NCBI RefSeq assembly: GCF_963576615.1
Contig: NC_088709.1
Location: 75,312,538 to 75,376,537 of the forward strand
Length of the DNA stretch: 64,000 nucleotides
Origin: Watersipora subatra
Lineage: Eukaryota; Bryozoa; Gymnolaemata; Cheilostomatida; Watersiporidae
Direction: 5' to 3'
The notes beneath the pieces were generated by a model, which was given only the letters and a program-made list of their open reading frames with translations, was not told the origin of the DNA and did not search any database. Both the position numbers and the translations under genes were made by a program. How positions within the stretch are numbered: the stretch's first letter is position 1; each line of letters begins with the position of its first letter. Below are positions 1-64,000 of this stretch, in pieces.

Positions 1-503
1 TTCTCTTTCCAAAACGGCTCAAATGTGATGTAGTTGTGAGAGATGGTTTCTGTTTACACTTTCATGCAACCTTATTCGTCAAAATATTTTCACAAATATA
101 CTTCACGCATTCAATAAAACCATGTCTATTGTTCTTAAGCATCTGTTTTATCATCATCGTAATGCTGTCACTTTTAGCAGTGATATCCTACAACTTGCCG
201 TAAAAATTCGTTTAATTTTTTAGCCTTAGTTGTAAGGAATACATATCATTGTCTGATAATCATGACGAGCCTGTTGGTCACTTGTAATAATTGAAAAGTG
301 CTGCAGAAATTATTTGCGAAGAATTGGGTCACATGATCAGATTACGACTTGCCTATTAGACCAAACCGAAACAAAACTGTAAAGTAGCGAGCATCTATAT
401 TTGATACGGGGTCTTCGGTAAAACACGAAGTGTTTGTCATAAGCTAGTTCTACGATAAGTTTTATATTGAGCTTTTTATTGGCCTTTCAATTCACGCGAG
501 AAC

Positions 504-644
504 ATCACGTGACAAGACACTAACCAAATTTCATGGCTACGTCATTAAAATAAAGAGATTCCAATCTATGGCGGCTTTTCGTTTTTGAGCTTTTAAGAGC
601 TTGTAATCACATTTCCACATATTTGGCACCTACAACACAGCAGA
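504..644 (+). promoter_or_regulatory. Possible promoter and 5' untranslated exon
   Basis: An E-box in the context ATCACGTGAC (504-513), a CRE-like TACGTCA (538-544) and a CCAAT-like box (560-564) lie within 65 bases. They are followed by ATGGCGGC at 568, which opens only a six-codon reading frame (568-588), and by a donor-like AGA|GTAAGA at 644/645. This would fit the promoter and first non-coding exon of a plus-strand gene, conceivably the CARD-LRR gene whose start codon is at 7458. All the motifs are short and could occur by chance; no transcript evidence is available. Confidence 0.2.
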
Positions 645-1754
645 GTAAGACATGGTAAATCTTTTGATACCAAATAACTGTAATGTGAATTTTGTTGCAA
701 GTCAACCTTTAAAAGCTAGGCTAGCAATATCTGCATGCAAGGAGTTGTTAGATACTAGCGCGAATGTATGTTAACATTGCTTAGCTCAATAGGACAGTTT
801 CATACCTTTGGTTGGGAAGCGCACGTAGCATCAGCTCTCAATAAACTTGAACTAATAGCAATGTTAGAATTCTTTAGAACTTAGTCTAGTTTATTAGCTA
901 AGATTTTAAATTTTTGATGCATCTAAAGAGCATAGGTTATTAAAATAATCAACTTTCAACTGGCATGAAATCTTTTTATGAACTAGAATAGTTCTCACTC
1001 AGTTAATTAAGTATTTTATGTGTTGCAATGAGTTCTATATAAGTTTAGTTTTATTATAAATAAGCTTTTTATTTTCACTGATAGTTTCACCAGAGGTGAC
1101 ATAAATTCATTTTCAAAATATAAAGGAAAATACAAAATTTGGGGTTCATGAACATGAATGAAAAGTTTGTAGCTTAAAGATAGAGTGCAGAGTTGTGTGC
1201 CCTTGAATTTGATTGACATGCAGTTTTTTATTTCTGTTATTTCAATTTACTATAGCTACTGAGCATAAAGACAGATTCCCATATACACTATATTCACAAG
1301 TACTAAAAATTAGAACCTAAGCTTTGAGTACCACTGTGAGCTGTCGGCTGCGATCGGTAGAGTTGAACACAAATTTTGCAGGTGAGACAGACAAAATCTT
1401 CCCAAAATACATTGATCACATGAATGAGGCTGCCAGAATATCACCGCCGATTTGGGAACTAGTTTATCAGTGTCCATCTTCTTTTGCTAGCAGCCATGTT
1501 TCGAATGATCTTGACTTTCCCTAACAGCTTACCACAGGTGAACATACAAGCATATACCAAGCATATTATTTGGATGCACAAATTTACCACCAGGGTCACA
1601 CGGTTCATATGGTAACCATCCTTAAGTAGTAGACCCCTATTACTGTGGTGTTGTGTACAGAATTATGAGTTCCTGACTATATGAGTTCATATAGTGCTGT
1701 CAATTGCAAGCTTCTTGCAAATTTATTTTTTCAAATTTAAAGGAGCTAAGTAGA

Positions 1755-1905
1755 ACAATACAGTCAACCCCAAAATCTGCGGACTTAACTTCTTTTGACT
1801 TTCAGTTGGCCAGACCACGTCCGGGGTCTGCATGCTTGTTCGATGTGGTCGTGTCTGTCTGAAGAATGACAACTTTGGCAAGTAGGTGGCTTGTGCAACA
1901 GACGA
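1755..1905 (+). repeat. Dispersed repeat fragment, inverted relative to 6070-6205
   Basis: This stretch begins near TACAGTCAACCCC and contains GTCTGAAGAATGACAACTTT followed by AGGTGGCT. The same features appear on the opposite strand at 6070-6205, which ends in the equivalent of TACAGTCGGCC. The shared TACAGTC ends suggest remnants of a Tc1/mariner- or pogo-type non-autonomous element; that class assignment is inference. Confidence 0.45.
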
Positions 1906-2954
1906 CGCCTGCACGTGAGTTTTCCACCAGAGTGTTGTACAGTAATTTTTATTGGTGATTATTACCCGATATTAATATTAACCTGTACTGTACCCTAACA
2001 GGTATTACATGACATAGTATAGTTTACTCTCTCATGAATACTGTATATGCATATTGTACCATATTGTTGCCTTGGATTATGTGTGCGAGACAATATAGGC
2101 TGGTTAATGTACAGTTACTGTACTCCATCTTCAACATTACGACTTTTTAAAGGTCCGGACATGGTCTAATCTGTATCAGTCTGAACAAATGAGGGTTGTC
2201 TGTACCTGTCTGTATTTGTTATACTTCCACAAGTTTTTCAATTCCCTTTGTCTCCGCTGTCAGCATAAATATCTAATTATTTACAGCCGATAGCAGAAAA
2301 TAGGAATGTCCAAGAAAGTTGGAGGAAGGCTGAGCATCGATAGTGAAATCCACAGATCCTATCCTCGTGGAAGTAGAAATATTTTGGTTGTGATAATACA
2401 TCTAAAAATGTTAAACATTTGTTTATTTCTGGTTGTTTTGACAGGAATATTGTTCATGCATCCTTGTCAGTCCCATTCAATGAGATCATACATTCTGAAG
2501 TGCTCACAACTAGTCTAAAGGAGTGTCTAGTTTGTTTTGATTACAGATCATAACTGAACTCTTATCTCATGTGTGATACATGGACATCTAAAAAAACGTT
2601 TACACATCAGCAGACCCTGGCAGCTACGCCAGCAAAGAAAATATGTTTTCCAGTCTCCATTTGCAAGATGTTCCAGATAATCACTCATACATATTGTTTT
2701 TGTGGAGCAGATTGTTTGATTCTGAGAGAGCGTTTCCTTGTCTAACGCTTCCAGAGAGTTATAGTTGATATCAACCTAATTTCAGCATATCTACAAATTT
2801 TCATATTATGCCAAATTGCTAATTGTAAATATTTATGGAGCAAGCTGAGTAAGGCCCAAAATCCCTTCCTGTTGTTAATGGAGATTGCAGTGATAATGAT
2901 TCAGTCACCCCAGTACATCATTAGGAGTTGTTTACTCATGTACCTGCAAAGAAC

Positions 2955-3050
2955 GAGCAGCCGTAGCCTAGTGGTCTAGAACCACCTGCAAACAGCAGTT
3001 TCAGTTCAATTCTTAAAAAGACTACTGATGGTGACAGAAATAATATACAA
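2955..3050 (+). mobile_element. tRNA-derived SINE fragment
   Basis: An A-box-like TAGCCTAGTGG (2964-2974) and a B-box-like CAGTTCAATTC (about 3001-3012) have the spacing of an RNA polymerase III internal promoter. The stems needed for a working tRNA cannot be drawn, so this reads as the head of a decayed SINE rather than a tRNA gene. Confidence 0.4.
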
Positions 3051-6000
3051 CCTTACATTGCTTTCTGTAACTGGTCGTGTCTCCAGTCATTGAGGTTCTC
3101 TTGCTACTGGGTCCACACACCTCCAGCCAAGATCACAGAGTCGTTAGTGCACAAATGCTCTTAGAAACACTCACAGCCTCTGCAAAGCAGACATCATACT
3201 CTCTCCAACAACTGCAGACTAATGGTGTGCAGTCTGTAGTTCATACCTACAGACTCGTGTTGTACTTATCCTAGTCGTAGCAAAATAAAATGGTGGCTTT
3301 ACAAACAAGAAACAATTAGATTAGATGCTTGACTAATAGAGGATTTTCTAAGATTGCCAAATATATGTTTGCCGGTTTGGAACTATGCACTCTCTTTCCT
3401 GTCTCCAGCAGAGCAGAGTAGTCGAGGTAATGTGGGTGGATCCATTAATAATAGGGGTCGTGGGAAGCACCCTATTAGCCATAGTGTTGGTACTATTACT
3501 AGATTCTCCTACGCACCACCGGTCTTCAATCATCTCAAAGCATTATCCTGACTCATGCTCTTGACTCCTTAGTAGGCCTACTACAAACTCTGACGTCAAT
3601 ATCCTGAATTGTTCAAGTAAACATGAACCCTGACTTTACAGTTGCCTAACTGATGCCGATTGTCAACTAAGTCAGCCACTGCTTTGTGATTAAGACTTAA
3701 GACAATAGAAAAGCATTTCTCAAAACATCTATGTTGCTCAATACCTGCGTCACTCATCGGTGTCATGAGGACCACTAACAGCTTTGCGGTAAAGTGCCCT
3801 TGTAGACAGTTGTGACGACAGGCCTGTCATAGCCTTAGTCCTTGTGATAGTAGTCAGCAAAGTTACCGAGTCATTACTATGGCCTTTCACGCTGAAACAT
3901 AAACAGTTTAGCCAAACACAAAATGGTTAACCAGTCGTTACGGCTTATCAAAGGAATGAATTAGAGAGGTCAAAGGGTTAGTCGTTATTCATCTACGCGC
4001 TTGTTGCGGATCTCAAAATGCTTTTACCAAAGATGCCTTTCATTGGTTAAACTTATACGTGTCACATTTGTATGAAAAGTGATGCAGCGCTGAGATGAAA
4101 AGTTTTTTGCACTTAAGTTGGTAGTTTTGAGAAGGATTACTATTGACTTGAGGAGAACTGCTGATTGAGAAAGCAACCGAAATTCCACAAGCGACAGGTA
4201 GATATTTTGCTTTAATTCAATACAATGCAAATTAAACCGTCTTCTGGACCATCACCAAGCTCTCCAGGTCATGAAGATATCTGTTAACCATCTTAGTGAG
4301 ATTTACTACACTATATGTCATTGATTATTGATGATCTGTCAGCTTTCTTCGTACATGATGAACTGCACTTAGTATTTAGTCTAGCCTGGTAGTTGTGATT
4401 CCGTGATCTATGCAGAGGTGAGGCATCATCTCGTAGCTGATAAACATTTTCTGGCAGCAAATCGAGTAAGGTACAATTTCAGTTTGTTGGAGCTTTTTTT
4501 TAGTTTCATATGGGCATGAGCAGCACCAGCAGGGTACACAACCACATCTGCTGATCCAGAGTTGAAGATGCTCCTCTATGATTCGCTAGTTATAAGGGTA
4601 GCAGCAGCAGTCTACACATTTAACAAAGTTGGCCTCTGAACTGACAAGTTAATGTCAATCAAATATACTTTTTTTATGAAATGGTTTATAATCATGGGGC
4701 ATGAAATAGCGAAGGTCAATGGAAGGTCAATGACAACCATGAAATTGCATGATCATTAGCATCAACCGATGCATTATTACTATTGTGTTTCTTTCGCCTG
4801 GGAGTTTTGTAGAGTTTCGTTTAAGATAGCCTAGCATTCTCCAGCAACAAATCAAATTGACGTTATAATTATTGGTACGTACAGTGTTTTTGATACACTT
4901 TGTTAAGGCATTTAGGTCTATAGCGCTCTACTTTCTAGTAATACAAAGATTATTAACTCACCGTTGTGATGTTTGTATTACTAGACAATATTATTCCTGT
5001 TAAAAAATAAATAATATTAGTTGAATATTATTTCTTTTTTAACAGACTTGCTTAAATATTACAAAACATAGCAAATACTGAATCTTTCACTTTTGGCTCC
5101 TCTAGAAATAGAAAAACGGTCGGACTGTTTCCTTTTACTATATATGTGTATAGGAGACTGTTGACATACGTGTTCGTTGTTGTGTAGGCAACAGTGATCA
5201 TGCTCTGTCGGCAGCACCTTAACACACTGCTATGTAAATGGCACACATGGGGGGCGTTTGAGAGGTAAATTTAAAATGGGTTTCGACGAACTAAAATATA
5301 AAAGTTATTGCGGTTGAAATGTTTAAAATTATTATTTCTGTTTAAGTTTATTTCTTTACTTAGTTCAGTTTGCTACTAGCATCGCAATAAGAATGTTTGA
5401 ATTGTCAGCAGCCAAGTCAGTCAGGAAACTTAATATTTCGAACTCCATAGCTTGTCTATAGCTGCAGAACGTAAGTTTTTCAGCATTTTTCAATTGATGT
5501 AACAGTTAATTTTTCATCAGGTTTTTTCGTCATCAGTAGCAAAAATATTATCTTATTTTATTGTCAAAACAGTTTTAGCAAAGAAACGTATGTTTGTTAC
5601 GGAAGAAAATTAAGATTATTAATGTGCACTAACAATGGCGACTCTTGTAAATAAAGAAAACTATTTCTATAGCATGTTGAACTGCTAGTTTTTTACTTAA
5701 ACTTATAGCCTAGGCTAAAACTTGTCAATCATTCGTCAAGGTCATGTCAGGGTCACATACATTCAAAGTCAGCAATTCATTATTGCCATAGAATTTAACA
5801 AACCAGTAACTGATAGAAGCTGTAGTACTCGTAGGAAAGCTTGTGAACTCTACACTAAAAGCGAAATCTTTTGAAGCGTAGACAGGGGCTGGATGTGTAT
5901 AGAGTCAGCCCTCATTTGTTTGAACCAATACAAGCTGGGCCATGTCTGAACATCGACAAAATGTGGACTTTGTCAATTGATGATAGATGGATAAACAAAT

Positions 6001-6069
6001 GCAAAATAATAGCGTTAATTCTTCTAGAATCACTTGTAAACCCTGACAAGAGACCTGACTTGTAAACCC

Positions 6070-6205
6070 TGACAAGAGAGCCACCTCTCAGTCAAAGTTG
6101 TCATTCTTCAGACAATCACGGCCGCATCAGACAATCATCCAGACACCGAACACCGTTCGAGCAGTTGAAGGTCTGAAGAAGCGGAGGCCGACTGTACATC
6201 CAGTC
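6070..6205 (-). repeat. Dispersed repeat fragment, inverted copy of 1755-1905
   Basis: Read on the minus strand, this stretch shares GTCTGAAGAATGACAACTTT and the following AGGTGGCT with 1755-1905, and a TACAGTC-type end. The two copies are diverged and lie in opposite orientation about 4.3 kb apart. Confidence 0.45.
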
Positions 6206-7457
6206 TGTAGGTTGATATACTCTGTAACATTACAAAGCTTGTATTTTACCTGTTGAAAACTTATGAGACTATTTGTTCAGACACTGTTCATTTATCTGCA
6301 AACCGATTAACCTCTCCAAATATTTGCTCTTTTAATATCTGATAAAATATGTGTTGAGTTTATAGACCAACAATAGTCATCTGTTGAGCTATTGGACCCC
6401 TATGTACACAATAGAGTGATTACAGGCTACTCTATGCCACATCAATCCCACTCTCTGTCTCAGCTGACTTGTATGTAGACAGATAGCAACAGGACAGACC
6501 AGTCATGACACAGTGCATTTTGTTACCATAGCATTATTCAAAGCATTATGTATTAATTTATGTTGTGTATAAATTGTGTACATTTGTGTCTTTACTTTAA
6601 GTAGTCGTAGCCTCAGGGCTTCTCACTGTGGTCATATATCGATGATGAGATGAATAGTCTAACCACTCCCCAACCTCAGATTTGCAGCTAAATGTTCAGT
6701 ACCAATATTAATTAATTTCTTCCAGTGCGATGTCGAACTAGGCAGGGAACATTCTTCATACCTCTACTGCTCTTTTCATTGGTCAGTTTCACTATTTATT
6801 ACTACCGCTTGTATACATGTTATTTGCAGACGTAAGACCAGTTAGTCGAGTGAAAATATAGCGGAGAGTGACAATCAACAGAGATTAAGGTGGGTCAGCA
6901 TATATTTCATGCTCTAGGAACTATCAGCTACATTTAGTATTTGCGAACACAAAGATGTAAAATCGTGAGGGATCTACTGGTCTAAGGCTATAGTTATTGC
7001 TCTTCACCCTCTAACAATGTATGGGGAGTGGGAATTGTTGGATGCCTTTTGTTTGATTATGTTTTATAATTCAGGCCCGACAGGCGTATTGTTCCTTATA
7101 GACTCTGAATGAGAGTCAATCTCAGCAGACGCATAACAATGGCCTCTCTTTATATTCACTCTCAGTCGTATCCTTTGTCTCCTTGCCTTTTAGGTCTACA
7201 CCCATCTGCCTCACTTGCTTCATAAAATATCTTTGCGTCAGAGATTACACGAATCGACTATTGAGAAAGAGGTTGTTGTGGGATCTTGCGAAAAGAACTT
7301 TGGTTTTGTCTAACAAAGCTGAAGGCATCAGCTTATCTGCTACCCTCTTTGGACAGCAGCCTGTGGATATCTGGCCTGTCTGATGGTTGTAACAGCGTGG
7401 AGTTTGACAAGTTGACAAGCTCATGCGAGTACATCATTATTCATTGATCACTTCAAC

Positions 7458-7536
7458 ATGGGTAACTCCCTGAACTGCGCCAGTGGTAATGCTCACAAAC
7501 CAAGGGATCACAGTAAAGGAATGATAGATCAGAAAG
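7458..7536 (+). CDS. CARD-LRR gene, exon 1 (acylated N-terminus)
   Basis: The exon encodes 26 codons plus one base and ends at a near-perfect donor, AAAG|GTATGT. Gly2 followed by N-S-L-N fits the myristoyl-transferase consensus, and Cys7 is a candidate palmitoylation site. Its phase-1 end matches the two-base start of the exon at 16225, giving Glu27 across the junction. The 8.7-kb gap makes this join less certain than the later ones, and an intervening exon cannot be excluded. Confidence 0.65.
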
Positions 7537-10500
7537 GTATGTGATCATGCTTCAGCTAGTCACTGTATCCCTGGCTTACTACCCGTGTATTTGCATTGCT
7601 TGAAACAGGACTGTTGTTGTTCCAACCATTTTTGTTTGTCGAAGGCATTATACCAGATTCTAGCATCCTCAACTCGAAGGAAGTGTTTGCTGATGCTATA
7701 GAGTCTGACAACGCCCGGGGCATATCTAGGGTAATTTTAGACTCGTACATGTTTGCGATAGCTCTATGTGGCTCTCGCATCAAAATTATATTCTCACAAA
7801 CTACAGCAGCTGACAAATAAACACTTCTTCCTTTTCCACAAGCATTGAATGTCTCTTAAGGATTGGCATCAGGCATCAGTCAGCGGTGCAGTATAATGAA
7901 CAGCACTGCATCCTGTGCCAACTTGTACTCATTATCTACATAACCATTACTCTTGTAACGTTTGATGACAAAGCAAGACCCGCTGTTGTAAAGTCCCATC
8001 TGCAGAACTGATATCAACCAGCTGCTGTCTTTGAAAACTAACGCTGCCGGGTTGATAATCCTACAACAAGTCTGCGTATCAATAGCCTCTAATTTCTGAC
8101 AAACTTAGAGCAAATGCCCTCTCTTTGTTCTATCCTATTGAGAAAATAAAAGCTTTTGTGTTTCTATATCATGCGGCTTCAGTAGGTTACGTGTAAGTGA
8201 AGTCAGCGTAGTCAGCACTTTTACATACCAACCAATCGTAAAGACAGTCTTGCCCAACTGCAAGTCTTGGAGAAGTACTGTAGCTTATAAGATTGTATGG
8301 CCTCCTCACCTAACTTTTTGTCTGTAGTTTGAGAGTTCACATATGGGTATCTTCGGATTTTTTATGTGTACAAAATATGTACAAAACACCTGTTATTGAA
8401 TGTTATCCTCTACATCCTTTTTTCAGCAGAATGACCGACACAGTAATTACTTTATCGATGATCCGCCACCGAATCGAATAAAACATTTTAGTATACAATT
8501 GGCCATCATAGCCTTCGTGAAGATTACATTATAAATATTTTATGTCACAAACTTGTTGCATGTCATGTCATGTTGCATCTAACAGAATGCACTTATTCAC
8601 TGTCAATCAAGGTAGAAACTGCTGAAATTATTTTACAATTGTGAGGGATGCAAGATTGAAATCTGAAATTTTGAGTGCCTCACACGTACCCCCTAGGTGT
8701 ATCCCCCTACGCAAAGGGAGTCTAAAAGTACCCTAGTTGTAGTTGACACTCAAGTTCAAGGAATAGTAGCAGCGAAAGTCTTTGGACTGTCAGTCAAGAA
8801 TCTGACGGACTTTGTTAAGTATCGAAGCCATAACTCAACCTTTGATATGCATAGATAGCATCAAAACCCTTGTTTGTAGCCTGTTACTCGCGGTATGATG
8901 GCCAATTTGTTAGTCTTCTCCTAGATTGTTTTGTGGTGAAAGTTAATTAACTCGGTAATTGAGTTCTGATAGTATAATAGTTCATACCAATCAATTGAAT
9001 TAAGCCTGCATTTGGAACATTACAAGTTTCTGTGCACCTCTCTGTCTTTATAGCTATGAGTCAGATTACTAGCGTGAACTCATTGGGCAAGTTATTTGTT
9101 AAGTACAAATTACATGGTGCATTCTGGGAACACTAGTGCTATGCAATAAGACTATAGTAACACCTCTTTTTTCATAGTGAGCGGACCAGCAACCTCGTGA
9201 CAAGTAAAACCCTGCAAAATAGAAATTATTTTTTAAAGTGTATGTATGAGCCAAATTTACCAAAACATCAGAATACCTAAACTGCTTTCTCAACATTGTA
9301 TTTATTTTCTAAATAATAAACAAGTAAATTGAAGTTGTCCTGATTGACGTTCAGTTTATATTTCAATTTCAGCTCCAGTATTTTGAGCCAAAGAATGCAC
9401 TTACATATGTAGTTCCGATTTCATCTGGTCTGAATATTCGTTCTTGTGGTTAACTGAGTTCGTTGTGAGAAAGAAATAATATATTTTTAATTGAATTTTA
9501 TGTATATTTATGTATTTTAATTTTTTAATGTTTGTTAATTAATTTTATTTTATTTTCTTTAATGAACTTTTTTACTACAAAGTACTAAAACTGTAAAAGG
9601 TGAGTCACGAAGTAAAGAGGAATTATTGTATCCTGTTGGTGCATGAGCTTTCTGTTGATTTGAAAATCACCACTATTTAAAGAGATATTGCCAATTGTAT
9701 AAATGATATAATTGTATAATGGCAATTTATCTCACATCTGATGAATTTTAGAGTGACTGATACTGGAAGTAAAACACACGGACCTTCCAGTCTTATAATA
9801 AGCTTATATGACCTTCCATGCACACAGGCATTTAGGCAAATAAATGTTTCTAATTACCAAAAACACAATAACATTTTTAATTAAAATATACACAAATATT
9901 AACAAAAGTTTACAAGTATTTTTAACATAATAATATTATTGCGATATATCGAGAATTGTCTATTTGTCATGTCAAATCATCTGATCATTTTCTGAGAATG
10001 GTGAAGCTCTAGTTACATGTTCTGGGAACACTAGAGCTGGGCAAGAAGACTGCACAGCAAATGGGCTCTGATAAAATAAAAGTATTTAGAACTCATTTTG
10101 CCCAAAGTTGCTGTTATTCGTGGAGCTTGGATCGCGTGACACATTCACATATCATAATTTAATCAGGTATCAGCCCATCAGACTATCCGAGCTAGTTGAG
10201 GGTATTAGGTTACCGTTGTCTTGGCCGCTAAGGTAAACACCAGATTTCTCTAAATTAATTCGAAGTCATCTGCTGACACAAAAGGCGACACTAATTACTA
10301 GGTATCACGCCATCATTATGCAAATTAATAGCCATACCAACATATATGCCATACTTTTAGCCTTGATTCAGCTATCAAAGGAAATTTTGTCATAATGACA
10401 ATTTGAATGATAGACATAGGCCTGTTGAGAACATTTGAGCAGATATAACTCTATTATGTTTTGACCATAGCAGTGTTGAACTCCCATGGCAGGAAGCAGC

Positions 10501-13500
10501 TGTGATCGTGAGAAGTCATTTAAAACAATGAATCTATCTAACAGTCGCTGCTGTCAACCCGCTGACAGGGCTCTACATGTCATGTCAGCTTATCTGAGTG
10601 CCTATTTAAATTGCTTAGATTTCTAGTTGAGCACTGCTGAGATTCTCTCTGTGACAGCAGTGAAGCTTGTGGAATATACGCTGCCTCTTTGATCACAAAA
10701 CTGCCCAAACCATGCTTACAATATTAGCGCAAACTGTCATCACATAGAGGCAGTTCCTCGCATGTGATAGATGGCCAAGCATCAGGAATCACTCTATCGA
10801 CATATGTCAGTGGTAAACAGACAAGACTTTGGTGATCGTCTATAATAACAATATTCACACTATCACAAACCCACTTGGGGTTTCATCAATGAATAGTCCG
10901 AGGTATAGCATTCTCATTATACAATGTGGCCGCTGAACTGATGAAATACTAGTCTCGCAGCAACTGTCATAAAAGAAAATATAGATAGAGCAATCCGCAG
11001 CGGCCGGATCATCATCACCAGAGTGACGAACATTGCACAGGCAGTCGTGGGTGCTCGCCAGACCACCGGGAAAGTTTTCGATGGCTGCAATATGCCCCAA
11101 CGTATCCGCGTTGCCTCGACGATGTCATCGATTTATGGTGCGTATAGCTGACGAACAATCACCGAGAGCACAACTCCAACATATGGCGATATAGTGTATA
11201 CCAGCCTTCCACTTATACCAGCCTTCCACTCTCACCACTTATAAGCAGTTCTTGGCATATAATAGATGGCTAAGCCTCAGGAATTGGCTGGCATAGCCTA
11301 ATACCAGTCACTCCAGACAGAGTGTAGCGTATGAAAATACAGTGTTCATGATTGGGCTAATAATCTCACCAGTAGCTCTCTACTGAGTTCAGAGAATCAA
11401 GCAGAGCTTATCTTGCACGTTGTAACCTATTGTTGAGGTCAGCACATTATTTTTGTAGATTTGCATAATACATCTTTTCAATCCAGAGAGCTTGCAAGCC
11501 AAATCATTTGGTTTTTGTCAGCGTGCTTCAGCCACAGGGCTTGGCAGCATAACTACGCTAATTAGTTTTAATTGAAGTAAATATTGAATAATCATATTGA
11601 TTAGAAATCGCCTCTTGGAAAGCAACCTGAATGCTGTCGCTGTATTGGCAAGGGTATAATTTCTCTCGGTATAGCCAGGAGTTAAGGAGTGGCAATGTGT
11701 GCTGATGTCTCACCCTGACATGCTGCTAAAGGCATCATTATGACTTCAAAGAGTATACAGGCTGAGCAAGCATGTTGATATTTTTTATTACGGATTCCCA
11801 TGAAAACACCATATAGTAGCTCCTATGTTGATCATATAGTGGCCCACCAAAGTGTCGAAGGCTATTTTCTACCATCTATAAAATTATCGCATTAGCATGA
11901 TTGTTATTTTTAGTGTGTTTTTAAAATGCACAAAGCTCACTCACCATGAAAAGAATCAACCAATCAGATAAGAGCGTGTGCATTTTGGTACTAATGCGAG
12001 CATTGTGGTAAAATATCAGTTTGTGTAGCATCCACTCCATTTAGATTTGAGAATATAGAGGTCAACAAAAGGGCCGATATCTTCACATTTTAAACTGGCC
12101 ATCAGCCATCAGCGTTATTGCCCATTGAATATTGATTCCTTTTTCCTTTGTTTGATTCTCTTACGTTTTGACTTTTGTTAAAGCCAAGTTAGCGCTCCCA
12201 CTCACCTCCACAGGTGTAGACATGTGTTGAGCAAATGGGCCTCCACTCAATAGCTTCATTAGCAGACGTGCGCTTTTTCTACTGACACCTCGTAGAAATT
12301 GTTTGCACGCTTTTGTTCGCAAACAATAGTAAATTTTAACTTCGGCACAAAAGATTGCGTCGGTCTAGATGGATTTGTCAGGCTCTAACATAGCTCAACT
12401 GATTGTTAGTTATCATCATGCTGAACCTGGTCTTTCTGAACCGTCTCTAAGGAGCAAGTTCTTGTAGGTAGATGACTAGTATAGCAAGAAGTTGCTACTA
12501 TTTAGCAGTAAAAATGCATTTTTTGACAAAAGTTCATTATAAGCTCGGTTCTCAACCGTATTTTATTTCAAAAGTCTCTTCTGTTTAAATCCTAAAACAT
12601 TTGTTTGTTAATATTCACGTATATCGTTTTAATTTGATCCAACATATTTTGAGGTTGTTCGAGATCCAATTTTGTTCGCCATTCAGGGAGGAAAAAGACT
12701 AAAATCTTTTGTCGGAACTAGTTTGTTTTTATATCTAAAACATTTCATAACCAAGGTTAGATTGTCTATTAGCTCTGAATGCAGAAATATATGACTTTTC
12801 CGCCAGTGCTGACAACTGATGCCAGTAATCTATCTAATGGCTGCTGAAACCAATAACCTCATTGGATAAGTCTCCAAGAGCCGACTTTTATTTTAAATAT
12901 TTCACTGAGAACAAACTGGCTACACTAGCTCACGTTTGGTCCTCGCTGTGTAGTGGTCTCAAATCATCGTAACATGTCCTGCAATCAATACAGCTGCCAA
13001 TGAAGTCTAGGAAAATTTAGCCAAAGTTCTACATCTCTGTCGAGCCAAACAGAAATCCTATTATCCTTTTAGAAAGGCAGGAGAAAAAGGATTACGTAAG
13101 GCTAGCTTCTATCATAGCAACGGTTCACTATCAATGACCGGCCTCTTTCTAAAATTAGAAAAGCCAATCGCTATTCGCAGTACAGAGACCTTTTCAATTA
13201 GCAGCGTCTGTCATTTCACTATAGAAACACATCTTTCTAAACCATCACCACTCTATTCGGTGTGTTAGCAATTAAACAGCAATCAAAATAGCGAACATTC
13301 TCTCCTAAAAATCTGATGCAGTCGAGGACTAAGTAAAAACTGTCTATTTCTACTGTGACAGAACTAACTAATAAATGTCAGGTTTCCTAGAATTAAAGTG
13401 AGGGGAGGCGGTGGGCGTCTCAACCGGCTTCTCATCAGCGACAAGTCAGCTGGTACAAGTGACCCTACAAGCTGACAGTAGCTGGTAATAAGTACATTTG

Positions 13501-16500
13501 ATTGCTCAGCTCCGGTGCTCTGACAAGCAGGGTGTCTGTGTGTACATCTCGCAAGCTCGCATTACATTTATTAGCTAAAAACAGCAATAACAGACGGTAC
13601 ACTCCTATAACATTATATCTCTTTTGTTGATCCAGCCGAGTCTGTCTTTTTCAGATAGCAAAAAATGGAGGTATCTTTAGTTCTTCACTAGTTAATTACA
13701 TCATTTGGGTTGTTATGTAACGTTTGATGTGTTTGCATTCCTCTTATAAACAGCGATTAATTGAGAAGTAAGGATACTCAAAATGAAATTGTACCCATCT
13801 ATTTATTAGAGGTCACGTTTGCATTGGATAGAGGACAGGAAATGAGTTACGGTTTGTTATTCCAAACTCGGTTTGAATAACTACAATAAGTGCTTGAATT
13901 AATTCCGTGTTCAATTGGTGCAATCTGCACTGTTTTATTTTGGCCAGTGATAAAAGCAGCCTTGCTCACATCCCTACCAAATTCTCAGCGCTCTATTATA
14001 GCCGTGTTTATGCGTATATATATTAATAGTTTATACCGTGTATAGGAAAGAATCAAAGCTTTTTATTGCGCCATGTAAAGGAAAAATAGGCTACGGCAGT
14101 TCAACAATGGAATAAACAGTTTTCAAGGATGAATCAGTGGGTGACTACCAGAGAAGGAATGGTGAATTGCTTCATTGATACTCCAGCAAAATCAATTTAT
14201 CACTTTTTGGCATCAAGAATTCTCATTATTTTGAAATAATCAAACTACGCAACTCCATGTTTTACCGATTTTGCCTGAGTTAGTCATCAATTGAGAATAT
14301 GGCTTCTCTGCATCCATGTTTGCCCAGTAACTGCTAGTTTTCAGTCTAGCGAGGGTACTGCCCTTTGCACTCACAAGGCTTCATGTTGAGTAAATGACTC
14401 TTATGTTTGTATCGGCTATTCATTGAACATCAGCTAAGCATGACTCTGTCAAACGACACTTCCATTAACCCGTGACGGTAGACCTTCATGCATGGCTCTG
14501 GTAATATCATCACCTACAATCACCGTGTGTTAGATCTGTACCAGCAATTTAGAGGACAGATCCATGAAAAATGTAAAAGTTGATTTGGACGAGGACAATT
14601 ACTGCATTCCAACTGGATTCCCCAGTTGTTTCACAAAGCCATCAAGCCTTTGAAATTATGTCAAGAGTGTTGACCCCTTCAACTATTTGCTATAAATAAC
14701 CTGTGAACTTATGCTAAGGTGACTGTGAAGAACCGGTACTATGATATTTTATATAGAAAGCTTTTACAAGAAGCTGGTAACTTTAACCCTTTGAACCCTG
14801 GCCGGCCATGTGTATCAGTATGTCTGGGCAATTTGTCCAATGATAGGAAGTTTTGAAACTTTTATTAAATATATCTAAATATGCTCAGAATACAATGATA
14901 TTTGGTAAAACACTGGTAAAAAGTCTAGCAACACGCAGCAAATGCCAACAAATAGAGAAAAAATGTTTCATAGTTCTTCAAGCTAAAACCATAAAAATTC
15001 GTAGGATTTTAAAAACCTCTACAAGTCTTTACAGTAGCATCATATCCATCGAGCGGGCATTCATCATCATTCTATGACTCAAAATAGTCTACAAAATTAT
15101 GGTTAGTATCGTATAATTCTTCATCTGCATCACAATCATTCATGACATACCAACAAACGAGTCGTAAATTTTTTCACGAAATCGTCTCAGTCAAATTCTT
15201 ATTATAGGGAAGAAAGTAGATAACTATGTTTAAAATGGATGTAAAATGGATGTAAAATGGAGAAAATGTATTTTCATTCCATGAATTAATTTAATTGATT
15301 TACGCTGTTGCTTAGAAACAGCATTTGTAAACAGAGCCATGTGGATGCCAGTATTCCGGCCATTAGGGTGTCCGACACACTCTGTGCAATGCCGGAAAAC
15401 TGGCCGTCAGGGTTCAAAGGGCTAGAGAGAACGTAATTGACTTTCAAATTTTTCTCCGCCTTTTAGCGATGATTTGCTAACGTAGTTTTGATAAGAATAA
15501 AAATGATGATAATACAAAGGCAACTATCTAAAGCTAGCAAATAGAGGCTCAGCTTTCCAATTTGTCTACCAAAACCAGGTGCAGTTAAGGTTTTCGTCTT
15601 ATGAGCAGGTGACAGAAATGCGTTGCATTCGGGTAACAAACCCTGTTTCCGTGTCACAGTTAATCTGTTAATCAGTTAATCCACGAGTCTGTATCAGATG
15701 CAAGATGAAAACGGCAAAAACCCAAGAGTCAAGCGAGTTTTGTTAGTCACCCATTTTCATCAACTGGTTCATGCTTGCGAAATGTCGCACTTGAGAATGA
15801 TGCGCAAGAAAACGCCTCGAAGGCTTTTCCATTTTAAATATTTTCTATGCTTTAGTCATCCCTAAGACGAAAGCATACTGCTATGACTTCTGGCGTAGAA
15901 TTCCAAATCTTTTTTAACAAAGCGCCTGCATTAATCCGCAACATGCAAATGTCAATGGAAACACTTATTGCATGGTAACTCAATGTGCACATAATTCCAA
16001 AGTCACATCATTCGCACAATGAAAGGTAGTAGTTGTTAGTCTAATGATGCGGCATGATGAGGGTTAATCTATCCATTTCTACTATCTAGTAGTTTTGTAC
16101 TAGTTTTGTCTAGTACTAGTAGTTTTGTCTATGAGTACTACTAATAGTGAGCACCTGCATGTCACTTAACTTGCTCATCTTGTCAAACGCTAATAATGTC
16201 AGGCCTCACGCTATCTCTTTCCAGAAAGCTTCGTGGACTACATGAGTCCAAATGACCCTGCGAATAGCTCGGTAGCCCCTGATCTTCTTCCTATTGAAGC
16301 TGCACACTTCGCTAAAGAAAGACGCGTGTCAAGAAAAGACAGCGCTGTTGGCAGCCTTCCTAACTCTCCGAAATCATCAAATAACAATGAAAGATCTGAT
16401 GCATTCGCTTTCGAAAAAGCTTTTAAACTTTCACAGCTGCAGTCTCCAAACCCACCACTGGTTAGATTTACCCACATCTTATCTGCATTCTTATGGAACT

Positions 16501-19500
16501 CATAATCAGTAGTTTGCTTTCTACAAAATAACATGAACTCTAGAGTCGCTGGTCACCACAACCTGTTTTCAACTGTCAGTTCATAAGAAATCAAATTATG
16601 GAAATACTTAATTAACATGAAGATTTCATTGACCTAAAACCCTAAACATCCTTAGTTTAGGGTGGGGTGCCTATTTATAATAGTTTGGTTTTTTAGTTTT
16701 GTGGCAACAAATGTTCAGAATCTCTTATAATGTTCTGACCTGACATGACAATTATACAGAGATGATGTTGGACTGTTTCTCGCTAGTCTGTCTATTGTTG
16801 CCAAAGCATACGGCTAATAAAGCCATGACACCGCTGTAGAATGTCTCAGAAGAGCACCATTCACAACTACCAATATCAATTGATGAGAATTGCTTATCCG
16901 AGTATATCTGCCTCTATTATAATTTAAAACAATGGTTGCTCTTGTGGAGTGAATCTAATATAGGCCCATTAATAGCCTGTTTGTCAAAGCATCAGAATTT
17001 ACTGACAATGTTTGTGCATTTTGTATTATGCAAATGTGGGAAGAAAGTTATTCACATGACAGAGGCTCGATGAATCAAAGCATTAAAGCTTTAACCCAGG
17101 CATTCCTATTGAAACTCTCCTCTCTAAATTCCTTTTATCTTATTGCCAGCTGAACAACTGTCAACTATTTTACAAATGTCGCAGACAACCTTGACCCATC
17201 AACGTATCAATTGCACTCTGTAAAGGCTGTGAATAAAGATAGCAACTTCTGCTGCAGGTTACCATTCCTCTACCTTCCACAGCCAATGGTACGGAGGATG
17301 GCTCCACATCACCAAAACCTCCAAACAACAGTGAAAACTGCTATGTCAATATTAAACCATTTTCCTTCCCTCTGCCTCCGCTACCTGACAATGACAATCT
17401 TAACAACAGCCACTGCTCAAGTAAGGCCTTATTTATTAATTATTTTGATTTTCATTATTATTATTATTATGTGTTTCTATACTATTACAACTTCTATTAC
17501 TACACTATTATTACTACTGTTTCTACTATTACTACTACTATTACTATTATTACTATTAATTTGGAGCTGAAACTAAAAATGAAAACATGTGATAGCTTTT
17601 TAGTTGTTTTTGGAAATTTTAAATAAGTTGTCACTTTAATAAGTACATTATGATTATATCTAAAACTGATTATATGACTCTTATGAAGCAAAAAAGATTT
17701 ATTGCTGCCAGTTAATTGACACCACTGTAAAATGTCATCTGATGACCTGACCAACTCATATAAAATTGTCATTGCTGTGCAGACTTGTTGAATCTGGTAA
17801 TAGTATAAGCAAGACAGCCAGATGATAGCACAGGTAAGACAGTCAGGTGTTTTTGGAAAGTATCAGTGAGCCTATAAGAACTTTTTGAAGAAAGTTCCGA
17901 CCTGATATGATAATTTGATAACACAATGCTAGGTGCTATCAGTCTCATGTGAGACCATGAGTTGCTTTAAATTTGGAAACATGCTCTTACTTAACTTTCG
18001 CGCATGGCTTGATCGATATACTCTTCTTTCACAGTCAGCTCTGGAGGAGCCATATCTCAGGAGGAAGTAACTCCTCCTTCAACTAGACGAAGATCCGAGC
18101 GCCTCTCCGCTCTTGAGGAACTAGACAACATAGAATCACCGAAATTGCCTCCTCGGCCGAGTCGTCTCACCTTGTGCAGCATGAGCTCTGCTTCTCAGGT
18201 CAGGGTTGAACACATGCCTTATCAGCCACAGTCAGGCTTCAATTGTGTTTAGGGCTAAATAATACGTACTTTCATTAAAAAGCAAGCCTAGGACATCTTG
18301 CCTCCTCATTAGCAGAGCTGTGTTATCAGAATCCTGATATTCTACGAATAACAGAACACCAACTTACGTCCGTATAGAACTGTTTGTGGCCCATAACATG
18401 GGGATAGTTCAAGCGTTAGGTTCTAAGGTTGTTGAAATTATGAGCTTTCCACAATCTTCAATTCTATGTCTACTTTATTTCTTAATGTTTTGCTGCCATC
18501 ATAGTCCTTCTTGCTTTGCTTAGTAATTGTTAGCATTCACCTTTTTTTCAGCTGCCGGTCATGTCTACTCCTCTACAGATCGCCGATGACAACGTCTCTG
18601 AAGAATCGGCTATCAAATCTCCCCCTCCTCGACAGGTCGTATTCACAGACCTTTTTGCTGACTCTTTGGGCAGTGAGGGGGAGACACCAGAGCCGTATGA
18701 CTTTTCAATGACAGCTTCAAACACCTCTAAGCCTGAGGTTAACACTTCAGTCATCAAGAAACGTCCAAAGAAACCTCCCAGGAATTATTCCTATAGGGCT
18801 GCTACCCTACCAAAGCGAATATCCCATACAACTGAGGTAGGGGGGGCTCTCAGTGACGCCCGAAAGGAAGCAAATTTGATCCATGGTTATAAAGTGCAAC
18901 TCATTCTTTATTGTTCAAACTCTACATTCTCTAGTCTGTCACACAACGTTCTAACGCTATCCTACTCGCTACCGACTACAGTGTGGTATCTCATTTGGTT
19001 AACAGGAAGTTATGGAACTATGGGACGAGGTGAGAAAAGCTCTCTCACTTGAGAGGCTAAAAGACACAACGTCCTTACACATAAGCGAGGAAGAGGATGA
19101 CGAGGATGAGATATACCAGAATTTATATGCGGCGAGGATGAGGTGAGAGGTCTACAATAACTGACTTCCTGTTTTTGTAGCTTTCCATATCTGTTAATAT
19201 TTATTGTTGATCGTCATAGATCAGTTTATTGCGAAGTGCTTCTAATTCTCTTTATGCTAGTTCACTCTATGGGAAATATTTCAACTCTAAATCACTCGCT
19301 ACTAAAGCATCTTATTTAAACTCGGATTTATTCTTATTCCCCTTCAATTATAATCAGCAAATCAGCAAATCCTCATAGCTGAGCTAAAGCGATTTGTTGT
19401 AGTCCATTGGCCAGCAACTTATTTTAATTTAATTTCAGTTTAACTAAAGTTATCCAATAACCAAATTTCCTTGTGCATATGCTGCTTCAAGTAGAAACCT

Positions 19501-22500
19501 AAGGAAGCAGGGCAATCACAGGCTAATGTTTTATTCTCATTATCAGAGAGGCAAATAGCAAGCGGGTGACTTTTTCCCCAACTTGTGTTGGAATTCTATC
19601 ATAGTTTAGTTACCAAGCTGTTTAAAGTACAGTACACTAGTATTGCAGATTTCCCTAGAATTTGAAGCAGAAGTATAAAAAGATAATGTTACCATAATTA
19701 GGATTGACAGCAGGAAAACGTGATTCATTACATAAATTCATGAAATGCTTGTAAGCATGATATCAGAGTTGAGAAGGTTCCATTAAGACTGACAAGCCAG
19801 CAAGTGTCAGCTGACGGGCCGAATATATAAGAAGCTGCTTAAATGATTTATATTTGCATCTGGTGGTCACATAGATTTCCTCTTGTACTTGACAGAGGAC
19901 AAACATCCTTTATCTGGCCAAAGTTACAAAACACCAGTCTGGTTTTGCACTCGGAATCAGCCCAGTTTTTAAATATTGTTCCAGTAAATTCCTTGTTTTT
20001 CATCTATAGAATATGCGATGAGATAATGTCAATTTGTTTATTCAGCATGCTCGTACCATTTCATAAAGTTTGACATGCATTTAATATTTGAAAAGCAAAA
20101 GATGGAAAAAAATGAGAAAAGTGTAGCAGCCTAAAGTCAGTATTTATCCATCTATAGCCTGTACTACATATAAACAATTAACTCAGTTATAATGTTTTCA
20201 GGTCGTGGCAAATAATGTGTCTTGCCCAAGATGTCCTCTTGGAGAGACTCAAGCCTGATAGAGTGTGGGAGTGCTTCCTGTCAGAGTCGCTAGTTAGCGA
20301 GGTGGAATACGAGACACTCGGAGTGGCTGCCTGTGATCAGAAGATGTCCAATCAGCTTATCATAGATCGAATTCTTGAGCACGGAGACGGGTGGTTTGAC
20401 AGGCTTCGTGAGATCCTGCGCATACACGAGGATCAACGACAAATCAGCAATCTGCTAGAAGCGCTCAATGATGTCTTTATCATAGGAGCGAAGGCTAACA
20501 AATGGACTTTCTCCCTCACAACGAAACATTGTACCGTAAGACAGGCTCGACCGAGCAGCATTTCTGATCAGCCAGATTTGATTGGAGACACAGCTGAGGG
20601 TTTGCAGCCAATCGTTTGGCTGGAGGTTTACGATGAAAACTTTGGCAATACAAGTTGTACTGCACTAGGAGAAGTCTTGCGCAAGTACAATGTCATCTCT
20701 CAGCTCAACTTGGGCAAGAACAGACTCACTCCGAAGGGCATTTCTAAGCTATGTCCAGGGATCCAAGGCAATCGATGTCTTGAAAAGTTGAATCTGAGGC
20801 TAAATCCTCTAGAAAATGAGGGTCTGGCAATACTTTCCAAAGCTCTGGAAAGAAATGGGTCCATCAAGGAACTCATTCTATGCCATACCCAGTTGCAGGT
20901 GTGTTGAGTATTATTTATTAGCAGTGTTAGTTTTATCATAGAGGCCACAGGCTAGTTTTCTTGGCGAAACCACGGGCTAATTTCATAGTAAAAACCACAG
21001 ACTAGTTTTATGGTAGCGACCACGGGCTAATTTTAAGGTAGAGACCTCCAGTTAAATTTATGGTAGAGACCTCAGGCTAATTTTATGGTAGAGACCACAA
21101 GCTAATTTTATGGATTTCCAATTTAGCAGCAGCTCATTCAATACTTGTTAGCTTGCATTTTGTAGTCATTTTCTTCAAGATGCTTTGAGGATTAGAAAGT
21201 TATTTTATCGGCTAGCAGGAAGTGGTGCGGCTTTTCTAAAACTTCCATTGCTTGCTAGAAAAATATTGCAGGTGTTTTTAGAAAAGCCATTAGTGGGAAA
21301 AACCAGAGCCATTCTTTCAAAATTTATTTACATTGAAATATTACCAGCTTTAGGTCTTCAGAACTAAATGGTTTTATATAAAGTGAGGCTACAATGAATA
21401 AAAACTGTGACATAACACCTACTGTACTATAGTAACACAATACTTACTGGCTCCTCAATGTGGGACCCACTAAAACAAAGCCTAGCCAATGCAAATTCAT
21501 ACAGCCTTTTGCTGCCAAGGCTGTTTGCTTCTCTTGTACTCTTATGAGTAAATGTCTTAGCAGTGTAGCACATCACTTTTACGTCTATGGAAAAGCCATC
21601 ATAGCTGGTCATTGGTTTGGTTGTGTCCTTGCTATTATGATGACGCACAGACGTCTAACACAATTGATATTGAGTATTATTAAAATATTATGTTTGTTCA
21701 GCATATAAGCAGCTTTTGTTAAAGGCTTCATGATACTGGTAACTTATTGAGGATAGGTCATTTTAAAGGATTTGTCTACTGCCACGTAGAAATGGTTACA
21801 GACATCAAAAAGTAGTTAATATATCTAACATGGGGATTACGCCAGAGACCCCTGTTTACGGTTCAGTAGATAGACAGGAAGCTGCACTGTAGCTAACTAA
21901 AGCTTCCAACTGTCTCATCTGACTGCTCGCGTCCAAGCTTGTGTAATAAAATATTTGTTTGCTATTGCAAGCAATTCATCAACTCCGCTACAATTACATT
22001 CTTCAAGTCATTTGTAACTCTCGGCTTCTTTATAAACAACTGCCATTGTGAGTCACGAAATGCTCCACCCGGTGGCACAATGAAAATATTTAACTTTCTT
22101 CCTTCAGGGTTTGTTCAAGCCGTCATTCTAAACTTTCTCTTTCTCTCTGTCATGTTTCTTTGTTTGCACGCTTCACAGTTGATTAGACGGTGAATTTTCA
22201 TTTTTAAAAGTCGGTTCATGTCGGGGTCAAAACTTAATTTTGAGTTATGTACGAGTCAGCTTTTATGAGTCATAGCAGTTAATTGCAGAACACCTGAGAT
22301 TTATTAGTATCCAGTCTCATAGTGAAACTGAAGATTTCTTCCGTTATTCTAACTGCCTCTTTTTGAGCCAAACTCGATATAGTAAAGTTTGTCTGATGTT
22401 CAACTTTGCGTGACCTTCAACTAGCCTGAGTTCATTAGGTCTTAGCTTTAGTACAAACAAATCTTATTTGTTTGTTACTGGTACTTTTGCACTGGTACTT

Positions 22501-23694
22501 TCATTGTGTGTTGTATTACGACACACAATAAAAGTACCAATGCAATTCAACATGGTACATACGCTGCAACTGCTTAGATTGCGCTATTGTTGGTTTTTTA
22601 TCGTTCGGACACTATGGCTACAAATCGTTTCTTTTTTAAAAATAACAACTTCTTTTTAGCAATTGTTCCATTGTAGAAAGAGTTTCATCTTTAGCGCAAT
22701 CAAGTCAGTTGCATTGTTGAGAGTTGGCCTGGCTGCCCACATTTATTATTAGTAGAGTATTGACTAAGAGTAGGAAAAAGGACAACCCTTGGAACAAAGG
22801 TTTCCAAATCATTGGCAGGGCCCCAACCTGTGTATTAACAAAGGAATGAGGTCATCGCTACCAGCTCTCAGCAGCATACTTACCTGAGGCTATCTTACTA
22901 AACTTTTACTAGTTAACATCTTATTTATTATGTTTTGATGTAATCACTGCATAACCAAAGATCTCTTATGGCTGTTTCAGGTCGGGGCGGGTGATTCGTT
23001 AGCCCACATTTTTTCACACAACTCTTCATTGGAAGTGATAGACCTCAGCTATAACGAACTAACGGACGCAGACTGCTCTTGTCTAGCCTCTGGTCTTGAA
23101 CGCAACCAAAGCCTTCTCACCCTCAACCTCCGAGGCAATCAGATTACACATGAAGGCTGTAAACAAATAGTCGCTGCTCTTCGAACAAACATTAGTCTGC
23201 AGGCACTTGACCTGTCCCACAACCAAGTGACTGACAAGGGCCTCTACTACCTATCTGAGATTGTTCATTACTATGACAACTTGCGTGAATTGCACCTCGA
23301 AAGTTGTGGCATCACTCAGGAAGGCTGCGCCATGCTGACAGAAGCTTTGTCGGAGAACCATAGTCTCGCCGCCCTCTACCTCAGCAACAATCCTATAGGA
23401 GACGAGGGGTGCGAGACGCTCGCTGACATGCTTGTCAACAATATAGCATTGCAGACGCTTTACCTTAACCTCTGTTCTATAAATAGAACCGGTCTACATC
23501 GACTGCTGACCGTTATCTCCCATGACAATTTTACGCTGCGGACTCTCGGCGTTTGCAACAACAATATCGAGGTGTACAACGATGACCTTGTCCAGGATGG
23601 CTTCGAGGCTGTTGACATCAGAAATGCGCTAAACCGAGCCTTAGAGCATAATAAAGAGCGCAAGATTTTGACTTGGGGAAAAGCTCTTAGTTAG
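7458..23694 (+). CDS. CARD-LRR adaptor-like protein with predicted N-myristoylated start (8 exons, 824 aa)
   Basis: Joined coding exons: 7458-7536, 16225-16460, 17258-17420, 18035-18198, 18552-18836, 19006-19142, 20202-20898 and 22981-23694 (stop TAG). They total 2475 nt and every junction keeps phase. Residues 1-9 (MGNSLNCAS) fit an N-myristoylation site followed by a palmitoylatable Cys7. Residues 27-340 look disordered and Pro/Ser-rich, with YVNI (134-137), YQNL (346-349), LPPRPSR (197-203) and RPKKPPR (285-291), resembling Grb2-SH2 and SH3/CIN85-type ligands. About 361-448 resembles a CARD. From about 500 to the end run roughly ten 28-residue LRRs of the ribonuclease-inhibitor/NLR type with LxxLxLxxN cores. 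No NACHT ATPase motif is present. The inferred role is a membrane-tethered signalling or innate-immune scaffold. The start has a strong Kozak context (A at -3, G at +4) and an in-frame stop at 7413. I know no named orthologue with this order. Confidence 0.8.
7609..7820 (+). CDS. Possible alternative terminal exon of the CARD-LRR gene (short isoform)
   Basis: After exon 1, a 72-nt intron (7537-7608, GT...CAG) would join in phase to an open frame that ends at a TAA at 7818-7820, giving a 96-residue protein with the same acylated start. The 70 downstream codons match no family I recognise and contain two hydrophobic stretches. The opposite strand is also open here, so chance is a real alternative. 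The exon cannot be internal, because its only good donor (AGG|GTAATT, about 7731) leaves the wrong phase for 16225. Confidence 0.25.
10830..11175 (-). repeat. Dispersed repeat family copy A
   Basis: On the minus strand this copy shares ordered blocks with 37335-37685 and 46535-46865: CTCTCGGYGATTRTT, a GTTGGG..ATTGCAGC stretch, AGTTGCTGCGRGACTARTAT, GGGTTTGTGATRGT and a closing ACGATCACCAAAG. The 81-codon open frame across it (10855-11100) is not conserved in the other copies, so the element is probably non-coding. No clear terminal repeats or target duplications were found. Confidence 0.6.
16225..16460 (+). CDS. CARD-LRR gene, exon 2
   Basis: The exon follows TCTCTTTCCAG and encodes residues 27-105, ending in phase 0 at CTG|GTTAGA. 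The segment is polar, with basophilic phosphosite-like stretches (RRVSRKDS) and Ser-Pro dipeptides. The donor departs from consensus but gives the phase needed for exon 3. The opposite-strand open frame (16238-16534) is a shadow. Confidence 0.7.
17258..17420 (+). CDS. CARD-LRR gene, exon 3
   Basis: The exon lies between CTGCTGCAG and TCAA|GTAAGG and encodes residues 106-159 in phase 0, ending in phase 1. It is Pro/Asn/Ser-rich and carries CYVNI (133-137), a YxN motif of the kind bound by the Grb2 SH2 domain when phosphorylated, followed by the proline run FPLPPLP. Confidence 0.75.
17453..17562 (+). repeat. Trinucleotide microsatellite (TAT/TAC)n
   Basis: An imperfect run of TAT, TAC and CTA triplets begins about 30 bases after exon 3 in the following intron. 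The long Leu-rich open frame that crosses it (17211-17570) is a product of this repeat. Confidence 0.8.
18035..18198 (+). CDS. CARD-LRR gene, exon 4
   Basis: The exon follows CTTCTTTCACAG and ends TCTCAG|GTCAGG. It encodes residues 160-214 and carries RRRSERLS and the class II SH3-type motif PPRPSR (PxxPxR, 198-203). Both ends are strong splice consensus and the phase matches both neighbours. Confidence 0.8.
18552..18836 (+). CDS. CARD-LRR gene, exon 5
   Basis: The exon follows CTTTTTTTCAG and ends CTGAG|GTAGGG. It encodes residues 215-309 in phase 0. Features are SPPPR, an acidic stretch around EGETPEPYDF and RPKKPPR (285-291), which fits both PxxPxR and the PxxxPR pattern bound by CIN85/CD2AP-type SH3 domains. 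Reading past the donor gives unrelated sequence up to a stop near 19050. Confidence 0.8.
19006..19142 (+). CDS. CARD-LRR gene, exon 6
   Basis: The exon follows GGTTAACAG and ends ATGAG|GTGAGA, encoding residues 310-355. A probable helix (EVMELWDEVRKALSLERL) is followed by an acidic cluster that leads into IYQNL (345-349), a second YxN tyrosine that also fits the YxxPhi pattern. It ends in phase 2 and matches exon 7. Confidence 0.8.
20202..20898 (+). CDS. CARD-LRR gene, exon 7 (CARD and first LRRs)
   Basis: The exon follows ATGTTTTCAG and ends TTGCAG|GTGTGT, encoding residues 355-587. Residues 361-448 follow the CARD pattern: LLxxLKPDxVxxxFLSExLVSExEYE, then an amphipathic helix, then IIDRILEHGDGWFDRLREIL and a last helix ending near LLEAL. 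A linker of about 50 residues, including the Ser/Asp-rich part, leads to the first LRRs (SQLNLGKNRL, EKLNLRLNPL). The last LRR is cut at HTQLQ and continues in exon 8. Confidence 0.85.
20944..21113 (+). repeat. 25-bp tandem repeat, about 7 copies
   Basis: Units resemble CCACGGGCTAATTTTATGGTAGAGA, with several substitutions per copy. The array lies 45 bases downstream of exon 7 in the CARD-LRR gene's last intron. Its divergence suggests an old array. Confidence 0.7.
22487..22545. repeat. Hairpin-forming inverted repeat
   Basis: Arms of 25 bases (22487-22511 and 22521-22545) pair with two mismatches around a 9-base loop; the arm core is TGGTACTTT.ATTGTGTGT. A smaller inverted repeat (ACAAACAAAT/ATTTGTTTGT) lies just upstream. 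Both are in the last intron of the CARD-LRR gene and may be remnants of a small foldback element. Confidence 0.55.
22981..23694 (+). CDS. CARD-LRR gene, exon 8 (LRRs and C-terminus)
   Basis: The exon follows GGCTGTTTCAG and encodes residues 588-824 to a TAG. It carries consecutive 28-residue repeats with cores such as VIDLSYNELTD, TLNLRGNQITH, ALDLSHNQVTD, ELHLESCGITQ, ALYLSNNPIGD and TLYLNLCSINR. It ends with an LRR-cap-like tail that contains a charged helix and KILTWGKALS. The repeat register runs straight across the exon 7/8 junction, which supports the join. No canonical AATAAA was found close downstream; a TATAAA variant is at about 23766. Confidence 0.9.
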   Translation, partial: VGAGDSLAHIFSHNSSLEVIDLSYNELTDADCSCLASGLERNQSLLTLNLRGNQITHEGCKQIVAALRTNISLQALDLSHNQVTDKGLYYLSEIVHYYDNLRELHLESCGITQEGCAMLTEALSENHSLAALYLSNNPIGDEGCETLADMLVNNIALQTLYLNLCSINRTGLHRLLTVISHDNFTLRTLGVCNNNIEVYNDDLVQDGFEAVDIRNALNRALEHNKERKILTWGKALS

Positions 23695-24814
23695 CCAGAA
23701 AGTAGGGTTTTTTATTTAAGTTGACAGTTCAACTATTAGAGTATCCTACCTGCGTGTTCCGCAGGTATAAATAAGAATGACTATTGGTTGCCAATTAGTT
23801 GACTGTTCTATTCTTACTCCTTCCAGTAAATTTTATTATCCATTGATTTGTGTATGTATTTTTCTATTCATGCCAAAACCAGTTGGCTTTTTCAACCACT
23901 CAGCTACATTAGTATTTCACATATGTAGCGGTTTCATTACTGTTAGCTTTTGAGTACAATTTCTACATACAGGAGGGGGTGTGCTCACTCTCGACTATCA
24001 TGGTTATAGTATGGTTTTTATGCTACGAGCATAGGATGTTTTTACAGTAGGGGTTGTTATGAACTGTGATGTAAATTATATATAGAATAATTTATGGTAA
24101 TCCCTACAGCTGCGTAATCTCTATCACCGTTAAAAGGTACAGATGGATAATCATATGCCTAGTGCAGTCCTGACAACCCATCTAAATCATCACGTAATAC
24201 ACGTGTGTCTGTCAGTACAACTGCCCTCGCTATTCACATGAGAACTAAAGTGATGTTGCCTTAACTAAACCACAAACTTGTAGTACAGTCCTAGTAATGC
24301 CAGTAGCATGAGACCAGACATTCTGGTGCGATTCTGAAATGTTACCTGTCATCCGGCTGGCACTCTATAAGATCTGAGACTAGACAATGCCTGTTAATGA
24401 CTCACTATGAAAGGAGTCTACTTAAAGTTGGTCATACAAAGAGTTGAGGGCTGTAGCTGTGACAACAACAAAGGTATATATACTTTTTGACAGCGACCAA
24501 TTTTAGTTTTCATAAAAAGAGGACAACTCTCATGCAAGCTTGATATCACTTTTTTATATAAGGCCAGCAGTAAACCCGAAGATGCCAGTAACTCTTTTAT
24601 TATCAGTCATATAGCCTGCAAGTGGGTGTTCAAGAGGCTCGTTCTCAGCAACCAAGTGGAGTTTTGGAACCAAATATTTTCTTCACCTGGCAAAACGCAT
24701 GGAGTGCAACATGTGTGTGAAGCTTGAATGAAATCAGCCAAAAAATGTGGATGTACGTAGCGACTACTCGAAATAACAGACAGACACACAATGATAAAGT
24801 CGCATTTATTAATA

Positions 24815-24860
24815 TACTAGCTGTGCCACCCGGCGTTGCCCGGGTAATAGAAAAGTCTTT
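24815..24860 (-). mobile_element. Terminal motif of an RTE-like retroelement or SINE
   Basis: TACTAGCTGTGCCACCCGGC followed by GTTGCCCGGGT resembles a motif I know from the ends of RTE-type LINEs and related SINEs in many invertebrates. In that setting its reverse complement is the 3' end, so this copy would lie on the minus strand. No reverse-transcriptase reading frame is visible nearby, so only a fragment remains. Confidence 0.5.
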
Positions 24861-25104
24861 GGACAGAAAATTGATTTGTATTTAACATATAACAACATTT
24901 GCCATTCTAACTTTCAAACTACATGTACATATCATGAGAAAAGTGTTTTGTCTTATAAACAATGAGAAGTAGTGAGAGTTGCTCGCTATTAGCCAGTTTA
25001 ATAATGTGAGCGAACGGCTTCTCGTGACGTTATGCTATGACCCCGGTCATACGCTAAGTAGTTAGGTATTTGCTCTCATATAATGACTTAGGCCTATATT
25101 GGTT

Positions 25105-25200
25105 AGCCAGAAACTTGATTTCTGTAGTCTAGTGGGTAAGGCGTCAGACTGGCAAATGGCAGTATCCGGAATTGAATCTTCTTCGGAATATTTTTTCCAA
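25105..25200 (+). mobile_element. tRNA-derived SINE fragment
   Basis: An A-box TAGTCTAGTGG (25125-25135) followed by GTAAGGCG, and a B-box-like GGAATTGAATC (25168-25178) at tRNA spacing. The stems are degraded and there is no 3' acceptor stem, so a functional tRNA is unlikely. Confidence 0.45.
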
Positions 25201-26574
25201 GATTTTAAGTTCTACAGCCGGAGAATCAATCCTACAAACCTGCATACAACAAACTTTGAGAAATATATATATAGAAATGCTCCATATCACCCTTTTAATA
25301 AACACTAGTATAAGTTTTATTTCTTGCTTATAAAGGCTGCTGCAATCCTAACGCATGCTCATCTCTATAAATATTATCAAATACATTCAAAGTGTATACA
25401 TAATAAACATACTTGGTAATTAAGATAAGAAAAACTTTGAACATTATCCACAATTCTTTGCAGATTTCCATAAATATTTGAATTGCAGGCGTATACCTTA
25501 CATTGAGAGCTGCGAGTTTTGACCTTTTATTAAAGGTCATTGGAAAAGTATTATTCAATGTGGCCTGTTCAACAGCTCATCTTTCCATCAGAAGTTGCGT
25601 AACAGATGCTCTGACTTACCGCATCTCCAGCCCTTTATTTATGAGCAGGGAGTAACCTGTTCATAGCCAGTGAAGCAGAGAGCTGTCATGGCGTATCTAT
25701 TCATACATTCATACGGAATGGGTAGTTAAACACAAAGGTAAATTATCTGTTAACAGGAGTTGTCCCTTCTCTATCTAAATACTAGATGAATTATCAATCA
25801 TTGCTTTGCATTAATCTTATTCTTGGTATATTCTAAATCAGATATAGGTTTGCTTTCATCAGCTGGTAACTGAAGTTATCCCCTGTGCTTCTAGCTCTTC
25901 TAGCTATATATTTATATATAACATATATAATATTATGTATATTATATATTATATGAATGATAAAAGTTACATAATATCTTTTGTCAACCTTTAATATATA
26001 TATTCACACAATATAACTAACTGTAAACTCATGCTGAGATCACTTTATATTAGCCTGCATAACTTGTTCGCAGGCCATGTTAAAAATGCTAATTCAAGAG
26101 TTGTCCCGCCTCTAAAATACTACAAACAATTCCACACCCATTCACCAATGATAAACAAGGTTTATCACAGGTATTATGAATGTGCTCTGAGAATCATTAA
26201 AAACTTGAAGCTGTTTGGCTGTAATAGGATAAATTATCTAATATTTCATCTCCCACTATAAGTGCAATATTAGTACAATACAAAATTATGAAGTAGTTCA
26301 TACAGAGTTGCTTTCTCTTAGAACTGTTGCCGAAGTCCGAAATAGCAGTTGATGCTAACAAACTAAATGATACTTCCATAGCAGCGAATGTGTCAAAATG
26401 TAATTTTGTTAATAATGTGAGTTGCAATAATACTGTGCTTTGATTGTCGAACTAATTAAAGAAAAAGATTTTGGACATTTTCCTAAAAATTGTCATAACT
26501 TCATGAAATTATACGTAAGCCACCTGTTTTAGGGTGAGTTAAAAAAAATGGTGGAGATATAATGGTCTATATAA

Positions 26575-26705
26575 TATGACATGTCTATATAATATGATAT
26601 ATTATATATATAATATATCATATTATATATATAATATGATATATTATATATATAATATGATATATTATATATATAATATGTTATATTATATATATAATAT
26701 GTCTC
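26575..26705. repeat. AT-rich palindromic array
   Basis: Alternating blocks of ATATAATATGATATATTATA form nested palindromes across about 130 bases. This is a candidate cruciform or replication-slippage site, comparable to but larger than the TA-rich stretch at 25905-25960. Confidence 0.65.
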
Positions 26706-26917
26706 TATGACATTTTATAAACCTCATAGCTTACCATAATTACGATTGTCTCGGACATTAATGTACCCTGAGCTCTAACAACAATTATTGCCAAAATTAG
26801 TTATTTCTGAAAAGCAGTCTCTCAATTTTTCTCTAAACCACTGCCTGAGCACGCATGCTCAACACAAATATTAGCTTTACAGCACAGAATGTATAACTTT
26901 ACTGAGTGAACATACTA

Positions 26918-27371
26918 CTTAAAGATGATCTTGCACAAAATTTTAGTAGATTTTATCTGAAAGTATCGGCATTTTTCAATCATTTTTTATTGTTTTTGAT
27001 GTTTGAGGTGATATGACTGCCAAAATATTTCAAAATTAAAATCGACAAAACTTGATCCCAGATAAAATGCTCAGACCAAGCATCAGTGCAGTTATGATTT
27101 CTATAGTTGCAATGAGACTGACTGAATAGAGACGAGTAATGCTGTAACTTGAAGGAAATAGTTGATATCAACTATAGCAATGATAGGGACTAGTGACATC
27201 ATTTCACAGGATTTTGTTTTGAGCATTTTACCTGCGATCAAGTTTCGTTGATTTTAATCTTGAAATATCCTGGCAGTCAGATTATGCCATCAACAACAAC
27301 TGCAAATTATCGGACAATAATGTTAGTTTCTGACAAAATCTACTAAAACTTTGTGCAAGTTTATTTTTAAG
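26918..27371. mobile_element. Foldback MITE-like element, 454 bp
   Basis: Two diverged arms of about 140 bases face each other. The left arm begins CTTAAAGATGATCTTGCACA and the right arm ends in the complementary TTTGTGCAAGTTTATTTTTAAG. Both contain the TTTTAGTAGATTTT core and the CCTGGCAGTCAGAT block, and both reach the centre with GATC near an AAAATGCTCA stretch. The same arm recurs at 41098-41235 and inside the pogo-like copies at 60750-60870 and 63150-63300. There is no coding capacity. Confidence 0.65.
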
Positions 27372-27714
27372 TTACGAAAATTTATTGTTATATAACAAAA
27401 TTATTATATAACTAGAAATTCCACTGTCATACAGCCCACGACCAAAGTGATATTGGAAAAAAAAGAAAGGGTACTGATGGTTGAGAAATGCAATATTAGC
27501 AGTCAATTGGCACTGCAGTGCAATAGGATAACTGCAATGGTAGCTGTAATGTGCTGGGTGTGGGTGTTATTATATACAACAAATATCAATAATGAAAGGA
27601 AAAGATTATATGTTTATATCTCTTCCCTGCAATAGGAGAAATGCAATATTGGCCAATATTAGAAGTAAAATGCACTGATATTATTAGAATAACCAATATT
27701 ATTAACATAGTAAT

Positions 27715-28610
27715 CCACGATCAAACACGAGCGAAGCGATTGGTTTGGGAGATTTATGATAAATGCACATGTGCACACAACTCTCGAAAAATTATCCGTT
27801 AACGGCCGTCACCAAACCCTTGTAACGAAATCCTATCAACAAATAATATAAAACCAATGCACAATTTTGTTTACATTTCAAAACGTCATAGCTAACAATA
27901 TCACGAAGTTGTGATGTTTATATAGATTTTTAGAAATTCTGTACTACGTAGTCATTGTTCTGTAGTCATCCAAACTTATAATTAGTTATTGTAATAATTT
28001 CATAAGAACCGTTAGAAAAAATATCATCGTCATTTTCTTTACTTACACTGCGTTGGACATCAGTTAGAATACCAAAGTACTCCAAATTGTCTAAAATGTC
28101 AGTTACTTTTAAATCGGCAAAAATGAAACGATTTTAGTACTCCTAACTTAATTACAGAAACCTTCGGCAATTCGACAATGCTATAGACTGGTGAAACGTG
28201 CACATTATTTTTTTTCATGAAATGGGCACGACTTAATCGTTCTATTCTCTGTCGCTCGGCGTTCTAATTTCCGGTCTTAACTTTAATAAAAGTGAGACTT
28301 AGCAAGTTTTAATAACGATTTTTGACCAAATAAATCTGTCTATTTATGTATAATCCGATCAAATGGGTTAGTTTTAGGAATTTGCGGTAACCTTTCAAAG
28401 GCTTGGTAACATATTTAAATAGGTTTATATGCGTTTTGTATCATTATTATACTTAAACGACTTTACTGAAAAATAGTTAAATTTGTTGATAGGATTCCGT
28501 TACAAGGGTTTGGTGACGGCCGTTAACGGATAATTTTTCGGGAGTTGTGTGCACATGTGCATTTATCATAAATCTCCCAAACCAATCGCTTTGCTCGTGT
28601 TTGGTCATGG
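27715..28610. mobile_element. Long-terminal-inverted-repeat DNA element, 896 bp
   Basis: Near-identical inverted arms of 129 bases (27715-27843 and 28482-28610) run from CCAYGAYCAAACACGAGCRA inward to CCTATCAACAAAT. They include TTAACGGCCGTCACCAAACC and a GTGCACATGTGCAT-type palindrome. About 640 bases of AT-rich DNA without a transposase separate them. The arm length suggests a Mutator-like or foldback non-autonomous element. I could not establish a target duplication, so the superfamily is open. The very high arm identity implies recent insertion or arm homogenisation. Confidence 0.75.
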
Positions 28611-29799
28611 GACAAAATTTCTATCAAAAAGATAATCCACAGTGGCAGCGGCCAGATTGGCACGCTGGGCACAATGGCATTCCCGGTATAGTCTGTTGGC
28701 ACGCTAAGGGCTAATATGAAAGAATCTAATAAAGGGGCCACTCTGTGAGGAAAGATACGCTGCAAGATTAGTTGGGGTTCATTACAACTAAGGGGTTTCT
28801 GTTAGGGAGTAGCCATAGTTTAGAGTGAAGTTCAAACACAATTCTCAAAAGAGCCACTGGTGGTGGTAGGAAAGGCACCCGAAGTTAAACTAAACATCCA
28901 ACGATACAAATTAAACGATTACTCAAATACCGGAATATGTTTGTTAAGGTGAAAAATAATACTGGGTTCTGTTAGTACTTTGGCAACAGGCAGCTAATAC
29001 AATTCAAACGGTCAGACGTAGAAAGTGCAATCATTACGACAGCTACCACAGTGATATGAGTCAATGACATTGTATAATTTGGTAGGTGTCAACATTCTCA
29101 GATATATTTTGTGGTCATAAGATCGTATTCCTTACAGAGATAAACCACAGTTTACCTTACCTACATTTATTTTGAAAACACACTGAGAAATTTCACAAAT
29201 TGAAAATTCATTTCTAAAAACAGAACACTTGAAATTGAATATGTTACAGTCAGTTGCAGTCAGTTGTGACAAATTAATATTGTGACAAAAAAGTAAATAC
29301 TCTGCAATTTCAATGTCAAAAAATGTTTGTTAGCTTTGTAGACTTGTTGGCTGCCATTGCATACAAGTTACCACAACTTCAAGTAAAATGTTTTTTACTC
29401 ATCATCAGTATAGATGTTGGTTTAGACAGTTTTATTGAGTACGCTTTTAGCTTGCATGGATGAATTTTACTAATTGAGTTCTTGTCTATAAGTAGAACAG
29501 TTAAATAATAGATGGCCTGAGCCAAGGCTTGGCTACTGCGTGAAATCAAAATTATAGTTGCATTATCTTGCCTATTGTATTTTAGAGATTCTATTGAAGG
29601 AAAAAATTGCAAGGTTACAATTATAATTACTGCTTGCATTTTTACAATAAATGTACAATTAAAACCTTAATGTGCAAACAAACAGCCCTAAATTATTTTA
29701 AAGACATTTACGAGAGATGGATTACGCTTGAAGGTTTCCACGAAAGTAAAATTTGCAGGAGTTGTCTTTCATGAGCAGACAACTCTTTGATGATGACCT

Positions 29800-30180
29800 A
29801 AGAGTTTGACAAATTTTATATAAAATGGCTCTTTTGCTGCATTTCCAATTGAATATTGAAGCTATGAAAAAATTACATCAAACTTTGGTCCTCGACCTCC
29901 TTCATAATCAAACTTTAGTACTTGACCTTGAGCTCTTTTACAATCAAACAAATTGAACTTTAAACAGATTTGGAGTTTTAAATACTTTTCGTGTCAATCA
30001 GAAGTTTTGTAGGCAAACCAAACCACCCGCTCACAAACTTAGCAGCATGGCAACTAAAAACAACACAATCATGTAGTATCACTTCGGTCTACCCTTCTCG
30101 GCTTTTCTAGACTATTCAAATAGGTATCCTTTTGGTGGAGTAAGACATTTTTAGTTTGCATTTTCCTTTCCCTCCACATT
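29800..30180 (+). repeat. Dispersed repeat, family shared with 35810-36150
   Basis: Ordered shared blocks include TTAGCAGCATGGCAACTAAA, ACAATCATG..ATCTCACTTCG-type sequence, TATCCTTTTGGTGGA and TTTAGTTTGCATTTTCCTT. The copies differ by many substitutions and small indels, so they are old. No terminal structure was recognised. Confidence 0.55.
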
Positions 30181-31261
30181 CAGTCCTGTACATTTTTGTG
30201 CTAAAATAGTTAATTGTTTTTTATTATTAAAATGAATGAAACATATAACAATTAATTTATTACATTCACCATAAAAGATACTTACCAGTACAGTAATTAC
30301 AAGCAAGCAAATGGGCATTAAACCTCGCTTGAATGCTTCTACTTTTACTAGCATTAAAAGTTTGTCACGAGCAAGGAACTAAGGCTATGATGCCACAAGT
30401 ACTGTATTGGCTAATAGAGTCTAAAAACTCTACGCTGCTGTTTCACAGACTGAAGAGACCAGGTAATATTGTCTAGACAGATAAACTAAGAATAGTTCAT
30501 CACATCATAAGCTTGTGCCTTGTGTTATGTTTTGGAATACAAAGTTGTACTCATCAATTCAAGCTTTTAATTCAAATAAAGACAACTCTCTACGCTGCAC
30601 TCGCAACATCTGCTTTAGTGACTCCAATCATATACTCTCTTTGCTGTTTGTAACTAAGAGTATTACCAAACAAGTAGTTGATTAGCTCAGCTTGAAATTG
30701 AAAAGGGCTCAAATTACTTGATCTTCTAAAAGAGTTTTGCAATCATCTAAGACTCAACTCTGTTTTTGATGGTGTAATTAAAACTAGGATGTACAGATGT
30801 TGAATATCTGTAGCTTGTGGTGACTATTGCATAACTTTCTACTGAACCGTAAAAGTATTTCCTAGTAGGTAAGTGAATGGCCTGGTGGCAATGCAAGCTC
30901 CCGATACAATGCAAAAAAGCGTAGCTAATCAACCCAAAGCAACAGGAATAGATTATTAATGTGGTTAGAATTGTTTGGTGAAGCAATGGCTGTCAGGAAA
31001 TAGTTGATTGGAAAATGAATAGATGTTATGGTGTAACTATGTTCTGGTAACAGATCTACCCGCTACAGCAGCATGCTTAACAGACCTGCCAGTGCTTGCA
31101 GAGCGGATATAGATGAGAAGGAGTACAACAGAACTGCCATCATGGTTTTAAAAATTTTATTAGTTTCAGATGCCATCCATTGTGTTTTTATTGGGTAGCC
31201 AGTTACAAAAGGGAAGATAACTCATGTTTGTTTGGTAAAGCATACTGTGATGTCTTTTACA

Positions 31262-31530
31262 GGGTGTCAGGGTGGCTTAGTGGTATCATCTTGGACTGTT
31301 AACCATGGGGTTGATGGTTCGAGCCCTGCTTAATACCAGTCTGACAAAAAGCTCTCAGCAAGCTTTCAACCCTAAATTGCTGGGTCTTTTGAATCTAGAC
31401 CTTAACTTGGAGGCCCCGTGTACCACACTGACAATGTGGGCACGTTAAAGATCTACCTCTCTCCTTCGCACATTGCACAAGTGAAATGGTTACCTGGCTG
31501 TATCAGACTGGAAGTGTTGCAAAAATGTAT
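31262..31530 (+). mobile_element. tRNA-derived SINE
   Basis: A clear A-box (TGGCTTAGTGG, 31273-31283) and an intact B-box (GGTTCGAGCCC, 31316-31326) form a tRNA-like head with a GTT anticodon-like triplet. The body contains GGCCCCGTGTACCACACTG and GGGCACGTTAAAGATC, a block of the kind common in the bodies of marine-invertebrate SINEs. The acceptor stem does not pair, so this is a SINE rather than a tRNA gene. It is the best preserved of the SINE-like sequences in the window. Confidence 0.65.
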
Positions 31531-32204
31531 CCCTTTAGATTAATCTGATAGTTCCAAAAGAAGCCCTTGATAAGTGTTAGAACCACCCAAAGAAGCTTAT
31601 AAAAACCTCGTGGTGTGTTTCTCTACTAGAGAACACTACCAGCATCTCATGACATTATTATTTTGATGTCTTTTACATTTCCGTGACAAACAATTTAACT
31701 AAACGTTTGAGGCAATATTTTCTAGTTAAATTTTCTCAGAAGGTTTTTCTGTATGTTGGTGCACTAGTGATTTGTCCTGGTCAATATAATTTTTGTTGGA
31801 ACAGCTAATGGCCAATCAGATTTCATTTAAAAATTATTGATTAGCGAGTTAAAAGTTTGTTCAAATGGGAGATATACTGTATACTGTATATACATATATA
31901 CGACTTGTTTACGAAATATTTCATATGCATATATTATATATATGCATATTTATTTATATAATGCAAGTAAAAAGAAAACAGGCCTGGCTAAATGTCAGGA
32001 CGAATCTGTTCGACACAACTGCGTTCTTTGTACAATTCGCCTCTGGTTACTTGAAGGGTGCAGTTGTATGAAACAAACTTTTATAACTTTTTTGACATGG
32101 GCTAAAAACTACCAACTGCATACATGGATGTGTATATATAATGTAAATGTTCAGGAAAAATTTAGAAGAGTGTAAGGCAACTCCTGCACAGAGCTAATCA
32201 TCTA

Positions 32205-32385
32205 TGTATATAAATCTAAGGATATGTTTGTTTGTCTGTCGTATGTCCAGTTACAGCGACAAAATATGCAGTTTCAGCACTTGCTAGCATTTGGAATGAA
32301 AATACCGCCTTACACTAGATTTGAACTCATTAGCACTTGTTTTGCAAAGACGTGCTAACCACTCCTCCATGCCACCACCTTGTCC
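32205..32385 (-). mobile_element. tRNA-derived SINE, minus strand
   Basis: On the minus strand an A-box-like GAGGAGTGGTTAGC (about 32354-32367) and a B-box GAGTTCAAATCTA (32316-32328) form the head. The tail ends in CATATCCTTAGATTTATATA, similar to the 3' ends of RTE-mobilised elements. Confidence 0.5.
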
Positions 32386-32718
32386 CATGGAATAATTGTG
32401 GACATACTTATTACACGTTCCAATCTTTAAAGACACACAAGACTGCCAGTGTACTAGAATAAAAATACTTTCTCATATTTACCAAAAATGTTATAAATAT
32501 ATCTATTTACAACATAGACTTGAACTTAAGGCACACATAGAAGTTTTAAAAAACCTTTATTTAGAAGTTAGGATGGTAAAGGTTGTATATGTTGATTAAA
32601 AATAAATTTTCTGCGTAAAAAAACTTATTTATTACGCGTGCAACGCTGGGCATTTAGATAGTATTACCATATGAATCTTCCATAATGTAGTAGCAGTTTA
32701 TAAATACAAAAGTAGGTA

Positions 32719-32812
32719 GGTATCACTAGACATGGTATCACTAGACATGGTATCACTAGACATGGTATCACTAGACATGGTATCACTAGACATGGTATCA
32801 CTAGACATGGTC
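32719..32812 (+). repeat. 15-bp minisatellite, about 6 copies
   Basis: Perfect repeats of GGTATCACTAGACAT. The lack of variation indicates recent expansion. Confidence 0.9.
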
Positions 32813-32968
32813 CATTTTACATTACAGTCGCTAGTATCCTGGTAGTACCGTGAAAAGCTGTCAGGTGTAATAGCTATCTGTTCAAATTATTCTACAATAC
32901 AGCATGGTTGCTTGGCGCAGTTGGTAGTGTTTGGGTTTGACTCCAATACGATGCCATCTTTTCGCTTA

Positions 32969-33564
32969 ACACCCAGTGTGGCTGTGGCACTCAACACCCA
33001 ATGTAGCTGTGGCTTTCAACACCCACTGTAGCTGTGGCTCTCAACACCCACTGTAGCTGTGGCACTCAACACCCTCTGTAGCTGTGGCTCTCAACACCCA
33101 CTGTAGCTGTGGCTCTCAACACCCAATGTAGCTGTGGCTCTTAACACCTAGCTGTAGCTGTGGCTCTCAACACCCACTGTAGCTGTGGCTCTCAACACCT
33201 AGCTGTAGCTGTGGCTCTTAACACCCACTGTAGCTGTGGCACTCAACACCCACTGTAGCTGTGGCTCTCAACACCTAGCTGTAGCTGTGGCTCTTAACAC
33301 CCACTGTAGCTGTGGCTCTTAACACCCAATGTAGCTGTGGCTCTTAACACCTAGCTGTAGCTGTGGCTCTTAACACCCACTGTAGCTGTGGCTCTCAACA
33401 CCTAGCTGTAGCTGTGGCTCTTAACACCCACTGTAGCTGTGGCTCTCAACACCCACTGTAGCTGTGGCTCTCAACACCCACTGTAGCTGTGGCTCTTAAC
33501 ACCTAGCTATAGCTGTGGCTCTTAACACCCAATGTAGCTGTGGCTCTTTACACCTAGCTGTGGC
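32969..33564 (+). repeat. 24-26-bp minisatellite, about 24 copies
   Basis: Units of the type CACCCACTGTAGCTGTGGCT plus CTCAA alternate with variants in which CCCACTG is replaced by CCCAATG or CTAGCTG. The variant types recur in blocks, suggesting unequal exchange of multi-unit segments. Confidence 0.85.
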
Positions 33565-34885
33565 GACGAACACTGTTCTTATCAGCTTAAAGATTTCCAT
33601 GCAATTTCTTTAGTTGTATGCCCTCCACAACCCAATTAATAACGGACACGTCCAACAATTATCTAAGATTGCTAGCATAGTGAATGCTAAGTTCATGCAC
33701 TTTCCCAACTCTGACTCACCGAAGCTACAGGGTGGTAATAAATATAAATCCATGAACTGTGAACTGTGAACTGGTAACTCTGAGTTGAAACTGGGTTTGC
33801 GAGAAACTGTTATAGCAAGGAAACATCCAGGAAGTGTGTGCTCCAGCTATCTGTGATATTTCCTGTAAACAGTGCTTATTAAATAGAACATCTAACTATT
33901 GTTGCAACAGTAACTGATGACAGCAAGTTGAAATACTTAGCAGCAACTGTCACAGGACTTACATTTCGAGTTACTACTGCCACTCTCAAACAAGTCACAG
34001 ACACCCTCTATATATTCACACAGAGTATGCCTTTTAATATTTGAAATTGTTTAGTGTTTTCATTGAATATGATCTATCATCATCCAAACATTGGTAGTTG
34101 TTTTTTCATACATATGATGAACATCATTTTTATTCCATGACACCAACATACTACATCCACCATTGTATATTTCAGTTTATAAACTTTTTGTTACTACAAC
34201 CTACAACCCACTATCCCGACTCCTCTGCACTACTATTAGATTGGCAGCTTTTAAGACTGTTGTTGAACCCACTCAATTATTCCTGATTTCTGTATTTTCA
34301 TTTTTGTTTTGGCATGTAACAAAAACCTCATTTCGTCGTTGATTTACTATTGTCAAGAACAAGTTATACATACATATAATTTAAAATACCATTATCTGCT
34401 CTATCCAAGTGTATCTATTCTATGTTTGTGGTATACGGAGGTCACGCCATCAAACATTACACTAAATGCTACATATCTAAAGCTTTCATTCTATAAAGAT
34501 ACAGCGTTATTGCTTATAATGTACTAGAGATTATTTGTAAAGATTACATGAGGATCATCCCCTTCCAAACCCAACTACACGTGAAGGAATGCGTATGACT
34601 CCACCGATTAAATTCAACCAAATACATGAGAAGAGATACGTATGAATCCACCAATTAAATTCCATGTACAGATGACTCTGATTCAATTAAACATAGTCTG
34701 TTTATTTGAATAATTTAGATTTTAACCACTCTATTTATGGAACGCAGACTAAAGGAAGTTCTAGAACACACACATGTATTTGCGGGTTAGAGAGGAAGCC
34801 TCTCTGGTGTGCTGAGTTGGTCATTTGCGATAGAAGAAAGAGGTTGAGTTGCCATAATTCCATCACTCTCTTCTCTATTCCACAG

Positions 34886-34961
34886 CATACTACTGGAAAC
34901 CATGAGTGTAGTCCTCATCCATCACTTAGTGTTAGAAACCTACTTATATATCCAGACTACA
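34886..34961 (+). other. Weak candidate exon
   Basis: A 76-nt segment lies between a pyrimidine-rich acceptor (CTTCTCTATTCCACAG) and a consensus donor (ACTACA|GTAAGT). Two of its three frames are open and neither resembles a known domain. It could be an upstream exon of the kinase gene or pure chance. Confidence 0.15.
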
Positions 34962-35809
34962 GTAAGTTAAGGTATGTAGGAGAGTGTAAACTCTGCCCGC
35001 AGTTATGTTTCAGAACCTTGACTACAGATATCCACTCGTTGCAAAAGCCAATCCCAAGAAATGAATAACTGAATTCTCGTTTTATCTCAAACGGTCACAC
35101 AATTATATTTTGTTTACACCAACTTTTTGGATATCATCCTCATGCTTAGGTTCACTCTGATCTTATAAGTCAGACTAGATAGCGGGTCAACTACAAGCAA
35201 GAACTATAGCAAACTCTCTCTATGAGTAGGCTATCACCAGTTATAACCTTGTTTTCAAGTTAATACAGATATAGCTGTCTTGTGACCGATACTGCCATGA
35301 AGGCTCATATCGAATGACAATACAGTCAAGATGTATGTCAAATGATTAGTTGGCAGGTCTGTGTAAAATATGTCAGGACATGATTAATCAGGATAACGAC
35401 CGCACCACCGAGCAGTAGCGACCCTGATGGGGTTGATGTTTGACCAGTCTGATTAGAGCCGAGAGTGTGCAAAGCACCGATAGTTACCCGCTCAACTAAC
35501 CAGCAGGCTGCGTAGTCATAGCGGGTAAGTAGCCTTGTTGAAATATCTGACCACCTTGTTTCTCGTCTCATATACATCTTCATGAATGCATTTGCATTGC
35601 ACCAGGCAGCTTGATAGTCTCGCTGGATTAGCTTTGATTGGGTTCTTTTACTCTATGTAGCCTCTGTTCCTAGAGATCTGTTTCAGGTCGAAGTTTGTGA
35701 GTATGTGAAGACATTGTCTGGGTGTGATTTAACTTACGGTACTCGGTTTTATTCTTGAGCGTGTCATACGTATCTTAAAGCCTCTTTAATAATGAGCTAG
35801 GAATATGAC

Positions 35810-36150
35810 AAGTTTAATAAAAAGGCTTTGTTGCTCTAGTTTCACATCGAACTGTTGAACTTTTGAAGCCGTAGAACATAACATTAAACTTGGGCACTCA
35901 ACGTTTTTCACAGTCAAACATTGAATTCTAACCAAAGATTTTGAGTTTTGAGTACTTTTTGAGTTGATCAGAATATTTGTAGTCAAACCAATCGCCGCTA
36001 ACAAATTTAGCTGCATGGCAACAGATGCCAAAACAATCATGAGATCTCACTTCGCTTTTCTTCGTTCTTGTAGATTTCAGATTGCATCCTTTTGGTAGAA
36101 TTCTTAGTTTGCACTTTTCTTATGCGCCCTTTCTCTCATCTCCATATTCG
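35810..36150 (+). repeat. Dispersed repeat, family shared with 29800-30180
   Basis: It shares TTTAGCTGCATGGCAAC, ACAATCATGAGATCTCACTTC, GCATCCTTTTGGTAGA and CTTAGTTTGCACTTTTCTT with the copy at 29800-30180, in the same orientation. Confidence 0.55.
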
Positions 36151-37334
36151 TTTCTCATCTCTGGAGTTCGGCAAACTCTGATAACATTGTGGGCTCTTCT
36201 TACACATGGTACCCTTGAGTTAACCTGTAAAAATTAAATTCTGTTGGCCTCATGAATTCAACAGGGCACTTCATCAGTGATTCTACAATGTTGCTCACAG
36301 CTCACGGCTACTAAACAAAACTCACAATAATAAGTAATATAACCGCACAGTATGTCTGTAGTCAGTGGCTCATCAGTAGAATTAACTATAAGGACTACAA
36401 ACATATCTCTATGTGTGCAGCTACAACATTAACTCTAGTACACCTAATCGACTACTGTGAGACACTGTGAGACACAAGAAACGCTAATTTTCAAAAAGCT
36501 CATGAGCAGTTGTTTGATTTCAAGATTAAGTATTTATCATTATTTCAATTGAAACTAAATTTAGATTTTTGACTCTTTACCTATATTCGGTGGGTTGGTA
36601 TGTTTAAGGCTAGTCGAGTAAACGCTTCTTTTGTTGAATGAACTACGTAATATACATTTGGCTGGATAGATATTCACTTTATTATTTATTATTTTTATTT
36701 TTATTTTTTATTCCCGGTAAATGCTGAAATTCAAGTTTTAAAGCAAATTTAAAGGAAATTAGACCTCGAAACAAAAAAAGTAAATGACAGTAGGCCTTAA
36801 AGTAAAATTATGAAAGAAAAAGCTCCTTTTGTATAAGGTTGCTCTACAATGTGCATTGGCAAGGTGCCAGTGTTTGTTATAAGGTCTAGTGGATTTACAA
36901 GTAATGTAATGAAAAGAACGGACGGTCAGACAGGTTTATGCCTTATTCATATTCTTGGAGTTATCCTCCACCGAGCATTCTCTCTTACATAGTAGCTACT
37001 CTGTTAATAACCACAAATGAACAAGAAGGATTTCACATAGACCAATCAGGTGGGTTATAAGGCAACTGCTCAGATCCTTGAGACTGTGGATGGAAAATTA
37101 TTTATAGAGATTTCGGGCTATGGCACCTAATGATGTACAAGATAGTCCATATAAGTTTGTCTAGTGAAGGAATGGACAACCATTGAGCTTACCTCATTAT
37201 TGTTAGATAGCTACAAGTAGAATATTCCGGTTTTTATTGGCTATTTAATCTAAATTATTTATAAAGATAACAAAATGGATTAGTTTTAAGCTAATTTTGG
37301 AAATGTGTTAAAAGATATAAGACTGTGTTGCCGT

Positions 37335-37685
37335 ATGTCAGAGTTGCCCTCTCGGCGATTATTCATTAAACCGATAGCATCGTTGGGGCAACACTGATAT
37401 ATTGGGAAAGATTGCAGCTGCCAAACTTTTTTAATAGTTTGGCGAGCATCTACACAACAGCCTGTGCAGTATGCACTACTTCAGCAATAGTGACTGGCTG
37501 TCACAGATTGCTTGATCTATAGTTTTCCCCTAAAGATAGTTGCTGCGGGACTAATATTTCATCGTTTCCTCGGCCACATTGTATAATAAGAACGATTTAC
37601 CACAAACTATATGCTGATCTAAACACGGATGGGTTTGTGATAGTTTAAAAATTGTCATTACAGACGATAACCAAAGTACTGTGGT
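37335..37685 (+). repeat. Dispersed repeat family copy B
   Basis: This copy shares CTCTCGGCGATTATTC, the GATATATTGGGAAAGATTGC stretch, AGTTGCTGCGGGACTAATAT, CGGCCACATTGTATAATAAG and GATGGGTTTGTGATAGTTTA with copies A (10830-11175, minus) and C (46535-46865). Confidence 0.6.
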
Positions 37686-38251
37686 ATTGAGGCTGATATA
37701 CAAGGATACAAGGATACAGTGTGAACCATCCTTTAAGGACACGAGAGTTGTTTGTCAACAGACAACTAGAGTAATTCGTTGTTATCGTAGAGACCTAGCA
37801 GTTTTATCAAGGCTGACTCATGCCTTGAAAACTTGGACAGTGTGGCATGTTGAATATAAACACACAATGCGATGTGACACACGACTACTAATTAATATTT
37901 AGTTGTCTGCTCTGTAATAGTTTTTGCAAAGTTCACTGTTGCCATACCTCTTTTGCGCAAATAAATTGTCAGGCGCTATTAACTGCATGTACACGAATAG
38001 TGGACGAGTGTAACCATATTATTTATCAGCCTAACCTCATCTAGCCTACTGGCGGCATGACAAAGTTCTTGTTCTCTGTCAACTTGGGGACATAAACTTC
38101 TTCACACTTGAGCAGGTTATGATAAAGATGGGCTAACGAGGGTTGTGAAACCAGATGAGCAGTTTGATATAGCATTGCAAACTGTTGCCATGGTGATCAA
38201 AAAGTTGTTTTTGGTTACTGTGCAAGTAAAACGATAAGAGAAACCTTTCTC

Positions 38252-38283
38252 TTTGATCCAATATTTATAGATATTGGATCAAA
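38252..38283. repeat. Perfect 13-bp stem-loop
   Basis: TTTGATCCAATAT and its exact complement flank a 6-base loop. No T-run or gene boundary suggests a terminator role. Confidence 0.6.
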
Positions 38284-39345
38284 TTTTAAGCTTTAATCCT
38301 GAAAGCAGTTTAAACTGTTTCCCGTGATGTCTTTTTCCAACTGAACCACAAAATAAAGCAGCGCATAACAGCTGCTTATGAAGTAGCTTATGACTACAGA
38401 TTCTGTTTAGCTCGCTGACGCTATGTTTTCATTGTGAGGGTGATGTGGATTTGGAATTGTGTGCCCGTTGAGATATCGTGCGATAACTGTTTCAATGGAA
38501 ATTCATGTGCTACAAATTCACGTGAGCGCTTTATTAAAAAAGATAATAAATTCTATGCCGGAGATCACAGCGACGCGTGTCTGTCTCGATTAGCAGCACT
38601 TTTTCGAAATAGGATTAACTGAAGCATGGAAATGTTGAAAATGGAATAGCTTGGGTGACATTTTGTGCGCATCATTCACAAGTACCGTTCTCATATTTTG
38701 TAAGCATGAGATAATCGATAAGGATTCATGAGTAACAAAACTCGCTTGATTAGCGGGTTTCGATCATTTCCATCTTGCTGTTGACGCAAGCTTGCTGATC
38801 ACTCACATTATGGAAACATAGTGTCAGCGCCTGAACATCTCTGGCTTTGCTAGATTTTAAAAACTGTTAACTCTGTTGGTCATTTTTTAACATTTTTCAG
38901 TCTATATTGTATGAAATATCTACAGGCTACAGCAGTTCTTAGGCAGCGTAAACGATTCAATCCTTTGAATTTGTCGAAAGCAAGCTATGCGTCTGTCTAT
39001 TGTACTTATTGGCCGGGTGGATGTGTTTGGAAGATATGCTTAGACAAGCAGCACGGTCTGGTTGCCTTAACTCATTCGCACGAATTCCGTTCTACTAGCT
39101 CGTGAGGGTGAAGCAAAAACAAAAACAAATACATGAGTTCAGTCTAAGCCTACGGTAGTCATTTTGTCTCAAGGAAACCACAGCGATGACGCTACTAGCT
39201 ATTGCAGTTGTCAAAGCGTATCCGTACCACATAGTAAAAACTCCTTACGAATCAGCAGTAACTTCCATACTTAAGCCATTAATCAGAGACTTGAGCAATT
39301 GAGAGGGTGATTAGCTTTCTTACCAGTTTTTACTTTACTTTACAG

Positions 39346-39420
39346 ATGGTCAGCTGGACTGACATAACATGGATGGATTGGCAAACAACACAACAGCGTC
39401 TAGCGGCAGCACTTTTTTAG
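39346..39420 (+). promoter_or_regulatory. Upstream open reading frame overlapping the kinase start
   Basis: The acceptor TTTACTTTACTTTACAG at 39345 is followed at once by ATG, which opens a 24-codon frame ending at TAG 39418-39420. It overlaps the kinase start codon (39369) in another frame. The first ATG has A at -3 but lies at the exon edge, so its use depends on the upstream exon. If retained in mRNA it would reduce kinase translation through leaky scanning. This is inference from position and frame only. Confidence 0.4.
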
Positions 39421-40820
39421 AGAATCAGTACTTGCTGCCATTGGTCAGCACTCTCGGAGCTTTGGTCGTAATTCTTTCAACAGTTCTCATCATTATTTAC
39501 TGTCGACGGAATTTTAGAGCACACCGACTCGCAGCGACTGACAGCATGAATGTCAAGGTCGTTAATGCTAAACCTAATCCGTCGAGCCTTCGAGCAATGG
39601 AGTCTGGTGACTTAAATGGACTATCAAACAGGGGCATGAGCAACTCGATAACCAATGAAGAAAAAACTTTATCATTGGGGCGACTAAATGAACAGCCTCA
39701 AAAGTCTGTAACTCATGCTCCAGTTCCTGGGTTAAAAGATATATCACTCTTGCAGAACCAGTCCCCAACGAGAGAATCACTTGGTATAATGATGGGAGGA
39801 GGCGATTACTTGAACGATCCGAGTCCAGCTATCCGAGTTGTTCCACCTCCACCAGCTGCGAGGTGTCCATCTCCACCCACACCGTCCCTTGATGATGAGC
39901 TCGATTCATTCAATCCTTTGGAAGAGTCGACTAAGTCCAATGACAGTATGTCTACTCCAAATTTGCCGAGGATCCGACCACGGAGCAAGGGTTTGCACAA
40001 TACCCCTTTGCTGATCGACAGCAAGGAGACAACTCTGCGGCGTGCCACCGGACTCTTTCGGTCAGACACCAAAGCCTATGCATTCTACACAAAGACTATA
40101 ACAAACTATGAGATGAACAGAAACCAGCTGCAGTCTAACAAACTGATTGGTAAAGGCCACTTCGGCTGCGTATATTCTGGCGTAGCGAGCAAGTTACCGA
40201 ATACGAAACAACGTAAAACAAAAGTCGGTATAAAAACATTAAAAAGTTCTGCACCAGACAGCGAAAAGCAGGAGTTTCTCTTTGAGCTGGAGATTATGAA
40301 GCTTGTCACGTCTCTGAACCACCCGAACATCATCAAACTTCTAGGCTGTGTTACTAAAACTCAGCCCTACCTTATAGTCCTCGAGCTTATGACCAATGGT
40401 AACCTTCAAAAGTTCCTACGCGATACTAAGACTAAAGATGTCTACTACAATCTCCATGGTAAGAGTGACAGTTTAAACGAACAGCATTTATTAAAATTTG
40501 CTCTTGATATCGCTCGAGGAATGGACGGTATCGCAGATCTCCAACTACTCCATCGTGACCTCGCCTGCCGGAATATTTTAGTAGACGAACATTTAACCTG
40601 CAAAGTGGCTGACTTCGGTTTTGCTAAGGATGTTTTAAACAAGCCGGAATACAAAAGCAAGTCGGTGTTTCAGCGACCAAGACCTACCAGATGGCTTCCT
40701 CCGGAGTCTCTGTTCACATTCAAGCACTGCATTCAGAGCGATGTCTGGTCATATGGGGTCGTGTTATGGGAAATCGTGACTCTTGGTAATCTTCCATACC
40801 CCCACCTTAGCACGCGGGAG
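39369..40820 (+). CDS. Tyrosine kinase gene, exon 1
   Basis: The exon encodes residues 1-484: membrane helix, juxtamembrane region and most of the kinase domain up to the alpha-F/G part (LPYPHLSTREV). It ends in phase 0 at GGGAG|GTGAGT. Almost the whole kinase N-lobe and catalytic loop in one exon is unusual for a receptor kinase. A second acceptor-like site, GCACTTTTTTAG at 39420, lies inside the coding sequence. Confidence 0.9.
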
Positions 40821-43800
40821 GTGAGTAGGTTGGAGCAGTCATGAGATTAATGAAAAGGGTGTGAGATGCAGTCAGTCAAGAGTAAATAATGTGGCCAATG
40901 TGTCCTGTTTCATCTTTAACAAAGCAAACTAGATCATGAGATTGTCAGAGTAACCCAGACGTCTACCATATGTCTGTATGCTTGTAATCCGAGATAGTTC
41001 GAATGTCTGATGCTAGGTCAATGTTAGTAAAAGGAATGAATTCAAAATTTTGGAAAAAAACTTTCTCGTGTAGTCAATTTCAGTTGTAAACATTACATCC
41101 GCAATCAAGTTTTGTCGATTATAATCTTGAAACATCCTGGCAGTCAGATCACCTCAAACATTAAAAACAATCTCAAATGATAGAAAAATACTGATATTTT
41201 CTGATAAAATCTACTAAAATTTTGTATAAGTTCGTCTTTGAAGCACCTAAACTACAGGCGCTCCTACAACTACAGGCGCTCCTACAACTACAGGCGCTCC
41301 TACAACTACAGGCGCTCCTACAACTACAGGCGCTCCTACAACTACAGGCGCTCCTACAACTACAGGCGCTCCTACAACTACAGGCGCTCCTACAACTACA
41401 GGCGCTCCTACAACTACAGGCGCTCCTACAACTACAGGCGCTCCTACAACTACAGGCGCTCCTACAACTACAGGCGCTCCTACAACTACAGGCGCTCCTA
41501 CAACTACAGGCGCTCCTACAACGTAAATAATCCATTCCAAGAACATTTACACTATAGGGGTTTTACATTATACAAGCAGTAAAATAGGCCTACATGTAAA
41601 TTGCCTAATCCGTTCCAAGATCTTTCCAAACTTACTCTTAGGCCAAACGAAAAGGAAAAACTTGACTTTTTAATTTGTGAGCTCTATCGTAATTGCAGTA
41701 TTATTGGTTTGCATTGACAACTTTTCTCCTTTTTCTGATCAATTTCACTGGTTTTATAGATCATGATTGCAGTAATTTTACAATAAGTCGATGGAGAGCG
41801 CACATATTCGACGCTCATTTACAACGATTTGCTTAATTTTTCTAAACAGCTAAGTCTATTCTGCAAAGGAAAACTAATGGCAAATATTTTATACGCCTGC
41901 AGTAAAACAGAACAAACAATGTTTTTACTATGAAAAAGCGGTACTACTTGTCCATTGTCATCTGTATTCAGAGGTCAAGGTCAGGATAAAAGATAACTTT
42001 CAACGATTCTCCTACTTGTAATAGTGTAACACGGGGTCCCAACCGATCCCCTTCAAGCATTTATGAGCAATTGCACAGCTACCTATTCTCTGGTTTGTCG
42101 GCACATCCTCCGATCTATCATGACTAACTAGAATTTCATGGATGGAAGTTGTATATCGTATATAATAGGTCATAGGCTATACGCACGCCATTTTTTTGCT
42201 CACAAACATGGTGAGATATATTACCATTCAAGTTGAATTTGAGAACTCACCCTACTTGACACTTTACGTTATATAGAATCCTTTACATAGTACAAAGCAA
42301 AAACTTGACACAAATTCCTTATGTTATCTGGAATTTACATTATAGGACCGGCTACTGTATAAGCAACATTTTAATGTTTTACTTTAAGCCGCAGAGCAGA
42401 AGTGTATCTGGTGTTTACCACATGTCACGGTTGGTTCAGCTCTTCTAGTCTCTGTATTCTGTAGAAGATTATGTCAGGACACACAATGGCCATCCTTGCT
42501 GTTAGACTTGTAGCTACTCGAGGGCTTTCATATATTCCACATTTCAGTTGTTTCTTAGTTTTATTTCAGAAAAGCCATTTGTGACTCATACATATAGGTA
42601 TTTGGCTCCCTCTCTCTAATTACTGTTATTTTTAAAAATGCAAAAATTTGGTATGCAGATTAAACCATGATTTTTTCTGGTAGTGGAAGCCATATAACAC
42701 GAATTGTGACAGTTACAAAATTTAAATTATATCTCGTTTCTGATGCAGTTAACTCCTACTCAATTCTATAATTAGTCATGACAATGACGCATGCTATTAG
42801 TACCAGCAAGTAGGCTATCATACAAGGTTTAAAGAAGTGATGAAATGTCTAGCAGGTGTCCCTTGGCACGTGGCTCTGTATAGGATGATATCAACTTTAA
42901 GCAAAGCTTACTGTGCTTGCTTCAGCACTAGCCTGAGGTCCATATCGACTACAGCCTGGAATAAAAGCTGCTATGGTCTCCTAGTCTATCAATAGTAGTT
43001 ACAAATTTCAAAACTTGTAAGGTTACAACTTGAAGTTGTTTCCTCATGAATAATTTCAGTTTAAATTTATTTTTTATTATTCAAAACGTTTAGGAAGTTA
43101 AAGGTTTTTTTTGATTAATTTTATAAAGAATTCTTACACAAAAGGTAGGCTATATATGTTTTTGTTTTATTCATATTTATTTTATAATTCGTTTTATATC
43201 AGCCGTATTTGATTTATGAAGTTTGTTTTGACTTATTAAGTGTTTATACTTCTTAGTTTTTAAATTATTATAGATGTTACTGCCTTGGGGTTGTTTAGGT
43301 TGCAGGTTCAAACCTTGTCAGTGGAGTTTATTTTTCATGACAATTCATTGGATGGTGGTCATTCATAAGCTATGATCCTTTTACAATGATGTCCAACATA
43401 AGCTATGATCCTTTTACAATGATGTCCAAATAGCTGCTGCAAAAATATAACTCAACTCAGGTAATTTGATTCAGACATAAAGCCAGACTCCGGTAAATGT
43501 AACAGGTTTATATACTTGTGTATATAACAGAATGCTAGGTAACCATCAACATCTCCTGTAATCTTAAAGGACAGAGTGTTGACTGGCTGAATAAAATTGT
43601 GTGAAGCCATTGATCAGGAGGCTATAGTAACGAGTCTATTACTCTTATTAGGAATGCTGCAAAAAATTATTACTTTAGGTAATGGGCTACTGTGCCACGC
43701 ATGTTTACCGTTAGATAGTACCGTCTGCTCAGATATGTTTTATAATCATTAGGCTATAAGCTCCATCAGTTTCGAGTAAAATTCTTATTGAAAGAACACT

Positions 43801-46800
43801 AATGTCTTGGGGCGTTAGCGTATAAATCCTTATAGTTTAGCCATCAAAATAGCATCATTTCTCCAGTACAAGGGGTTATTATCTGCTTAAACCCTCACCT
43901 ATGAGTAATCCTACCTTATTATTGTAAATTTATAATCAGTTCTGATGGTATTATAGAAGCCACTGCGGTCAGTTGACACCTTGATCGGTTGTAATCCTTT
44001 TTTGCATTTCTCTAGACTAGTTAGCCTGATTTCTCTAGACTGGTTAGCCATATTTCTAAGCATAAATCCACATAAGGGTGTCGGTTATATTGCTCCCACG
44101 CATCTGATGCTAGTCAGTTTATATCACTTGCTAACGACTGTCACCTTCGCTAGTAACAACCACCTGGCAACATGAGTCAAACCGCAATGAATTAAAATAT
44201 CTGGTGACTCATAATCCGTGACGGTAGCATGTAAATTATTAGAATAGACCAAAATCTAGTGACATATTTTATTATGTAACCGGAATTGCCTGTCAGGCTA
44301 GATGATTTGTTCTTATAGACCAAATATATTATCAAAGGACATTTAATCTCCCCATCTCATTCATGCTCCATTTAGCCACTTGATGTGCCCTTTGAGGTTA
44401 ATTTCATCATTAAGATAAGTAGTTCTATGAGGCTGTACGAGCTCTGTGTCCTTGACCTCCTCAGATAAATTCATACATTTATAATGAGTCTCTGCTTAGA
44501 CACTCTTTTATAGGTCTGACACTTTATAGGTCTGATATTAAAACCTTCATGCAGCAATCTTCTTTACTAACAGGAGCCGTGTCTGTCAGTCAGTAGCCAC
44601 GCTTAAGGGTTGGAAAAAATAGGGCTTTCAACGAGATTTGAACTTGCAACTTTTGCCTTTTTTCACCCTAGACCGACAATGTATCACCTGCCCGATCAAT
44701 CACTTATCACGTTTCGAAATAGTTGTAAAGCTAGTTATCACACCTGATGATCTCAGGAGTTATCACACCTGATGATCTCAGGAGTTATCACACCTGATGA
44801 TCTCTCATCTATACTACCTGAGTACTAATTATAACAACCTCTTCATCTTCTCAAATGTAGAATTGCCTCCCTTGGCACACCCTTTGCATGATAATATATT
44901 CAAATGCTGAAGACTGACCATTTCTACTGCTGCCACGGATATAGTCACGCCTCTACATCTCATCACCTTAAAATATAAAGTTTTTGACGCATGATGGGAA
45001 TTTTGAGGAAATATTTGTCTCGGCATGAAAAACAGCGTCCAACATACAACGTCCGAAGTTACTCAAAACATTTCAGTTTTGTAATCCAGTACATAGTTAT
45101 TCTTCACAGTTCTATGGTTACATAAAAACATTAAAAATTGTCTCATAACTTGTTTAGGATCGTAGGAATACCAGTCCAAGTGGTAGGTGCGATGAAAGAC
45201 GAGGAGTTATTTGTCCTTTTATAACTAAAATAACAAATATTAGAAAGCATGATCAAGCATCAACGGATAGATTTAAAATAAAAAATTGTAAAGTCACCTA
45301 GTAGGTTATGTAAAAAAAATTGAAAGTGATGTAAAGTAAGGAAATCCTGAAACAAGCGATAATTAAATACAACACGGCCACACCAAAAACACAAAACAAA
45401 AAAATGAAAATAAGTTATGTGAATGTAATGTTTATATATTAGAGGTTACACTAGCTCTGTATCTCTATAGCCAGCTCCATCTCTACACTGTCTGCCTGTA
45501 TGTATGTCTGTCTGTCTGTCTGTCTCTCTGTCTGTCTCATATTGTCAGAGCTAAACTTCAATCTTTCTAACATGAGGAAAAACCTCTTGTTCTTGGCTGT
45601 TATTTTTTATTGAATTATTGATACATAATTTAGTTTGTTAGATAGTTTTATATGATTAATTTGTTTTAATGTGATATGTGAATACCTGAAGTAGTTATTC
45701 TTCAGTTTTCAAGCTGTGTGACAAATTAGATTAAATACCAAATGTTCTGAAAGGAATGCTTACTCTAAGTTACAACACTTGAACTTTGGCTGTTGAGATT
45801 TGACTGTATTAAACTATACTGTATATTGCAAAAATATTGATAAATTTTCATATGTTTAGTCAAACTTTGCATGAGCTCTTTTCATGTTTTAACAGATTGG
45901 ATCAAAACAAAACAAAAATTGAAAAAGTAATCAAGTTTGCTGATTTTTAAACTATTTTGACAAGTTTACAATCTTAAAATTACTGGCAGCAGTATATGAT
46001 AGACTTTGGACACGTACAGATTTGTGTACAAACCATTCTGGTAAAAGTATTGTTTGTAAGCAGACATTACTCAAGCAATTATATAGATTTAGGCCCACGC
46101 TTACCCAGAAACTTGAAGTTATTTTCCACCCTCCAATTTCAATAATGCATTTTTAATAATGCATAGTTATTTTCACAACTAAAGGATTTGCAAAAAATCT
46201 GGTGAAAATATTTTAGCATTTGTTGAATCTGTGTGTCACCTGACAAGCTATTAGTCAATGTAGTCTATAAAAATTAACTGTTTAAAAAGATCTCAGGCTA
46301 CAGTTCTTACAGGTGCTTTATGAGGTATGCTCTTTTGTTATGCCAATGAGGCTTGTCCGATTCAGGTGTTGTGTTTCCTAGTCTATTCCTATCATTGCAA
46401 AAGTCGCTGTAATTGTACACTTAAAAGGGGTGCGCGATGAGTGTCCGAATGACATCATAATCGGAACTTATCCTTAGGGAACTCGAGCGCTCCCTAGGAT
46501 TCTTAGTGCTGGTACACGCAGTACATCGCAGTGTGTTAGGGTTTTCCTCTCAGCGATTATTTGTGAGCTATGCGCACCGTAGACCAATGACATCATCAAG
46601 GTAAATTAGATATGTTGGGAAACATGGCAGCTATTAAATCTTTCCGATATTTTGCCGCGCATCCAAGACAGTCTGTGCGCCACTTTGGCGATGGCGATCT
46701 ATGATTCTCTTTATGATAGTTGCTGCGGGACTAGTATTTTATTATTTCGACGACTGGCCTAATTAAAACGCTTTGCCACAAACTATTTGGCGATGTAAAC

Positions 46801-48664
46801 ACAGATGGGTTTGTGATGGTATGATTGTTATCATTGATGATCACTGATGCATTGTGGGATTACTGTCTATATACTGTGATACTGCGTGTACAAGTCTTTA
46901 GGGTGTGCATAAAGATGATAAGATAAGAATAAAGAATAATACCAATATAACTTGTAGACATAATTCGCTATCTACTCGAGTGAGTAGACAACTCCTTATA
47001 CAGTTTAGCCTCGTTACAGGTGATGAAAGTTATAGCTAAGGGATATCGAATGCCCTGCCCCACCCACTGCAGTCCAGATATCTATAGAGTAATGGCTGAG
47101 TGCTGGGAGGAATCACCATCAAGCAGACCAAAGTTTAAAGAAATTGTAACAAAAATTGCAGAGCTTCTTGCAAAAGCTACAGGTAAGCATGAGTGAACCC
47201 ATAGAGGTCTCTATAGAGGTGTAATGCTTAGTTCACACAAGAGCAAATCTCCGACGACACTTTAAAAATATTTGGTTGGGCCGCTACAATGTATTTGTAA
47301 CGGTAGCAATCAAATAATGTTAAGTTTTTCAAAATCGTTAGAGGAGAGGATCAACATGATTGGGTAGTTATAGTTTAGGTCGTCTTTCTATTGGATGATG
47401 ACACTTGATCTCTACCATTAGTCGATTGATCGTGGAACAGTAGTGATGTTCAGAAAATAACTTACGTCAATATTCACATACTCGGATAGTCAGATAAAAA
47501 GCCTTTGCTGAGGTGCGGCCAGCATAATGAAACCAACCAAATATTCTGCCGTAGGTACAAAACTATCCTCTGCTACAGATTCTTCTTCATACGAACTGAG
47601 TAAAAAAGCTTCTCGTTAGTATTTTAAGCAGCAGACTAGTGGAAGAAACGTTGTTCACTTTTATTTTATGACATGTGTGAAATCACAAGTGAAGTATGTG
47701 GGAAGCTCATGGTGAGTTTTTGGAGGTTACTGGAGAGGTTGTTGAAAATGGCTGAAGACATTTTTGAGAGCTGATGAAGCGGTTGTTTGCAGTTGGATTT
47801 AGATGCTGCGTAAATTTGGCAAAAAGCAGTTGTGAGTTGAGAAACTTTTTCTGATGCTGATAAGGCTTTTAGGAAAGGGTTGGTATAAGCTAACTACATG
47901 GAAGTAGATACTTCTTGAGAATATCCAGTAAGAGACTTACTCATAATGCTGTTATTACCGCTGCCAAATTTCTTGCATTCATATGGACAGATGGAAGCAT
48001 GCTCTGGGAGACAACCATGCTCACCAACCAGTCTACAAATCTACAACTAACTTGCATGGTTACATGGAAGATCAATAGACAATCACGCTTGTCAATTGTT
48101 TTCAGTTTTTGGTTAGAAATGAAACTATTGCTTACTTAAACTTGTCTCCCCAACCATTGCCATTTTCAAGCAACCGTAAATTTTTGCGTGCAGGTTTAAT
48201 CTGCAATAATTTTTGAAATAAACTTTTAACAAAATTGAAATCACTCAAACTCACAAAAGAACTTGGGATTCAGGCTAACCACTGTGTCAAGGACACAGTT
48301 CTGTTTTAACAAACTTCTTAAGCTCCTAGAATTAGTTTATGTTACTAAAGCATTTTGTTATCAGCATGAAATGTGTGAAACTCATTTAATGACTTAGAGT
48401 TGTTTTACCTTTGATTGCAAATGCTCAGAAAGTCTCTAAATAATTCCTAAATTTAGTTGCAGTAAGTATTACTGTTTGTTAAAATAGCCATAAGTATTAT
48501 GCAAAGAGCTGCGACCATGTCAGATAACTCCTAATCGCTGGTCACTTTTAGGAGAAGAAATGATCAACATGGGAAGACTTTATGAAGATGAATACTGTGA
48601 TACCCTGCCTCCAGAGGAGCAAGAGATCCACATGGAGTATGCCGCTTCAGAGACACTCTGCTGA
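39369..48664 (+). CDS. Receptor-type tyrosine kinase with minimal ectodomain (3 exons, 575 aa)
   Basis: Joined exons: 39369-40820, 47020-47182 and 48552-48664 (stop TGA). About 20 residues with an N-glycosylation sequon (N7-T-T) precede a single membrane helix (22-45) and a basic stop-transfer (RRNFRAHR). No signal peptide is visible, so an N-out type III topology is inferred. A juxtamembrane region of about 200 residues with a PPPPAA run leads to the kinase domain (about 250-535): GKGHFG loop (261-266), beta-3 Lys289 in VGIK, alpha-C Glu306, HRDLACRN (395-402), DFG (415-417), PPESL in place of APE(S/A)L, and SDVWSYG. The invariant residues are present, so it should be active. The HRDLACRN and RWLPPES signatures mark a tyrosine kinase, broadly FGFR/RET-like. 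The activation loop has one tyrosine (Y428) instead of the usual pair. The tail holds Y549, Y553 and Y568. The start follows an in-frame TGA at 39360. Confidence 0.85.
41098..41235 (+). mobile_element. Single arm of the foldback MITE family
   Basis: The segment from GCAATCAAGTTTTGTCGATT through CATCCTGGCAGTCAGATCAC and CTGATAAAATCTACTAAAAT matches the right arm of the element at 26918-27371 and the module inside the pogo-like element at 60750-60870. The opposite arm is missing. Confidence 0.65.
41252..41522 (+). repeat. 18-bp minisatellite, about 15 copies
   Basis: Perfect repeats of CTACAGGCGCTCCTACAA. Because 18 is divisible by three, several frames are open on both strands (41173-41582), giving low-complexity translations that are artefacts. 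The array starts 17 bases after the end of the MITE arm. Confidence 0.9.
43364..43429 (+). repeat. Perfect 33-bp tandem duplication
   Basis: CATAAGCTATGATCCTTTTA and the following 13 bases occur twice without a mismatch, a recent duplication within the kinase intron. Confidence 0.9.
44616..44700 (-). mobile_element. tRNA-like SINE head, minus strand
   Basis: The minus strand carries a B-box-like AAGTTCAAATCTC (44633-44645) followed by GTTGAAAGCCC, with a degenerate A-box about 50 bases upstream. It is a weak remnant. Confidence 0.3.
44733..44807 (+). repeat. 25-bp tandem triplication
   Basis: AGTTATCACACCTGATGATC plus TCAGG occurs three times, the last copy diverging at its end. Confidence 0.85.
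45497..45538 (+). repeat. Tetranucleotide microsatellite (TGTC/TGTA)n
   Basis: Two TGTA units followed by TGTC units interrupted by one TCTC. Confidence 0.85.
46535..46865 (+). repeat. Dispersed repeat family copy C
   Basis: It shares CTCTCAGCGATTATTTG, GAGCTATGCGCACCGTAGAC, AGTTGCTGCGGGACTAGTAT and GATGGGTTTGTGATGGT with copies A and B. It lies about 150 bases upstream of kinase exon 2 and is closest to copy A in its first third. Confidence 0.6.
47020..47182 (+). CDS. Tyrosine kinase gene, exon 2
   Basis: The exon follows CTCGTTACAG and ends CTACAG|GTAAGC, encoding residues 485-538 plus one base. It completes the C-lobe: GYRMPCPTHC, the CW motif in MAECWEESP and the conserved Arg of SSRPKF, then the last helix. 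The match to receptor kinases is unambiguous. Confidence 0.9.
48552..48664 (+). CDS. Tyrosine kinase gene, exon 3 (C-terminal tail)
   Basis: The exon follows GGTCACTTTTAG and begins with the two bases needed to finish Gly539. It encodes a 37-residue acidic tail with YEDEY (549-553) and MEY (566-568), candidate phosphotyrosines, and ends SETLC. The join depends on phase and on the natural kinase tail length, so it is slightly less certain than exon 2. An ATTAAA at 49179 is a possible poly(A) signal. Confidence 0.75.
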
Positions 48665-50848
48665 TGAGCGAACAACTCTGAACTAGAGCTGATGTTACCA
48701 TGTACTATAAGGCAAGCTGCAAGGGCTCAGGAAGTGAGCTCACAATGCAAGAATGCATCGGGTTCTCATAGAAGGAGAGTCTGCTACAAAAAATATGATG
48801 TTTTAGCATCAGTAGAAAGGTCATTGCCAAAAATTACAATCTTGCTGTTTTTTGTTTTTTTTTAAATCTTTGGTGCTAAAGCTATTATGCTTTTCATAAG
48901 ACACACGACGTACTTAACCATAATTTTAGCAAATACTGTAAGATTTTTAGGAGTTGTCTGCTCTTTGGAACATACCAAGCTTCCCACAGTCTCTTTAGCT
49001 AACTTTTTATGATACAATGTCATTTATATTAGGGCTGGGCCTTCATAGTAACGCAAAGAGAACATAATAATAGTATTACTTAATGCTTTAACATAACTTT
49101 ATTAAGTAAGCTTACATTATAATAATGCTTTTGTTTTTAAAATGATGCATATGGTAGACGATACCAAGGTACTCACAGATTAAATTACTTTAAAACACTC
49201 ATATTTTTGTAAATAATTTTTTCTAAATATATTTTAGCAACTCGCTAATGGTGGTCTGTAAAAGATTCTATTTTGTAGAATACTGTACTGTCTGATATGA
49301 AGAGTTGTCTTGGTTCACACAAAACTGATGAAAGGTGTTTATGAACTTTGATGTAAAATACAGGTTGATGCAAATGCAATTTAGTTAACTTTATCAAGTT
49401 TTAGCTTCTTTTGATCAACATGAATTATGAGTGGGTCAGACAGTGCATATATGTATAAGAATAGTCATATCTTATTTTCTGCCTGAGAATGAATACTAAA
49501 CAATTCAAGTGTTTTGGAATGTATTTAGATTTTTTTTCTTTGTTTCAAGAATTCAGTTTTTCTAAGTTTATTCTAGCAGACAAAAACTCCAAGAGTTTAA
49601 AACGGAACACTGTGAAAAAATGAGTTGTCAATCAATATATTTGAAAAATACCATTGCGCTTAACTCTCCTGTCTATCTCACCTTTCAAACTGCGTTTACA
49701 ACCTGCACAATGTGTCGGGAGTAAGTAACCTGGTAAATATGGAGCGTATGGGTTCCAATCGCGTATCTCTCAAAGATGTAAATTAATTACAGCATTTCTA
49801 ACCTTGATGGAGATACGAGGAGGCTCATTCATTGAGTTGAGAGGGTCTATTGACGGTAGATGAACAAATCTGTACTGGTACTTTATTAAAAGGCATAGCC
49901 TGAAATCTTTATAAGTAGTTTAACTTTTACAGGCTACGATGTCCGAACCGTTGACTCATAGCAAACTTGTCCGCTATAGGCTAAAAATATTTTTATTTTA
50001 CTCGTGAAATCGACATGTAGAAGATAACTCCCAAATTTATGGGCTCAGTTTATGGGCTATTTAAAAGCTCATTCAGTGAAAAACATTTTTTTATATTTCA
50101 TATGTGTGCCCTTCTGAGGTATGCATAGGAATTATGCTGCTCTATGAGATATGTATTGGAATTCTGCAAGGACCCATGAACATAGCCTAGTTGCAACAAA
50201 ATACATAAATTAAAAAAAATGATAGTTATGGTGGCCTTCATCTATGTACACGCTTAGCTAGACTTGCTACAATTAGATTCTCAAAAAGAATCCTGTACAG
50301 CTTGTGTTATGTTAACTTCCCGAAGGCTAAAAAGGTAAACGATTTGCACATGTTAGGAGTGTTAACCAGATTATTTAGGTAGGACAAGTGTGATAGTTGT
50401 CTAGATATCTGCTCTGCTAGATGTCCCAGTAGGACCAGTTTTATACTGATGCGAGATCACAGCTGAGCCAAAATAAAGTCACTTTGTGAACAGTTAATTG
50501 TCTCCACCTGAACAGGCATCTCTGGTTCACACAAAGAAGCTTTCCAGTTCGCTTAATCTCTTTATCCCGTTATTACACAATCAACTACAGAGTACACTTA
50601 TGCAAATACTCTATTCATTTCTATAACGCAATATAAAAAGTGAAATGACACTAAACACCTGTTATGGTATACGTTCAGGTTGGTCTCCTTCAGGTTTTTA
50701 AATAAACTATTTTACTTTAACAGAATAAACATTTGAAAATATAAAATACTTATTAACATGACCAAGGTTATCTATTTCCAGCATATATATAGTCATAAAT
50801 GTCTTTTTCAAAGCCGTAAGAGTAGTTTCTGAGTTAGTCTTACCAACT
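48665..50848. other. 3' flank of the kinase gene
   Basis: AT-rich DNA that probably includes the kinase 3' untranslated region. No exon, SINE or array of note is visible. Confidence 0.4.
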
Positions 50849-51475
50849 AGCTCTTGGCACTACCCGAGATACCTGATGACAAGTATCTACAAGTATTATA
50901 AATAATCGCACTACCTGAGATACCTGATGACAAGTATCTACAAGTATTATAAATAATGGCACTACCTGAGATACCTGATGACAAGTATCTACAAGTATTA
51001 TAAATAATGGCACTATCCGAGATACCTGATGACAAGTATCTACAAGTATTATAAATAATGGCACTACCTGAGATACCTGATGACAAGTATCTACAAGTAT
51101 TATAAATAAAGGCACTACCTGAGATACCTGATGACAAGTATCTACAAGTATTATAAATAATCGCACTACCCGAGATACCTGATGACAAGTATCTACAAGT
51201 ATTATAAATAATGGCACTACCCGAGATACCTGATGACAAGTATCTACAAGTATTATAAATAATGGCACTACCCGAGATACCTGATGACAAGTATCTACAA
51301 GTATTATAAATAATCGCACTACCTGAGATACCCGATGACAAGTATCTACAAGTATTATAAATAATGGCACTACCCGAGATACCCGATGACAAGTATCTAC
51401 AAGTATTATAAATAATCGCACTACCTGAGATACCTGATGACAAGTATCTACAAGTATTATAAATAATGGCACCAG
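50849..51475 (+). repeat. 51-bp satellite-like array, about 12 copies
   Basis: The unit starts GCACTACCYGAGATACCTGA, continues TGACAAGTATCTACAAGTAT and ends TATAAATAATG. Copies differ at only a few positions (CCTGAG/CCCGAG, ATCGCAC/ATGGCAC). Because 51 is divisible by three, two frames stay open on the minus strand (50840-51499), giving 17-residue protein repeats. Without splice or promoter support they are treated as artefacts. Confidence 0.9.
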
Positions 51476-51651
51476 CTGATTAATTGATTTGTTCCTCACT
51501 TATCCAACCTGCCAATGCCGAAAAAAGTAAATCTGGCTGTGATGAAAATAAAATCAATAAAAGAATACAACGGGAATTCAACAAAATTAAAAATAAAGTC
51601 TCATGATAAAAATATGTTCTAAATATATGTAATGTTTTAACAGGCACCAAC

Positions 51652-52731
51652 AGATGTATGCCATGCTTGGGTACCAGAAGAGACGTATGCCATGCTTGGG
51701 TACCAGAAGAGATGTATGCCATGCTTGGGTACCAGAAGAGACGTATCCATGCTTGTTTACCAGAAGAGACGTATGCCATGATTGGGTACCAAAAGAGACG
51801 TATGCCATGCTTGGGTACCAGAAGAGACGTATGCCATGCTTGGGTACCAGAAGAGACGTATCCATGCTTGCTTACCAGAAGAGACGTATGCCATGATTGG
51901 GTACCAAAAGAGACGTATGCCATGCTTGGGTACCAGAAGAGACGTATGCCATGCTTGTTTACCAGAAGAGATGTATGCCATGCTTGGGTACCAGAAGAGA
52001 TGTATGCCATGCTTGGGTACCAGAAGAGATGTATGCCATGCTTGTTTACCAGAAGAGATGTATGCCATGCTTGGGTACCAGAAGACACGTATGCCACGCT
52101 TGGGTACCAGAAGAGATGTATGCCATGCTTGGGTACCAGAAGTGACGTATGCCATGCTTGTTTACCAAATAAGATGTATGCCATGTTTGGGTACCAGAAA
52201 AGACGTATGCCATGATTGGGTACCAGAAGAGACGTATGCCATGCTTGGATACCAGAAGAGATGTATGCCATGCTTGGGTACCAGAAGAGATGTATGCCAT
52301 GCTTGGGTACCAGAAGAGACGTATGCCATGATTGGGTACCAGAAGAGATGTATGCCATGCTTGGGTACCAGAAGAGACGTATGCCATGCTTGGGTACCAG
52401 AAGAGATGTATGCCATGCTTGGGTACCAGAAGAGACGTATGCCATGCTTGGGTACCAGAAGAGATGTATGCCATGCTTGGGTACCAGAAGAGACGTATGC
52501 CATGCTTGGGTACCAGAAGAGATGTATGCCATGCTTGGGTACCAGAAAAAATGTATGCCATGCTTGGGTACCAGAAGAGACGTATGCCATGCTTGGGTAC
52601 CAGAAAAGATGTATGCCATGCTTGGGTACCAGAAGAGATGTATGCCTTGCTTGGGTACCAGAAGAGACGTATGCCATGCTTGGGTACCAGAAGAGATGTA
52701 TGCCATGCTTGGGTACCAGAAGACACGAATG
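51652..52731 (+). repeat. 29-bp satellite-like array, about 37 copies
   Basis: The unit is GTATGCCATGCTTGGGTACC plus AGAAGAGAY. Variants with GATTGG, TTGTTTAC or a missing base occur in related groups, for example the shortened ACGTATCCATGCTTG copies near 51740 and 51860. Since 29 is not a multiple of three the unit is read in all phases, which explains the very long open frames on both strands. Confidence 0.9.
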
Positions 52732-52919
52732 TGATTTAAGAAGACAATAGAAGTAGGTGATGTTCAGTTTTATGAAAGAATACATGAAATTTTTTTGTTA
52801 AAATCTTTATCTCAAAAAAATAATTAAGATTTTTTGTATAACATTCTCTATTTGATAACTTCCTTTAAAACTGAGAACAAGCTATATGTATGCTATACAT
52901 GACGTAAAATGCTATTTGT

Positions 52920-52957
52920 CAGTGAAACTGATCAAAAGATTTTGATCAGTTTCACTG
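52920..52957. repeat. Perfect 18-bp-arm hairpin with a 2-base loop
   Basis: CAGTGAAACTGATCAAAA is followed by GA and its exact complement. It lies between the 29-bp and 23-bp arrays. A perfect palindrome of this size could extrude as a cruciform or fold in RNA; no function is known. Confidence 0.8.
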
Positions 52958-53194
52958 AGACAATTATGTAACAACTGCAATAAATATGCTTTGACACTAA
53001 TGGATCCTTGAGAGGTCTGTCCAACTTGTGCAAATCATTAAGGTTACGTAATGCTCCCCGGTGTTACAAAGTAGTACTACTTTCCAGACAATTGTGAATT
53101 AAAGCTTTTTTATGTTTTATTAATAACAAGGCACATAAGTAGCCAGTAATATTTTTGCAAATACATGACAACCTCAAAGGACGATAAATAGAAC

Positions 53195-54700
53195 AGGACT
53201 CAATAACAAGTACTTAGCATCACTGAATACAAGGACATAGCAGTACTCAATACAAGTACATAGCAGTACTCAATACAAGTACGTAGCAGTACTCAATACA
53301 AGTACATAGCAGTACTAAATACAAGTACATAGCAGTACTCAATACAAGTACATAACAGTACTCAATACAAGTACGTAGCAGTACTCAATACAAGTACATA
53401 GCAGTACTAAATACAAGTACATAGCAGTACTCAATACAAGTACATAACAGTACTAAATACAAGTACATAGCAGTACTAAATACAAGTACATAACAGTACT
53501 CAATACAAGTACGTAGTAGTACTCAATACAAGTACATAACAGTACTCAATACAAGTACGTAGCAGTACTCAATACAAGTACATAGCAGTACTAAATACAA
53601 GTACATAGCAGTACTCAATACAAGTACATAACAGTACTAAATACAAGTACATAGCAGTACTCAATACAAGTACATAACAGTACTAAATACAAGTACATAG
53701 CAGTACTAAATACAAGTACATAGCAGTACTTAATACAAGTACATAGCAGTACTCAATACAAGTACATAGCAGTACTCAATACAAGTACATAGCAGTACTC
53801 AATACAAGTACATAACAGTACTCAATACAAGTACATAGTAGTACTCAATACAAGTACATAACAGTACTCAATACAAGTATGTAGCAGTACTCAATACAAG
53901 TACATAGCAGTACTAAATACAAGTACATAGCAGTACTCAATACAAGTACATAACAGTACTAAATACAAGTACATAGCAGTACTCAATACAAGTACATAAC
54001 AGTACTAAATACAAGTACATAGCAGTACTAAATACAAGTACATAGCAGTACTTAATACAAGTACATAGCAGTACTCAATACAAGTACATAGCAGTACTTA
54101 ATACAAGTGCATAGCAGGACTCAATACAAGTACATAGCAGTACTCAATACAAGTACATAGCAGTACTCAATACAAGTACATAACAGTACTCAATACAAGT
54201 ACATAGTAGTACTCAATACAAGTACATAACAGTACTCAATACAAGTATGTAGCAGTACTCAATACAAGTACATAGCAGTACTAAATACAAGTACATAGCA
54301 GTACTCAATACAAGTACATAACAGTACTAAATACAAGTACATAGCAGTACTAAATACAAGTACATAGCAGTACTAAATACAAGTACATAGCAGTACTAAA
54401 TACAAGTACATAGCAGTACTCAATACAAGTACATAACAGTACTAAATACAAGTACATAGCAGTACTCAATACAAGTACATAGTAGTACTTAATACAAGTA
54501 CATAGCAGTACTCAATACAAGTACATAGCAGTACTCAATACAAGTACATAGCAGTACTTAATACAAGTACATAGCAGGACTCAATACAAGTACATAGATG
54601 TACTCAATACAAGTACATAGCAGTACTCAATACAAGTACATAGCAGTACTCAATACAAGTACATAACAGTACTCAATAAAAGTAAGTACATAGAAGTACT
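53195..54700 (+). repeat. 23-bp satellite array, about 65 copies, with higher-order repeats
   Basis: The unit is AGTACATAGCAGTACTCAAT plus ACA. Variant units (CGT or TGT for CAT, AAC for AGC, CTAAAT for CTCAAT) recur in the same order, so the array shows higher-order structure. For example, the rare GTATGTAGCAG variant occurs at 53877 and 54245, exactly 368 bases or 16 units apart. The unit contains the palindromic AGTACT. Confidence 0.9.
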
Positions 54701-55487
54701 AAATAACAGTATTAAATAAGTTGGCAGGTCTGCGTTACCTTGCACAATCGTTACTCAACTGCAAAACTAGTAACTTTTTGCCAAATTCATACTTTTTATT
54801 TAACCACACATTAGAATTTGCATTAATTACTATTATGGGCGTGACCACAGCCAACAAATCATTGTCCACAATGTACCAGCAACTGTCTTAACAGAAAAGC
54901 GGTGGAGAATTTTTCTTCCTGTTTCATTTTTTGCGTGAGAAGCTGCATTCATAGATGATAGATAATAAATCTTCTAGACATAAAATTGTGTCTTTTATGG
55001 GTTTCTTGCAACTTCATGTAGCTAGTGATGTAGTGTTTTTTATTTACCTCTCTTGACTATGTCAAGATGTCAAGACAATAGTTAAGATGACTAACTGATA
55101 GTTATCCTGACTATTTATTTTCCTATTAGTAGTCAAGATAACTAACAAGGCATTTTCCAGTCATTTGACCAAAATATTGCATGAAATCATAGAGCCTCCG
55201 AATTAAAACCAGAGTGATAAAACGCTGCAAAGAGACAAGACATCTCTTAGCAACTAACTAGGAGATGGTGCTGCCCGAGGAAACGCATAAGCATGCTGAT
55301 GACATGATAGCAAGTTAACACTCTTATAATTTATTAATAACAGAAAATAGTTTATTTGTGGCACCGAAAGTTGGTGTGAAATTAGAAGTAAAAGTATCTG
55401 GCATGGAGGATTGAAGAGTACACTGTTGGAATGGCAGGTTACACCCTATCAACTTATCAGCTTGCATCACTCTTTGTATTTTTATCT

Positions 55488-55552
55488 CTATTTGGTGTAA
55501 CTCAACCCTTCACCACTCAGGTTCTTCACCAACTCATTGGAGCGTCTCCCAC
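55488..55552 (-). CDS. Minus-strand gene, terminal exon
   Basis: After ATTTCAACAG the two bases GT complete a Gly codon left by the previous exon. Twenty further codons (GRRSNELVKNLSGEG...) then reach TAG. The pyrimidine tract is weak, so the exon rests on phase, the stop and the nearby poly(A) signal. Confidence 0.45.
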
Positions 55553-58363
55553 CTGTTGAAATACAGATGGCTACCAAAATATTTAAGATATGCCGAGTGT
55601 GAAGCAGAGCTGGCCTGGCTGCAGCTTGTCAAGTTTCAAAGGAACTTAATGTGACAGAAGCCTAGTGATTGATATCAACTAACAAAGATGTGTTAATTTT
55701 TAATATTAAGCCAGAAAAGCGGTAGGCCTGGGGATATCATATAACTTGTGAGAGCGTAGGAAACTGACAAGCCAGGTCTCTTACACTCATGCATGACAAA
55801 TACCTATTTCTGTGTTCATGTACTCACTTATTCACTGATATACACAAGCATTCACGCACTCATGTTCTCATGCATTCATAGATTCATACTCTCACATACC
55901 TATGCAACCATTTAGCATTATCAAGTTTTGCTGTTCCAATGATACAGTAATGTTACATTCAGAGGGGGAGTAGGCCTTATCTCACCTGGACTGAGATCTT
56001 GTGCGCTAGCCGGAGGCGATTCAACTAAGTATCCTAGTCGATGGGCCGAGCTCTGCGCTGACGGCTCTTGTTGGGATGCTGTGGCAGCAGGCTGGGAAGG
56101 TGAAGTAGCTGTAGGGACACTTCCTGTGGATGCAGCGGTATGGTAATAAGTGCCCATTGGGGTAGTCACTGGGGTCCTGTAATACAGTCTAGCACATTTG
56201 CATAAAGGCTATACCAAATCAAAATGCTTTTGGATCTAAAGCTATCCTAAGTTCAAAAGATTTGTTCAAGTAAAATCTTATTTAGGTATTCTCAAGAGCG
56301 TTACTTGAGAAGCCAGATTCAAAAGAAAAGCTTTGCATGTATCTATAGCTCACCCTTGACCTGCATCGGGTATGTTGCTAAACATGCCTTGTCCCTGTGA
56401 AGTGCTCACATACATGGTCAATGGAGTCTGCAAAGAACATAGAGGTACCACATGTTAGTATAAAGTAGGAGGCAACTATAGATTTATCATAATTCTGGCA
56501 GATTGATTACTTATGACATCATATGAGTTACTTCACGATATCACAGGAGTTACCACATGACATCATAGGAAGAGTTATCTCATGACATCATAGGAGTTAC
56601 CTCATGACATCATGAGAGTTATCTCATGACATTATAGGAAGAGTTACCTCATGACATCATAGGAGTTACCCCATGACATCATAGGAGTTAGCTCATGACA
56701 TCATAAGATGTTTCTTATGACATCACAGGAGTTCCAAAATGACATCATAGATGCTCTCTTCTGACATCAGAAGTTATCTTATGACATCATAGGAGTTCCC
56801 TTATGATATCATAGATGGTCTTTTATGACATCATAGATGTTTTTTGACATCCTGGGAGTTCACTTATGATGTTATAAAATTTCATTTATGACATCATAGG
56901 ATAGAGGTTGGACTATAATATAAAACAAGGGCATACTGTGTCAGACAAAATATAGTAGCGTAAAATTATAATTACTTTAAACATTTTAGTAGCAGGTTTA
57001 GTCAGCCTCAAACATGTCACCTTATAATCACAATATTAAGGCTGTTTAGAGTTGTATTCCCTGACTTCAACAACTCTCAAATCTGATAAAAATTTGAAAC
57101 AGCTATTAAAGTTTCAATCGGAATCATTCAACTAGAAAGTAGCCTTAGCACCCATGAGATGAAACCCTAAACTAACAAACTGAAGACTTGATTTACGAGT
57201 CTTGTTGAAAGCAAACTAGGCTTGAGACTAAACTGACAGCTTAGCCTGAGAGCCTAGCCTGAGAGCTTAGTGTGAGAGCTTAGTGTGAGAGCTTAGTGTG
57301 AGAGCTTAGCCTGAGAACTTAGCCTGAGAGCTTAGCCTGAGAGCTTAGCCTGAGAGCTTAGCCTGAGAACTTAGCCTGAATGTAAAGCCAAGGAACAACT
57401 TGGAGTAAGAGTGAGTGCAAACTTCACCTACGAGTCATGTACCCACTTAGTCTAAGAATCACATGCCAACTTACTCTAAGGCCTCCGTGAGGGGCAGAAT
57501 TTCCAAAGGGAACCTGATAGTTCAAACCAGGCACCTGGCCTCCTAGAGCTGTTGCCAATGGAGAGCTTCCTTTTTCTACAAATTTTTTCATTGTTTCAAA
57601 ACAAACCTGAGTCATTGGATATGAGAAGGCAACTTCAGAGATTTGTACATTTTATCATTTATCATTTTTGCTGAAAAATACAAACTCCTAACACCACATC
57701 TATGAGCAGGAGATGCCTGAGAGCACTTGACCAAAAACTAAAAATTGAATTCATCGCAAGCATATTTTGATGAGCTAATCTAAGAATGGGAAACAATTTT
57801 AAATATTTTGAAAAGTTAAAAAAGTGTTTTGATACTTGTAGCTTGTAGCTTTTGTAGCTTGTTTTTATACTTGTAGCTGAATGTATAAAATAGCTATAAT
57901 GAGTAGATATTTATTATGTTATTATGTTATTGGTATCATACATGTATCTTAAAAAGGTGATTTTGATACTTCCAGATGAGGAGTTGAAGAGCAAATAAAT
58001 ATTAGTTAAAAGGTTGAATTTATAGTTAGAGATCTGATATATCTATAAATAGACCTTAAATATCTACTGTATAACTAGACCTTAATTATCTATAACTAGA
58101 AACCTTAAAATCTATGTCTATTTCAACAATACCTAGCATCACACAGTCACAGAGAGAATCTGGGAAGGATGTTGTCTCTGACATGAGTTTTCTATCAATT
58201 TAATAGCAAATATTTAGGTAATGATGCGCAGGTAAACATACATCTTGAGGCATATTCAAGTAAATACTGTAGGTGATATGAGGCACTCAAACTAGGTGCA
58301 GCAGACCTGTGTACTCACCTTTCAGGTCCTGTGAGTTGGTCATCTTTGTATTACTTCGTTTAG
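55488..58363 (-). CDS. 3' exons of an unidentified minus-strand gene with a Ser/Thr/Pro/Gln-rich tail
   Basis: Exons in transcript order: 58319-58363, 57475-57606 (or to 57632), 56354-56427, 55986-56176 and 55488-55552 (stop TAG at 55488-55490). The last four join in phase. An AATAAA lies at 55351-55356 on the minus strand, about 130 bases past the stop. The tail of about 176 residues is low in charge and rich in Thr/Ser/Pro/Gln, with TPVTTPMGTYYHT, SPSQPAATASQQEPS and LVESPPASAQDLSP. Such compositions are common in transactivation or RNA-binding-protein tails, but no domain is recognisable. The 5' part was not found up to 64000 and may lie outside the window. The link to the 58319 exon needs the alternative acceptor at 57632. 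Confidence 0.5.
55986..56176 (-). CDS. Minus-strand gene, penultimate exon
   Basis: The exon lies between TGTATTACAG and CCAG|GTGAGA and has 63 codons open in the phase given by the preceding exon. It is strongly biased to Ser, Thr, Pro, Ala and Gln. The composition, CpG content and splice sites together favour real coding sequence. Confidence 0.6.
56354..56427 (-). CDS. Minus-strand gene, exon with LTMYVSTSQGQG
   Basis: The exon lies between CTTTGCAG and CAAGG|GTGAGC. It has 24 codons plus two bases (TPLTMYVSTSQGQGMF, then SNIPDAGQ), and its phase matches both neighbours. Confidence 0.6.
56511..56903. repeat. Irregular tandem repeat of TGACATCATAGGAGTTAC units
   Basis: About 17 units of 18-27 bases, each built on (A/C)TGACATCATAGG, with at least a dozen exact TGACATCA octamers. 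It lies in an intron of the minus-strand gene. TGACATCA is one base from the CRE (TGACGTCA) and close to AP-1-type sites. Confidence 0.75.
57232..57380. repeat. 13-bp minisatellite, about 11 copies
   Basis: Units of GCCTGAGAGCTTA with a GTGTGAGAGCTTA subgroup of three consecutive copies, in the intron of the minus-strand gene between 56428 and 57474. Confidence 0.85.
57475..57606 (-). CDS. Minus-strand gene, exon with MKKFVEKGSSP
   Basis: Forty-four codons in phase 0 after CCAATGACTCAG and before CTTAGA|GTAAGT, including ETMKKFVEKGSSPLATALG and VPGLNYQVPFG. An alternative upstream acceptor (CTCTGAAG at 57633) would add AFSYPMTQ and gives the phase needed to join the 58319-58363 exon. Which is used cannot be decided here. 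Confidence 0.55.
58319..58363 (-). CDS. Minus-strand gene, 45-nt exon
   Basis: The exon lies between CTGTGTAACAG and GAAAG|GTGAGT, both good sites. Only the frame KRSNTKMTNSQDLK is open; it starts with two bases of a split codon and ends in phase 1. The internal ATG could alternatively be the start of a short isoform. Confidence 0.4.
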
Positions 58364-58404
58364 CTGTTACACAGAGCCTATGGTAAAAAAGAGGAGCTCA
58401 TTCA

Positions 58405-58765
58405 TCACTGAGGGTATTCTATGGTAAAACATTGAGACAAACATCTGAAGGTTGTATGATCCTGATAATACATGTTATCAGGATAATACATATCAGAATA
58501 ATATATATCAAGATAATATGTATTATCCTAATAAAACATACTATCGGGATAATCTCTGAGAATATTCTATGATAAAACATAGAGACAAACATCTGAAAGT
58601 TGTGGGATTCTGATAATATATATTATCATGATCATAAATATCAGGATCATACATATCAGGATAAAATGTATCAGGATAATATGTATTATCCTGATAAAAC
58701 ATACTATCAGGATAATCTCTGAGGATAATCTATGGTAAAACATGGAGACAAACATCTGAAAAATG
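58405..58765. repeat. Three diverged copies of a 150-165-bp unit
   Basis: Each copy contains TCTATGRTAAAACATNGAGA followed by CAAACATCTGAA and then TATCAGGATAA-rich AT sequence. The TATCAGGATAA/TTATCCTGATA motif recurs in both orientations and also at 61320-61430. Confidence 0.7.
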
Positions 58766-59912
58766 CCTCATTTAGTGCTCATACTAAGCAACCTCTTGTC
58801 TCTATGCAAAGAAAAATAAGTTCATAAATACTAAAGCCCTGGCAGCTGGCTTTCTGAAGGTGGATTACATCACTCCTAACGCTTGCTTCGGCTGACCATT
58901 TGCTTGGTTACCACTACTTTCATAGAATTATACCAAGTAAATGGTTTTATAGCTTGTTCACTTTGAAATGATGTTAGGCAACTCCTTCAAATGCTGTGGT
59001 GAAAGTTACTCCACAAGCCCGGCTAGGGTTTGTGCCCCCTTTTCACTATACAGTATACCTCACTGATGAGAATGATGAAAAGAACATCTGGTCTTTATAT
59101 TAAGTTGATACCTTACTATAAATCTATCTGCTACATGATTAGAGGGCTCACAACTAAGATAAACAGTACTGACACTGGGCTTAAGAAGATATACAATAAA
59201 CACTGTACAATATGCAGTGAACATTGTATATTGCACACTGTACAATATACAATGTATTCTGTACAATATACAGAGCACAATATACAATGTACACTGTACA
59301 GTATACAATGTGCACTATACATTATAAAGTGTAGATTGTATATTGCACACTGTACAATATACAATGTATTCTGTATAATATACAGTGTGATTTTACAATA
59401 TAAAGTACGAAATGTACACTAGGCGATATCAAGTGTACATTGTACAGTGAAAATTGTATATTGTACAATGTATATTGTACATTTTACAATATACAGAGTA
59501 CAACATGTATACGATATATGGCACGCATTGTATATTGAAGTGTATGTTGTACAGTGTATATTATACAGTATACACTGCACATTACAAAATATACAATATA
59601 CACGACAATACATGGTGTACATTTTAGCAAACTAAAAATGATTATAAACACTAACTAGTATGGCTATGGCTGAATCATAGTATACCGCAGAATATTCTAC
59701 AAACACTATCAGACGGCAGACGGAAGGGCACAGACTGTTTATAGTAATGCTACCATCTTCGACAGACTAGGCCTTCATTTTAATCAAAACAGCCAAATCA
59801 TATACGAATTGGAATTTACATGTAATGAGATTTGTGCAACAAAATGAATATTTAATTTAAACTATGATGTAGAAGATATGGATTTTTAACTACTGCCTTC
59901 CTTTATTGCTTA
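58766..59912. other. Gene-free region with a GTACA-rich repeat
   Basis: No exon is visible. The main content is the array at 59190-59615. Open frames there (59030-59635, both strands) are Cys/Tyr/Ile/Val-rich translations of the repeat. Confidence 0.5.
59190..59615. repeat. Degenerate array of TGTACA/TATACA units in both orientations
   Basis: Blocks of ACAATATACAATGTAC and its complement GTACATTGTATATTGT alternate with short spacers, so the stretch can fold into many competing hairpins. The roughly 10-bp periodicity is irregular. It appears to be an old inverted-repeat microsatellite. Confidence 0.7.
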
Positions 59913-60235
59913 TACAGTCAAACATGGATAACTCGCCCACGGATAGCTCGAAAACATGGTTAATTCGAACGGTTTCTTTGGTCCGTTCCCACGTAATGAT
60001 AAATTGCTATAGATAACTCGAACTCAACACTGTTAATTCGAACTGTTTTTTGCCCAACGGCTACCGAAACGGTTGTTATCGCTTTAGAAAATCACTTTAT
60101 TCAAAGCCATAGAGGTAAACCTCATCTTTTCGTAATTCATAAGCGTTGTTATTACCACCATCGGCAAAATAATTTTGTCAACGACTTTTCTAAAGGTTTG
60201 GTCAAATTTGATTTATACTGCTATACGATTAATAG

Positions 60236-60355
60236 CACGGGCTTGCCGGGTCACGCGCGCAAGTATTTTCGCCACGCACATACAAAACAAAAACAGCATG
60301 TTGTTTTGTATGTGCGTGGCGAAAATCCTTGAGTGCGTGACCCGGCTAGCCCGTG
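60236..60355. repeat. Palindrome nested in the pogo-like element
   Basis: Arms of 55 bases (60236-60290 and 60301-60355) around a 10-base spacer carry the GC-rich CGGGTCACGC and TTTTCGCCACGCACATAC, differing at a handful of positions. The partial second copy at 63150-63689 lacks it, so it may be a small foldback inserted in this copy. Confidence 0.75.
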
Positions 60356-60366
60356 ACGAATAGTTT

Positions 60367-60400
60367 TCCGACGTTGATTCCGTGTTGAATCAACGTCGGA
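60367..60400. repeat. Perfect 14-bp-arm hairpin
   Basis: TCCGACGTTGATTC and its exact complement flank a 6-base loop, immediately after the larger palindrome. Confidence 0.75.
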
Positions 60401-61319
60401 ATGTTGAATGTTTAAAACGTCTTAAAATTGCTTTTATTAAACGTATACGTTGTCTTAGCTAAAAAAACTATTCATCGTTTGACCTAAACACAGAATACGT
60501 GTGTACATTCAATAAGTATCCATTCAAAAAGCGTGAGTGATATACAATGTACCGTTAAACCTCGTAAAACTTTTAATTGAACTGCCTCGGAGTGTTGCTC
60601 TTAACGAATGCCAGGTAAAGTAAGGGATTTTTCTTTGGTAACTTTTTCTTGAAGTTGCATAAACTTCAAGAAAAATCGGCAAAATTGATCGTGGGTAAAA
60701 CGCTCAAAAGAAAAAGATGTTTTTTCTTTTGAGCATTTCAACAACGATCAAGTTTTGCCAATGTCAATCTAAAAAAACGTCCTGGCAATAACATCACCTC
60801 AAACAACAAACCAATCTCAAGTGATAGAAAAATCTCTATACTTTTTGATAAAAACGTTTTAAACTTTACATTAGAAGCATTTAATTTGAAACAAGCCATT
60901 TGTGCTTTTGATTTATATTATAGTTTGCATATGTACATGTATCTACTAATAAATAAGTAAATACATGGACTTGTGACAGTGCTCTGATAACTTGAACGTT
61001 CTGATAATTCGAACACTTTTGCTCGGTCCCTTGAAGTTCGAGTTATCCATGTTTGACTGTAGTTGTAGTTACACATAAATAGCAAGCCAGAAATGTGTAT
61101 TTTTTTGTTCACAATACTATTTTTAAAATCATTACTCAGCTTTCAACATAACTATATGGAAATGAAATATAATTATTTGAGTGGAACAATTAATACTAAA
61201 TGATGCTGGTATTTACAGATCTGGCAGTAAATCTGATGGGCAACACCTATCCTATAATTTATCCTACATCAACATATCCTAAGGCTGCTAGGATTCACCT
61301 TTTATAATTTACAAGATTT

Positions 61320-61430
61320 AGTTTGATTATCAGGATAATTTGTATACATTTTATCCTGATAATACGTATTATTAGAATAATTTGTTTTATCCTAAAAATA
61401 CATGTTATCAGGATAACATGTTTTTGGAAA
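61320..61430. repeat. TATCAGGATAA-rich AT repeat
   Basis: Alternating TATCAGGATAA and TTATCCTGATA blocks like those in 58450-58720, here without the flanking ACAAACATCTGAA unit. Confidence 0.55.
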
Positions 61431-61847
61431 TAACATTAACTTATCTTAATATAAGTGTATCCTAATAACATTGCAGCCTGTCATTGGGATGCAACCCTTC
61501 GATGTTCAGTATTGCTGCTCGTCTCTAATCAAACTGATAGGCGGAGAGATAAATATCGTATATTAGGCCTACTTTTGAAATTTTTGTTTCGACACTTTTT
61601 ACAATAAATTTATTATTATCATCATCACTTGATACATTTTTGATAATCAATTAACATAATATGTTGAATTGCTCTTTTGTTCACTTGATATCAGTTAGGG
61701 AAAAACCTAAATATGATGGCAGAACCTGCGATATTAGCAATTAATTATGGTGAAACCTTTTAATGAGAGTTTATATGCTTTCCCTTTTTTACTTTGATCA
61801 ACTTACAGATAAGAAACAACGAATGTTTAGTATGAGTAGCAATTTTG
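61431..61847. other. Gene-free spacer
   Basis: AT-rich DNA with no exon, array or element that I can identify. Confidence 0.4.
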
Positions 61848-62467
61848 TTACTGCCTTCCATAGCAACAGCAGCCATATTGTATATTGTCTTACTGGGCAA
61901 CAGCGGCCATATTTCTGACTGCCTTCCTTGGCAACAGTAGCCATACTGTTGACTATCTTCCTTAGAAACAACACCTATAATTGTATACTGCCGACCTTGG
62001 CAACAGCACCTATATTGTATACTGCCTTTCTGGGCAACAGTAGCCATATTGTTGACTATCTTCCTTGGCAACAACAGCCATAATTGTATACTGCCGACCT
62101 TGGCAACAGTACAAATATTTTATACTATCTTTCTGGTCAACAGCAGCCATATTGTCGACTGCCTTCCTGGGCAACAGTAGCCATATTGTTGACTACCTTC
62201 CTTGGCAACAACAGCCATAATTGTATACTGCCGACCTTGGCAACAGTACAAATATTTTATACTATCTTTCTGGTCAACAGCAGCCATATTGTCGACTGCC
62301 TTCCTTGGCAACAGTAGCCATTTTGTGTACTGCCTATCTTAGCAAAAGCAGCCATATTGTATACTGCCTATCTTAGCAACCGCAGCCATATTGCGTACTG
62401 CCTATCTTAGCAACAGTAGCCATATTGTGTACTGCCTATCTTAGCAACAGCAGCCATATTGTATACT
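61848..62467 (+). repeat. 34-bp minisatellite, about 18 copies
   Basis: Units are of the type TGCCTTCCTTGGCAACAGTA plus GCCATATTGTATAC. A four-unit block starting GGCAACAACAGCCATAATTG recurs about 137 bases later (about 62066 and 62204). The last copies (TGCCTATCTTAGCAAC) form a younger homogeneous subgroup. Confidence 0.85.
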
Positions 62468-62951
62468 AGTTTACCCTAGGACGCTTATGTATTCGCGGCA
62501 TCTAACTTTCGCGTTTTCGCGGTGTCATCCTCTCGCGAAAGTTTCCTGTGCGAAACTAAACTATCATAACAAACGAGCGAAAAAGCGAAACTAAATAGCT
62601 TTGTTCATTGATACTGTAGAATGGAATTTTATAACGACATTTATTTTAACGTTTTTAATGACCACTATAGCATCGTTAAAATATAAACCAACAAAATAAT
62701 TTGACTATCAAAATTTATTACGTTATTATTTTGCAATTAATTATGATTATTTTCCCATTAAGAATGATTTATAATGATAGGAATTTGATGTCAATGCACA
62801 CGAATTAGTAGATTATCGTTTGCTGGGGACATCAATCAATGCAGTGAGCACCGTGTGTTGAAAGAAAATAAGACACATGCACTGACACTCGCAGTACTAC
62901 ACAAGCAGCATGGCTCTGGAAAGGTTTGGATTCACCACTGACACCTCTTCA

Positions 62952-63140
62952 CATACCTGCCAACTCTCACGCATTGGGCGTGAGACTCACGCAATCACCC
63001 CAAAGAAAAAATGAAAATGCGTGAGCAATGCGTGAGATTTTTGCCCCAATTTCAAAAATTTTATACATGCTATCATTGATACATCAATTGCCCCAAAACC
63101 AAATCTCACGCATTGCCCCACTCGTGGGTTGGCAGGTCTG
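62952..63140. mobile_element. hAT-like MITE with 8-bp target-site duplication, 189 bp
   Basis: The 8-bp sequence CCTCTTCA occurs immediately before (62944-62951) and after (63141-63148) the element. The termini CATACCTGCCAAC and GTTGGCAGGTCTG are 13-bp inverted repeats with one mismatch, starting CA and ending TG. The interior has CTCACGCATTG in several orientations. The 8-bp duplication, short inverted repeats and lack of coding capacity are the hallmarks of a hAT-superfamily MITE. Confidence 0.85.
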
Positions 63141-63149
63141 CCTCTTCAA

Positions 63150-63689
63150 TAACTTGTAATTTTTTGAGATTTGTTTTGTTTTAAGTGATGTGACTGACGA
63201 GACGTTTTTAAATTAAAATAGGCAAAACATGACCGCAGTTAAAATGCTCAGAAAAAGACATCTTTTTCTTTTGAGCGTTTTAACAAAGATCAATTTTGCG
63301 GATTTTATTTTAAGTTCATTCGGAGGCTTTTACGTTTTCGATGGGACATGGCCAAGCGGGTGTTTGATAAAACTTAATCTTCTGCAAACCTTTATAAAAG
63401 TCGTTAACAAAAATATTTTGCCTCTGATGATGATAATAATGATGCCTAAGAACTACTAGAAGTTGATGTTTGTCTCTATGGCTTGGAATGAAGTGATATT
63501 CCACAGCGATAAAAACCGCGTCCATGGCCGTTGGGCGAATAACTTTTCGAATAAATGATGTTGAGGTCGAGTTATCTGAAGGAATTTATCATTGCGTTGG
63601 AACTGACCAAACAAATCCGTTTGAGTTGACCTTGTGTTTGAGATGAAATGTTACATTTTATCTGAGGGCGAGTTATCCGAGTTGGACTG
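63150..63689. mobile_element. Partial second copy of the pogo-like element, opposite orientation
   Basis: Read in reverse, this segment matches the left part of the element at 59915: CGAGTTATC ends, AATTTATCATTRCGTKGGAA, CCGTTGGGC, CTCTATGGCTT and AAAAGTCGTTRACAAAA, ending in GAGTTGGACTG at 63689. It also carries the central hairpin and MITE module (GCTCARAAAAAGA...TCTTTTGAGCG). The other terminus was not found. Confidence 0.65.
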
Positions 63690-64000
63690 CACTTACCGTA
63701 AAAAATTCCCAAAAAGTTGGGGCGGCTCAGCCGGCCAGCTAGCTGCCCCAGTGAAAACGGGCCTGTTGATAGTCCAAGAAACAAATGGCAGCAAGCGATC
63801 AAATTGCATTATCGACCTTGCCCACACCATTCTACCTGCGGTTCACAATTACAAACTAGTCGCAAATTGAAATTTTTTTTTATCGGTGAACTGAACCTGA
63901 GGAATCTAATTATGTTTGTTCCACTGCATTTATTTTCACATCACTATATTTTCGCACTCATCAGAGCTGCGAAATTAAGTTGCTCCGAAATTTTAGTCTG
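63690..64000. other. Window end, no recognised gene
   Basis: A 78-codon open frame (63634-63870) overlaps the transposon end and has no recognisable domain. The last 70 bases contain TTTTCGCAC and GCGAAATTAAG, which resemble the TTTCGCG-rich stretch at 62478-62590 and may mark the other end of a larger decayed element. Confidence 0.3.

Follow-up and report, generated by a model that had tools for sequence, protein, structure and literature searches.

In the genome of the bryozoan Watersipora subatra, a stretch of 64,000 nucleotides (hereafter, the window) contains on its + strand an eight-exon gene whose predicted protein appears to unite the two ends of a NOD-type receptor, CARD for signalling and LRR for sensing, without the ATP-driven middle part. 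In NLRs, it is the NACHT ATPase that converts LRR sensing into CARD clustering. The co-occurrence of a CARD and LRRs in one protein that lacks NACHT is supported by the sequence, the CARD itself being probable, and the protein is most likely a domain-shuffled CARD scaffold. The gene and its domains comprise the following features:

Exon 1, 7458-7536, + strand: start codon and MGNSLNC, a possible N-myristoylation/palmitoylation signal; weakest exon by codon score.
Exon 2, 16225-16460, + strand: Ser/Pro-rich, residues 27-105; its donor is the weakest splice site of the gene.
Exon 3, 17258-17420, + strand: Pro-rich, with YVNI.
Exon 4, 18035-18198, + strand: contains PKLPPRPSR.
Exon 5, 18552-18836, + strand: Ser/Pro-rich, with KKRPKKPPR.
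Exon 6, 19006-19142, + strand: acidic stretch, with YQNL; strong donor (GAG/GTGAGA, the slash marking the exon end).
Exon 7, 20202-20898, + strand: CARD-like domain, linker of ~50 residues and first four LRRs, all in one exon.
Exon 8, 22981-23694, + strand: the last six or seven LRRs, then the C-terminal tail and the stop codon.
Probable CARD, 20206-20475, + strand: residues 357-446; the profile alignment spans 357-430 and stops short of the last helix, which is placed by analogy.
LRRs 1-4, 20614-20898, + strand: residues 493-587; repeat limits set by eye.

At the level of sequence, the open spliced frame of exons 1-8 is well established. Once joined, they give a frame of 2475 nt (824 residues) without internal stop, and every intron is of the GT-AG type. 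This agrees with the preliminary description of eight + strand exons (7458-23694) that join into one protein, although the "perfect phase" then reported is partly a matter of construction, as the exon boundaries were picked so as to preserve the frame. The codon score, for which exons 7 and 8 (themselves among those scored) and the 39-kb kinase exon served as training set, is positive in the chosen frame for all eight exons; out of 2000 segments of presumed non-coding sequence, none scored as high as exons 2-8 in frame, and 4% equalled or exceeded exon 1. As for splicing, a generic matrix ranks 13 of the 14 sites at the 95th percentile or higher among the window's + strand GT (3705) or AG (4051) sites, the exception being the exon 2 donor at the 92nd percentile. 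Since an 8.7-kb first intron sets exon 1 apart from the remaining exons, the start is the least certain part of the gene.

Regarding the rest of the window, the exon at 39363-40841 has a tyrosine kinase domain (PF07714, E=2.5e-66) and what looks by eye like a membrane-spanning segment; it likely belongs to a receptor tyrosine kinase. Positions 41195-41582 and 50840-52797 correspond, according to the ORF list, to tandem repeats open in several frames.

The junction between exons 6 and 7 is the point at which the locus could be read as split, so that exons 1-6 would form one gene, for a Ser/Pro-rich adaptor, and a second, CARD-LRR gene would begin at Met360 in exon 7. Such a reading draws on an in-frame ATG located 13 bases into exon 7, directly ahead of the CARD, and on a stop within a few bases past the exon 6 donor, but that donor ranks at the 99.7th percentile and is in phase with the exon 7 acceptor (95.9th percentile). 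Besides, neither AATAAA nor ATTAAA occurs between 19143 and 20202, an absence that chance could nonetheless explain. We regard the two-gene reading as quite unlikely; if true, the NACHT-less CARD-LRR core would stay and the N-terminal arm would be lost.

Concerning the CARD, residues 357-446 are a probable, divergent member of this family. Among Pfam families, the best match of the isolated region is CARD_2, below its cut-off (E=0.018, 0.014, 0.015 and 0.085, depending on how the region is cut; best score of 15.8 bits versus a cut-off of 28.2 bits), followed by the unrelated DUF6922 (E=0.037-0.055, on a shorter piece). CARD_2 was not reported when the whole protein was scanned with Pfam; PF00619 was reported neither for the protein nor for the isolated region; and the genome searches with PF16739 and PF00619 did not select exon 7. 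In other words, no curated CARD model scores above its cut-off here, such a cut-off being a detection threshold rather than a structural definition. A phmmer search against the PDB returned four weak non-CARD matches and no CARD.

A home-made profile was also built from 22 CARDs: 20 known CARD sequences (for RIG-I CARD1 and the greater part of RIG-I CARD2 and APAF1, the letters also appear in alignment output) and two encoded by the W. subatra genome itself. With this profile, the isolated region scores 18.9 bits (E=6.5e-8 for one sequence) and the whole protein 14.5 bits (E=1.5e-6; residues 357-430, with the last helix outside the alignment); the maximum among the 955 scored of 1000 shuffles was 8.5 bits. 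When each of the 22 CARDs was left out in turn, the query obtained 13.9-23.8 bits and the genuine CARDs ranged from 65.1 down to 7.8 bits, the query overlapping the divergent ones (RIG-I CARD2, 19.0; CED-4, 18.1; NOD2, 16.9; MAVS, 7.8 bits). The match is specific for CARD among death folds, in a comparison which is uneven (22 CARDs versus 5-6 sequences per other fold): DED, DD and PYD profiles, made of 6, 5 and 5 sequences, gave the query 1.5, 1.2 and -1.4 bits, respectively, and the best of those 16 DED, DD and PYD sequences reached 8.3 bits against the CARD profile. Likewise, among 995 ORFs of at least 40 residues (from the window and loci L001-L013), the ORF of exon 7 scored 16.9 bits, the ten that rank higher are all from CARD-selected loci, and outside those loci, this gene aside, no ORF exceeded 8.7 bits.

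With respect to subgroups, a profile limited to the five RLR/MAVS CARDs gave a weak 6.8 bits (2 of 946 shuffles were as high), and a profile of the other 17 CARDs gave 12.5 bits (0 of 948 shuffles). Because the RLR/MAVS-only profile is weak, membership of the RLR subgroup is not supported. The eight nearest of the 22 CARDs show 14.9-18.8% pairwise identity and are a mix of NLR and non-NLR proteins. Single-sequence AlphaFold models, whose confidence is too low to be trusted, display six helices for the CARD region alone (pLDDT 41) and a CARD region without six helices for the whole exon 7 (pLDDT 36).

It could be argued that the presumed CARD is another helical domain, and the gene product an RI-type LRR protein with an unassigned N-terminal half. 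The sub-threshold CARD_2 match, the phmmer result, an identity to the nearest known CARDs of at most 18.8% and an unconfident AlphaFold prediction, in which the longer construct is not six-helical, all point in that direction; the multi-CARD profile, with its shuffle, leave-one-out and death-fold controls, together with the six helices in the low-confidence model of the region alone, points in the opposite one and makes this alternative, in our judgement, decidedly improbable. The CARD-like domain recognized by eye at the outset is supported by the 22-CARD profile and its controls but left unconfirmed by Pfam and phmmer.

The C-terminal half of the protein is made of about ten 28-residue RI-type LRRs (about residues 493 to 784, by eye). 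Pfam LRR_6 matches seven stretches (E=1.4e-26) and, among the best 60 of 75 PDB matches, ribonuclease inhibitor comes first, followed by NLRPs, LRRC34 and others, so that the initial count of about ten NLR-type LRRs is borne out as regards RI-type repeats. The domain would be curved and able to bind a partner or ligand. Since the non-NLR proteins RNH1 and LRRC34 also have RI-type LRRs, these repeats alone do not make the protein an NLR.

The CARD and the first LRRs lie within a single uninterrupted exon of 697 bp (exon 7), separated by a linker of ~50 residues. As both are read from this one exon, no intron lies between them in which a NACHT exon could have been missed, and that idea was rejected for this reason. 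No Walker A (P-loop) motif is present in the 824-residue protein; the two that occur in the six frames of the window belong to ORFs 12 and 37 residues long, around 48 and 61 kb, and none of the five NACHT matches of the genome search falls within the window. The earlier claim that no NACHT stands between CARD and LRR is therefore confirmed. In general terms, an NLR combines (i) an N-terminal death-fold domain; (ii) a NACHT ATPase between this effector domain and the LRRs; and (iii) C-terminal RI-type LRRs. Of these, the third was found here (LRR_6; RNH1 and NLRP relatives in the PDB) and the second was not; for the first, there is a CARD profile match (E=6.5e-8) with Pfam below cut-off and ~350 residues preceding it. 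The description of the protein as a "relative of NLRs" does not follow from the data, because RI-type LRRs occur outside NLRs and the nearest CARDs mix NLR and non-NLR proteins.

Searches for further copies covered the 784-Mb assembly (239 contigs), with exons 2-8 searched singly and the best candidates scored. No second copy was found in the genome for exon 7 (E up to 0.001), for the CARD alone (E up to 10), for exons 2-6 (E up to 1; all five matches are this gene's own exons) or for exon 8 (E up to 1e-4; 26 candidates scored). Viral and prokaryote collections yielded no homologues, as expected for an animal gene. Elsewhere in the genome, PF00619 has seven CARD matches, six of them above cut-off and two adjoining on contig C11, which are possible partners of the CARD-LRR protein. 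The same contig (~14536600-14543100) carries an NLR-type NACHT exon (L003, E=5.4e-7) preceded on its strand, at 6.1 and 4.7 kb, by two CARD-like pieces (L021; 14.2 and 10.7 bits, E-values uncorrected for the number of ORFs), and thus a more usual CARD-NACHT gene may coexist there. A profile derived from this gene's LRRs detected no LRR in the 20 kb downstream of that NACHT; around the NACHT match on C9, no LRR (with the same profile) or CARD was found.

Several other loci of this genome contain related domains. Three neighbouring NACHT/AAA-like ATPase exons (L004-L006) are located at C8:61845607-61978076, and two of them, L004 and L006, are much alike by eye, perhaps representing a local tandem family. 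At L007 (C4:16234779-16235024 and flanks), a CARD exon (PF00619, E=1.1e-16) whose best PDB relative is APAF1 precedes, on the same strand, an exon that combines a Ras-family GTPase domain (PF00071, E=1.4e-34) with what looks by eye like coiled-coil sequence; this is a possible CARD-GTPase gene. Downstream of another CARD exon (L009; C1:3916611-3916781 and flanks), and on its strand, lies an exon for a Death domain (PF00531, E=2.3e-10), an order reminiscent of RAIDD.

The genomic data bear on the possibility that the gene is a degenerate NLR, that is to say, a descendant of a CARD-NACHT-LRR gene that has lost its ATPase and now perhaps acts as a decoy blocking CARD assembly. Its outer domains are ordered as in NLRCs, and the possible CARD-NACHT gene on C11 lends some weight to such a descent; nevertheless, CARD and LRR are fused within one exon by a ~50-residue linker, the reading frame is intact, the CARDs nearest by identity are the above-mentioned mix of NLR and non-NLR proteins, and the genome searches with exons 2-8 found no second copy. 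Overall, we deem this origin unlikely.

The N-terminal arm of ~350 residues (14% Ser, 11% Pro), which corresponds to the Pro/Ser-rich stretch previously noted ahead of the CARD-like domain, is probably disordered. Through its PxxP and YxN motifs it might attract proteins with SH3 or SH2 domains; we estimate, informally, that such motifs are expected by chance in a stretch of this length and composition. The protein contains two YxN motifs and a pLxIS-like LHIS (residue 333), which were not relied on. At the start, MGNSLNC fits the N-myristoylation consensus (Gly2 context). Among seven candidate first exons, only one, namely exon 1, bears a myristoylation motif, and 7 of 30 shuffled sequences yielded at least one candidate first exon with such a motif. 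The acylated start proposed initially is therefore a candidate, and the case for a membrane tether, built on a single short exon whose motif arises in 7 of 30 shuffles as well, is weak; membrane anchoring of the CARD-LRR protein is only plausible.

Taking these elements together, our tentative first choice, to which we give slightly less than an even chance, is a single-copy animal gene derived from domain shuffling and encoding a NACHT-less CARD-LRR intracellular scaffold, the arm of which is possibly acylated. In this scaffold, (i) domain shuffling would have brought together the Ser/Pro-rich arm, a divergent CARD and an RI-type LRR domain without the NACHT ATPase; (ii) the LRR domain would bind its partner or ligand; (iii) the protein would cluster through membrane anchoring or multivalent partners, bringing the CARDs together; (iv) the gathered CARDs would seed or cap a CARD assembly formed with one of the animal's own CARD caspases or adaptors; and (v) such assembly would proceed without an ATP switch, as membrane clustering could replace ATP-driven oligomerisation. 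The anatomy suggests a scaffold function, in which the LRR binds, the CARD assembles homotypically, and the arm provides SH3-type motifs and a possible acyl anchor; a decoy role would be compatible as well. A more far-reaching version, according to which the protein represents a class of membrane-tethered CARD-LRR receptors or scaffolds that nucleate CARD assemblies by membrane clustering, replacing the ATP-driven NACHT wheel, seems to us rather doubtful.

If this reading is true, a protein occurring in nature that keeps the two ends of the receptor but lacks the ATPase would reveal what the latter is needed for, and would add to the possible CARD nucleators of animals poor in NLRs. Both the combination of LRR and death fold without NACHT (PIDD1) and the reshuffling of death-fold domains in invertebrates are already known. 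Such reshuffling is documented for amphioxus (PMC2575513) and lophotrochozoan RLRs (PMC8998645), and molluscs other than the pearl oyster are described as typically having 5-20 NACHT genes (PMC9646362). What may be new is the order, CARD then LRR without NACHT: among the literature matches listed, as far as their accessible text goes and without an animal protein database search, a CARD-LRR protein lacking NACHT is not described.

Compared with known systems, RNH1 and LRRC34 have RI-type LRRs in common with this protein and are not known to carry a CARD. The CARDs of RIG-I, MDA5 and MAVS (CARD_2) constitute the best Pfam match of the region, and its GWF motif is also found in RIG-I CARD1, but the CARD_2 match is below cut-off and the RLR-only profile is weak; furthermore, RLRs carry helicase and RNA-binding parts, which were not seen in the Pfam scan of the protein. 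PIDD1, an LRR plus death domain protein without NACHT, resembles it in uniting a death-fold domain and LRRs in one scaffold without ATPase; PIDD1 differs in having a C-terminal death domain, ZU5/UPA domains and another LRR type. Finally, the NLRC receptors (NOD1, NOD2 and NLRC4; CARD-NACHT-LRR) share with it a CARD ahead of the LRRs and C-terminal repeats of the RI type, whereas the bryozoan protein has no NACHT in between, possesses an extra Ser/Pro-rich arm of 350 residues, and encodes its CARD and first LRRs in one exon.
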